Shown here: one piece after another, positions 1 to 64,000 of the stretch
Layout: every line of letters begins with the position of its first letter
How positions within the stretch are numbered: position 1 is the first letter of the stretch
Assembly: GCF_030704535.1 (NCBI RefSeq)
Contig: NC_081807.1
Location: forward strand, 4,009,001-4,073,000
Length of the DNA: 64,000 nt
Source of the DNA: Vitis vinifera
Lineage: Eukaryota > Streptophyta > Magnoliopsida > Vitales > Vitaceae
Direction: 5' to 3'
Notes under the pieces: model-generated
The model's database searches: none
What the model was told of the DNA's origin: nothing
What the model saw: the letters and a program-made list of their open reading frames with translations, nothing else
Program-made: the position numbers and the translations under genes

Positions 1-230
1 TCCCATGCACAGTCTAAATTAGCATTGCTAAACTGGTTTGAACACATTTTTACTTGTCTTTGTAATGGTCTTCAGATATCATGTTTTAGTAGGTTTGAGA
101 TGTCTGGGGACCCTATTGTTTTAGTGGTTTCTGCCACCCCATTGTTTGTCCCAAATGTTGTATATGATTTTGATATTCTTCTATTTGATTGAATAAACCT
201 TAATAAAATTGTGGGTTATTCTTTTGGTAC
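1..230 (+). other. possible 3' UTR of a gene lying upstream of the window
   Basis: No reading frame of note is seen. The stretch is T-rich, of balanced composition compared with the very AT-rich DNA after it, and has a canonical AATAAA at 192-197. This looks like the 3' end of a plus-strand gene outside the window. The coding part is not visible, so the call is a weak inference. Confidence 0.3.
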
Positions 231-1450
231 TTGTTTTGATATCATGATTCTTTTAAACAAGAGGTTTTCCATTCGGGGGCTTTTGTTTTGGGGCTCATTA
301 CCTTTCATCATGGAATATGCATTTGGAAGGATACATGTAGGAGGTGTTTGTTTTTTTTACTTAATTTTAAATAAAGCCTAAAACTAAATAGTGTTTATAT
401 TGTTAGTATTAAGTTGTTTTTTTAAATATTTTATTTCTATTAAGTATTAAGAAATGAAAAAAATTTAATAGATTATTTTTAGTGTTTTAGAAATATTCAA
501 ATATTTTTGTTTTTTCTATTCAATTAAAATAAAAAAAAAGTAATAAATTAACAAGAAAATAAAAAACAAATTATCTGAAATTTAAAAGCAAATTGTTTTC
601 AACAAAAAAAATTTAAAAACAAACAATTAGTTAACTTGGGAAAAAAATTTTCTTCTGCTAATAAATAATAAACATTGGATGTAAAATTAAGAAATTTTCT
701 TCTACTAATTAACGATAAACATCGAATGTAAAATAAAATCTAATTGCAAATGTAGAACAATACCAAGAACCTATAACATATAAGAGGTCTCTTGATTGAA
801 TTTGTGAACATTTTGAAAACATTCAAAAAATTATTTTTCAAAATTAAAATGGGATATAATGATTGAAAACAACTTTAATTTAAAAAAAATTTGAAAATTA
901 TAAAAGTCATCTTAGTATTGTATTTGAAGTATCGCTCTCAATCATGTAAATGTTATCTGATTTGAACCCTAAGATCTAAGGCTTTCATAACTTTAAAATA
1001 CATTACAACTATAAAGATCATATCAATATTGTATTTTATTAAACAAATTTTTATTTTACAAAATATGGGAAAACAATTTTAAAAAGATTATTCTCAAATA
1101 ACAGTTTTTTAAAATTGTTTTCAAAAATACTTTCCAAATAAAACTAGAAAACATGAAATACTTTTTAACAAAAAATATTCTAAAACCATTTTTTTTTTTT
1201 AAAAAAAAAAAATTCTCTTTTCAAATTTTTATATTAGACTCGTTTTTTTTTTTTAAAAAAAAAAATTGAGCATAATGTAATTATAAAAAAAATGGAGAAA
1301 AAGGGAAAAGAACTCATCTTTTCAAACAATTTTGCATTCAACGTTTTCCAAAGTACCCTACATTCAAGAGATCAATGTAAACATTGTGCACGACTAAGGA
1401 AAAAATCTCATAAAGCCGAGCCTAATAGTTTTTCTGTGGTCGCAATTTAA
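231..1450. other. AT-rich intergenic DNA
   Basis: No gene is visible. The stretch is mostly long A and T runs (for example 1188-1265). Its outer ends carry weakly similar inverted sequence (around 338-350 and 1352-1362), which could be the ends of a decayed hAT-type element, but no target duplication is clear. The minus-strand RCE1 transcript may end near 1480, where TTTATT on the plus strand reads AATAAA on the minus strand. Confidence 0.4.
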
Positions 1451-1984
1451 AAACTAGTCGGTGCAAATACCAATTTTTATATTTATTTTTCAAGAATATT
1501 TTTTCCTACCACTTAACTCAAAGCAGCACTTCCAGCTTTCTAAACTTGAAACCAATTCCAACAATCTTCAGAACTTAAAATCCAATATTCCAAATTTTCA
1601 TTTCAACCAGCACAAATGCCAAACCACAATGCCTAGGTTCAGCATTGCAGGCAAGATAACCAGCCCAGAATATAATTTCCCATGCGGGAGGATGAAAGGT
1701 AAGTCCCTCCCCAAAAACAGAAAAGGATAAAAAAAAAAGGTAAATTAAATAAATAAATACATAGACAAGATCCTCAATTGTTCCACATCAGAATAAAAAG
1801 GAAAAAAGTCCCAGATGATATTGCAAACACATGACAACGTTACACCAGCGTACAAACATAGTCCAGTGCCACTTGCATGGTTGTGAAGAACCACAGTTGC
1901 GCACTGGGAAGGATGCCCGAGACCAAATTTACAGGCCCTTTAGCCTTCCAACCAGAATTTGGTGCTTGGAAATGCAGGCAGCTG

Positions 1985-4330
1985 CTACATGCACCGTGGG
2001 AAGAAGGTCTGCCCCACATACCCACCAGCCATCGCCCTTCTCACATTCGATTCAAACATCTTTGGGTTATCCCTCAACACAGCAGCAGCATCATGATTGA
2101 GCGGATCTTCGTAATTGGGTTGCTGCATGCACAAACAGAGACGGTAAACACAAGGAATCCACCAAGTAGTCAGGGTGTTACTGGTGAAAGCAAAAATCAT
2201 ACCGTGAAAAGATGAAACAATCCATAAATTATAGTGTTTATATTAAGAACAGGTTTCCAGTCCTCTCTTAGGATGTTGAGGCAGACGTTTCCTTCCAAGT
2301 CAATGTTAGGATGGTAGACCTGAAAATTAAATGTACTGTCAAATCTACCAGACCACATATTCTAAGCAGAAGCATAGAGCAATTGGCAAAGAAGAAATTT
2401 TTTACCTTTGTCTTGCACTTGACTTTTGGTGCCTCGTGAGGATAGATGGGAGAAACTTGGAAAGAGAACACGAATGTACCACCTCTGTGACAAGAAAACA
2501 AGATCCTTGGTTATATAATTCAGCTTCCAAGCAAAAAGGAATAGCAAAAATAACCACAAGACAAAAGAAAATTAAAGGCTCTTCATTGCCAGAGAAGAAT
2601 AAAACCATAAACTTGGGAAACTGTCGATAGTTTTTCTCTATAGAAAGAGTCTTAACCCCTTCGAACTTATAGAGTTCTTCTTAGTAGCATGACTAGCATT
2701 TTAACCCTTACATTCTTAAGCACCATAACTAGCAACTTGAACCATGTGGAGCAGGACCAAAAATGAAACACCATTACCAGACACAAGAAAGAGAAAGATT
2801 ATATATAAATATATGGAGAATGACCCAACTGGATGGTCCCAAGAAAGAGATTACTTGGGCCATAGGTTATCATGATTGAAACCACCTGATTTGAGGAAAA
2901 AAAAATGCTTCTCCCTCGATAAAAATTAAGTTAAAAACTGTCAGTAGCAGAAAAAGGCAAATCGTCTACAATAATTTTTTCTTTAAGAGCCTTCAGAAAA
3001 TAGAATTATCCAATCAGTTGAATTCTTCCCCATTTGGCCCTTAGATGGCATTCACTGAATGTTAAGTGATTGGGCTCTCATCCACTTGAAAGCCATGCAT
3101 TTAAGGAAAAAGATGCTTATAGAAATCCCAATAGTCAACTCAAAGATCTTCGGTGAAAGTAGATACAATAGGAAAGAACAACATTTAAACATGATTAAGA
3201 ATGTACAAAGAACTGTGCAAAAAATCACTTACAAATAGTATCCTTCATCAGGCCGAATGGTAACCTCAAAGCTCATCAGGTCATCCTTGCCATTGGGAAA
3301 TGATATGCAACAAGTTTTGGGTAGATTCAGTTCACTGATATCTACAAGATCAGAAGTTCCAATAATTAGACAAGATTCTCAAATGGTATAACTCTACCAG
3401 CAGAATTCAATAGCAAATTTCTTTCATACATTTGATATCAAATCAATCAAAGGGAAAATTAGTAGAAATTAGGAATTAAAAAAAGGAATCTGTAGTGACA
3501 ATTCTCAATAAACAACAAACAAAATTCTATGAACAAACTAGTGCTGGATTCAAATACCCAGTTCCTTAATAAGGATAATTATGAATTAATAGTCAATGAT
3601 AGAAAAAATAGGGGCCATATGAATGAAACTTTTTATTTTGGCAATGTACAAAAACCATACACATCAACCATTCACCACATAACATATCATAAATCAAACC
3701 AAGAAGTAGAAACAATCTCTGGAGAAGTCAAGTAGCAATCCATGCCCTCCCCCTAGACTTGGTCCACAATCTTTGGATGTGTTGACTAGACTTTGGAGGA
3801 ACAACATTAAAAGAGGTTCTTTCCAGGGTAGTATATTGGACTTTGAAGAAAGGAAATTATTGGTATGCAACATGCAAATTTTTTATGTTTATGAGAATAA
3901 ACAAATTGTAGAATATTTGAGGACAAGGTGATTTCAGTGCATTTAAAACCTTGATAGCAAAGATTCTTTTGTGTGAGGCCCTGTGATGATTTTCAGGTTG
4001 GAACCCCTTTCACAGACTTTTTGATTCCATTAGAATGTGAATCTTGTTTCCTTTGAATCAATACCCCATATGCATGTGGGCTTTCTCATCCTTTCTTGCA
4101 ACCAAATTTTTAGTTATAAAAAAAGAAAAAGAAAAATTGAAAGAAGATACTTCATATATGAGTCTTTAAGAAAACATATAAGATAAATTAAATGCCATCA
4201 TTAAAATAAATGACAAAATACCTTTATGAAGTCGTAATTCTCCCGCACTCTGCTTCTTGACAGGTGCTTTTCCATTGGCATTTTCCGCAATTTCCCTCTG
4301 CTTTTCCTTCACTTTAAATAGCTTAATCAT
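1985..4330 (-). CDS. RCE1: NEDD8/RUB1-conjugating enzyme E2 (UBC12)
   Basis: This E2 enzyme accepts RUB/NEDD8 from the AXR1-ECR1 E1 and passes it to cullins, activating SCF-type ubiquitin ligases. Coding exons, read on the minus strand, are 4330-4222, 3341-3233, 2484-2406, 2319-2203 and 2122-1985. They join in frame to 552 nt, 183 residues, the normal family length. The N-terminal extension starts [10 protein letters not shown], the E1-docking tail typical of UBC12 rather than of ubiquitin E2s. The HPN motif is at residues 102-104 and the catalytic cysteine at 112, within [11 protein letters not shown]. The end reads [13 protein letters not shown]. All introns are GT-AG. The acceptor at 4336 lies five bases before the ATG, so the first intron is wholly in the 5' leader. 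Recognition rests on the whole conserved protein and is very secure. RCE1 versus an RCE2 paralogue cannot be settled here. Confidence 0.95.
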
Positions 4331-4335
4331 TTTTC

Positions 4336-6114
4336 CTACAGTAAAAATTTAGAATCAGGATACAAGGGATACAAGACTGTGATCACCAAAACCAATCCTG
4401 TGCAATACTATTGTTATCTAAATATTAAAAAATAAATAATGTTTGCTGCAAAGGAGGGTATATCTATGACTAAGATACCAAAAGAAAAAAAAAACCCAGC
4501 ATAATCGTAAAGGGGCTGAACCAGCCTACTAGAAAAAATCTTTGGTAATAGCATCAAGATATATCCCTATTTTCAAACAGACCAAAGGGTACAAAGAGAT
4601 AAAATCTACAGACAATCTAAGCCCTGCATCCCCAGATCACAAAGCACAATCCACATCATTTCTAGAATAATATATCGCATGCCAAAGCCAAGGATCCAGA
4701 CCAAACAGAACTGGAAAAAAGAACATTGGAATAAACAATGGTTCACACTCCCCAGCTTCCAACCTGCACATCATGCACTTACTACCTAGATATCAAATGG
4801 TAAATAGCAAGGATTTTATCTTTATCAACCTAGTGTAACCATCCTTGCTGTCCTAAGAATCTAAGATTGGTGACAAACACAAGGCAATATAATGAATCAG
4901 GATGCTTATACAATTGCCAATCCAATATCACTCCACTAAGACTGGAAAACCAACCAGAATTTTATGCCTTATATTTCTAGATTTTCTCCCACTAAATGAA
5001 CTGACTAGGTTTACTTGCAAGTACATCAGGACCAGTTGTTGGAAAATAGATTAGCTCTCTCTCTGTTTTTGAAGCCAGCCTCCTTTTCATTTTCATAGGC
5101 AAATGGAAGGAGTCGCACACATGATTTGAAGTCAAGCTTCTTCACAAGAAGTTGTGCCTAATTTTTCCTCAAGCAAATCCTTTCATCTTCAAATTATATC
5201 AATGCTCTTTTATGAAGTGCTATCCACAAGTACTTTTCTCATCTTTGTCTTATTCATTTGTCATCCACATTTTTTAGCTACTATTGTGGTTTGGCCCTTC
5301 TTTTGATACAAGTACAAGAAATTCAAACCCAATACCTAAGCCAACCCCACTAACTTTTACCACTTGTGGTTATTCTCAAAAGCTACAGCCTTCCATCCTG
5401 CTATAACCCATCAACCAATTTATGGTATTCGTTCCTTTTTCAGGATGTGCTTCGCTGGGATGAGATGGGTGGAGAGTAAAGCGACAACTTTCTCATGATT
5501 TGACAACCTTCACATATTAAAATAACACAAAAGCAGCCCCTTTTCCCTCCAAATTTTACAGATAACCTCAACTTTCTCGAGAAAATCCCTAAAATTTTCT
5601 CCCGCTAACCAAATAGATCGTTAGTAAAGTAAAAAAAATCTGAAACCAGTAACTGATGCTAATCTATAACCACTGAGATTTCCACCTATCAAATCCCCAG
5701 CCACAAAACTTACAAAGAACCCGATTAAACACTATAATTATTCAGGAAACCATATAAAATTTTAAAATTCGCAGCGGGAAAAGAATTAGTAAACAACAAA
5801 CAAACAAATCAAAAGCTCGAAACACAAACACACAAACAATACCCACCCTGACCATTGCAAACCACAAGAAGAAAACCAAACAAACAACAAAAAAGAAAGA
5901 AAAACTCCAAGAAACCCTAAACAAACCAAAAATCCCGAACCGACAAACCAGAGCGGCACACGCAAACTACAATCGCGGCGATCAGAAGCCCTCGAAAAAC
6001 ACAAGCACAAATTCAGGGCTCTTCGTGCGCAGTCTGCATCTGTAAACCCGGATCGGCTCATGCAGAGACTCCATCGCACGAAGAAACACACATAGGAAGA
6101 GATATGAAGCTCAC
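4336..6114 (-). other. 5'-leader intron of RCE1
   Basis: On the minus strand the donor AAGCAG/GTGAGC lies at the 6115/6114 boundary and the acceptor TGTAG at 4336. The 1.8-kb intron separates a short non-coding first exon (about 6175-6115) from the ATG exon. The only sequence of note inside is a run of A/C-rich DNA at 5740-5960, which gives open frames in other readings but nothing recognisable. Long leader introns often raise expression of plant housekeeping genes; that role here is inferred. Confidence 0.65.
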
Positions 6115-6210
6115 CTGCTTGAAAGTTGAAACAATCGAAAGAGGCAGAGGTCTCAGAGCGCAGGAGAGAGAGAATCTGAATTGTGAAAGCGTGTTATAGT
6201 GTATATAATC
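6115..6210 (-). promoter_or_regulatory. RCE1 promoter TATA box and first exon
   Basis: On the minus strand a TATATA motif reads from 6207 to 6202, which predicts transcription starting near 6175. That leaves a leader exon of about 60 nt ending at the splice donor at 6115. The exon is CT-rich, like many plant leaders. The upstream side (6210-6340) is notably GC-rich for this window, as expected for a housekeeping promoter. Confidence 0.5.
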
Positions 6211-6339
6211 GTCATCCGCAGCCGCGGATTTGGTTGTATTCGCCCTTCTGATCCTCTCCGGTGCGATTCTACGTGTACCAGGGCTGTGCGCGATGACAGT
6301 GCGCCACGACACCGTTTTGTGAGGGGTAATCTCGTCAAT

Positions 6340-7154
6340 GCGTTCAAGAGGCCTGTTTGGATGCTTGGAACAGCATGCTCCTTATCCAGAATAAGGATTA
6401 TTCTCACTACTTTGGCATAGCCGCGTATTACTTCCCTATCATACAAAGTGGTATCGTATTCTACATTTTCAATGAAGTAGAATACAACACGTGTAAAAGT
6501 TGTTCATATTCTAAAATTTTGTCCTTCAATTATTTGATGGTTCGAATTGGATGAAAATAATTGGTAACAAGCCGTTATCCATACTACCAATAATTGAATG
6601 GAAATAATTGGTAGAATTTTTATAATGGATAAGCAAAATGATTTATTTATTTATTTCTTATATTTTTAGATTTTTTATTTCTCAAAAAAAAAAATAATAG
6701 TAACTCACATATAAAATAAATAATTGTTTAGAAAAAGGTATTTAAAAAAAATTTACCTTATCAAATTTAAATATTTTTGAAAGTGATTTTTAATAAAGAA
6801 CTTAATTCTAATTATTTTTCAAAATTTTTTATAAACATATAAGAAGCTTGACGGTTTTTTGAATCTTAAGGTGATATATATTTTTTTATAATAATTATTA
6901 AATTGATGTTATAAAATTGTAGTGATATCAACTTAAACTAATATTAGGCTCATGAAATTTAATAAGGTAATATTATTAAATTAAGAGTTTTTGTTTCTTA
7001 ACATAAACATCTCATTAAATTTTGATTCTAAATAAATAAGGCGTGAAGTTCAAGTAATTAACTTCTTTGTTATGATTTTTATGCATTTCTTTAATAAAAT
7101 AATTAAAAAAAAAATCATGTTTGCATTATTATCATATTTTATATATCTATGAAA
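6340..7154. repeat. AT-rich intergenic DNA entering duplicated block
   Basis: No gene is visible. From about 6818 the sequence is a diverged copy of 20355-20693 (shared landmark AAGAAGCTTGA, then a run with TAATATTAGGCTCAT). It is therefore the left part of a duplicated block that continues after the inserted element at 7164-9943. Confidence 0.55.
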
Positions 7155-7163
7155 TATTTGCAA

Positions 7164-7703
7164 GGGAGAATTGTGTTTTGGGCTCAGCTGGGCCCAAAAA
7201 TTAACATTTGGTCCTCCAACCACTCATATTTAAGCCAAAGACCCAAACAAAATAGGAAAATTAAGATGAAGGATATTGTCTTTCATTAATTCCTAAAATA
7301 TCCTTATCCCTTATATGCCTACAAGTGAGTGTGAATTTTAATTTTTTTTTTTATGTTTTTTTTCCTTTTCTATTCCCTATTAAATATTACTTATTTCTAA
7401 CTTTTTTTTTTCCTTTTTATTCCAATATATATTTCTATTTTATGTCAAATAAAAAACAATAATATTTTTTTATTTTTCATTTTTAAAGATATTGAATCTT
7501 TTTGCTCTTATTAAAAGCAATGATAAAAATTTTGAGATTTTTCATCCAAATATTTTTTATCTTTTTGTATTTATCTTTTAGTTTAATTTTCATTTTTTAT
7601 TTTAAATTTATATTACCCTTTCATCTATATTTTTCTCTTATTTTTTATATTTTCTACATTAACCATATTTTAAAAAATTTTAAAATTAACTATCACTTCA
7701 CTT

Positions 7704-7746
<43 letters not shown>

Positions 7747-9943
7747 AAATTTTTAAAAAGATAAATTTGTTGAAAAAAAATAACTAAGATATGAAGTTCT
7801 AATATTATATTAATAATTTTTCTTATCTAGATAAACTAATGAAAAGTATTTTGACCCACAACAAGAAAATTGTCAATACAATTTTTTAGTTAAACTTTAA
7901 AAATTAAGTTTCAAATAAAATATATTATACAAAATTTTATCTAAAAATTATTGAAAGTGGTATTTAATTTTTTTATTTATTGACTTTGAAACTTATCTAA
8001 TTTTTTATTTGAAAGGTAATAGAACATGTTTACAAAAAAAAATTAGTTTTTCATTTTTTAAATAAATGAGTATAAATATATTAAAAAAATTAAAGATAAT
8101 CTTAGTAAAAAATTTGATAAATATGATTATAATTTTAAATATAGATTCATGTGGATAAAATTTCACAAAAAAAAAAAAAAATAGTGGAAAGAAAGAACAT
8201 TGCTAAAACTACAAAAACAAAATATGCAATTACAAAAATTTGATGATGAAATTTAAAAATAAAATTCGAAACAATTCTTGAGTGAGAGAATTTGAGTGGG
8301 GAAAAAATATTTGAGTGGAAAAAAATGGGAAAGTTTTTCGAAATCACTTTAAATCCTTAACAAAAAGTAGTCTTATACACCATTATACAATTAGTAAATT
8401 TGTCTTGTACAGTTAGTGTAATACCCTTGTACAGTTAGTGTAATACCCTTGTACAATAACTCAAATTTCATACATCATTTTATAAATATCTAACAATAGG
8501 TCGGTTAACCATGTTTGCATCGGTTTGGTTTTAAAAAGGAAAAAAAATTGTTGTATAATTTTGTTTTACAATCATCATAAGTGAGGTACCTATTAAAATG
8601 ATCATATACAAGTTAGATAAAATACATGAGATGAATGTATGCTTAACCAATGTGTGTAAGAAATGTCATTTATCCTTAGTTAAGGGAAATAAACAAACAA
8701 GTTTTTTAAAATCACTTAAAATCCTTCACAAATAATAATCTTGTACACCCTTGTACAGTTAGTATATTTGTCATGTACACTTAGTGTAAATACCTTATAC
8801 AGTGACTAAAAAAAAACGTTATTTTATTTTATTTTCAATGCAAAATGTAATTAAAAATAAGACAAAGAAATTACTTAAAAACTATTATTTAAGCCAAATT
8901 TATTTATTTATTTCCTTTTATTTTTGGAAATAAAGAAAAAAGAATAAAAAAATTTATTTAACCATAAGAAATATGAATATAAGATCAGTTGGAAAATTTT
9001 AAATTTATTTATTTATTTCATTTTATTTTTGGAATTAAAGAAATAAAAAATTAAAAATTTATTTAATCATAAAAAATATTGATATAAGATATATTAAAAA
9101 ATAGAAATAACCCCAAATTTATTTACTTATTTCATTTTATTTATTAAATTAGAAATTAATTTATTTTAATAGATTAAAATGTGCACAATTTATTTATTAC
9201 TTTGTTAATTATAAATATATTAAAATTTTCGATAAAAAATAAATAAAGAAAATAAAATTAAAAAGAGTAATAAATATATATAATTTAGTTATTTAATTAT
9301 TTTTCATGTAAAAGATAGTCCCACAAAAAACACATAATTGATCAATTTCTTTGTTTAATCATAAACATACTATTTTTTATTATTATTAAAATAACTAATG
9401 AAAAAAATAAAAATGGATAATCAATGAATGAAATTTAGTTCTTTTTATTATTTTCATACAAAAAATAGTACTAAATAAGGTTTTCAATTTTTATTTTTTA
9501 AAATAGTTTTCATTTTTTAATTAAATGTTTTTTCAAAAAGAAAATATAAAAAATATAAATCATATTACTATTTTTTAGAAAGTATTTTTTAAAATAGCTT
9601 TCGAACATAATTTTTCTTTATTTATAATTTAAAATAGAAAATAATGTTGATTTTCAATTATTTATAAAAAATAAAATAAAATAATGAAAAATCCAAATTG
9701 TTAAAATAGAATTATTATGGTTGCATGAATTATGGTGCAATAAAGACAAAAAAAAAAAAGTTTATGTGAAAGGTCATTGGGTATTTTAGTCCATCACTAT
9801 TTAATGTCCTTAAAAGGTAATGTATAGATATTTGAAGGATATATTGGTCTTTTAACATCTCATATCATTTTCATCAATTATGGAAGTTATATGGACCAAA
9901 TGTTAATTTTTGGGCCCAACTGGGCCCAAAACACAATTCTCCC
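7164..9943. mobile_element. Mutator-like TIR element, 2.8 kb, non-autonomous
   Basis: The element begins GGGAGAATTGTGTTTTGGGC and ends with the matching inverted sequence GCCCAAAACACAATTCTCCC. The inverted repeats extend about 50 bp on each side, with few mismatches. It is flanked by the 9-bp direct repeat TATTTGCAA (7155-7163 and 9944-9952), the target duplication length typical of Mutator/MULE transposons. The duplicated block elsewhere has the empty site at 20694-20702 (TAGTTGCAA). The interior is very AT-rich with no transposase frame, so mobility would depend on an enzyme from elsewhere. Inside are a (TA)n run at about 7706-7742, a 22-bp repeat at 8405-8450, a ~108-bp direct repeat (8333-8440 and 8698-8805), and ~110-bp tandem repeats at 8888-9110. 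Confidence 0.85.
8333..9110. repeat. internal direct and tandem repeats of the MULE
   Basis: The stretch at 8333-8440 is repeated with changes at 8698-8805; both carry copies of CTTGTACAGTTAGT. Within the first, a 22-bp unit (TTGTACAGTTAGTGTAATACCC) is perfectly doubled at about 8405-8450. A second repeat type, about 110 bp with the core TTATTTATTTATTTC, follows at 8888-8997 and 8999-9110 and fades into 9116-9170. Subterminal or internal tandem motifs can be transposase-binding sites; that is inference here. Confidence 0.55.
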
Positions 9944-9952
9944 TATTTGCAA

Positions 9953-11260
9953 TTCAATATGCATTAAATTTTAACCAAAAATAAATTTGAAAAATATGTG
10001 TTATCATGAGATTATTTGCACATTAAAATTATTATGTTAAGAAATATAATCTTAATAGATTAATTCTAAATATGAAATACTTATTTTCTTAATTGAGTAT
10101 ATATTAATAAGTATATTGTCATGACATATAGTCTTGTATAATTATTGGTAATTTTGCTCCTTTTAATGTTTGGTTATAGAAGTCTTTTTAGATAGGAATT
10201 TGCTATCCATTAAATATCAAGGATTGTTGTGACAATTTAAATAAGATTGGTAAATGTTTTGAACTTAAAATTAATTTTTGTATAATTTTTTAAAAACGAA
10301 GGATGCTCAAGTGAGATGCAACACTCAAGTGTTGACCACTCAAGCGCCCCACATCGTTCAAGCGCCTAAAGCGCTCAAGCTACCAAAGTGGGCTCAAGTG
10401 ACCATGAATTTCCAACCAAGATTCTTTCATACAAATTTGATCTAAAAGTCTTTTAAACCAAACCTCTTTGGGATTTACTTCGATAAATACCTCATTGTAA
10501 TCCTTTGAGAGTAGGAGATAATTTTTAAAGATTCTAGAGATTAGAAAAATACCTCAAACTTATTGAGAAGTTCTCATTGAGGAGAAAGCCTTAAGTATCA
10601 TACCATTTCCAATCTCTCATTCAAGGATTCGATTTTTAAATCTTGCGTTGAAGACTTTTATGCCTTCAATGAGGTTAAAGTGATCGACTGGAGCAATTAA
10701 AGGTTGTTGCACCATGGACATGAATCAAGTTGTATGTATTAAAGAGTAAGTCTTTAGAGTAAAACGGTCAAGTAAATAATCTGTATAACTTGATTTCGTA
10801 TAGTGGATTTAGATTAGTAGGCCTTAGAGTAAAACGGTTAGTGTGGGGGTTTTCCACGTAAAAATCTTATAACAATTACATATCTCTTAATTTCATTATT
10901 ATATCATTGAATAATTGATTATCATTGTCATCCTAACATCTCGCATGTTATCCTTAGAACATAAAAATCATATTTTTACATTCAAAGATTTCAAGTATGA
11001 CTCATTTGGTTATACAAGGTATCCTAATATGGTTAGGATAAAAATTGGGGATAATACATATCAATTTTTATTTTAAATTTTAAAATCACTCTTCCCCCCC
11101 CCCCCTTTTGGTATTCCCTATTGAACTTTTAGTTTTTCATATACATATATGAAATGATAATAATGTGATTTTGATAGAAAATTTTTAACTTTAAAAATAG
11201 ATGACAACTTTTATATACATATAATAAGAAAAGTCAATCAAATATGAAAATCATGAAATT
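9953..11260. repeat. duplicated block with decayed LTR-like sequence (copy 1)
   Basis: This continues the block interrupted by the MULE and matches 20703-21990 and, in part, 25910-26340. Landmarks are a stretch with repeated TCAAGCGC/CTCAAG motifs at 10303-10400, GGATTTACTTCGATAAATACC at 10470-10490, and a C-rich tract at 11093-11105 before TTTTGGTATTCCC. Its general form resembles the LTR of a Copia-type element, but I cannot place its ends. No coding frame is seen. Confidence 0.5.
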
Positions 11261-11539
11261 ATAATTAGTATATTTTTGTATTTTAGTTAGTTTCCTTTTC
11301 TTATTTTTTTTGGTAGTGTATATATTAGTTTCATTTTCTTATTTTTAGTAATGTAAATACATCATATCCTTTATTTTAGTTAGTTTCATTTTCTTATTTT
11401 TTGTAGTTTTAGTTTGACTACATATTATGACAAGTATATATTGTACAAAAACTTCATCAATGAAAGTTAAACACCATTTCATAATTTTTTTTTCCTCTTC
11501 TTGTATTTGATTTATTGGATCAAAGCATTTCTAAGCTCT

Positions 11540-12370
11540 TGAAATTTCTCAAATGGATGAAACCACACAAAATCAATTTCTCTCTCCTACTCTTCAAACA
11601 CATCTCTTTTTCTTCAAATGCATCCCTCAATTCTCAATCCCTTTGACAATCTTTCACCTCTCATATCAATCAATGTGGCTACCTAGGTCTTTCTCAAACT
11701 CAATTCAATAAACTTTTCATTATGGCATTTCAATTAAGTGTCATTCTTATTGGTTATGATTTAATGGGATTTATTGATGTAACCTACCCCTGTCTTTTTC
11801 CCATTCTCAACAACACCACTAATTCTGGATATTCCTTATGAGTTAGACAAGATCCTTAGTGTCATCATTGTCTCTCTCACTCCCACTCTCATTCACTCTC
11901 ACTCTCATTTTGTTCATCACATCCGCACGAACCTCCCACAAGGCTTGGGCAACTTTGGCTAACACCTATGTCAAACCATCATGTGGTCGACTCACTTCAC
12001 TCAAAGAACAACTTTGGCTCCTCACCAAAGACACTTAATCAATCACAAAATATTTGCAATTTGCTAGAAACATTTTTGATGAACTCACATTGTTCAATGC
12101 TCCACTAGATCATGAAGATTTTATCTTTCAAATCCTTGGTGGTCTAATGACTACAAGGATCTTTGCTTTGCTATTCATGTTCATGAAAGCCCAATCACCT
12201 TTGACGAATTACATGAGAAACTCCTCAATCGTGAAAAAGATCTCAAATATAAAGCGGAGAATAACTATTCCAAGACACCTGTTAACACCTACCATGCCTT
12301 CAAACAACCCCATAACCAACATCAACCACCTTCTTATCATCCTCAAAACCTGATTAACCAAAGTTATCTA
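11540..12370 (+). pseudogene. Copia-type gag fragment (UBN2-like), copy 1, decayed
   Basis: Frames in this stretch encode pieces of the N-terminal gag polypeptide of Ty1/Copia retrotransposons: FDELTLFNAPLDHEDFIFQI, followed in shifted frames by the ...FAIHVHES.., DELHEKLLN.. and NQHQPPSYHPQN segments. Stops and frameshifts break it throughout; here the frame shifts after FQILGGL. No protease, integrase or reverse transcriptase follows. Copies at 22240-23070 and 26620-27370 share the same decay, so the fragment was already dead when the block was duplicated. Confidence 0.75.
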
Positions 12371-12443
12371 CTCTTCTATCCAAACCAAAGTTTCCTTATC
12401 TTATTTTGATAATGTATAATTAGTTTGCTTTTCTTATTTTTAA

Positions 12444-13048
12444 GGGATAATTACGTTTTGGACCCATTTGGGTCCAAAAATTAAGATTTGGTCCATAAAA
12501 GTTGCATAATTGAGAGGAAGGATATAAAATGTGAAAAGACCCATATACCCTTCAAAACTATTTTGAATATTTTCTATCATAATGTTTGACAAACTTTTTT
12601 ATCTTAATTTTTTTTAATAATTATTCTGAAAATTTATTATTTTTAGAAAACTAATTTTTTTTAAAAAAATATGTTCTAAAAATATATCATTTAAAAAAAA
12701 ATAATTTTGACATGTTTTTAGTTATTTTTTACATACATAATTTTAAAAATATATATTTTTCAAGATGTTTGATTTTTAAATAATAATAATAATAATTTAT
12801 TTTTATTTTTTTGGAAAATCACTAAGTTAAATTAAATTTTTATTGAGGTTTATAAAAAGAATAAAATTTAAATTAATGTTTTTTTACTTTTTTTTCATAG
12901 TCAATAAAGGTCATTTTTGTAAAGATAAAAAATTTATATCATTCTTCTTAATTTTCACATTTTCTCTAGGTCTTGGGCTTAAATGGTGAACTTATATGGA
13001 CCAAAGCTTAATTTTTGAGCCCAACTAGGTCCAAAACACAATTGTTCC
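12444..13048. mobile_element. Mutator-like MITE, 605 bp
   Basis: The ends are inverted repeats of about 50 bp that begin GGGATAATTACGTTTTGGAC on the left and, read inward from the right, GGAACAATTGTGTTTTGGAC. These are clearly related to the ends of the 2.8-kb element at 7164. The flanking direct repeat TATTTTTAA (12435-12443 and 13049-13057) is a perfect 9 bp. The duplicated block shows the uninterrupted site near 23125 and 27430. The interior is non-coding and AT-rich. Confidence 0.85.
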
Positions 13049-13057
13049 TATTTTTAA

Positions 13058-13732
13058 TATTGTATATATCCATTATTTTAGTTAGTTTCCTTTTGCTATT
13101 TGTGGTAGTTTTGGTTTGACTACATCCTATGACAAGTATATATTGTACAAAAACTTCATGAGACCATCATAATTTCTTTCTCTTCTTGTATTTGCTTTAA
13201 CATATACTTTTTTAATTGATTAAAAAAAAGTTATAATATTTTGCCATATTTTATATATGTTGGCATCATTTGTTTAATAAGCTAGTATAATCATGCAAGA
13301 AACTTACATACTTATAAATTTGAATGTGGATTGAAACACTTTATATTTTAGTTTTTATGTCAATATTATGATACTTTTTTATATGCATGTTCATCTTATT
13401 CAAAATTTATAGTTTGCATGGACCTTTTGTCTGCTCATTGTTTGTGAAAGTTTCATGTTCTAGTTACTTTTACGTAATATATTAAGATGGATCCTCAATA
13501 ATGACTAGTGTTTTAATTTTTAAGTTTTTACTCTTCTTTTATAATAAGATGTCTTAAACCCTTAAATGGTAAGGTTTCTACGATAAGCTTTATAAATTTT
13601 CATTTTAATGAAAGTTTTGTTCCATCAATTGTACGTCATTGGTCATAGTTGATGTTAATATCACATTAGAAAATAAAAATTGATTAAAAACTCTAGAAAA
13701 GTTATCATTATATCACTAGTAACATATGATTC
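13058..13732. repeat. flanking block shared between peptide-gene units
   Basis: This matches 27470-28210 in order and content, and its right part (13500 onward) also matches 17580-17810, 24840-25070 and 29785-29960. Landmarks are AAATGGTAAGGTTTCTAC, CATAGTTGATGTTAAT and the stretch ending ACATATGATTC, where the solo LTR was inserted. No gene is visible. Confidence 0.6.
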
Positions 13733-15049
13733 TGTTAGGAAATTGAGGCTAATCCAACCTATGGTAATCACTCTAGAGGGGGGGGGGGGTGAATAGGGTG
13801 ATGGTCTCTTTTCGCAAGTTTAAACTATGTGAATTTAAGAGACAATTATATGCAAGTATATGATAAGGAATATAAAGACAATTGCATATAAATTAAAGAA
13901 TAGTGAAGAGAGAATGCAAACACAAGAGTTTATAGTGGTTCGGCACAACCCGGCCTACATCCACTCTCCTCTAGCTTCAATCTTGAGCTTGAGGTTCCAC
14001 TAATTCAAGGCTTCCAAACCAAGCCTTCAAGCAATACAATTGGATTATGATTCCAATTCACCCTCTTGTAGGACTTTTGGCTCCAAGCACCCTTTACACT
14101 TCTTAAGAGATATCCCACTCTTGAACAACCCCTCAAGTGATACCCCACATTTGAAAAACTTCCTTTCAAAGATTTACAAATGAATGATCTCTAAAAAAAT
14201 CCTAGTACAAGAACTTTAAGCTCAAATGATACAAGAAAAACTAGAATTGAATGGTGCACTAAAGATATGCAAGTTTTGAAATAATGGTGCACTCAAAAAT
14301 ACTCTTCCAAGGCTCAAATATAATCAAAAAAGATTTGAGAAGGTTAAACTCTTGAAACAATGAAGATTAGAGCCTTTTTATAGAAGAAAAAAGTCAAACT
14401 AACCGTTGGGGGTTCAATCGGTCGAGCTAGGGGTTGACCGGTTGACTAGCCGTTAGCATTTAATGCTTGGTAGGTGACCGTTGGGCCTCAACCGGATCTC
14501 AACCGGACCTCGACCGAACCTCAACTGGACCTCGACCAGACCTCAACCGGTTGAGGTTCAACCTTGACCGGGAAGAGAAGGCCACTGGGAGAGAGAAAAA
14601 CTTTTTGGCATCCTTCAACCAGTCTTCGACCGGACTAGCACAATTGGTTGACCGGTTGAGCCATTTTTTGGCTCAACACCTAAACTTTTTAATACAAGTT
14701 TGAAAATCATTTAACACAAGGTTTTAGTTGAAAACATGAAATCATCAAATTCTTAAGATATTTAAAACAATATTACTCTTGGATGATTTTGGTGTATAAA
14801 TAAAGAATGAAATGTATGAAAGTCATAGTGCACCAACAACCTTACAAAGAGATCTTATGAAGCTTTGGTCTTGAAAAACTCTTCTCTTTGAGGTGGTCTT
14901 CTTCTTCATGATTTCTCCTTGGCTTGATTTGTCTTTGTGATTGCCACTTTGGAAATCGTCTTACCTAATCACACTTGAAATATGATCATTAGTTCTAAAC
15001 TTTGTTTTGTTATCATAAAAATTAAGATTAATCAAACCTTGGTTTCACA
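13733..15049 (-). mobile_element. solo LTR A, 1.32 kb, LTR retrotransposon
   Basis: On the minus strand it starts TGTGAAACCAAGGTTTG and ends CCTAACA, the TG...CA form of a long terminal repeat. A perfect 5-bp target duplication GATTC flanks it (13728-13732 and 15050-15054). No internal region or second LTR is present, so it is a solo LTR left by recombination between two LTRs. A G tract near 13780 and a CCGGTTGA-rich segment at 14400-14670 are shared with the opposite copy at 18990-20349. The open frame at 14467-14703 is only an 11-bp repeat read in frame. Confidence 0.85.
14487..14552. repeat. 11-bp minisatellite inside solo LTR A
   Basis: Six successive units of the form CTCAACCGGAC (variants CTCGACCGAAC, CTCAACTGGAC, CTCGACCAGAC, CTCAACCGGTT) run without gaps. 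The sister LTR at 18990 lacks this expansion, so it arose after the two copies separated. Confidence 0.7.
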
Positions 15050-15960
15050 GATTCTTTGTAAATAACACTTTGCATTCTATCATCTCAAATGTTATTGTAA
15101 ATCTCTTCCAGACTTTTATAAAAGGTAAACCTACTAATAGAATGACTTTTATAAAAGGTAAACCTACTAATAGAATGAATATATTATTGTAAGGATTATA
15201 ATTTGTTACTTTTTCAACTTCTTCTTCTTTTATTTTATTTTACAAAAATATTAAAAAATTATTTACCTATAAAGTTTAGTTAAATCTTTTATGACAAGTG
15301 TTATTTTTTTTTTTTACCAATAGTGTCTATACATATAGGATTTTTCCCATAAAAGGAAAAATGATTTTTTATTAAAAAAATAAAAAATATCATATGTGGA
15401 AAAATCATCTCTATAATTTCCCATAAAAGAACAAAAAAAATAAAACAATGTCATATGTGGAAAAATTTTCTATTTTAAAGATCAAATATATATTTTTTAG
15501 GGACAAAAATACCCTTGAAAAATATATATATATATTTTTCAAATTTAGGAATTATGTCCGAAAATGAAAATTGATTAAAAATTATAAAAGAGTTAACGTT
15601 ATGTCACTATAATTCTATACAAATGACTTTGTATAAAAGGAAACTTGAATGAATATATCCCACCCTTTCCAAAAATTATAATTTCCCATAAAAGAAAAAG
15701 GCATTTTAATTAATAAAATAAAATAATACCTTATGTGAAAAAACTTTTTATATCCCTTCCACAAAATTTGCATACTGTAAATTTTTCAGATACCTAGTTC
15801 ATTTTAAATCAAAGAAAATATGAGTAAAAATATCATATGAAAAAAAAAAAAAAAAAAGAACGTTTGATGAAATTTCAAAATAATGATTGTTAGTTGTATT
15901 TAACCCCAGAACTCAAGTCGAAAAAAATTAACCCAACTTGAAGAAAATTGTCATCCCATG
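15050..15960. repeat. upstream block of peptide gene 1
   Basis: This matches 28210-29140 upstream of peptide gene 3. It contains a 33-bp unit perfectly doubled (15112-15144 and 15145-15177) that is single in the other copy, and iterated motifs of the form TTTCCCATAAAAG and GTGGAAAAATCATCTCTATA (15345-15470). No gene is visible. Confidence 0.6.
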
Positions 15961-15991
15961 AACTATTACCATTTTTGTGGAGTGTGATGAG

Positions 15992-15999
15992 TATAAATA
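15992..15999 (+). promoter_or_regulatory. TATA box of peptide gene 1
   Basis: TATAAATA lies 74 bp before the ATG. The same box, after a conserved ACTATTACCATTTTTGTGG, stands 74 bp before the ATG of gene 2 and 69 bp before that of gene 3. A leader of about 40 nt is predicted. Confidence 0.65.
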
Positions 16000-16065
16000 T
16001 GTCTTACACTGCTATCCACGCAGCCATTCATTCTCTAACCTGAAGCAGCTCATCTCTACACCTCC

Positions 16066-16398
16066 ATGGCGTCTTCCAAGCAATCAACTGCTGTTGCACT
16101 CGTCCTGGTTTTTCTTATCATCTCTCTTGGTACACCACCTTTCATTATTTCTTTATTATATGTATGGGTTTATGTTAATGGCAATGAGAAATAACGTATA
16201 CAGTGGTTTCTTGTGGTAGGTGGTAAAGAGGCAGAAGCTAATTGCGATTTTCTGGGACCCAGCCAGACAAATGAGGAGTGGATCCCATGCGAGACAAATC
16301 AGGAGTGTGTCCCGGCCTGTTCTGTAAATGGATATCTCACCGGCCTGTGTACCACCGATCCTCCTACCGGGAACAATTACTGTTGCTGCTTTTATTAA
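16066..16398 (+). CDS. secreted cysteine-rich peptide, defensin-like (copy 1)
   Basis: Two exons (16066-16129 and 16220-16398) join at a phase-1, 90-nt GT-AG intron to encode 80 residues. Exon 1 is a hydrophobic signal peptide, beginning MASSKQ and ending near VFLIISLG; exon 2 is the mature peptide. An intron at the end of the signal-peptide exon is the usual layout of plant defensin-like (DEFL/LCR) genes. The eight cysteines are spaced C-x14-C-x5-C-x3-C-x9-C-x10-C-C-C, with a GYLTGLC stretch resembling a gamma-core. Compared with copy 3 the first gap is long because of an inserted 8-residue repeat. Its two extra cysteines are replaced by Ser (GPSQTN) and Trp (EEWIP). Such peptides act outside the cell in defence or signalling; the role of this one is unknown. 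DEFL membership is inferred from pattern, not from a search. Confidence 0.7.
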
Positions 16399-18989
16399 GC
16401 CCTTGTATCTCAAACTATCATCATAATAAGGGCTTAATTTGCCAATTTCATTATTAATGTATTTGCATTATGAAGGAAACAACGTTTATTTTAAATTCTT
16501 ATTCTTGATGCATTTCATATTTTCTATTTTTAAAAATAAAGAATAATAATATTATAAAATATATAAGGACATTTATGTAAAAAAAAATGTTGAACTTATT
16601 ATGTATTCTTAAAAATCACTATTAAAATTTGAGGTGGTAAAGATTTTTTTAAAAAAAAATATAATATTATGAAATATATAATGAATCTTATGTAAAAAGT
16701 GTCAATATTCCTTATATCCTTGAAAATCACTTTTAATATTTGAGGTAGTAAAATTTTTTTAATATCTCGAGGTTTTATATAAAAGTTATTATCATTTTTT
16801 GCTTTTAAGAAAATAAAAAATAAAAACTATATCTAATTAATTACTAGACATGATTTTCATTTGCAACCTTAAATACCTTGGCAATGACACATGAATGCCA
16901 AATATTGGAAAAAGAAAATGATAATTATCAATATAATCGCTAAAGGGCTAAATTATCGTCATTTTTTCGTGGCTTTGAATCACACCATACCTACATGGAT
17001 CTTGAAGTTATGATTATTTCTCTTAATAAACCTCAATGACATACAAACGATCGATGGTTGGGATTGGTAGGATCACAAATACAAAAAGTTTTAGGGATAT
17101 AATATTTTATATGAGGAGAAAACAATTCACATCTATCTTAATTATTGATAACAAACTATTCACACTATATATATGTCTTGAATTTATGATTAAAGTGATA
17201 TGAAAGGTTGGTGCACTTTTTTTAAAAAAAATATTTTAAATATTTATTATTTACCCAATATCGTTTTCATTTTCAACCTAAGTTACCTTCTTATTGACAA
17301 ACGAATAATAAAAAAAATAATTACAATTATGACTCGTGAATGCCAAATATTGAATGAATAAAAAAAAAGATAATTATAATATAAGCTATTAGAGCTTAAA
17401 ACCTAAAATTCTTGGGTCAAATTATTACCATTTTTGTGGCTTCGAATTGTACTATATATACTAGTCTTGAGTCTATGATTATACTGATATCAATGCACTT
17501 CTCTTAAATAAGTGTCTATGACATACTCCTATGATTTTTATTTTTTTAATATCTTAATTTTTATTAATTTCCTCATATCTTTTCAACCTCAATAATGACT
17601 GATGCTTTATTTTTATTTTTTTAGTTTTAACTCTTGATAAGATATCTTGAACCCTTAAACGGAAAGATTTTTATGACAAACTTTATAAATTGTCATTTCA
17701 ATGAAAGTCTTGTCTCATTGGTAATAGTTGATGTTAATGCCACGTCAGAAAATGGAAATTGGTTAAAATCTCTTGAGGAGTTAATATTATGTCACTAGTT
17801 ACATATGATTTTATGTGAATAATACTTTGCATTTTATTATTTCAAATGTTGTTGTAAATCTCATCAGGAAACTTACTAATGGAATGGATATATTATTCTA
17901 ACCTTTATAATTGTTTCTCTTTGGATTTCTTTTTATTTTATTTTATTTTCTAAAATATTAAAAAATTATACTAGTAGTATATATATGTATATATATATTC
18001 CTCCACTTCCAAAAAATATAATTTCCCATAAAAGAAAAAAACATATTTTATTTAAAAAAAATAAAACAATACCATATGTAAATAAAACAATATCACATGT
18101 GGAAAAATCATCTCTATAATTTCCCATAAGAGGAAAAAAAATATAAAAAAAAAACAATACCATTTACCTATCTATTTTAAAGATCAAATATAATTTTTGA
18201 GACAAAAATACCCTTAAAAGTTGTTAGTTTTTTCAAATTCAGGAATTATATTATTACCATGTAAAATAAAAATTGATTAAAAACTCTAAAAGAGTTTATC
18301 ATTTTCTTGGCGTATTAACAAGATTACAGGGGAGTGGAAATGGTATTCTACACTGATTACAGGTGATTACAGTGACTTTCAGTAGAATATATTTAAAAAA
18401 TATTCAAGGAATTACAATAAGTGATTTTAAATAATACAAATTAAGTCAATATCTTTGTATAAGAGTTTCATCATTTTACATCGAGACTATTACTATTTTC
18501 TATTTGTCTAACATTTTTTTAAAGGTGGTTAATAAGTATTTGATAATAACAAAATTAGGAAGCTATATATCTAATGATTTTCATGTTGCGCCCGGATAAA
18601 AGAAGGGCAATAAGGTAAGGAAAAGTTCTTTAAAATTTGTATTTTTTAAGATTTGCTCAAATCGTGATATTGTCCCTAATTTTTGTAAACACTATTTGGA
18701 TTTTAATAATCCTTTTAGTTATTGATAAAATAAATAGAGTGAAAAGAAAATGTCAATTTGATGTTTTAAGTATTGGAGTTTAAAAAAAGTAATGTTATTT
18801 ATATATTATTTGTATTATTTCCTATTTAATTTAATTCTTTATTTTATTGAGATAAGAATGAAAGAAATCTTTCTATAAAAAGCATTTAATTCTAATTAAA
18901 CTTTTTGGGGTTTAATTTCTTTTGTTTGTGGATAAAATATTATCTCTAGTACATATATATTATTTGATAATAATTTATTGAAAGTCTAT
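16399..18989. repeat. downstream blocks of peptide gene 1, with relic promoters
   Basis: No intact gene is visible. The stretch matches 23675-25640 downstream of gene 2. It holds an internally doubled block (16500-16620 and 16630-16770) and decayed promoter-like segments that resemble the peptide promoter (AAATTATTACCATTTTTGTGG at about 17419-17439, and a poorer one at 16955-16980). The right part repeats the upstream block (17580-18300). At 18308-18420 is the segment GGTGATTACAGTGACTTTCAG that stands before gene 4 and the pseudogene, but no exon follows it here. Confidence 0.6.
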
Positions 18990-20349
18990 TGTGAAACCAA
19001 GGTTTGGTTAATCTTGATTTTAATGATAACAAAACAAGGTTTAGAACTAATAATTATATTTCAAGTGTGATTAGGTAAGACGATTTCCAAAATGGCAATC
19101 ATAAAGACAAATCAAATCAAAGAGAAATCATAAAAAAAAAAAAAAAAAAGACCTCAAAGAGAAGTGTTTTGCAAGATCCAAGTTTCATAAGATCTCTCTG
19201 TAAGGTTGTTGGTGCATTAAGATTTTCATATATTACATTCTTTACTTATGCACCAAAATCATCCAAGAGTTATTTTGTTTTAAATATTTTAAAATTAGAT
19301 AATTTCATGTTTTTAACTAAAATATTGTGTCAAATGTTTTGCAAACTTGTTTAAAAGGTTTTAAGTTGAAAAAGTTGGTTGTTGAACCAAAAACGGCTCA
19401 ACCGGTTGAACCAAATGAGGAATCGATCGACCCCTAGTTCAATCGGTCGAGGGGTGTAAAAAAATCTTTTCTCTTTTCTAGAATGGTTGTTCAACCGATC
19501 AAGGTTGAACAAGAATCAGTCAACCCCCACCTCAACCGGTCGAGGTCTGGTCAAAGGGCAGTCGAGATCCAACGGTTACTTGTCAAACATTAAATGCTAA
19601 CGGTTAGTCAACCAGTCGACCCCTATCTTGATCGGTAGAACTCCCAATGGCTAGTTTGACTTTTTTTCCTCAATAAAAAGACTTTAATCTTCATTGTTTC
19701 ATGAGGTTAATCTTCCTAAACTTTTTTTGAATATATTTGAGCTTTGGGAGAGTGTTTTGAGTGCATAATTGTTCTAAAACTTGCATATTATTAGTGCATC
19801 ATTCAATCCTAGTTTACTTGTATCATTTGAGCTTAAAGTTTTGTACTTGGAGTTTGTGAAATTATTTATATATCTTTGAGATGAAGAATCTAAGTGTAAG
19901 GTATCACTTAGGGATTCTCAAGTGTGGAGTATTACTTGAGGGATTGTTCAAAAGTGGGGTATCTCTTGAGAAGTGTAAATGGTGCTTGGAGCCAAAAGTC
20001 CAAGAGGGTGGATTGAAATCATAATCCAATTGTATTGCTTGAATGTTTGGTTTGGAAGCCTTGAATTAGTGGAATCTCAAGCTTGAGATCGAAGCTAGAA
20101 GAGTGTGGATGTAGGCCGCGTTGTGTCAAACCACTATAAAAATCTTGTGTTTGCATTCTCTCTTCTCTACTCCTTTATTTTATATGCAACTGTCTTTGCA
20201 TTGTTTTATTATATACTTGAATATATTTGTCTCTTACATTCATATAATTTAAATTTGCAAAAAGAGACCATCACTCTATTCCCCCCCCCCCCCCCCCCTC
20301 CCCTCTAGGGTGATTACCATAGGTTTGGATTAGCCTAATTTTTCTAACA
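18990..20349 (+). mobile_element. solo LTR B, 1.36 kb, same family as solo LTR A
   Basis: It starts TGTGAAACCAAGGTTTGGTT and ends TTTCTAACA. It is the inverted counterpart of 13733-15049. The flanks TCTAT (18985-18989) and CCTAT (20350-20354) fit a 5-bp target duplication with one change. It has the same CAACCGGTTGA-rich middle and a C tract near 20281-20298 where LTR A has G. Again no internal region remains. LTRs A and B form an inverted pair around peptide gene 1. Confidence 0.82.
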
Positions 20350-20354
20350 CCTAT

Positions 20355-22000
20355 TATTTCTCAAAAATTTGTGTAAACATATAAGAAGCTTGATGGTTTT
20401 TATGTTAAGGTAATACATTTCTCATAATAATTATTAAATTGATGTTATAAACTTGTGGTGATATCAACTTAAACTAATATTAGGCTCATAAAATTTAATA
20501 AGGTAATATTATTAAATTAAGAGTTTTTGTTTCTTAACATAAACATCTCATCAAAATTTGATTCTAAATAAATTAGGCGAGAAGTTCAAGTAATTAACTT
20601 CTTTGTTATGATTTTTATGCATCTCATTTATAAAATAATTAAAAAAAAAAAAATCATGTTTGTAGTATTATCATATTTTATATATCTATGAGATAGTTGC
20701 AATTCAATATGCATTAAATTTTAACCAAAAATAAATTTGAATAAGATGTGTTATCATGAAATTATTTGCACATTAAAATTATTATGTTAAGAAATATAAT
20801 CTTAATCGATTAATTCTAAATATGAAATACTTATTTGCTTAATTGAGTATATATTAATAAGTATACTATTTTGACACATAATCTTGTTTAATTATTAGTA
20901 ATTTTATTCCTTTTAATATTTGATCATAGAAGTTTTTTTAAATAGTAATTTGTTCTCCATTGAAGATCAAGGATTGTTGTAACAATTTAGACTCAATTGA
21001 AGTATAAATAGGATTGGTAAATGTTTTGAACTTAAAATTATTTTTTGTAAAGTTTTTGAAAAAATAAAGGACATTCAAGCGAGGAGCAGCACTCAAGTGT
21101 TGATCACTCAAGCGCCCCACACTGTTCAAGCACTCAAGCTACCAAAGTGGGCTCAAGTGGCCATGAATTTCCAACCAAGATTATTTCATGCAAATTTGAT
21201 TTGGAAGTCTTTTAAAACCAAGCCTCTTTGGGATTTACTCCAATAAATACCTCATTATAATCCTTGAGCGTAGGAGATGGTTTTTAAAGATTATAAAGAT
21301 TAGAAAAAGACCTCAAACTTATTGAGAAGTTCTCATTGAGGAGAAAGCAAAGTATCACACCATTTCCAATATCTCATTCAATGATTCGATCTTTGAATCT
21401 TGCGTTGAAGACTTTCATCCATTCAACGAGGTTGAAGTGATCCACTAGAGCAATTAAAGGTTGTTGCATTATAGACGTGAATTAAGTTGTAGGTACTAGA
21501 AAGTGAGTCTTTAGGGTAAAACAGTCAAGTAAATTTGTATAACTTGATTTTGTATAGTGGATTTAGAGTAGTAGGCCTTAGATCTCATAATTTTTTATCT
21601 CTGTAGTTAGTGTAATGGTTTTTCACTCAAAAATCTTGTAACCATTGCATATCTCTTAATTTCATTGATATATCATTAAATAATTGATCATCCTTAACAT
21701 CTAGCATGTTATCCCTAGAAGATAAAAATAATATTTCTATATTTAAAGATTTCAAGTATAACTCATTTGGTTATACAAGGTATCGTAGTATCGTAAGGAT
21801 AAAAATTGGGGATAATACATATAAATTTTTATTTTAAAATTTAAAATCACTCATTCACCCCCTTTGGGTGTTCCTTATTGAACTTTCAGTTTTCATATAT
21901 ATATATATATATAATGATTATAATGTGATTTTGATAGAAATTTTTTAACTTTAAAAATATATGACAACCTTTATATACATATAATAAGAAAAGTCAATCA
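20355..22000. repeat. duplicated block (copy 2), with empty MULE site
   Basis: This is collinear with 6818-7163 joined to 9953-11260, including the CTCAAGCG-rich segment (21068-21135) and the stretch before ACTCATTCACCCCC. At 20694-20702 it reads TAGTTGCAA without an insertion, exactly where copy 1 carries the MULE. A short (TA)n run lies at about 21896-21912. No gene is visible. Confidence 0.65.
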
Positions 22001-22239
22001 AATATGAAAATCATGAAATTATAATTAGTATATTTTTGTATTTTAGTTATTTTCATTTTCTTATTTTTAGTAGTATAAATAAATCCTTTATTTTAGTTAG
22101 TTTCCTTTTCTTATTTTTGGTAATTTTAGTTTGACTACATACTATGACAAGTATATATTGTACAAAAACTTCATCAATGAAAGTTAAAGACCATTTCATA
22201 ATTTTTTACCTTTTCTTGTATTTGATTTATTGGATTAGA

Positions 22240-23070
22240 GCATTTCTAAGCTCTCACAAGGAGAAATTTCTCAAGTGGTTGAAACCAAACAAAATCAATT
22301 TCTCTCTCATACTCTTCAAGCACATCTCTTTCTCTTCAAATACGTCTCTCAATTCTTAATCGCTATGACAATGTCTTTCTCAAACTCAATTCAACAAACT
22401 ACTCATCATGACATTTTCAATTTAGTGTCATCCTTATTGGTTATGATTTAATAGGATTTATTGATGGAACCTACCCTTGTCCTCTTCCCATTCTCAACAA
22501 CACTCCTAATTCTGAATATTCCTTATGAGTTAAACAAGATTCTTAGTGTCATCATTATCTTTGTCACTCCCACTCCCACTCTCATTTTGTTCATCGCATC
22601 TGCACGAACCTTCCACAAGGTTTGGACAACTTTGGCTAACACCTATGTCAAACCATCATGTGGTCGACTCACTATACTCAACGAACAACTTTGGCTCCTC
22701 ACCAAAAACACTTAATTAATCACAAAATATTTGCAATACGCTAGAACCATTTTTGATGAACTCACTTTGTTCAATGCTGCACTAGATCATGAAGATTTTA
22801 TCTTCCAAATCCTTGGTGATCTAGATGATGATTACAAGGATCTTTGCTTTGCTATTCACGTTCATGAAAGCCCGATCACCTTTGACGAATTACATGAGAA
22901 ACTCCTCAATCATGAAACACATCTTAAATATAAAGTGGAAAAGAACTATTCCAAGACACTTGATAACACCTACCTTACCTTCAAACAACCCCATAACCAA
23001 CATCAACCACCTTCCCATTATCCTCAAAACCTGATTAACCAAAGTGATCCACTCTTCTATCCAAACTAAA
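22240..23070 (+). pseudogene. Copia-type gag fragment (UBN2-like), copy 2, decayed
   Basis: This is the best preserved of three copies: 22731-23069 reads without a stop through FDELTLFNAALDHEDFIFQI, DDDYKDLCFAIHVHESPITF, DELHEKLLNHE and HNQHQPPSHYPQN. A stop separates it from the upstream frame (22461-22715, with TFHKVWTTLANTYVKPS and LNEQLWLL). No other retrotransposon domain follows. It is dead and was carried along by the segmental duplication. Confidence 0.78.
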
Positions 23071-23264
23071 AAAGTTTTCTTATCTTATTTTTGGTAATAT
23101 ATATATAATTTATTTTAGTTAATTTGATTTTCTTATTTTTAACTGTCTATATATCCCTTATTTTAGTTAGTTTCCTTTTAGATTTTTGGTAGTTTTGATT
23201 TGACATGAGAAATCAAGTCGAAAGAAATTAACAACTATTACCATTTTTGTGGAGTGTGATCCAG

Positions 23265-23272
23265 TATAAATA
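23265..23272 (+). promoter_or_regulatory. TATA box of peptide gene 2, shortened upstream region
   Basis: TATAAATA stands 74 bp before the ATG, as in copy 1. Only about 65 bp of promoter homologous to copies 1 and 3 remains upstream: near 23200 the sequence changes abruptly to the retroelement flank that in unit 1 lies near 13125. A stretch of about 30 bp between GAAATTAA and CTATTACC is missing too. Confidence 0.6.
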
Positions 23273-23338
23273 TGTCTTAGACTGCTATCCACGCACCCAT
23301 TCATTCTCTAACCCGAAGCAGCACATCTCTACACCTCC

Positions 23339-23674
23339 ATGGCGTCTTCTAAGCAATCAACTGCTGTTGCACTCGTCCTGTATTTTCTTATCATCTCTCT
23401 TGGTACACCACCTTTCAATATTTCTTTATTATATGTATGGGTTTATCTTAATGGCAATGAGAAATAACGTATACAGTGGTTTCTTGTGGTAGGTGGTAAA
23501 GAGGCAGAAGCACTGAACTGCGTTTTTCTGGGACCCTGCCAGACAAATCAGAAGTGTGTCCCATGCCAGACAAATGAGGAGTGTGTTCCAGCCTGTTCTG
23601 CAAATGGATATTCCACCGGCATGTGTACCACCGAGCCTCCTACCGGGAACAATTACTGTTGCTGCTTTTATTAA
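23339..23674 (+). CDS. secreted cysteine-rich peptide, defensin-like (copy 2, 10 Cys)
   Basis: Exons 23339-23402 and 23493-23674, with a 90-nt phase-1 intron, encode 81 residues. The signal peptide is nearly that of copy 1, with a Val-to-Tyr change (LVLYFLI). The mature part has ten cysteines: C-x5-C-x5-C-x2-C-x5-C-x3-C-x9-C-x10-C-C-C. The additional pair comes from a doubled module, GPCQTNQKCVP followed by CQTNEECVPAC. Copies 3 and 4 have this module once. Ten-cysteine forms would allow a fifth disulphide; whether it forms is unknown. The gene lies about 0.3 kb after a dead gag fragment, so its upstream region is unusually short. Assignment as defensin-like rests on gene layout and cysteine pattern. 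Confidence 0.7.
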
Positions 23675-25700
23675 GCCCTTGTATCTCACAAACTATCATC
23701 ATAAAAGGCCTTTAACTTGCCAATTTCATTATTAATGTATTTTATTTTAAATTCTTATTCTTGATACACTCCATATTTTCTATTTTTAAAAATAAAGAAT
23801 AATAATATTATAAAATATATAACATTTATGTAAAAAAAAGTCCAACTTACCTTTCTTAAAAATTGCTGTTAAAATTTAAGTTGGTTAAGATTTTTTAATA
23901 AAAAATAATAATATTATAAAATATATAACGAATCTTATGTAAAAAATGTCGATATTCCTTATATCCTTGAAAATCACCTTTTAATATCTCGGGTTTTTAT
24001 ATAAGAGTTATTATCACTTTTTGCTTTTAAGAAAATAAAAAATAAAAAATATATCTAATTAATTACCTTGACAATGACACATGAATGCCAAATATTGGAA
24101 AAAGAAAATGATAATTATCATGTAAAGTATTAGAGCTTAAAATGTAAAGTTCTCAAAATAATGGAATAAAAATATATGTTTTCTATCAAGCAAATATAAT
24201 TCATAAAGGGCCAAATTATGTCATTTTTTCATGGCTTTGAATCACACCATTCCTACATGGATCTTGAAGTTATTATTATTTCTCTTAATAAACCTCGGAT
24301 GACATAGTGATTATGTTCGGATTAGTAGGATTACGGATACAAAAAGTTTTAGGGATATAATCTTTTATATGAAGAGAAAACAATTCACACCTATCTTAAT
24401 TATTGATAACAAACTATTCACACTATATATATGTCTTGAATTTACAATTAAAGTGATATGAAGGGTTGGTGCACTTTCTTTTAAAAAAAATATTTTAAAT
24501 ATTTATTATTTACCCAATATCGTTTTCATTTTCAACCTCAGTTACCTTCTTATTGACAAACTAATAATAAAAATAATAATTACAATTATGACTTGTGAAT
24601 GCCAAATATTGAATGAATAAAAAAAAGAAAATTATAATATAAGCTATTAGAGCTTAAAACCTAAAGTTCTTGGGTCAAATTATTACCATTGTTGTGGCTT
24701 ATACTAGTCCTGAGTTTATGATTATAGTGATATCAAGCTTTGGTGCACTTCTCTTAAACATGCGGTCTATGGCGCAATCTTATGATTTTATTTTTTTAAT
24801 ATCTTAATTTTTATTAATTTCCCCATATTGTTTTCATTTTCAACCTCAATAATAACTAATGCTTTAATTTTTTTAGTTTTAACTCTTGATAAGATATCTT
24901 AAACCTTTAAGTGGTAAGGTTTTTATACAAGCTTTATAAATTGTCATTTCAATGAAAGTCTTGTCTCATTGATAATAGTTGATGTTAATACCATGTCAGA
25001 AAATGGAAATTAATTAAAATCTCTCTAAGAGTTAATATTATGTCACTAATTATATATGATTTTATGTGAATAATACTTTACATTTTATTATTTCAAATAT
25101 TGTTTTAAATCTCTTCTGACTTTATATAAAAGGAAACTTACTGGAATGGATATATTATCATAAGCATTATCATTTGTTTCTCTTTGGATTTCTTTTTATT
25201 TTATTTTCTAAAATATTAAAAAATTATACTAGTAGTATATATATGTATACATATTCCCCCACTTCCAAAAAATATAATTTCCCATAAAAGAAAAAAACAT
25301 TTTTTATTAAAAAAATAAAACAATATCACATGTGGAAAAATCATCTCTATAATTTCCTATAAAAGGAAAAAAAATTATCAAAAAAAAAAAAAAAAACAAT
25401 ACCATTTACCTATCTATTTTAAAGATCAAATATAATTTTTCAGACAAAAATACCATTAAAAGTTGTTAGTTTTTTCAAATTCAGGAATTATGTTATTACC
25501 ACGTAAAATGAAAATTGATTAAAAACTCTAAAAAAGTTTAACATTTTCTTGGCGTATTAACAAGATTACAGGGGAGTGGAAATGGTATTCTGCACTGATT
25601 AAAGGTGATTACAGTGACTTTCAGCAGAATATATTTCAAAAATATACAAGGAATTACAATGAGTAAGGAGACAAATCTACTTACCGAATATCTGAATGTG
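23675..25700. repeat. downstream blocks of peptide gene 2
   Basis: This is collinear with 16399-18420 with small indels. It includes promoter-like relics near 24210 (AAATTATGTCATTTTTTCATGG) and 24678 (AAATTATTACCATTGTTGTGG), each followed by sequence like the leader of a peptide gene but with no exon. The shared flank block lies at 24840-25540. No gene is visible. Confidence 0.6.
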
Positions 25701-25744
25701 TTAATTGGGAAGGTGTTGACAGGAAGGATTCCTTTCTTTCCTTT

Positions 25745-25913
25745 CAACTATCACCTTTTTTGTGGAGTATTGTGATCCAGTATATGTATGTCTCATATTA
25801 CTATCAATTCATCCATTCATTCTGTATCCTGCAGAGGCTCATCCCGTCCAAGCAGTCAACTGCTACTGCACTCGTCCTGGTTTTTCTTATCATCTCTTTT
25901 GATATTCCACTTT
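25745..25913 (+). pseudogene. truncated peptide-gene copy (exon 1 only)
   Basis: Promoter (TTTTTTGTGGAGTATTGTGATCC), leader and most of exon 1 match gene 4. The segment that should hold the ATG is deleted between GGCTCAT and CCGTCCAAGCAG. The splice donor is changed from GGTAT to GATAT, and homology stops at about 25913, where sequence matching 21424 (CAACGAGGTT) begins. Exon 2 is absent. It cannot make the peptide. It records a rearrangement joining a peptide unit to the duplicated LTR-like block. Confidence 0.75.
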
Positions 25914-26600
25914 CAACGAGGTTTAAATGATCCACTAAAGTAATTAAAGGTTGTTGCATCGTGGACGTTATTGTATCGTGAACGTGAATCAAGTTATAGG
26001 TATCAGAGGATAAGTCTTTAGGGTAAAATAGTCAAATAAATTTGTATAATTTGATTTTATATAATGGATTTAGAGTAGTAGGTTTTAAACCTCATAGTTT
26101 TTTATCTCTATAGTTAGTGTGTGGGTTTTCCACGTAAAAATCTTGTGACCGTTGCATATCTCTTAATTTCATTGCTATATCATTAAATAATTTATTATCG
26201 TTGTATTGGGGATAATACATATAAATTTTTATTTTAAATTTTAAAATTACTCATTCACCCCTTTGGGTGTTCCTATTAAACTTTTAGTTTTCATATACAT
26301 ATGTAAAATGATGATAATGTGATTTTGATAGAAAGTTTTTAACTTTAAAAATATATGACAGCTTTTATATAAATATAATTAATAAGAAAAGTCAATCAAA
26401 TATGAAAATCATGAAATTATAATTAATATATTTTGTATTTTAGTTAGTTTCAATTCATTTTTCTTAATTTTTTATATAGTGTATATATCCTTTAATTTAG
26501 TTAGTTTCATTTTCTTATTTTTAGTAGTGTAAATACATTCTTTATTTTAGTTAGTTTCCTTTTCTTATTTTTGGTAGTTTAGTTTGACTACATACTATAA
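25914..26600. repeat. duplicated block (copy 3, partial)
   Basis: The sequence picks up at the point equivalent to 21424 and runs, with a deletion near 26205, into the stretch equivalent to 21815-22140. No gene is visible. Confidence 0.55.
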
Positions 26601-26619
26601 CAAGTATATATCGTATAAA

Positions 26620-27370
26620 ATTTGAACACATCTCTTTCTCTTCAAATATGCCTCTCAATTCTCAATCGCTATGACAATCCTTCACCTCTCATATCAATCA
26701 ATGTGGCTACTTAGGTATTTCTCAAACTCCATTCAACAAACTACTCATCATGACATTTTCAATTCAATGTCATCTTTATTGGTTATGATTTAATAGGATT
26801 TATCGATGGAACCCATCCTTGTCCTCTTCCCATTCTCAACAACATCACTAATTCTAAATATTCCTTATAAGTGAGACAAGATCCTTAGTGTAATCATTGT
26901 CTTTCTCACTCCCATTCTCATTTTGTTCATCGCATTTGCACGAACCTTCCACAAGGCTTTGACAACTTCGGCTAACACCTATGTCAAACCATCATGTGGT
27001 CAATCCACTACACTTAAAGAATAACTTTGGCTCGTCACCAAAGACACTTAGTCAATCACAAAATATTTGCAATATGCTAGAACCATTTTTGATGAACTCA
27101 CTTTGTTCAATGCTCCACTAGATCATGAAGATTTTATCTTTCAAATCCTTGGTGGTCTAGATGATGACTACAAGAATCTTTGCTTTGCTATTCACCAATC
27201 GATCATGAAATACATCTCAAATATAAAGCAGAGAAGAACTATATCCAAGACACCTGTTAACACCTACCTTACCTTCAAACAACCCCATAACCAACATCAA
27301 CCACCTTCCCATCATCCTCAAAACCTGATTAACCAAAGTTATCCACTCTTCTATCCAAACCAAAAAAGTT
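26620..27370 (+). pseudogene. Copia-type gag fragment (UBN2-like), copy 3, decayed
   Basis: The frame at 27067-27402 retains FDELTLFNAPLDHEDFIFQI and DDDYKNLCFAIH. It then lacks the HVHES...KLLN segment kept in copy 2, through an internal deletion near 27195. Stops interrupt the upstream part. It is a third passive copy of the same dead fragment. Confidence 0.72.
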
Positions 27371-29160
27371 TCCTTATCTTATTTTTGGTAAAGTATATAT
27401 AATTTATTTGAGTTAATTTGTTTTTCTTATTTTTAATATGTATATATCCCTTTTTTTAGTTAGTTTCCTTTTGCTACTTTTGGTTTGACTACATCAAGTA
27501 TATAACATCATAATTTCTTTCTCTTTTTGTATTTGCTTTAACATATACTTTTTTAATTGATTAAAAAAAGTTATAGTATTTTGTCATATTTTATATATGT
27601 TGACATAATTTGTTTAATATCCTAGTATAATCATGTAAGAAACTTACATACTTATAAATTTAAATGTGGATTGAAGCACTTCATATTTTAGTTTTTATGT
27701 CAATATTAAGATAATTTCATATAGCAAGATTCGAATTTTATATGCAAGATTAGTCTCAAGTGTGCTTAATTATGTTGCTTAAATGTCTTACACCATATAG
27801 AAATAAGAGGAATATGAACCTTTTGAATGTTAATTTCAATAGTTTTAATATTCTAATTTTTACATATTTTATGAAAGGTATGCAAATAATTTTTTATATG
27901 CATAAACCTTTTGTCTGCTCATTGTTCGTGAAAGTTTCATGTTCTCATTACTTTTACATAATATATTAAGATGGATCCTCGATAATGATTAGTGTTTTAT
28001 TTTTTTAGTTCTTTCTCTCCTTTTATAATAAGATACCTTAAATTCTTAAATGGTAAGGTTTCTACTATAAGCTTTATAAATTTTCATTTTAATGAAAGCT
28101 TTGTCCCATCAATTGTACAACATTGGTCATAGTTGATGTTGATACCACGTCAGAAAATGAAAATTGATTAAAAGCTCTAAAAAAGTAAACATTATATCAC
28201 TGATAACATATGATTCTTTGTAAATAACACTTTACATTCTATCATCTCAAATGTTATTGTAAATCTCTTCTTGACTTTCTATAAAAAGTAAACCTACTAA
28301 TAGAATGAATATATTATTGTAAGGATTATAATTTGTTTCTCTTTCAATTTCTTCTTCTTTTATTTTATTTTATAGAAATATTAAAAAATTATTGACCTTT
28401 AAATTTTAGTTAAATCTTTTATGGTAAGTGTTATTATTATTTTTTTTACCAATAGTGTCTATACATATAGGATTTTTCCCATAAAAGGAAAAATGATTTT
28501 TTATTAAAAAATAAAACAATATCATATCTAGAAAAATCATCTCTATAATTTCCCATAAAGAAAAAAAATTACCAAAAAAATAAAGAACAAATGTATAATT
28601 TTTGGGGACAAAAATACCCTTAAAAATATGTTTTTTTTTTTTCAAATTCAGAAATTATGTCAGAAAATGAAAATTGATTAAAAATGATAGAAGAGTTAAC
28701 GTTATGTCATTAGTGACGTATAATTCTATATGAATGACTTTGTATAAAAAGGAAACTTACTAATGGAATGAATATATCCCACCCCACTTCCGAAAATTAT
28801 AATTTCCCATAAAATGAAAAGGTATTTTTATTAATAAAATAAAACAACACCATATGTGAAAAAAACTTAATTTGTATACCGTAAATTTCACTCACACCTC
28901 TTCACCATTTCTAATGTTCGATGTTTGAGTTAAGTACGTTTTGTTATTATGAATTTGAAAATTTTCTAGACACCTCAATTCATTTTAAATCAAAGAAAAT
29001 ATGATTAAAAATATCATATGAAAAAGAGGAAAAAAGTTATTTAATAAAATTACAAAATAACGATTGTTAGTTGTATTTAACCTGAGAAATCAAGTCCAAA
29101 GAAATTAACCCAACTTGGAGAAAATTGTCATTTCATGAACTATTACCGTTTTTGTGGAGT
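27371..29160. repeat. upstream blocks of peptide gene 3
   Basis: This is collinear with 13058-13732 joined to 15050-15990, without the solo LTR, and without the MULE-type insertion (the site near 27430 is empty). It carries the iterated TTTCCCATAAA and GTGGAAAAA-type motifs at 28470-28600. No gene is visible. Confidence 0.6.
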
Positions 29161-29169
29161 GCGATCCAG

Positions 29170-29177
29170 TATAAATA
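29170..29177 (+). promoter_or_regulatory. TATA box of peptide gene 3
   Basis: TATAAATA lies 69 bp before the ATG; a short leader deletion next to AAGCAGCTC explains the five-base difference from copies 1 and 2. The upstream ACTATTACCGTTTTTGTGG element is present. Confidence 0.6.
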
Positions 29178-29238
29178 TGTCTTAGACTGCTATCCACACA
29201 CCCATTCATCCTCTAACCCTAAGCAGCTCTACACCTCC

Positions 29239-29547
29239 ATGGCGTCTTCCAAGCAATCAACTGCTGTTGCACTCGTCCTGGTTTTTCTTATCATCTCTCT
29301 CGGTACACCACCTTTCATTATTTCTTTATTATATGTATGGGCTTATCTTAATGGCAATGAGAAATAACATATACAGTGGTTTCTTGTTGTAGGTGGTAAA
29401 GAGGCAGAAGCAATTGAGTGCCATTTTCTGGAAACCTGCCTTTCAAATCAGGAGTGTGTCCCAGCCTGTTCTGCAAATGGATATCTCACCGGCCTGTGTA
29501 CCACCAATCCTCCTACCGGGAACAATTACTGTTGCTGCATTTCTTAA
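29239..29547 (+). CDS. secreted cysteine-rich peptide, defensin-like (copy 3)
   Basis: Exons 29239-29302 and 29393-29547, joined at a 90-nt phase-1 intron, encode 72 residues. The signal peptide is identical to that of copy 1. The mature part has eight cysteines spaced C-x5-C-x5-C-x3-C-x9-C-x10-C-C-C and ends CCCIS. It lacks the 8-residue internal repeat of copies 1 and 2, so it shows the simpler form of the family. The first cysteine segment (ECHFLETCLSNQEC) differs more between copies than the C-terminal half, which is nearly fixed (ANGYLTGLCTT). Function is unknown; defence or signalling is only a family-level expectation. Confidence 0.7.
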
Positions 29548-29739
29548 GCCCTTGTATCTCACAAACTATCATCATAATAAGGCCTTTAATTTGCCAATTT
29601 CATTATTAATGTATTTGCATTATTAAGGAAACCACATTTATTTTAAATTCTTATTCTTAATACACTTCATAATTTCTATTTTTAAACATAAAGAATAATA
29701 ATATTATAAAATATATAAGGACATTTATGTAAAAAATGT

Positions 29740-29784
29740 GACTCACTATTATAAAAATGTCGACATTTTTTATAATAGTGAGTC
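29740..29784. repeat. 45-bp near-perfect palindrome at a unit junction
   Basis: Left arm GACTCACTATTATAAAAATG and right arm CATTTTTTATAATAGTGAGT pair almost completely around a central GTCGAC, with one A/T indel. On its left the sequence matches the tail after genes 1 and 2 (ACATTTATGTAAAAAA). On its right it matches a different block (28040 onward). It therefore sits exactly at a junction between rearranged pieces. Confidence 0.7.
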
Positions 29785-30690
29785 GGTTTATATTTTATAA
29801 TCTTAAATGGTAAGGTTTCTACTATAAGTTTTATAAATTTTCATTTTAATGGAAGCTTTGTCCCATCAATTATACAACATTGTTCATAGTTGATGTTAAT
29901 ACGAAAATGAAAATTAATTAAAAACTCTAAAAAAGTTAACATTATATTACTAGTAACATAAGATTCTTTGTAAATAACACTTTGCATTCTATCATCTCAA
30001 ATGTTATTGTAAATCTCTTCTTGACTTTCTATAAAAGGTAAACCTATTAATAGAATGAATATATTATTCTAAAGATAATAATTTGTTTCTCTTTCAATTT
30101 CTTCTTCTTTTATTTTAAAAAATTATTTACCTTTAAATTTTAGTTAAATCTTTTATGGTAAGTGTTATTATTTTTTTTACCAATAGTTTTCCCATAAAAG
30201 GAAAAATGATTTTTTATTAAAAAAATAAAACAATATCGTCTATAAATAAAACAATATCATATGTGGAAAAATCATCTCTATAATTTCATATAAAAGAAAA
30301 AAATATTATGAAAAAAATAAAACAATACCATATATGGAAAAACGATATATTTTAAAGATCAAATATATAATTTTTGGGGACAAAAGTACCTTAAAAATAT
30401 GTTTTTTTTTTTTTTCAAATTCAGGAATTATGACCTATAATTCTATATGAATGACTTTGTTTAAAAGGAAAGAATGAATATATCCCACCCCACTTGAGAC
30501 AAAAAATAGCTGTTATTACCATTTAAAATGAAAATGGATTAAAAACTCTAAAAGAGTTGACATTTTCTTGGCGTATTATAAGATTACAGGTGATTACAGT
30601 GACTTTCAGGTATACAAGGAATTACAATAAGTAAGGAAACAAATCTACCTGGTGTTGACAGGAAGGATTCATTTCTTTCCTTTCAACTAT
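29785..30690. repeat. flanking block upstream of peptide gene 4
   Basis: This matches 28040-28750 and then, from about 30540, the stretch TTTTCTTGGCGTATTA to AAGGATTC that also precedes the pseudogene at 25745 and stands alone at 18308. No gene is visible. Confidence 0.55.
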
Positions 30691-30794
30691 TACCTTTTTT
30701 GTGGAGTACTGTGATCGAGTATATGTCTTATATTACTATCCACTCACCCATTCATTCTGCAACCTGCAGAGGCTCATATCTGCACCTAGCCTCC

Positions 30795-31112
30795 ATGGCG
30801 TCGTCCAAGCAATCAACTGCTACTGCACTCGTCCTGGTTTTTCTTATCATCTCTTTTGGTATACCACCTTCATTATTCCTTTTATCATATGTATGGGTTT
30901 ATGTTAATGACAACGAGAAATTACATAGACAGTGGTTTTGTGTGGTAGGTGGTAAAGAGGCAGAAGCATCTGGGTGCAAATATCTGCAGGGACCCTGCAA
31001 GACAAATGAGGAGTGTCCCCCAGCCTGTGTTGCAAAGGGATATACCAGCGGCGCCCTGTGTTCCATCGATCCTTCTACCCGGGCCACTCGCTGTTGCTGC
31101 TTTGTCCCTTGA
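30795..31112 (+). CDS. secreted cysteine-rich peptide, defensin-like (copy 4, most diverged)
   Basis: Exons 30795-30858 and 30949-31112, with a 90-nt phase-1 intron, encode 75 residues. The mature part has eight cysteines: C-x6-C-x5-C-x3-C-x10-C-x10-C-C-C, ending CCCFVP. It carries GPCKTNEECPPAC once. It is more basic than the others, with KGYTSGALC and STRATR. Its TATA region reads TATATG instead of TATAAATA, and its upstream DNA is of the second type, shared with the pseudogene. The intron has no in-frame stop here, unlike copies 1-3, so a retained intron would still be read through to give 105 residues. An AATAAA at 31166-31171 is a fitting polyadenylation signal. Function is unknown. Confidence 0.7.
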   Translation: MASSKQSTATALVLVFLIISFGIPPSLFLLSYVWVYVNDNEKLHRQWFCVVGGKEAEASGCKYLQGPCKTNEECPPACVAKGYTSGALCSIDPSTRATRCCCFVP

Positions 31113-31199
31113 GCCCTTCTATCTCACAAACTATCATCATAATAAGGCCTTGTATTTGCATTATTAATAAAAACCACATTTATTTTTAATTCTTTTTTA

Positions 31200-33351
31200 A
31201 CCTTATTGACAGAGGATGGTGGTATTAAACCCGAGGTCATAAGTTTTAAAGGATAATATTGATATTACAAAAAAAAAATTATTCTTAAAAAATAGAAATT
31301 TAAAAGTACAGGTAATTACTATTATGATGTTGTTTTTTTTTTTTTTGTAATTTTTTATTAAATTTAAGGATAATTTTGGTATCTAAAAAATTTGTAATTA
31401 AAAATAAGTATAATTTGAAGAAAAAAAAAACATAAGAATAAATTGTATTGGAATGCATGGAATGAATGTTTGAAATTTTTGTCTTACAATTGTAAATATC
31501 ACCTAACTTTATACAACTTAAAAAAGGAATAATTATCGGTTAAGGCTTTTAACTAAAAGTTGATTTATAATTGATGTAAAGGATATTTGATTTATTCACT
31601 ATTCAATAATATTTAAAATATTCTTAATGAATAGAATATAACTTTTAATGAAAATGTATCTAAAAAATAAAAACACATATCAAAATAATTTATTAATTTT
31701 AATTTTTTTCTTATGTTTTTTTTTCTTAAATTTTTCAAAAGCAAACATAGCATAAAATTAGAAAAAAATATCCAAAAAAGAATCACAGTGTTAAAATATA
31801 TTATAATAAAAATAAAAATAAATAACTTTTTTTTTTTTAACTTCACAAATACCTTAAATATGTTTTTTTTATGTATAATACTTCTTTCAAGACTGATGAT
31901 TTTAATTAGGGATGACAATTTGTGTTGATAAGTCATATTTGTATCATATCAAAAGCTAGGCATTTGACTAAAAACTAAGTATTTCAACCTTAATCAAGTT
32001 AAAAATATAAACTCAAATACGACATAATTATTAAATAGGTATAATCTACTTAATCCATTTAATAATCAAGTCTTCCTATTTAATAATTAAGTTAAGTCAT
32101 ATATAAATATATATAATTAATCTCTCAACTTGACTCAATTGACTTATTTATTTAAAATCAAATATTAAATGAGTCATTATAGGTTAAGTAGGTTAGAGTT
32201 ATAAATAGGTTAATTAATATGATTGTTAATAAATATATTAATTTAGATCAAATTTGTGTAGGTTGACTTAAAACTAATTTATTAAACAAGTTTGTAAGTC
32301 AATACTAATTTGACTCAAAGATGATCATACTCAACCTAGACCTACAAAAACCCTATTGAGTTTAAGTCATGTTGATCAATCATGCGAAAAATATAATTAA
32401 ATTCCTTATGCTAAATTAGATTCTTATTTGTATAATTCAACATTCTCGCCATTAAATCACTCTCCCGATCTCTCAAAATTTGTTAATTATTTAAGCCTAT
32501 CTTTATCATACTAGTTTAGATACATTTCATGTTTTCAGTTTTGAAAAATAAAAAATAATAATATTATAAAATATATAATAACTTTATGTAAAAAATATGG
32601 ACTTACTTTATATCTTTAAAATTTATTTTTAAAATTTAAGGTAATAAATATTTTTAAAACCTTAATTTTTTCAATATAAAAGTTATTATCGTTTTATGGT
32701 TTTAAATGATTTGATTTTTAATATCTCTCGATTTTCATTAATTACCCAATATTGTTTTCATTTCCAACCTTAATCACCTATCTTGTGCAATTGCCCATGA
32801 ATATCAAATATTGAATGAAAAAAGATAATTAGTATATAAATTATTGGAACGTGTTTCATAGGATTGATAGGATAATATAATATATGTATCTCCTAAGATA
32901 TGCATATCTCATATATTATATTCAATTGATATGATATTCCAAATTAATGATATGTTATATTATGCTTATTTTTAGTTTGTAAAATGAATAAAAGATAAAA
33001 TAAAAAAAAAATTATTTTTCAATATTTGATATTTATTCAAAATAAAAATTATATTGCATTCCAAGCTATAAAAATATGAAATTTCTTTTATTTTTATTGG
33101 TATTTACAAATTGTTCAATAATGTAAATTTTAGTGCATAATTATTTATTATTTATTAAAATTTATATCATATATATTTTATAAATACTTTTTAGTTCAAC
33201 TTTTTTACCTATAAATTTAATTTTTAATCAAAATTTTATTTTACAAAATAAGTAATATATAAAAATAAAAAAATAAAGAAAAAATAAATTTATGATATAT
33301 GAGATAAGTATATCTTATATATAATTGAAAATTAACATAATTTATATAGAA

Positions 33352-33387
<36 letters not shown>

Positions 33388-33504
33388 GTAGATAATATAT
33401 CTCTCCATTTTTCTTATCCCATATTTGGTTGAATATTAATAGAATAAGTAATGATATAACTTATCCTATCTAATTATCAACTAAATATGAGATAAAATGT
33501 GTTA
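31200..33504. other. AT-rich intergenic DNA with a peptide-unit tail fragment
   Basis: No gene is visible. The part at 32510-32850 matches the sequence that follows peptide genes 1 and 2 (compare 16500 onward), so it is a relic of another unit. An (AT)n run lies at about 33354-33381. The stretch 31900-32400 looks like a decayed repeat rich in TTGACTTA/TAAGTCAA motifs, which I cannot name. Confidence 0.45.
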
Positions 33505-34779
33505 ATATGTGTGGACCCCGCATTTTGGCTCATGCGTTTTCCACTCAATGGCGAGCTCGACTTTTATTTTAAAAATGATTTTTATTGATTAAAAAAATGA
33601 CTTGGAGTCGCCACTTATTTTTGTTTTATTTTTAAAAAGGGTAAACGAAATAAGAAAGAAAACCCTAAGTGTGACTCCTTATTTCGGGAAAGGTGATTTA
33701 CGAAAAAACCAGATCGGGCTCGGGGGTCAGGTTACTTATCAGGAAGGTTTGGTAAAAACCGTAGCACCCCTCTAAGTCCCTAAAGTCGGGTCTCTACTAA
33801 TAAAATGAAGCTGACGTGACAATCAATAGGAAAATCAATGGATACTCAAATCGATTAAGCGCATATGGGAATCAAAACATGCAATAGAGAATGACTAGAA
33901 TAGGAGTAGATGCGTACTTGGGCCACGAACGAGCAATGCGCTATCATAAAAATGAGGTTAGTGCACAATATAGAGCACGAAACATATCACATGCATCACC
34001 AAACGGAAATTAAAATTGTTCGAAGGAAAACTGGATTTTTGAAATTCATTTGAAAATTGGAGTCTTAGAGGTTATTTAAAAATGAGAGTTTTAAAGATTA
34101 TTTGAAAATTGGATTCTTAGGAAGTATATGTAAGAATGAGAATTTTAGAAATTAAATTTGAAAGAAATTGGGATTTTGAGGAATTATTTGAAAGTTTGGG
34201 ATTTTTAAGGAAAACTAAGTTACGAAAATTAGGGCTTTGGGAATTAAATTTTGAAAGAAATTAGAATTGTAAGTTACTTGAGAAGTAGAGATTATGAAAA
34301 TCAATTTATAAAAAAGTTGGCAATCTTGAAAATCATTCGAAGGTAGAAAAAATAATGAATAAAATAATAGTGATAATAATAATAATAGGTAGCGGGGTAA
34401 ATACGGGGATTGGAGCATGGGAAACTGAAAATTAAGTTCATAGATAGGACAATTGGAATTTCAAATGACTAAATTTATAAATCGAAATTTTGAAGAATTA
34501 GACTTTAATGATTAAGATTTTTAAGAGAAATAAATAGGTAAGTATAGGATAATGCTACTAATTAATCTAAACGATATTGGAACGGATGAAAGTGAATAGT
34601 GAGATTTATGAGATTAAAAATTAAATTTTGAAATATTGAGATTTTTAAAAGAAACAAATAAATAAATATAGAATAACGTTACTAATTAATCAAAAACGAT
34701 ATTTAGACGAATGAAAATGAATAGTGAGATTTGTGAGATTAAAAATTAAATTAGGAAGTCAGGTTTTTGAAGAATTGGA

Positions 34780-35530
34780 CTTTGAATAAATAAATAAATA
34801 TAGGATGACAATTCTGCTTAAGGAAAATAATATTTAAATGAATAAAGAAGAATAGTGGAATTTTTAGGGTTGAAAATTAAGTTAGGACATCGGGTTTCTG
34901 AAGGATTGGACTTTAAATAACTAGATAAAAACGGGATTGTAATTCTAATTGATGAAAATAAGATTTAAACGAATTATTGAAAAATTAAGTCAAGGCATGG
35001 GATTTTCGAAGGATTAGACTTTAAATAAATAAGTAAATAGGGGAAGATAATTCTAATTGATGAAAATAAAATTTAAACGAATTGTGGAATTTTTAGAATT
35101 GAAAAATTTAGTTAGGGAGTTGGATCTTCGAAGGATTAGACTTTAAATAAGTAAGCGAATATGAGATACTGATTCTAATTAAAGAAAATAACATTTAGAC
35201 AAATAGTAGAATTTTAGGATTAAAAATTAAATTATGACATTGGATCTTTTTAAAGGATTGGATTTTGGATAAATAAACTAATATAGGATGATAATACTAA
35301 TTAACGAAAATAATCATTTAAACCGAATAAAAAGAATAGTGGAATTTTTAGGGGTTTGAAAATTAAGTTAGGACATCGGGTTTCTGAAGGATTGGATTTT
35401 AAATTAGTAAACTCGTATAGGATGATAATACTAATTAACGAAAATAATCATTTAAGCCGAATAAAAAGAATAGTGGAATTTTTAGGGGTTTGAAAATTAA
35501 GTTAGGACATCGGATTTATGAAGGATTGGA
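34780..35530. repeat. degenerate tandem repeats inside the 4.47-kb element
   Basis: Units of roughly 110-120 bp recur, each with a version of AAATTAAGTTAGGACATCGG, GAAGGATTGGACTTTAAATA and GAATAGTGGAATTTTTAG. The best matched pair is at about 35283-35400 and 35411-35530. Units decay toward 34100 on the left and into (AAT)n-rich DNA on the right. Confidence 0.55.
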
Positions 35531-35875
35531 TTTTAAGGAATGAGATTTTTAAAAGAAATAAATAAATAAGTATGGAATAATAATAATAATAACAAGAATA
35601 ATATCTAAACGGATGAAAGTAAATAATGGAATATTTGAAATTGAAAAATAAATTAGGAAGTCATATTTTTTTAAGAATTGAATTTTAACGATCAGAATTT
35701 TTAAAAGAATTAAATGAATAAATACGAAATAATGATAATGATAACAAGAATAATATCTAAATGGACGAAAGTAAATAGTTGAATATTTGAAATTGAAAAA
35801 TAAATTAGGAAGTCATTTTTGAATAACCGAGCCTTAATGATTTGAATTTTTAAAAGAAATAATTAAATAAATATG

Positions 35876-35922
<47 letters not shown>
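35876..35922. repeat. (AAT)n microsatellite
   Basis: About fifteen uninterrupted AAT/ATA units run here within the LTR-like element; a shorter relic is at 35577-35590. Confidence 0.8.
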
Positions 35923-37383
35923 TAATGTTTAAACAAATGAAAGTGGATAATTGAATTTTTAAGATTGAAAATTTGAAGAGTTATTTAGAGATGGGATTTT
36001 AAATAAATGAAAGAGTGAATAAATAAATAAATAAATGGAATAATAAAAATAATAATGATTTGATAAATAATTACGAAGATAGAAATTTTGAAACATTGAA
36101 TTTAAGAATTTGAATATTGGAAAATTACATTTAAAATTAAAACCTTAGAAAATTATCACGAGAATTGAATTTTAAAAGACTAAAACTTGAAAAATAATAA
36201 TAAGCGAATGAATAGATAAATAAATAAGCAAATAAATAAACAATATTGGTGTTCGGGAAAATTGAATATCAAGAATTGGAGTTATACGAACTGAATTTAG
36301 ATTTAAATTTGAGAAGGTTATTTCGGAAATGCTACATAAATACAAATATATATATTTTTTTAGAACAAATGAATGGATTAGTAAATCTAGGACTTTGAAA
36401 TTTTAAGGGATTTTATAGGGGTCATTTGAGAACGTGAAACAAAGAAAGGGTGAATGACTAAAATAAAATAAACAAAGAAAGATAAAACTCTTAGTGCTGG
36501 GAGTTAGGAAATGGGGCAATGATGGCCACTGCATGCGCCTTGGGAGGTGACTGGTGCGGACTGGGACTGGACGCCGCAACCCTCCACAGCGAGAGGATCG
36601 TCCTCACAGCTACTGTCGCCGCTGCCGACGGTGGTGAGGAGACCGACCACGGAGATGATGGAGTCGGCACGCCATGCACGCGGGAAGTCAGGCGTGTCGT
36701 CACATGCTATCTTTTCCGACGAGAATCTGGTTCTGATTGAAAATTTGAAAGAAACCGACCACACACCCCATCTGCACCTCTATCTGCCTCCCTAGAAATT
36801 TTCAAAGTCCGCACTAATTCTAAGAATCCAATCCTTATCCGACGAGAACTCCTTTGACAAGGCTGCCATTCCTTTTTTAAGATCAATATTCGCATCCTTA
36901 ATGGGTCTAATAAAAGCTTCTAACTCAGCTGCTTTAAATTCATCATTGCTCGTTTAAAACTTCTCTGTATGGAGCCACCATTCTCATGAGTTGGTATTCC
37001 CATGAAGCCACCAAGTCTTCTCCCCTTTTCACAAGCTCAGGTACCAAGTTCCGTCAACATCTAAGAACCAGTCTCCAACATTATCAACGAATGATGCATA
37101 TAATGCCACGCATCCAAAGTACCAACAGAGAACAGAGGACAGCAACCAAGAAAAACAGAGTATGGAGGATGAAACCAAGATGAACCGGTGAAGGCCACAT
37201 TTTGTGTTTTTGGTTCCCTAGCTTAGAAGTAGATATGAACTAAGTGCATCCCATGGAAATGAAAGCAAAAACAAAACTCCCACATGATGATAATGAAGCT
37301 AAAACAGAGTCGTGTTGCTCTCGAGTCACCCCAAAGAAAATGAAGGAGATAACAACAATAAACCAAACAGAAACCATGGAACT

Positions 37384-37645
37384 AAGCCCCTAATCAAGCA
37401 ATTCACATCAAATACCAAGAAAAGAGAAAGAGACTACATGCCGACGAAAAGAAATAAAAGATCCATGACGGTCATACCTAGGTTTCTCATAGCTTGGTCA
37501 GCTTCTCACGCTTTAAGCCCCTAATCAAGCAATTCACATCAAATACCAAGAAAAGAGAAAGAGACTACATGCCGACGAAAAGAAATAAAAGATCCATGAC
37601 GGTCATACCTAGGTTTCTCACAGCTTGGTCAGCTTCTCACGCTTT
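37384..37645. repeat. 131-bp tandem duplication
   Basis: Two copies (37384-37514 and 37515-37645) are nearly identical, both running from AAGCCCCTAATCAAGC to TCAGCTTCTCACGC. The few differences point to a recent event. The copies lie just before the pyrimidine-rich tract of the element. Confidence 0.85.
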
Positions 37646-38183
37646 TTGTTACTCCAAAACAGGGAAGACTCCAGTTCCCTTCCTCTCCCTATTCTCTGAT
37701 CCCCCTTCTCCTCCGTTCCTTCCCCTCCTGTCCCTTTTTCTCTCCCCAGATCCCCCTCTTCCTCATTTTTTTTTTTTTTTTGTTTTTTTGCTCCAAAACC
37801 TTCCCCCCCCAGACAGCTTCCCCTGTCACCCTTTTCTCTTTTCCTTTCAGCCGTCCTCCCTGTCCTGTCTTGTCACCTCATGCCCTTCATCCCGGGGTCG
37901 TCAGAGTAATGATCATAGAAAAGTAAAACCCTAAAAAAAATAAGCAAAACTGCTCTAGCCCGAGAAGGGATCTACAATATGTTATTCTCTTTTTTATTTT
38001 ATCTTATATTATATCTGGTCAACTAAATATAATGTTAGAGCTTAAAATATAAAGTGTTCAAAATACTATAAAAAATATTGGCTTCCATGAAATAAATATA
38101 ATCCTTAAAGGGCCAAATTATTGTCATTTTCATAATTTGAACTACACTATGTAGTGTTGGTGCACTTCTCCTAATTCACCTCT

Positions 38184-38244
38184 ATGGCATATAAATAATC
38201 AACCACTATTGCACTTTTCGTTGTTTTCCTCATCATTTCTCTCG
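38184..38244 (+). pseudogene. decayed exon 1 of a peptide gene
   Basis: After a short leader (GCACTTCTCCTAATTCACCT), an ATG opens a 61-nt stretch that aligns with exon 1 of the four peptide genes. It keeps STTIALFVVFLIISLG and the splice donor at 38245. One codon is missing and the glutamine codon CAA has become TAA, so it is dead. Exon 2 is not found downstream. DNA before it (38020-38160) and at 39545-39700 matches flanks of genes 1 and 2, which shows the array once reached this far. Confidence 0.7.
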
Positions 38245-38249
38245 GTATA

Positions 38250-40600
38250 TACACTTAATTGTTTTATATCTCGTGCTTTTATTTTATTTTCGTTTTCCTT
38301 TTCATAATAGAAAGTACACTTGGGGACAAATTGAGGTTTTTTTTAATACAAATTACAAATCTATTTTTGAAAATACGAGTACTTTATATTCACGTCAAAA
38401 TCACCTTTTAAAAAGATGGTTTCATTATAAATTTATAAATTACATTTATACTTGAATCGTCTTTTGAAAAAACAATTTTGCCTTACAATTACTAAGGTCA
38501 AAATCGTATTTTTAAAAGATGATTCAATATAAACTATGCTTATACTAAATTCCTATTTTGAAAGATGATTTCAAAAGTATTGAAATTTTTTTATAGATAT
38601 TTTATAAAATACAAATTTTTAAAAGTAATTTTATTTTAATAATAAATATGTAATGTTATGACATATGGGTTGGATTGGCAAATTATATATATCGCACAAT
38701 GCACGTGAGCTTGTATCTCAATTGATTATCTCTCTAAATCTTTTTGTGTCCTCAATCCTGCTAAACCACCCAATAGAAAGCGTTGTTGCTACGAAATTCC
38801 TTAACTAATGTTATCATATTATCTTGTATTTTTGCTTTATAACAAGGCATTATATTAGCCTCTTTTTTCTTGTAATAAGGCTTTGTACTAGCCACTTACT
38901 ATAATAATAGATTGTCCTTTATGTCTTTAATCTTCTTTATAATAAGGAAAATAAAAATATTGGAAAAATATATTTGATTATATAATTTTAATCAATGATT
39001 ATCAAGAAAATTATATTTAAAAAATATTAACAAATTGGAAATGCACTCACAACAATGTTACCTTACTATATCTAGTGTGAAGTATGTATTATCATTTTAT
39101 TTTTCGATATTAAATATTGGTAATTAGGGAATCTAACCAACCCTTCCTTTTTTTTTTTTGAATTGCGTTTTGTTTTGTTCCCCTCATAAATTTTGATGAT
39201 AACCAAATTTTAATTTTTTTTTTCTAAAATTTAAAAATATGTCACTTTGGTGAAAACAACTCTTATTTTCTAAAAGTTGTTCTCTATTTCACTTTGTTTT
39301 TAAAAATTGTTTCCAAAGAATAACGATAAGACAGTATTTGAAATTTTAAAAATAGCTTTCTATTTCTAAAAATAGAAAACTGCTTTTAAACCACATAGTC
39401 AAACATGCTCTTATAATCTAGAAAAATATAATTAATTTCCTTACTCCAAATTATATTTTTATTTGAACAATTTAGTATTCTCAATATTAAAAATATCTTA
39501 TAATATGTTATTTTCTTAACATTTAATTACTTAAATTTATCTTTATCGTGTGAGTTTATATTACACTTCATATTTTTTATTTTAAAAAATAAAAAATAAT
39601 GTTATTAAAAAATATATATAAGGACTCTTATGTAAAAAGTGTGACTTACCTTGTATTCTTAAAAATCTCTTCTAAAATTTGAGGTAGTAAAGATTATTTT
39701 AGTAAAAAATAATCACCTATACAACTATAAAGTTGTGATGTGTTTGTCAATTTTTTCATTTCCTGACAACTTACCTTTTAATTTCAAAACTAACCCTCAT
39801 CAATTTATTTATTATAATTTATTAGTATATAATATAATATTACAAAATTTATTCTATTATCATAACCTATTAATATGAATTGACGTTATGCATGTTATTC
39901 TCTTCAAAATCCATAATAAATAGGATGGCATAATCTCCATCATTTTCAATGTCCACATAACAACCCTTTTCTATCTTTTTCTCCTCCTCGTGGTCATCCT
40001 ACTTCTTCAAGCTCTTGCTACAAAATTGCCATCCAAAAATATCCCTCATTAATTTATTTTTGCAATCCATTAATACTAATCTAACATTACAAAATTTATT
40101 ATATTATCATAACCTATTAATATTAATTGACGTTATACATGTTATTCTCTTTAAACCCATAATGGTCATTGACTCTTGAGGATGACCTAAGCCCCTTTTT
40201 TCCAATGTCCACATAAAATTTTTCTATTTTTTTTTCTCCTCTCCATCACCGCAATAGCTACTTCTTCAAACTCTTGGATTTCTATGCAAAATTGCTATCG
40301 TAATATTCCTCTTCGCTACAAATGACGATTGATTCAAGACTGTGTTTGGAGTTATAGTCGTGGTTCTAGAAGTCATTTGAAACCAAAGGATGCTTCTTCA
40401 AAATTTTCCAAAACTTTTTTCAAGCATTTGTCATGATCATTGATTTTATATATATATATAACAATAAATATGTCATTAAATGACCCATAAGAATTTGAAA
40501 ATTCTTTATGATGCAACTATATGATGCAACTACATGATGGTTCAACAATTGTTTTAGAAACTTTATTAATTAAACCAACAACCAAGAGAATATTCCAATA
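38250..40600. repeat. intergenic DNA with a 250-bp spaced direct repeat
   Basis: No gene is visible. The stretch 39796-40000 is repeated with changes at 40046-40250; both carry ATTACAAAATTTATT, CATAACCTATTAATAT and TGACGTTAT.CATGTTATTCTC. The stretch 39545-39700 is a peptide-unit tail block. Confidence 0.5.
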
Positions 40601-40649
40601 AGGAAGATATACCTTAGCCAAATTTACCAATGCTAATGACCTACTTTTT

Positions 40650-42170
40650 CTTTTGTATTATCTCCATGATGAGCACATTTTCCTTTATTCTCAGTTGAAT
40701 CACTACAAAGTAAATTTAAGTAATTTTTGGTACTCATCTCTTCTTAGGTTTTAGAGGGTTAACATTTCCTTTGGAATCTAAAATGATTTGCAAGTAGAAG
40801 TGGCATAGGAGGATTTTCTCAAAGGACAAATACCACAAATATGACCATTTCTCCTACAAAATTGCACATGTTAATTGGATTACTACTTGAAGCCTCTTTT
40901 ACAAAATAGTTTTTATGATTTTTTTCATTTTAATGAGGCTTGCAACTCAATCCCTTTTTGTCAAAAGTACATTTTTGACTTGCTAAGATCATATTAAAGA
41001 TTTTTCGGCTATTTGAAAATTTTAAGAGACAAGTGTTTAGACAAATCATTCTTCTTTTTCAAAACCTCATTTTCTTCTTCAAATAATGTTTTCACCTTCT
41101 CAATATTTTCAAATTTTTATTAAAGCTTGGAGCTCATTTTCAAGAGAAGCATTTTTTTTTTAGAGGCATTCTTTAACTCAAGCTCTTCAAGATCAAAATA
41201 TAATACTTGAAAAGCACTTTGAAGTTTGTTATAATTAGGGTTAGAATTTACCTTATCTTCATTATCCTCCGAAGTCATGAAGCACATGTTGGCCACTTCA
41301 TCTTCCCTTTCTTTGTTGAATGATTCCTTGTCATGTTCACTTCAGGTAGCTACCATGAATTTCTTCTTTTTAGAACTTGAGGACTCTTTCTTTGATTGAG
41401 ATCTTATTTATTTGATCTTCTCGAGTTTGATATATTTCATGAACTTCTTTGAGATGAAATCAAGGTCTTCATTTTCACTTTCTCTTCTTCATCATCAATT
41501 GTTGAAACTTTGAATGTCATATCATTACTCTTCTTTTCAACTTCTTGATGATTGTTCATGTTTATCTTATGAATCATAAGTGATTCAATGAATTTTTCAA
41601 GTGGGAGCTATGAAAAATCTCTAGCTTCTTAGATGACAATTACCTTAACTTTCCGTTTCTTTAACAAGGATCTCAAAATCTTTATGACTTTTCCAATTTT
41701 GATGTAGGTTTTTCCCAAAACTTGAAGTCCAATAGTGATGTCTACAAACCTAGTAAAATCTCACCAATAGATTCAAAATCTTTCATTGAAAACAATTTAT
41801 AATCATGTACAAAGATGTTCATTTTAGACTATTTTACTTGATTGGTTCTCTCTCATTTGTTGTTTCTAAGAGTCTTCATATACTTTTTGTCGTTTCATGC
41901 TAAGAGATCTTATTAGATTCATTTTTATCCAATGCACTATGAAGATGACATATAGTTTTAACATTTAGTTATGCATTTCTCTTTTCTAACCCATCCCACT
42001 CATGACTTGGCTTTGGAAAAGTCACTTCATTTTCAAATTTTGTAGAAACATAATAGCCATTTTAAATAACTTCTGATAAATCATAATCCATAGACTTTAA
42101 AAACTAAGTTATTTTTGTTTTCTAATAAGAATAATCCTCACCCATAAAAAACGAGGGTCTATTGATGGAA
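40650..42170 (-). pseudogene. decayed Copia-type gag region
   Basis: On the minus strand, broken frames show the order of a plant Copia gag: FVHDYKLFSMKDFESIGEIL near 41810, LQVLGKTYIKIGKVIKILRS near 41690, LEKFIESLMIHKINM near 41590, then an acidic stretch (STIDDEEE) near 41500 and a zinc-knuckle-like part near 40850. The typical motifs of the family (KILRSL, LEELIGSLMTHE) are recognisable. Many stops and frameshifts break it and no pol region is seen. It is a different gag type from the three copies at 11.5-27 kb. Confidence 0.65.
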
Positions 42171-42412
42171 AACCTTTCCATGAGTGTTAAGCAAGGTTAG
42201 ATAGTAGTATCTTGAAGATGATGAAGTCTTAAGAGGTCAAATTCTCTTATCAATTATTGGATTAGGCTTTGACCATCTCATTTAAAAACCAATTGGTATT
42301 TAGAGGGTAAGCTAAGCCTTTTATGACATTTGATCACCATCATTTGAGTAACCCCTCAATTAAGCTTAAAAATGGCATTGTTGCACCCCAACAAGGCTAA
42401 ACACTAAACGTA

Positions 42413-43640
42413 TGTTTAGAAGAATAATTTCGAACAATGTTAACTTTAATGGTATTTTGGTTATTTTCATTTTTGTCTTAAAAAAATTCTTAATTTAGGT
42501 GGATGTGTGGAAATATTTGACTAATGCAAATATAAATACTCTAATATTAAATTGAAATAATTACATACCTAAAAAATAAAATTATTAATTTATATAATAT
42601 ATATATATATATGTAATACTTATTATAATTTTATCTATATTTTATAATGTTATATTAGTTAGGCCTAAGTTTTGTCTCATAAGGTCAATAAAACATTTAT
42701 CTTTAAATAATAATAAAAAAAGACCTATCCTTTATTTACACGTCCACTTTAAAACATGCATTGATTCTATTTACACATCCACCTAAAAAAATTCAATATA
42801 CCTAAAATACCCTCCTCATTATTCTTTTTCATGCCTAGGTTCTTCTTCCTTCTTCTCTCTTTTTTTTTTTTTCTCAACAACAAACCCTAAAGTAATGTTT
42901 GGTTCTCTAAAAGTATTAAGGAAGGAAAAAAAATGTTAAAGAAAATTATTTTATCATGTTTGATTGTAATACTAAAAATACTAAAGAAAATAAAATATAA
43001 TTAATATTAGTTAAAACATTTTCAAATTATTTAATTTTTATATGGAATAGTTAAAATAAGTTAAATTAGTTTGAGATGGTATATAAAAATAATTATGGGC
43101 TTCAAATCTATTTTTTATTTTACTACACTTTTTCTTTCCATTTAATTTTCATTTCTATTTTGTTTCCCTTGTATTTTCCTTCCAAATTTTTGGGTACCAA
43201 ACATAGCCTAAGGTAAGATCTTTTTTTCCAAAATTTGTTTGCTAACAAAAAAGTATTTAAAATAAGTTCAAAGCTAATTCCAATATTTTTTTTAATCCAC
43301 ACACCAATGTTGTAATTGCACCACATGAATAAATTTTTAGGACTTATAATTTATGTAAATTTTGACTAAAATTTATTCTAAAAATGATTTAGAAATACTT
43401 ACTAATAATTTAGAAGTGAAAAATTTTGAAAAAATGGAAGAGAAATGAAAAAAAAAAAAAAAGATTTCGTGGTATTGAGACTTTCAAGACCATGTATTAA
43501 AAGTATGCTCCAAAGTATTGTGTCGAACAATATCAACTTTAAAGGTATTTTGGTTCTTTCATTAATGGTCATTTTTATTCTAAAAATTCTTAATTAAGAT
43601 GAATGTGTAGAGATATTTGGTGAATATCTAGTATTATTGA
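42413..43640. repeat. direct repeat pair, possible remnant of an old element
   Basis: The stretch 42413-42550 (CGAACAATGTTAACTTTAAT, then GGTATTTTGGTTATTTTCAT) is repeated at about 43500-43630 (CGAACAATATCAACTTTAAA, GGTATTTTGGTTCTTTCATT). The pair encloses 0.95 kb that includes a small hAT-like element. They may be ends of an old insertion; no target duplication is clear. An (AT)n run lies at about 42596-42612. Confidence 0.45.
42893..43205. mobile_element. hAT-like MITE, 313 bp
   Basis: It starts TAATGTTTGGTTCTC and ends GGGTACCAAACATA, imperfect inverted repeats of the TGTTTGG type common to plant hAT elements. The flanks CCCTAAAG and GCCTAAGG fit an 8-bp target duplication with two changes. 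It has no coding capacity. Confidence 0.55.
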
Positions 43641-43861
43641 AATAAGGTAATGTTTTTTGTTTATAAAATTTTAAATATTTTAATCATTAATATTATTGAT
43701 AAAAAAATAAATTTTAAATTAAAATATAAATTATGGAAGGATATCCAAATAATATTAAATATTTTTTAACATTTGGATTGAAATGAAATTACAAGATGGT
43801 AAATTGTAATTTAAGACAAGATAACATATCATTGAGCTAAATCGTCGTCAACATCTGCTGC

Positions 43862-43970
43862 CAGCCCATTGGGCCCAACCACAACCAAAAACTCTGCATC
43901 ACTGTAGTATCATTGATTGGGCTTAAGTGGCTAAGCCCATATCAGTGAAGACAAAAGAGCCCACCCATTC
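43862..43970 (+). promoter_or_regulatory. DGL1 promoter with clustered site II (TGGGCY) motifs
   Basis: Five TGGGCC/TGGGCT motifs on either strand lie at 43863-43868, 43870-43875, 43918-43923, 43934-43939 and 43960-43965, within 185 bp before the ATG at 44047. Site II elements bind TCP-class factors and mark promoters of growth-related housekeeping genes. No TATA box is evident. Confidence 0.6.
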
Positions 43971-44046
43971 GACACTCCTTTTCTTCTCTGTAGTCACCGG
44001 GAGCGTGGGAGACTTCTGAATCCGAGTCTCCTCCGAAACCCTAGCA

Positions 44047-47000
44047 ATGTCTCGTTTCGTCGTCTTCCTCACGTTGATCGCACTTCTTCCGACGCTCTCA
44101 TTTTCCTTCTCTCCCGAGAATCCCACGGATCGACGGATCCTCGTCTTGCTGGACGACATCTCTTTGAAATCATCTCACTCCCTCTTCTTCAAATCTCTCC
44201 AATCTCGCGGATTCGAGCTCGAGTTCAAGCTTGCTGACGATCCGAAGATCAGTTTGCAGAGATATGGACAGTATTTGTACGACGGATTGATTCTGTTTTC
44301 TCCAACAATCGAGCGTAAGTTTCTGTTTGGTTGCCTAGAATTATTTATTTATTTGACAAAATGGAAAAACAAATATGAGCTAAATTGTTGTATTCGTCGA
44401 GTTCCCTTGCATTTTCTCGGTATCCAAAAATAGCGGGGAGTTTCAATTCTTTTTTATTTTTGTGGATTGACTGTGGTTTCATTTAGTTTCTACTGCAATT
44501 TCATTTTTTTTTGTCGATGGATTTTTGTGATTGCTTGTTCTTAAGAGAGAGCCGTCATTTTTATCTTTGCAACTGTATTTTAGGATTTGGGGGATCTGTT
44601 GACTTGGCCGCAATTCTGGATTTTGTCGATTCGGGTCATGATTTGATCATGTCAGCTGATGTTTCCGCGTCTGATTTAATTCGGGAGATTGCAACGGAGT
44701 GTGGTGTTGAATTCGATGAGGTAAGAAGAAGCTCAAATGCACCCTTTTTTTGGGTGAATATGGTTTCGTTGGTGAACTTGGAGTGTATGATTATCTAGAA
44801 GCGTCAATTGCGGATCAATTTGATCTCCATTTTACAACTGAGAAATAATGCGATAAAAGTTGTGAAATTTAAGAGGGAATTTTTTTAACGATTTTGGAGA
44901 TGGAAGTGAGCGGGAAGAGAATGAAAATAATTTGTAGAAAACTGCTTATATTTCCACTACCTATCTAGTAAAACATTTTAATAGGTTAAGGTGGCTGTCT
45001 CTTTTTGCAAAATTTGTCAATCAAACTGAGTACTAATTTCACCTTAGTTTCTTAGATTGCTTTAGTTTATTTTATTGTTTATTTGTTGCTACAGGATCCT
45101 GCAGCCATGGTTATTGATCACACCAGTTTTGCAGTCTCAGATACTGAAGGAGACCATACATTGATAGTCAGTGATGATTTTATAAAATCTGATGTGATTT
45201 TGGGGAAAGAGAAGATCGAGGCAAGTTTAGACATTGTTAATATTTGTCTTCCAGTTACTCGGCCTATGAATAATTTGGTTATTTTCTAAGAAAAACTTGA
45301 CTCATGTTTTATGAGGTTTCAAATGCATTGGCCTGGCCTGGCCTACCACCTACATTTCATTTTATGTTGCTGGTCAAGGTTATAACGACAATGGTCTGCA
45401 TCTCTTATTTAAATTCAGTATGATTGCATTGGATGCAGCTATACTAATATCTCTTTCTTTGTTTTTTTTAATTATATTTATACTGAATCATTATTTGGCT
45501 ATTTATCTCTTTTTTTTTTTTAAATTACATCAAATGATAGTGTAAAATAAATTTGTAATAAAAAAATTTGGATTACTTTCTAACTCTTGTAGCTAAAGAA
45601 GTGGTTTATATGTTTCTTAATTTTTTTTAATTATAATAGATCAAATTTAAAGATATATACAAAAATTAATATCATATAAAATCTAAAATAAATATAATTA
45701 TTAATAGCATAAAAAATCTAAAGATGGATATCAAAATTAATGTCTTAAAAAAATTAGAGATGCATTAAAATAATTAATATAAAAAATTCAAAATTTTTGT
45801 ATTATAAGAAATTAAATATAAATTATATTTTATCAGTATTTAGTGTATTAGAATATTTTTATTACAACTTACAAAATCAATATAAATAAACTAATCAAAG
45901 TTTATTTAAATAAAAGACCTATGATACATAGATTCTTCAAAAAGACCTACGATATATAGATTCTTCAAAAGGACCTATGATAAATAGATTCTTTATGTAT
46001 GATTAGTTGTAACATTAAAGTAAAATAATGATCGCTTACAATTAACCATGTGGTATTATAAATAACTTATCTTGGTATGTTTGTGTTTAATGTTAATGTA
46101 TTTTTCATTCATGTTGTATCCAAGTGCCTACACCCATGGTTGAGATCCTTGTTAGCCAAATCCCTATGTCCCAAGATTTTGGGATGCAAAACACCTGGCA
46201 CCTAGACACATACCCACACTTGACATTCATATGCGAACCCATGTAACACAGCTCTGATCAATTCTTTCACAAGCTTGCTGCAGGCGCCTGTACTTTTTAG
46301 GGGGATTGGTCATTCAACAAATCCTGCCAATAGCTTGGTGAGTTATCTCCATCTTATCAACTTCTTAGTTTAGTATGATCATTAAACATCAAAAAATGTA
46401 TATAATTGTTGAAAGTATATATAGTTCAATTTTCATATTTTTACATTATCCCCATGTATACACCATTTGTAGGTTTTGAAAGCTCTCTCAGCGTCTCCTG
46501 CCGCCTATTCGGCCAACCCAAAGTCTAAGTTGTCAAACCCTCCATCTCTCACTGGATCTGCGATCTCTTTAGTTTCAGTTGTGCAGGTAGCTTGACACTC
46601 AACTCTCTTTTACACACTTTTCTTCCTGAAACATTTATATTAACTCCTGTAATGCTCCATCGTTTCTTCTTTTTATCCATGTCTTCTGTCATTATATATG
46701 GAAGGTAAAAAAGAAGAATTGAAAATGAACATACAAGAACAGTAGCAGATTTGTATTCACTTGACCAAGCTTTTAATCAGTTCTTATATAATCTACATAG
46801 TTCTATAATAGATCTTGAGTCGCTCTTTTGGCGCCTCTTTTTAATAGATCTTTTCACCTATCAATATATATATATATATATAATCTACATAGTTCTATGT
46901 AGAAACTAGGCTATCCAAAAGAGGAAAAAAAGAAGAAAAGTTCTACATAAAATGTTACTTCCTTTTAAATAATTTATTAATTTAGATATGTAGGCATTGG

Positions 47001-50000
47001 CTTTGATATCATGGTGTTGGTTGTGGTGATTGATGAAGCTTATGTTGGTAGTAATTATGGTGTTGAGAGGTTCTAGCTGTTGCATCAGTAGAAGTGCTGG
47101 TGATGGTGGTTTCAGTTGTGATGGGGTACCCAAAGGTAAGGTTTTTGACAATAGTTTGGTAGAGTAGTGGTAGTGAAGTGTTGGATCTAAAGATGGTGGT
47201 GGAGAACAAGGAGGTGGTAGTGGTAGTGGTGATACAAGGTGGTGGTAGGAGTTGAGAACAGTCAATTCTAGTCCCAATTAAAATATGTTTTTTTTTTTTT
47301 TTGATAACCGAGGAACCTCCATGACCTAGCCCTTAGGACTCTCCATGGGGACCCAAACCTTAGGGTGCTGATTGCCCTACAACAACTAGCACCAGATAAA
47401 TTTTAGGGTATCATCAGTGACATGATTCGAATCAATTGTGGCTTGATAGGATGCAAACTAGGGTTGAGAAAGTTATTGTGATGGAGATTAGAGGGCTTAC
47501 TCCATGAAATCCCAAGGAGGGACAGAAGGGGTGAGAGTCAAGAAAATGTAGGTAGCCCAATGAAGAGACCTGTTTTGCTGAGTTAAGGGTTCAATCTAGC
47601 TGTGATTATAGGATTTGTGCTAAGTTAGGAATGACCCATTTCCCTATTAAGAGGAGACCTAGGGGCAAAAGGAATTGGCCATGGGAAGGTGGAGTTGGGC
47701 TTGAATCATTTTAAAAATTAAGTTGCTGACCCAAATGGCTCTAGATGGATGTCATGGGTCCACAGCCTAGGGAGGTTTGTTTGGATCGGGCTTTTGGGGC
47801 TCACTTGGTTCTCATGGATCAAGTCCTAATGCAGCAAATGAACTTTACGAGGCGTGGGAATTTGGAGAGGAAGAGAAAGGCCCATGGCAAGGTGGGTCCA
47901 TTGCCAAGAGGAGGCCTATTGTCTCTAGGTGTGATTGAAGGGGCGAAGAGATTCTACAAGTTTAAAAAGGCTGGTAGTGCTACTTGCAAGGCATTAATGC
48001 TCTTCTAGCTCATGTTAACACCCTTTTCATCAACAACATCACCGAGTGAGGCCGGTGTTTTTTCTTATTGATGAGAACAATTGTCTCATATTTGCAAAAT
48101 GTTTTTGTTAAGGGGAGACAAATCTTAGATGTTGCAATGATTGCTAAAGACGTCATCCATTCAAGATTGAAGAATGGTTTGAATCATGTGATATGCAAGC
48201 TTGACATAGAGAAGGGGTATGATTATGTTAATTGGGCTTTCTTGTTAGAGATCCTTGACAAGATGAGGTTTGGTAAAAAAAATGGTGTATTTCTACAATA
48301 AGATTTTTGGTGCTAGTGAAATGAACTAACACCTACTTCTTTTAGAATTATAAGGGATTGAAACAAGGGGAGCCTCTTTCACCTTAATTGTTTGTTTTAG
48401 CTATGGAGGTGCTTGGTTGTCCAATGAAGAAGGCAAGGCAGGAAGGTTGTATTTGGGTTTCAACGCAAGTGAAAGAGGAGGTGAAGATCTAATCTTTTAT
48501 TCATAGATGACACACTTAGTTTCTGCAAAGCCAGTCATGAGCAAGTGTTATATCTAAGTTGGATTTTCATGTAGTTTGAAGTCATTTCAGATTTGAAGAT
48601 CAATTGGAGAAAAGCTAGTTAATTTTTGTGGACAATGTCCCTAATATAGAGGGTAAATAGTGTGTTGGGTTGTAGGAAGGGGGATCTTCCCACCATATAA
48701 TTGGGTCCTCCTTTAAGAGCCCCCTGTAAATCGATGGACATTTGGCATTCAATGGAAGAGAGGATCCACAAGAGGCTGACTATGTAGAAAAGGCAATACC
48801 CATCTAAGGGTAGGAGATTCACTCTTATCTAGAGCACTCTGTCAAGCCTGTTCATATATCAGATGTCTCTTTTTGTCATGCATATAAAGGTGAATTGGAG
48901 GATTAAGAAGATCCAAAGATTTTTTTTGAGGTGGGGATAATTAGAGAAAAAACTACACTTGGTGAGGTGGAAGATTGCATGCAGGGAGAAACGTAATAGA
49001 GGCCTTAGAATTAAAAACATCTCAATTCTTAATAAGGCTTTGTTAGACAAATGGAATTGGAGGTTTGTTTTGGAAAATAAATCCCTATGGAGGTGGGTTA
49101 TTGTTAGGAAGTATAGGGAGGAGAAATGGGGTTGGTGTTTCAAGGAAAGTAGGGGTGCTTTTTAAGTTGATTGTGGAAGGCCACTAGGAGAGTTTGGGAG
49201 AATATTAATAGCATAATCTCATTTAATATGGGCAATGATAAAAGGGTGATGTCTTGGAAGGACAAATTATGTAGTAATTCATTTCTAGAAGAGTGTTTCC
49301 CCACTTTATATTCTGTAGTTGTGACAAGGGATGCTTAGATGGCTGATGTGTGAGATTAACAGGGTGAGGGTGGACATTAGAACCCTCAATTCTCAAGGAA
49401 TTTGAATGACTGAGAAATGGAAAGGGTTGAGGCCTTCTTTTTAAGGCTTCAAGGCAGGGTTGTAAGTAGAAATGAGGAAGACAAGTTTGATTGGATGGAT
49501 GCAAAGAGGTAAATTTTCAGTCAATCCATTATAAAGTTTCCTTGGGCAGGAAAGAGCAGAAGAGTTCCCTACAAGGATTGTTTGGAATGCAATGGCTCTG
49601 ATCAAAGCAGGCACGGGAAGGTTTTCAGGGAAAGGTTTTAACATTGGACAAGCTGCCAAGGAGGGGATGGTCTTTAGTGAATCAAAGGTTTTCTTTGTGA
49701 GGAAGATGAAGATCAGTAGATCACATCCTTCTTCATTGTGCTAGAGCTAAGGTGTTATGAAATTTGGTGTTTTCGTTGTCTAGGATTGTTTGGGTGATGT
49801 CAAGTTTGGTAAGAAAATTGATCTTGGGATGACATGGTTCTTTTGTAGGAAAGAAGCTAAAGAGGGTGTGAAGGGCTATCCTGTTCTACATTTTTGGTCT
49901 TTGTGGAAGGAAAGGAACCAGAGAGCGGTTGAAAGCAAAGGAATGCTTGATCAAATAATTAAGTCCTCTTTTCTTGGAAATCTTTTGCTGTGGGTTAGAA

Positions 50001-53000
50001 TGTATATAGATGGGGTCTCCCTAACCATGATCGATTTTATTGATTGGTTGAGGACTTCATGATGGGATTTTTGTTTTTTTAAGCCCACTTCTTTTTTCTT
50101 TGCCTCTTGGCATACTTGTATACAAGCTATATACTTTGCCGTGCCTTTTGTTAGGTGCTATTAATATATTTTTACTTGCCTATTAAAAAAAATGTGTTTC
50201 CTTTGAGTTTCATCAGATGTGTTGTCATAATTTGGGGTTGGATCAACACATGCGATAAGTTTTCTAGTGGACAATTTCCCCCCTGGATTTCTAGACTTTG
50301 GCCTTCTTTGAATAACTTCATGTGTATAGTAATCAGTGAATGACATTTATCTTGATTTATTATGCCTTTTAGCGGATGGAAATGAATACAGGATCAGCAT
50401 TTACAATCTAAGTTTGTTCATGACGTGTACTTTTATGGTGCAGGCAAGAAACAATGCTCGAGTCTTGATCTCAGGTTCATTAAGCATGTTTAGTAATAGG
50501 TATTTATTAGTTGTTAGTTGATCCAAGATTTTCTAGTTCATATTCATATTTCCATTGAACAAAACCTTGCTTCTGTTTTCAGATTGTTCAGATCTGGAGT
50601 ACAAAAGGCTGGAAGCTCAACCAAGTGAGTGAATCTTTGATATCCTTGTTAGTCATGTATTCACACTGTTAGTCTACAGGGTACCTATACTCATCATGTT
50701 TCTCTTTGATTTCTCACCTGATCCAACAGAACACACATGTCAAGATTATTTTTCTAATGCTAGCTATGCTTAATGATAGTTGTAGCCTGATTTGTTGGTG
50801 TTCATTTATAGTGTTCTTTCTTTGTTTTCTTTTGGATGGGAGGGGGATTTCTTTTGTGTGTGTTGTTGAATTGGTATATGGTATGCTATGCTGCTGATGC
50901 TTACTTTTAAATCAATGCTGAACTTGCTTATTCATGTGTCTGCACTTTCACGTTTTCAGAACTATGAAATGAGATTTTGAATGGATCTTCTTCTGGATGC
51001 TGTTTTTTTGTCCTTTAGTTTTTACAAATAGTTCCTGAACATAAAGTTGTCGCTTTTGAAATCAAGTAATTTATAGAAATTATTTCTTGTGATAACAGAC
51101 ATGAGAAATCTGGAAACGAGCAGTTTTTGACTGAGCTTAGCAGATGGGTTTTCCATGAAAGAGGTCATCTCAAGGTGAGGTGTTCTAACAAGCTGCTAGT
51201 CATACATATCCCGATCAACTAATTTGCGCACATATTCTGCTATCTAGAAAATAATGCGCAGTTGATTTGTTGGATAACAGTTATTATACAACTGTTTTTG
51301 TGCTCCTGCTTTATTGTAACTGTTTGGTTGTCAGCTATTGCGTCATACTAAGACATGTATTTGTCTCTAGGCTGTAAATGTTAGCCACCACAATGTCGGG
51401 GAAGCAGATGAACCTTCAATGTACAGGATCAAGGATGACCTGGTATTTTTATTTTTTTCCAAACTTTTTTGTTTTCATGTCAAAAGACGTACATCGGAAA
51501 ATTAAACAAGGAGAAAGTATTAGCTGCTACTTACAGCTTAAATTTGATTGAAGGAATATTCGGTTGAGATATATGAGTGGTCTGGAACAAGTTGGGAACC
51601 ATATATTGCCGAAGATGTTCAAGTGCAATTTTATATGATGAGCCCCTATGTTTTGAAAACCTTATCAACCAACCAGAAGGTACATTGTTTGATCACTGCC
51701 TCAAAGTTGGATATAATCTCACTCTCTTTCTTTAATAATATTTTCTAATCACCTCTTTAAGCAGGGTCTATATTACACGGCGTTCAAGGTTCCTGATGTT
51801 TATGGCGTTTTCCAGTTCAAGGTTGAGTACCAGAGGCTTGGATACACAAGCTTGTCTCTATCAAAGCAGGTACCTTTATGTTGATCAGCCTTATATAATC
51901 TCTCAGTCCCATGTTAGTCAATTCCTGGTCTTCCTTCAATCATCATGGCTTCAGCCATGGACAAACATTGAAATGAAAATGAAATGGAATGAACAATGTG
52001 ACTTTTGTCATCACTACTACCTTTTCTTGTTGTAAAAGATACAAACTATTGAGTCAGGTTGTAAGTTGAAGTAGGTTAACAAATAATGCAAGCATCTCCA
52101 GAGTAGTTAAATAAGAGTTGATTAAATGATTTGTAAGTTGCCAATTTTAAAATTGGTGATGAGTCTGATGGCAGTTTCTTTAATTTATATTAGAACAATT
52201 CACTATGAAAGTATGGCTTCCGGTTCATTTTGCTTTGTAGGATGCCACTAGGATGATTTAAGATTTTGAAAATTTTGCATTGCAGATTCCAGTTCGGCCT
52301 TTCAGACACAATGAATATGAAAGATTTATAACAGCTGCATTTCCCTATTATGGCTCATCATTTACTATGGTACAGTGCTATTTCTCTCTCCCTCACTCCC
52401 TCCCTCCCCCCTCCCTCCCTCTCCTTCCCCCTTCTTAATTATCTCATTTTTCTTTTGGATACACATGTGGGGGTTTTTTGTTTCACAGTGTGGGGATGGA
52501 GTTGTATCAGGAATCTAGGCAAACAAGACCTTGCACAACCTTCTGATCCTTTTTTTAGGTCACCTGCTTACATTAAATGGGGACTGGTGTCTGGTTATAC
52601 TAGCCTTCTTTCATCTCCATGTGGATTTCTCTAGTATGCTTGATAGCTTTCAAGGCTTCATTTGTTTCTTTGACAGAATGAGGCAAAGGAAAAATTTAAA
52701 AGGCTTTCTTTTTAATCAGTTTCTAGAAACTTCCGTTCCTAACCAAACAGAGGGCAAGTCAGTTGAATTTTTTTTCAATTATTGTTCAATTGGATCTAGC
52801 TTACAGTTTCCTATAACACAGTTAGATCTTTGTTATCATTAATGGTAGACAATTTGAACCCTTCCTGATGGCAACCTATTGCTATATATAACTGGGAATC
52901 TAGGTTTGTCTCATTATTTTATGATATGATCCCTGCTGTTGCCCTGCCCTAATTCCCCCAGGATTATTGTTGTTCATTTTCCAGTTTTTTATGACATTCG

Positions 53001-53156
53001 TGGGACGATCTTCCCACTTGAATAATTCCCATGTTAATCCGATCTAAATTTCTCAATTATGTTATGCGGAATTTTCTAAGACAACGTGTATTTGGCTAAT
53101 GGATGCAGATGGCTGGTTTCTTTATCTTCTCCATCGTCTACCTATACAACAAGTAG
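44047..53156 (+). CDS. DGL1: oligosaccharyltransferase 48-kDa subunit (OST48/DDOST)
   Basis: This is a subunit of the ER oligosaccharyltransferase that transfers glycans from dolichol diphosphate to asparagine of nascent proteins. Exons: 44047-44314, 44584-44720, 45095-45220, 46284-46337, 46473-46586, 50444-50499, 50583-50624, 51099-51174, 51371-51442, 51554-51679, 51765-51869, 52286-52369 and 53109-53156. They join in frame to 1308 nt, 435 residues, as in Arabidopsis DGL1. Residues 1-21 are a signal peptide; RRILVLLDD opens the luminal domain; EIYEWSG and [15 protein letters not shown] are family signatures. A single C-terminal membrane span ([11 protein letters not shown]) ends at NK. Intron 3 uses a GC donor (ATCGAG/GCAAGT). 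Intron 5 is 3.9 kb because of a LINE insertion. Recognition is secure. Confidence 0.95.
45913..45993. repeat. 28-bp tandem repeat in DGL1 intron 3
   Basis: Three units with the core GACCTATGAT.CATAGATTCTT follow one another in the GC-AG intron. The rest of this intron (45221-46283) is AT-rich with nothing else of note. Confidence 0.65.
47283..47470 (-). mobile_element. possible tRNA-derived SINE fragment in DGL1 intron 5
   Basis: A T run (about 47288-47302) on the plus strand would be the poly(A) tail of a minus-strand element. The minus-strand body is GC-rich compared with the intron and has GATTCGAATC near 47429, which resembles the B box of a tRNA-type promoter. A clear A box and target duplication were not found. 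It could instead be part of another retroelement. Confidence 0.4.
47480..50190 (+). mobile_element. L1-type LINE, 5'-truncated and decayed, in DGL1 intron 5
   Basis: Broken frames in one orientation show reverse-transcriptase sequence ([20 protein letters not shown] and [20 protein letters not shown] at 48110-48280), the post-RT segment ([20 protein letters not shown] at 49020-49080) and the C-terminal zinc-binding region ([11 protein letters not shown] and DFIDWL at 49890-50060). It ends in a short A run after TTGCCTATT (about 50173-50189). Stops and frameshifts are frequent, so it is inactive. It lies in the same orientation as DGL1 and accounts for most of the 3.9-kb intron. Plant intronic L1 copies like this are usually spliced out with the intron. 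Confidence 0.8.
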
Positions 53157-53407
53157 CTGAATTCCTGCCGGGTTGGGGGTTCCATAACATTATATTGAAA
53201 AATTTTGAGTTAGGGATGATAATCTCTTGTTTTATGACTTTTTTTATGGGAGTAAATGCCATTTTTCATGTTGGTGTAGACGTTGATCACCAGGAAGCTT
53301 AATCCTAAGCAGAAGACAGTAATTCATAGTTAAGTCTGGTACCCAATTCTCCTTTGATGCTTGACATGAGGAACCCGTGGTGGTATTTTGATAGTGATGG
53401 TAAGAAG

Positions 53408-53531
53408 TGTTTATACTCCTTTCAACACTTAAATTTTTTTATTTTTGTATAAAAAAAAATTAAATATTATTTAAAATCATTATCAAACACATTTTTAATA
53501 TATTGTTGAAATTAAAATAATTATAATAAGT

Positions 53532-53564
<33 letters not shown>

Positions 53565-53930
53565 AAAAGTTTTTTCTAGCCTAAACATTAATAGATTAAA
53601 ATTATGATAGATAAAATGTAAATATACTAAATTTTTTAAGTTTATTAAATAATATAAATATAATATTTCTGATTTATTATTGACAAACTAGAATGAAATA
53701 AAATTTTATTGAATCTATTTTATCATTCCCTTTACTTTAAAATTTATGACGTTTTTTTATTTATATTGTTTTTATTTTATTATCTCATAAATAAATCTAG
53801 AAAAATGTTTATATTTATTTTTAATTTTTTAAAATAGTATTTCCATTCTTTTATTTCTCTTCTGTATAGATTTAGAGTGGATTCAAATTTTTTTTTTGTT
53901 TTTTAATTTTAAAAATCAGAACTATAAACA
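53408..53930. mobile_element. possible MITE downstream of DGL1
   Basis: AAGTGTTTATACTCC at the left and, read inward from the right, AAGTGTTTATAGTTC form an inverted pair around 0.5 kb of very AT-rich DNA with an (AT)n run at 53536-53562. No target duplication is clear. It lies just after the DGL1 3' end. Confidence 0.45.
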
Positions 53931-54217
53931 CTTACACGTTATGTTTGGTTTCTTAAAAACTTAAAGAAAAATATGAAAAAATCATTTGTAATATGATCGG
54001 AAATCATATGTTATCTTGATTTAAAACTGTCAATGGCTTTAAGCAATTTTGTAATCAACAAAAAAATTAAAATTAAAATAAAAGGGGGGAAATTGCAATC
54101 CAAACTATGTGGTCTTATAAACGAATTAAGGAAATCCTCGTGCACGCAACCGACCCACGAATTTCCTGGCCGCCAAACGCACCCCCTCCTCAGAGTTCTG
54201 ATTCAATCACAGCTGTT

Positions 54218-54387
54218 ACGTGGCAATCCGATGAAGATGAAGGGTGTTTGTGCAAATTCACATGAAGGAAGACAATACAAAGCACGTGAGCGGAGGGATC
54301 CATTGACGTGGCGTGGAATCATTTTGAAATCTAGGAGAAGTGGCAACCAGTATTCGACCGCCACGTTTGGATATTCATGACGTGTCA
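54218..54387. promoter_or_regulatory. cluster of ACGT-core elements
   Basis: Five bZIP-type sites lie in 170 bp: ACGTGGC (54218-54224), CACGTG (54283-54288), TGACGTGGC (54304-54312), GCCACGT (54360-54366) and TGACGTGTCA (54378-54387). Such groups mark abscisic-acid and stress responsive promoters. The DNA here is GC-rich relative to both sides. The next known gene starts about 1.1 kb downstream, so the target is unclear. Confidence 0.5.
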
Positions 54388-54529
54388 TCTTTAAGCCGGT
54401 AATGTGTGGATGAAAAGATGGTGGGAGCACGCGAAGCTGTCCGACGAAAATGACTTTCCCTTTTGTTCTCCTTGTTAATAAATGAGTCTCTCTCCACAAC
54501 ACACCCCTGTTTTTTCCCATTATTACATC

Positions 54530-55440
54530 AATGCCACTTCATTATTACAATTTTACATCACGCGCATTCGCTTGTTTTAAAATCATTTAAATTTTAAATG
54601 ATGATAAAAGACTGGATTGAGTTTTAAAATATTTATTTAATATGATAATTTTGCATAGAATTTTATTGCAAAATTTAAAGTAAATCATTTATTATGTTAG
54701 AAGAAATAATATTTTAAAAAATATGATAAAAAAAATTAATAATATTCTTATTTATTTATTTTTTCGTATTCCTGAGTAAAGGTATCATTTATGCGTATCA
54801 AAATCAATGTTTAAATTGATATGGACAAGATTCAAATGAGTTACAATCGAATTCTTATTTGATATTTAATTGGTTAGAGTTGGGTTTAGATTAAAAAAAA
54901 TATCACCTAATGGGGATGGGTTGAAAATCTAAGGCAATGCCTCAAAATCTAAACTTGTATATTATTTATAATTTTATTATATCTTATTTTATTAAATATA
55001 TAAAAAAAATGAAAATAATAATATGAAACTCTAACATTCCTTAATTTTTATAGCTGAATTTTGAGTTTATAAATAATTATTTACATTAAAATACTAATTA
55101 ATAATTTCTTTTATAACTTTAAATTATTTATTTTTTAATATCTTATTTAATAATTATAGTCTCTAAAATAATTATTTTGCTTTCCGAATCCTCCACGAAC
55201 TTGTTAATTTCATCCGATTTTGGATTGGGTATTGACTTTATCCATATAAATTGTTGCACTTTCAAACTATTGATTAGGTTGACACGTTATGCCCTTTTTT
55301 ACTTTTCAGTTTTTCTAGACTAGTTTGAAACTGAACTTGCTTTATATATCCCAATGTGTATGTTCCTGGTAAGTTTCAAAATTCTTATGAAAAAAAAAAA
55401 AAAAATCAATTTGAAAATTTCAGGATTTCTTAGTGCCCAA
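54530..55440. other. AT-rich intergenic DNA
   Basis: No gene or repeat is recognised. The composition is strongly AT-rich, with the usual A and T runs. Confidence 0.5.
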
Positions 55441-55466
55441 GTTAGCCTTCTGGGGTTTAGTGTTGC

Positions 55467-55473
55467 TATAAAT
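55467..55473 (+). promoter_or_regulatory. TATA box of the UPF0496 gene
   Basis: TATAAAT here predicts transcription from about 55495. A splice donor (AAACAG/GTATAG) follows at 55562 and a fitting acceptor (TTTTTCAG) at 56418, so the leader probably carries one intron. A (GA)n stretch at 55969-56015, a type bound by BPC/GAGA factors, lies in that intron or leader. Confidence 0.45.
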
Positions 55474-56484
55474 GAGCCATGCAGCCACAAATTTTCTTCC
55501 ATAGAGTGAGAAGTTTTGAGTTGCTTTTGCTTTGGATTTAACAATTTGAAGAGCTACAAACAGGTATAGTTTCTAATTTATGATTCTTGATTTTGATTCA
55601 TTTATTGAGGGACTTCTTTCCTTTTCAGATTTGGCAGTCCATAATAATGACCATTAAATTCTTGAAGTCAGACCCAGTTGGAAACTCAGCTTGTTCTTTC
55701 CAGAATTTGAATGGTTAAACTCAAATAATATTTTATGGAAAAAAAAAATCCCATTTTCATTTCTTTAGACTATTTCAGTCATTTTCCTCTGCCCTTTGTC
55801 CGCATGTGGTTTCTTGTTTTTTCTCTATCTCAGTTGCTGCTGTGGTGAATCTTTGAGAAGAAGCCTAAGCATATCTTCCTCCCCACTTCCTTTCTTCAGC
55901 TCTCCATTTTACTTGGAAAGTGTTGCTTTGCGCGTGAAAACTGTGCATTATTAATTTATATGTTTGTAGAGAGAGAAAAAGAGAGAGAGAAAGAAAGAGA
56001 GGAGAGGAAGAAGACATTGCTTCCCGCGTTTTCCATCTCCCAGGACTCGTTTTTCTCATGCGTGCAAGCTATTCTCAAATCTCAACCCACCACAATTTCT
56101 TCCCTCTTAACGGTTTTAATTCTCTTTAAGCTTCTTCTTCTTGTTATTTCCTCATTCATCTCCTTCTTTCTTTATATCTGCAAGGAATGCCCAACAATTT
56201 TCTCCTCAGTATTTTCTTGAATTTGTCGTTTCCTTTTCTGGGTTTTGATTTGTTCATCCTGTTCATCGCCTTCAAAGGCCTGAGAACTTTTCTGGGTTTG
56301 AATTTTAGTGGTTTGCTCACGTGGGTTTGTTCTGATTTGCTTGTCTGTTAGGTAGATTAGGTGGGGTTGGATCTGTTGTTTGGACAAGAAAAATAAACAT
56401 AGATTTCTTGTTTTTCAGTTTGGTGAAGAATTGACTAAAGCTGAATTTGAATTGGGTATTGTTCGGTTTTGTGTTGAGATCATA

Positions 56485-57606
56485 ATGGGAGGGCATATGA
56501 GCAAGAAGTCTGCTGAGACTTCCTCAGCAATCACCATCAATCCCAACTTGCATTATTCAACTGAGCTAAGTTCATACGAGGCCGCGTGCCGGGTTGATAC
56601 GGATCTTCAGTCCTTCGACACCACGCTGCAAGCCCGCACCAGTCATGTTATCAACACCCTGGCCGTGGGAGTCGAAGTCCGAGCTCTTTCTTTCAATTCG
56701 CTGAAGGAAGTCACGGAATGTCTCCTCGAAATGAACCAGGAAGTCGTGAAAGTGATCCTGGAATGCAAAAAGGATATATGGAAAAACCAAGAATTGTTCG
56801 AGCTTGTTGAAGAGTACTTCGAGAACAGCCTGCAGACCTTGGATTTCTGCACTGCCTTGGAGAAATGCCTGAAGCGAGCTCGCGACAGCCAGCTGCTGAT
56901 TGTGGTGGCGCTCCAGCAGTTTGAGGAGGAGGATGAGGTTGAAGGGAGTAGGTACTTGAGGACTTTAGAGGAGTTGAAGAAATTTAAGGCAGCTGGTGAT
57001 CCTTTCACGGAGGAATTCTTCCAAATCTTTCAGTCCGTTTACAGGCAGCAAATGCTTATGCTTGAGAAGCTCCAACTCCGGAAAAGCAAGCTTGACAAGA
57101 AGCTCAAGTACATTCATGCTTGGAGGAAGGTCTCCAGCATGATATTTGCTGCTACTTTTGCGGCCGTCTTGATATGTTCGGTGGTGGCAGCAGCCATGGC
57201 TGCGCCTCCCGTTGCAGCAGCTCTTGCCGCTGCAGCTTCTCTCCCACTGGGCACAATGGGAAAGTGGATTGATTCTCTATTGAAGAACTATGAGAACGCC
57301 CTGAAAGGGCAGAAGGAGGTGATAAGCTCAATGCAGGTAGGCACCTATGTTGCTATTAAGGACTTGGACACCATTCGGGTTCTCATCGATCGGCTGGAAA
57401 TCGAGATTGAGTCGCTCTTGCAGACCACGGACTACGTGATTAAGGAGGAGGCTGTGAAGTTTGGGATTGAGGAGATAAAGAAGAAGCTGGGGGTGTTCAT
57501 GAAGAATGTTGATGATTTGGGGGTGCAAGCGGATATGTGCAGCCGCGATATTAGGAGGGCAAGGACTGTTGTTCTTCAGAGGATCATAAAACAGCCCAAC
57601 AAGTGA
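56485..57606 (+). CDS. UPF0496 / DUF677 family protein (At4g34320-like)
   Basis: One exon encodes 373 residues from the ATG at 56485. This start is preferred over an in-frame ATG at 56380 because the protein then begins [15 protein letters not shown], as family members do. The N-terminal MGG suggests N-myristoylation. [30 protein letters not shown] and [20 protein letters not shown] segments are family signatures. A long hydrophobic, alanine-rich stretch covers about residues 218-258 ([20 protein letters not shown]). The C-terminal part is helical and probably coiled-coil. The family includes the AT14A proteins, reported as linking plasma membrane and cytoskeleton; a biochemical activity is not established. 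The 3' UTR follows with AATAAT near 57735. Confidence 0.88.
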
Positions 57607-57759
57607 TTGATGATCCTCGGCGACTTTCCACTGATGAAACTGTTGTAATGTTTGAGGATTGATCTGATGCTAATGTTTTACATGATGTTCCTTATTTTTT
57701 TCAATTGTATCCTGGATTTCTATTTATATCAAGAATAATGTAAAGACAGCATGCTGAAT

Positions 57760-58824
57760 TTTAAGCCCTTTTGAAATGTTTTTAGAGAAAAAGATTTCTA
57801 ATTTCAACATTGATTTGATTCATATTATCTGCAGCACAATGTTGGGGTTCAGTCCCTGAATTGATGAAAACCTATGTTTACAGGCAGCAAAATTGAAGCC
57901 ACTGCTGAATGCTAGGATCTTCCTTTCTCTTTTTACTGAAGCAAAATAAATAAATAAATTTGAGGTGGTCATGCAATGGAAGGGTCAATTAAGTTCCTTC
58001 CAAGCCAAGGTTGTGTCACTTTTGAAAGTGTGAAACATGTTCAAAGCTATTTGGATGACGCAGTCCAGCTGAAAGGTAGACATCCACAAAACTCAAGGCC
58101 TTGACAGTTTCATAAATATTGGGATGCAACAATACCTTTCTTAAGTCCGGGGATGAGTCATCCAAATGATGACTTTTAAAACAAGCAAAACCCGAGTTTT
58201 GCCGAAAGCAAATGAATTTTGAGATGATAGAGATGAACACTGGTGACAAAGGAAGAAGGATTAGCACATGAGTCCAAAGTATATTTGGGGGCGAATTTGA
58301 TTGAGCACTGGAGTCCAATGACTTATGACTAAGCATGCAACCTAGCAAACACTCCTCTTCCAAGTTCCAGCAACCAAAGCAGGGTTTTAAGTCAATTAAA
58401 CAATGACGTTGCTTCAACTAGCACCCAATATAAATCTGGAGAGAAAAGTTTAAATCACAGTTGTTCTTCATGAGAATTGATTCCAGATGCACCAAAAAGA
58501 TTACTCTTGGGCAAAAGAATTGAAGTCAACTGATAATGGGCAAGTCATATATATACAAAGAAAACAAATCAATCCAACCATTTAGAAGCTTACACTACAG
58601 GAATTACTATAATTCATGCAACAAGCCAAATTCATACCAAAGACACACTTGATTGGGCCTTTCTCTAATGTAAAAACAGAACATTAAAACTTGCATAAAC
58701 AAAACTGTATAGAGTCGAATTAACAGTGAGAACCCCTTTTTTTCTCCTTTTGATGCATATAAAAAGTCTGAACCCAATAAAAGTGACTGTTCAATACTTG
58801 GATACTTGTAACTAAAGAACCCTT
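57760..58824 (-). other. interval between convergent genes
   Basis: This lies between the converging UPF0496 and LPAT genes and should contain the LPAT 3' UTR near its right edge. A 133-residue minus-strand frame (58016-58417) is rich in cysteine and histidine but matches no family I know and has no gene-like context. Confidence 0.4.
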
Positions 58825-60373
58825 TTACGAAGACAAAATTGGCGATGGCCGAAGATTGAAATAGGTAGCAGAAGCCAGATACACACAGACTAAGGATACA
58901 TAAATTTTAAACCAGATGGATGAAAAAAGGGCGAAGAAAGTAAATATGCCAGTCAATCCAATTACAGCAACAAAATTCACCAAGCATTTCATTGTAGAGA
59001 GGGTCCCTTCTGTTCCTTGATGAGGAAAACCGCCTTGAGAATAAAAATTAGAAAGCAACTGGTCTTTGAGAATGAATGTATCCATCAACCAAGTAGTAAC
59101 CTCATTTTCTGATGTAGGAATGTTGTTTAAGGGGATGCGCCGAACATGCATATGAACTTCTGAAGGGTCAACACCGAATACATTATCCAAGAAAGAGGGG
59201 CACTGATGCTTGTAACCAATGGTTAAATCATAAACTGCATAAAAGGAAAGAATTGAATTGTAATAAAACATGTGAAGTAATAAATGTAATTGGTTCATTG
59301 TGATATTGGCATTCAGTAAGGGATAATTTTTTTCCTTTTTTACTTCTAAAAGCAGAAACACATAGAGCGCAAAACCAATGAACATTTTAAGCAGCAAACA
59401 ACAGAAGGATATAACAACCTGCATCCAAGGAGCCCCTCAAATCTTCCAAGCAGGCACAGAAACCCTTTGTTTTTGGAAGAAGCACATTTTTTAGGATGGG
59501 TAAGCCCTTTTCAGCTGCATACTTTTGACTTCGAATACACTTCTGTTCACTGCATTAAAAGGAAAAAATAAACTTAGTAATACGGACGATACATAGTATG
59601 CTGAATGAGGATGGATAGGTCAGCACTATATGCCCTTAGACTACACAATCTATTGTACATAGCATCTCCTGGCATCATTAAATTTTGCAAGGAAAATCAC
59701 AAAGAAGCTCAATTTACATATAAAACACACAGTAGACAACAAAGAAATTACAAGCCTCTTCACAGTAAAAAGGAAAACAGACAAATAAAACAATAAATTA
59801 CGTGAAATCTGTGCCTTCTGGAAAGACAGCAAGCCACAGGGGATCTCGAGGATCTCTGAAAGTTGAAAGCATTTGGTGCATAAGTGGTTCATCGATCTCC
59901 CATTTCCTCTCCACTGGAATGAACTCCATGATGTGAAATCCCCAACCAAATACAGGCAATTTCATCAAGCTGCTCTTAAGGATGTACTTTATGCATCCAA
60001 GGCATCCCTTCCGCAATGCGAGGTCCCACAGATACATCCAATCAACCTCAGTTCTATGGTTTGCAATAAGTAAAACACGCTCCCCTTTGGGAACAGTTTC
60101 ACCAGAAAAAACCACCTTTGTTTTGTTTATCTTTTCAAATAGGAAAGGCCACAAAGCTAGCCAAGCACCAAAGAAAAAGGATGTTACTGTTCGGCTGTAG
60201 TGTCTGCTAAAAGGTCGAAACACTACTGCAGTCAAAAAGCCACAGAACACTAACATCATAAATGCTGTTGACAATAGCACCAGTAAACATATCAAACCCC
60301 TTAATAGCCTCAATGGAGTTAAAGCATGGCGCTTTGACACATCATTTGGATTGAGGGGCCTGGAAACTTCCAT
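58825..60373 (-). CDS. LPAT4/5: 1-acyl-sn-glycerol-3-phosphate acyltransferase, LPAT4/5 type
   Basis: This ER enzyme adds an acyl chain to lysophosphatidic acid to give phosphatidic acid, the precursor of glycerolipids. Exons on the minus strand (60373-59802, 59549-59419 and 59234-58825) join in frame to 1113 nt, 370 residues, close to Arabidopsis LPAT4 and LPAT5. An N-terminal hydrophobic span covers about residues 26-52. The catalytic HX4D box is NHRTEVD (H106, D111). [11 protein letters not shown] (184 onward) is the substrate-binding motif. [20 protein letters not shown] and [15 protein letters not shown] are subfamily signatures. Two C-terminal membrane spans follow ([20 protein letters not shown] and the next). 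The 5' leader probably has at least one intron, with an acceptor near 60409. LPAT4 and LPAT5 cannot be told apart here. Confidence 0.92.
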
Positions 60374-60757
60374 CTCCTTTCAGAACCTCCCCAAACACTG
60401 GATGTCCTGCTTGTGTCAGATAAACTGCCAAAAGGTCAATCAAGCAGTTCCAAACAGGTGATCAGCTTCCACAGGGCATTATTTCTGAAAAGGGGATAAA
60501 GTGATGAACAAGCTTAGAATGGCAACAGTATGAGTGCTAAAAAAAGGACGCAAAATCTGGGATTTTTAATACCTGATATGATCCCAGATCCAAGAACCTT
60601 GCCAGTCTTATCAAAAGGTGTTCTCAGAAGAGGAGTGCAGATAAGTTTAGGTAATATCATCAGCACAAGAGAACAAGTAGGGAAATTATCCACACATTCG
60701 GTGGAGGCAGCATACTTGATAGTTATCCTGCAGAAAGAGAATCAAAAAGATACTTAG

Positions 60758-61275
60758 AGGGTGTTTGGTAAAACTTAATACTTAATAACTTAATCGACTT
60801 TAAGTTAAATTGTTCTTAAGTTGTTGGCTTAAAATTTATTACTTATTTTTTACTTTAAGTATTAAGGTTGTTTGATAAAGTTGACTTAAATCTTATTCTA
60901 AATCATCAAAATTTACATATTTACCTTCGTTAATTTTAGCTATTATTTATATTTTCACTAATCTTAACTAATAAATTTACTTATTAAACATTCATATTTA
61001 AACTATTTTAGACATATGAGATAACTATAAAAATATTTACTACAAAAGTGAATGTAGAGTCTTAGTTATAAAATATATTTTCACTAAACATAGGTAAATG
61101 AGGTAAAAAAATTTTGAGATTAAGAATAAGTTAACTATTTTGACTTAATACTTAAAGTTATTTTGATTTTAAGTCCTGATATTAAGTTATTTTACCTCAC
61201 ATGTTTAATCTATGTAATGGCTTAAATTAAGTCATTGACTCATATTAAATCATTATGTTGATTTATCAAACACCC
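60758..61275. mobile_element. hAT-like MITE, about 520 bp
   Basis: It begins AGGGTGTTTGGTAAAACTTA and ends ATTTATCAAACACCC, an imperfect terminal inverted repeat of the GGGTGTTTGG type. ACTTAG directly flanks both ends (60752-60757 and 61276-61281), extended to 8 bp with two changes, as expected for hAT. The inside is a series of TTAAGT/ACTTAA motifs and has no frame. It probably lies in a leader intron of the LPAT gene. Confidence 0.75.
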
Positions 61276-61281
61276 ACTTAG

Positions 61282-62907
61282 TAGTTTCAAGTTACATATA
61301 GCATTTCAATGAAAAAGAGCAAGGTCCACTCCAGAATGATTGTAAAAAGCCTATGCACAAGTTATGTAGGGAAAACAATGAAACTCGTTCGCATGAAATC
61401 GTTGGAAGTGAGTGAACAACTTACACAAAGTCAACATTCTGAAGAGCAGGGAACTTCAGTTATTACCAAATATCCACTTTTCTAAAGAAACTAACACGTG
61501 TATGTTTCGCTACCAGAACAAACTCACCACAAAAGCATTAGTCCATTATCAGATTGTAGAAAGTTAGAAGGAATGGCACAATGTCAACCTTATTTTCTAT
61601 CTGAGGTTTAATTAATCAATTTGGACAGAACTTCAAGAGGTAACTCACATATTTTAACTCCTTTTCTTTCCCATATAAGCAGCTAAATTTATAGTGAGTA
61701 AAAAAATGAAAAGGGAGGAGGAAGTTGCCCACTGAAAGAAGATATGCAGGTGCTCCAACTGATTGCACTATTGACTAACCTGACATGATTAACAAAAAAT
61801 TCTGCTCCAAGATCTCATATGATCCAGCTACATGAAAGATGCCACTAAACATTTCTGGTTGGTGCAGCAGTTAAAATCTTGGGCTGTCAATGGAAAACAG
61901 ATTTGGAACTTGAGAGTGACGATTTCATGCAAAAGTTCTGGAGGTTGGGACCATATCCAACTCATGCCTCCCAAGAATGTGATTAGCAGCTGGTAAGAGT
62001 TTAGGCAATGGCCTTGAATTACATAAAGTAGCTTGCTTATGGGCAAGCAACATTTACTATAAAGCATGATATGAAACTGAAGTCATTCCTATTGAGCTTT
62101 GAGATTTAGTAAATGATAGTCTTTGTTATTTTTCTTTTCCTTTTTTCCCCCTTTTCTTTGAAAAAGTCATTCACACAACTGACACCAAAATATAAGAACT
62201 ATTTAACTAGTTATGCTCACTTTCATCAGTGAGATTTAGACATCCAGAACATCAGCCTTATTACAGCATTCTTCACCAATTCTCCATTGGTGATTGCTGA
62301 AACAATGGCATGTAATGCTAGCAAGCATCACTTCAGATCTAGGTAGCATTTGTACTGTTGTTACCATACTTGTGCCCATGTAGGCCAAGAATATTTGCTT
62401 GCTGTAACCAAAAGTATTACTCTCTCAATAAACAAGTATGGAGGTATTGATTGAAAATTTCATGAGTTAGTTTTCAAGTTCATGGAGAAGAGAGAGGTGA
62501 ATCTGATGAGAGATCCTGGGCTTTCCCATGGAAAACAAGAGAAGGAGTTTTATTTCATTCCTAGAATTATGTGGGATTGAACAAACATCAAAGAGCTATT
62601 CTTTTATTTCCAGAACTATTGTATTTGGGGTTGGAGCAAAAAATCACCAATTTTCTTGGAGTACATAATCTACACTTTTATTGGAGCTACAAAGAAGTCA
62701 GGAAGCTGCATCATCCGAAATAACACCCTATATGTGCAGATCTCTTTAAGCCTGAGAAGACTATTGTAACTCCCTCTCCTCCCCCAAGACATGTCTTGAT
62801 AGCAAATTTTCTAGTGAATTTGCCTGTTGCATCTCGAGGTTTCTTCCCTTTATAGGAAGGTTTTATAACACAAATTTCAGTAGCGTGCAGCTTCCTCCTA
62901 CGAGCTG

Positions 62908-62958
<51 letters not shown>

Positions 62959-63350
62959 CAAATGTAACAAACATTACCAAACACCCAAATCAAATACTTC
63001 CTTCCAAATAAATCCATTTATTTTTTCTAACACTCCTAGTAGATTATACAAATCAGAAACAACCAAACTCCATTCTTTTATTCATTCTCACACCTATCTA
63101 ATACACTAAACGCATGACAAGAACAAGGGAAAGAGAGAGAGAGGGGGACGGAAAAAAAACCTGATATTCTACCAAAAAACCAGCTCTCAGACAATCAAAA
63201 TGTGCAATCGAACAATCAATACAATCAATACACTCAATATCAAATCTCCGCATCTATATCATATTTCCTTCAAAAAAATCACTGTATTGATACAAAAACT
63301 CGCATGTAATTTATCCTCTGTTGCTTAGAAAAAAAGAGGAAAGCAGCAAA
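61282..63350 (-). other. probable leader intron or promoter-distal DNA of LPAT
   Basis: No coding frame with recognisable content is visible on either strand. The composition is moderate rather than AT-extreme, as in transcribed introns of this genome. Apart from the microsatellite at 62909 nothing stands out. Confidence 0.35.
62909..62955. repeat. compound (TA)n(GA)n microsatellite
   Basis: About eleven TA units are followed directly by about thirteen GA units, uninterrupted. Such loci are usually length-polymorphic. Confidence 0.85.
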
Positions 63351-63359
63351 TAATAAAAA

Positions 63360-63760
63360 AGCACCTAACTCCTGAGTCTCTATCGTACCGGTGCTCTCGT
63401 TTCCACCAAATAAAATGCTATTGCTCGGCTCCACTGAGCCAACTGGCTGTATTAAGATCTGTCAAATGTTGGCTTCTGCTTTCTCGCAATCCAGATGCGG
63501 AGAAACCAATGGTTCACCTTTTTTTCTTTTTTCCTCTGGTTATTTTTCTACTTGAGATTTTCTCAGCAATCAAACGAGCACAAAGAAAACGGAATGAGAA
63601 TGGAGTTTGACCTGCCTTTCGGATGCCGCTTCGAAGCGTTAGGGCTTAACGCTTGTGGCTTCCACACCACACGGCTCCGCAGCTACTGAGAGACTCCAAA
63701 CGGGAGTACAAAATTGAATTAATAAAAAATTGCTGTGAATTCTTTCAAATTTACCAACAA
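63360..63760 (-). promoter_or_regulatory. possible distal first exon and promoter of LPAT
   Basis: This GC-richer block stands between AT-rich DNA on the right and the long non-coding stretch on the left. On the minus strand it has no long frame but offers donor-like sites (AAGGCAG/GTCAAA near 63612 and TTAG/GTGC near 63364). It fits an untranslated first exon upstream of the LPAT coding exons. The link is an inference; it could belong to another transcript. Confidence 0.3.
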
Positions 63761-63769
63761 CGCCACCGA

Positions 63770-64000
63770 CCCTCCACCTCTTAAAGCCCTAAACTGACAC
63801 CTGGCAAGTTTGTTTACACCTTTTCCCAACCAAAAGAACAATTTTTTTAACAATAATTTATTTTTAAAAATATTATAATGTTAAAGTAAAAAACAAATAA
63901 AATAATTTATTTATTTATATATATTTTAAATATTTAATTATAATTATATCACATATTATTAAATTTTATTAAAAAAATATGATTTTATTTATTTATTTTA
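63770..64000. other. AT-rich DNA at window end
   Basis: Extremely AT-rich and without features that I can name. Confidence 0.5.

Follow-up and report, generated by a model that had tools for sequence, protein, structure and literature searches.

The window analysed here is a stretch of 64,000 nucleotides of the Vitis vinifera genome (C3:4009001-4073000; the genome searched comprises 495.6 Mb in 21 contigs), and positions are those of the window unless a contig is named. It carries an array of four intact two-exon genes, numbered 1 to 4, each of which begins with the start codon of its exon 1 (Table 1). The ATG-to-stop frames are uninterrupted in all four genes once a 90-nt GT-AG intron is removed, and the intron is at the same position in each, i.e. 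after codon 21 plus one base. The proteins encoded by genes 1–4 are 80, 81, 72 and 75 aa in length. An earlier note, made from the DNA alone, had proposed four two-exon genes with a near-identical signal peptide. All four were found where it placed them, with open frames and GT-AG introns, and the putative signal segment (residues 1–28) displays only 0–3 residue differences over the six gene pairs. The hydrophobic stretch and the AEA motif of this segment were read by eye.

Table 1. Features of the window, with the related array on contig C2 in the last line
Feature	Position	Strand	Remarks
TATAAAT 5′ of gene 1	15992..15998	+	
Gene 1 exon 1	16066..16129	+	start codon, putative signal peptide
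Gene 1 exon 2	16220..16398	+	mature peptide from 16240; 8 Cys
Gene 1 modules	16261-16287, 16288-16314	+	SQTNEEWIP (no Cys), CETNQECVP (two Cys), then AC
Duplicated segment with gene 1	15961..18422	+	84.9% identical to 23233-25664
Copia-type gag fragment, just 5′ of gene 2	22716..23066	+	PF14223, 31.1 bits (cut-off 27)
Duplicated segment with gene 2	23233..25664	+	
TATAAAT 5′ of gene 2	23265	+	
Gene 2 exon 1	23339..23402	+	
Gene 2 exon 2	23493..23674	+	mature peptide from 23513; 10 Cys
Gene 2 modules	23537-23563, 23564-23590	+	CQTNQKCVP, CQTNEECVP (two Cys each), then AC
Fifth copy, promoter and exon-1 relic	25746..25915	+	no start codon, no GT at donor
Weaker gag relative	27052-27399		PF14223, 18.2 bits, below cut-off 27
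TATAAAT 5′ of gene 3	29170	+	
Gene 3 exon 1	29239..29302	+	
Gene 3 exon 2	29393..29547	+	mature peptide from 29413; 8 Cys
TATATG 5′ of gene 4, in place of TATAAAT	30720	+	
Gene 4 exon 1	30795..30858	+	
Gene 4 exon 2	30949..31112	+	mature peptide from 30969; 8 Cys
Local repeats, overlapping, as one block	34493-35904		about 68-82% identical
Sixth copy, short exon-1 trace	38177..38247	+	in-frame stop
OST48 (oligosaccharyltransferase subunit) gene, exon	44020-44430	+	PF03345
Reverse transcriptase fragment	48050-48298	+	PF00078, 28.4 bits, just under cut-off 29.6
DUF677 protein, open frame	56380-57606	+	408 aa
Acyltransferase gene exons	58828-60373	-	PF01553 and PF16076
Sister array	C2:1833242-1858530		five type A genes, four type B second exons

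Duplications and flanking sequences

The copies align with one another over about 500–670 nt with 77%–90% identity; thus the array is not a chance occurrence. Genes 1 and 2 lie in duplicated segments, and further blocks at about 7 to 33 kb repeat one another, one repeated pair (13733-15049 and 18990-20349) being inverted. Two more copies are present as remnants. Exon 2 of the fifth copy was looked for and was not found. With gene 1 as the query, a DNA search of the genome yielded at least five places, all in the window (the four genes and the relic at 25.7 kb), and a plasmid search with gene 1 yielded no match.

Divergence between copies differs from one segment to another. Genes 1 and 2 differ by 2.2% in the intron and 14.5% in the 3′ flank, and genes 1 and 3 by 4.4% and 4.6%, respectively. 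This contrast may stem from exchange between copies.

The earlier note had described everything around the genes as repeat-derived. The sequence agrees with this in part. The flanks are mutual local duplications with copia-type gag fragments and may be repeat-derived, and ordinary genes are found from about 44 kb. A search of positions 12039-12350 with the gag profile PF14223 gave no match.

Cysteine frame and the 9-residue module

The cysteine spacing of the mature peptide is 14-5-3-9-10-0-0 in gene 1, 5-5-2-5-3-9-10-0-0 in gene 2, 5-5-3-9-10-0-0 in gene 3 and 6-5-3-10-10-0-0 in gene 4. These counts, made in all four mature parts, show that the constant half previously put forward, C-x5-C-x3-C-x9/10-C-x10-CCC, is exact. 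In each protein the CCC is followed by two or three Cys-free residues at the C-terminus.

Genes 1 and 2 have two copies of a 9-residue module, and genes 3 and 4 have a single one. The 27-nt units of gene 2, when taken one codon later, are identical to each other at 22 of 27 positions. The first module of gene 1 is without both cysteines, thus eight Cys remain despite the presence of two modules; P0003 from V. piasezkii shows the same arrangement. The simplest order of events would be a duplication of the module followed by loss of the Cys pair.

Divergence of the mature peptides

In five of the six gene pairs there is no difference in the eight columns that have Cys in either member, and 10 to 24 of the 43–44 mature columns differ in these pairs. 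The chance of unchanged Cys columns is 0.096, 0.0051, 0.045, 0.0041 and 0.0007 for pairs 1-3, 1-4, 2-3, 2-4 and 3-4, in a test that uses a hand-anchored alignment and pairs that are not independent. In pair 1-2, two of 10 Cys columns differ. A test restricted to columns with Cys in every one of the four genes (P = 3e-4) is partly circular, and the pairwise test was used in its place.

Replaced/silent codons in the mature part number 12/3, 10/1, 19/2, 13/1, 20/1 and 24/0 for pairs 1-2, 1-3, 1-4, 2-3, 2-4 and 3-4, and dN exceeds dS (NG86) in all six pairs. When compared with a neutral simulation having an equal number of differences (kappa 4 to 1), silent changes are too few in pair 3-4 (P = 0.0010–0.0065), the deficit is marginal in pair 2-4 (0.016–0.056) and reaches 0.049 at best in pair 2-3, and it is absent in pairs 1-2, 1-3 and 1-4. 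Replaced codons show no significant excess over the neutral expectation in any of the six pairs. A clear excess of amino acid change was considered and rejected: only pair 3-4 stands out, and it does so through its lack of silent changes. Change in the loops is tolerated, or even driven, and the eight-Cys frame is kept.

Family assignment and deposited relatives

The whole proteins of genes 1–4 match the curated family PF25052 (AtDEF-like) with 37.5, 40.5, 45.1 and 48.0 bits (cut-off 25). With the mature parts alone, genes 2, 3 and 4 give 27.7, 28.6 and 28.5 bits, and gene 1 gives 23.1, below the same cut-off. With genes 1, 3 and 4 a single stretch covers profile positions 1–79, and gene 2 matches in two stretches. 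A feature that sets genes 1 and 2 apart from the family is an additional 9-residue module, which is situated after the first Cys and before the helix. The description of the products as defensin-like is upheld by the match of all four whole proteins and by the predicted beta-alpha-beta-beta fold (see below).

Deposited proteins match genes 2, 3 and 4. The gene 2 protein is identical to V. vinifera CK203_010717, the whole gene 3 protein is 99% identical to V. vinifera CK203_010718, and the gene 4 protein is identical to V. vinifera XP_019074454.1, annotated as “PREDICTED: defensin-like protein 276”. Gene 4, whose protein is thus the one deposited under a defensin-like name, is the sole gene without an upstream TATAAAT. 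The first protein search gave five proteins at E ≤ 10 among six candidates, all from Vitis. Relatives in V. piasezkii are 90% identical to gene 1 and 96% identical to gene 4 in the mature part, and two further matches, P0007 and P0008, have the gene 4 mature peptide unchanged. Among the matches with a named organism, the window's branch is found in Vitis only.

A search of one literature collection yielded no paper on defensin-like protein 276, on AtDEF-like/PF25052 or on plant Cys-Cys-Cys defensin-like peptides. The catalogue of Giacomelli et al. 2012 lists 79 grape DEFL genes, as cited in PMC12073698, and may already include the window genes. PMC4811896 and PMC12073698 cite this work, including DEFLs induced by Botrytis, and PMC5557327 presents a survey of Cys-rich peptides in 12 species, of which grape is one. 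Neither the account of grape segmental duplications in PMC3179966 nor PMC6690011 was of relevance to the four genes.

A sister array on C2 and related sequences

A search of the genome with PF25052 yielded at least 11 places, nine on C2 plus genes 3 and 4; the counts are lower bounds, since genes 1 and 2 escaped detection in this search. The five type A genes on C2 have one intron at the same place as in the window genes and encode one identical mature peptide. The type B second exons are situated before or between the type A genes, and three of the four copies have an extra Cys before the CCC (CCCC). A search for exon 1 of type B in the 5′ sequence of two copies revealed a likely candidate for the first only.

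A profile search with both C2 types gave 12 proteins among 193 candidates, including C4D60_Mb06t29760 from banana, Musa balbisiana. The C2 array and this banana protein display the eight Cys, the x5-x5-x3 spacing and the CCC end of the window genes, and the eight Cys are invariant across 11 aligned rows. The mature peptides of C2 type A and banana show an identity of 74% (34/46). Type B is intermediate, with 57% identity to both type A and banana, and the window genes have 34%–38% identity to type A and 40%–48% to banana. In their PF25052 scores, the window genes are below the best C2 gene (67.8 bits) and Musa P0012 (72.4 bits). A tree of nine mature peptides separates C2 and Musa from the window type with 100/100 support; the branching order within the window array is poorly resolved in this tree, and the order of module changes is not settled by it. 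The type A mature peptides are uniform, in contrast to the window genes, which differ from one another. At one grape locus the CCC frame has diversified, and the sister array has stayed uniform. This provides a small test case for the gain and loss of Cys pairs in disulfide-rich peptides.

Since the same eight-Cys CCC frame is present in the C2 array and in banana, the CCC is not lineage-specific. The frame occurs in a eudicot and in a monocot alike, with the window branch as the more diverged one. The proposal of an unrecognised, lineage-specific family accordingly finds no support for the family as such, which has been catalogued as PF25052 and shows its CCC frame on C2 and in Musa balbisiana; it is only the window's diverged branch that may be lineage-specific.

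Four genome hits outside C2 and C3 are weak (best E 1.65). Two of these, on C7 (L018:813-923 and L019:877-987), are related CCC-ended peptides. They score 26.8 and 23.0 bits with PF24552 (cut-off 27) and 17.9 and 19.4 bits with PF25052 (cut-off 25), and are a further CCC-ended type. A hit on C6 was set aside, as it has two stops inside and the CCC frame is absent on translation; the CCC frame is also absent on translation of a hit on C9, which was set aside as well.

Predicted fold and comparison with classical plant defensins

AlphaFold2 predicts one beta-strand, a helix and two beta-strands for gene 3 (pLDDT 87.9) and the same order of elements for gene 2 (pLDDT 76.2). A knottin or CS-alpha-beta fold had been expected, and the beta-alpha-beta-beta order predicted for both genes agrees with the latter. 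The confidently predicted fold resembles that of plant defensins, including antifungal ones, and is like those of classical plant defensins (PF00304) and of PF24552.

The C-x5-C-x3-C-x9/10-C stretch of the window genes is also that of classical plant defensins. The first loop, however, is shorter in genes 3 and 4 than in the classical proteins. Classical plant defensins have a C-x-C in the last strand plus a separate C-terminal Cys; by contrast, all four window genes have the CCC end, which is a trait of their family. Profile scores are low for both related families. With Gamma-thionin (PF00304, cut-off 25.1) the whole proteins give at most 14.5 bits, gene 1 not being listed, and the mature parts at most 14.8; with Defensin-like (PF24552, cut-off 27) the scores are 16.1, 16.4, 17.8 and 18.7 bits.

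No solved structure was matched significantly by sequence comparison (best E 0.3 for gene 3 and 0.37 for profile A3). In the phmmer alignment to the scorpion alpha-toxin OD1 (E 0.3, not significant) the CCC falls on the C-W-C of the toxin; the CCC may correspond to a CxC end whose middle residue is a third Cys.

Possible function of the peptides

The interpretation favoured here, with a little more confidence than doubt, is that of a PF25052 array which has grown by segmental duplication in Vitis and encodes secreted CS-alpha-beta peptides that bind an extracellular partner, with defence as the likelier role. Each product would enter the secretory pathway and be cut after the AEA at residues 26–28. 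The mature peptide would then adopt a CS-alpha-beta fold held by four disulfides, and its CCC end would take the place of both the CxC strand and the terminal Cys. The likely pairing would be C2-C5, C3-C6 and C4-C8, with C1 bonded to the central Cys of the CCC; the two additional Cys of gene 2 would be bonded to one another. After its release from the cell the peptide would bind a partner, and the acidity of three of the four mature peptides makes a protein the more probable partner, rather than a membrane. The loops that separate the fixed cysteines would diversify in the manner of defence or recognition peptides.

The array may in addition show stages of a disulfide frame, with 10 Cys in gene 2 and gene 1 back to eight with a longer first loop, as well as a Vitis branch of an old, otherwise conserved family that has turned to loop diversification. 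This is offered tentatively, as a proposal nearly as probable as not.

An alternative to defence is a role in reproductive signalling, i.e. pollen–pistil or embryo-sac recognition. Ligand–receptor matching would be in keeping with mature peptides that are acidic and with loops that diverge between fixed Cys, and PMC5731061, which describes DEFL evolution as largely neutral, reports Arabidopsis DEFL groups that are transcribed predominantly in pistils. No feature of the locus, however, points to reproduction in particular, and such a role is considered unlikely; for the window peptides a defence role is the likelier reading.

Classical cationic antimicrobial defensins that act on microbial membranes are less probable still, and would be a distinctly unlikely explanation. 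The predicted fold is like that of antifungal plant defensins, and net charge (K+R minus D+E) is positive in gene 4 (+2), C2 type A (+3) and C2 type B (+1). The mature peptides of genes 1–3, however, have net charges of −6, −2 and −3, so that the four are a poor fit to a uniform set of cationic antimicrobials, and the acidity of three of them is evidence against classical membrane-active antimicrobials. In addition, every whole protein falls short of the Gamma-thionin cut-off. Another Arabidopsis DEFL, At3g59930, which may be of another family than PF25052, is described in PMC8838067 as only weakly antimicrobial, and its overexpression lowered nematode susceptibility. For grape biology, the acidic members of the array are candidate extracellular ligands rather than lytic antimicrobials.

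It is very improbable that this is a decaying array, with frames still open through recent duplication, little or no expression and no function: the fifth and sixth copies are relics, gene 4 is without the TATAAAT of the other genes and replaced codons of the mature part are at about the neutral expectation, but the Cys columns are unchanged in five of six pairs (in the most diverged one with P 0.0007), all four frames are open and have a GT-AG intron, and relatives of both the gene 1 type and the gene 4 type are present in V. piasezkii. The gene 4 relative in V. piasezkii, P0005, displays an extra 16-residue stretch before GGKEAEA, which may be a gene-model error.
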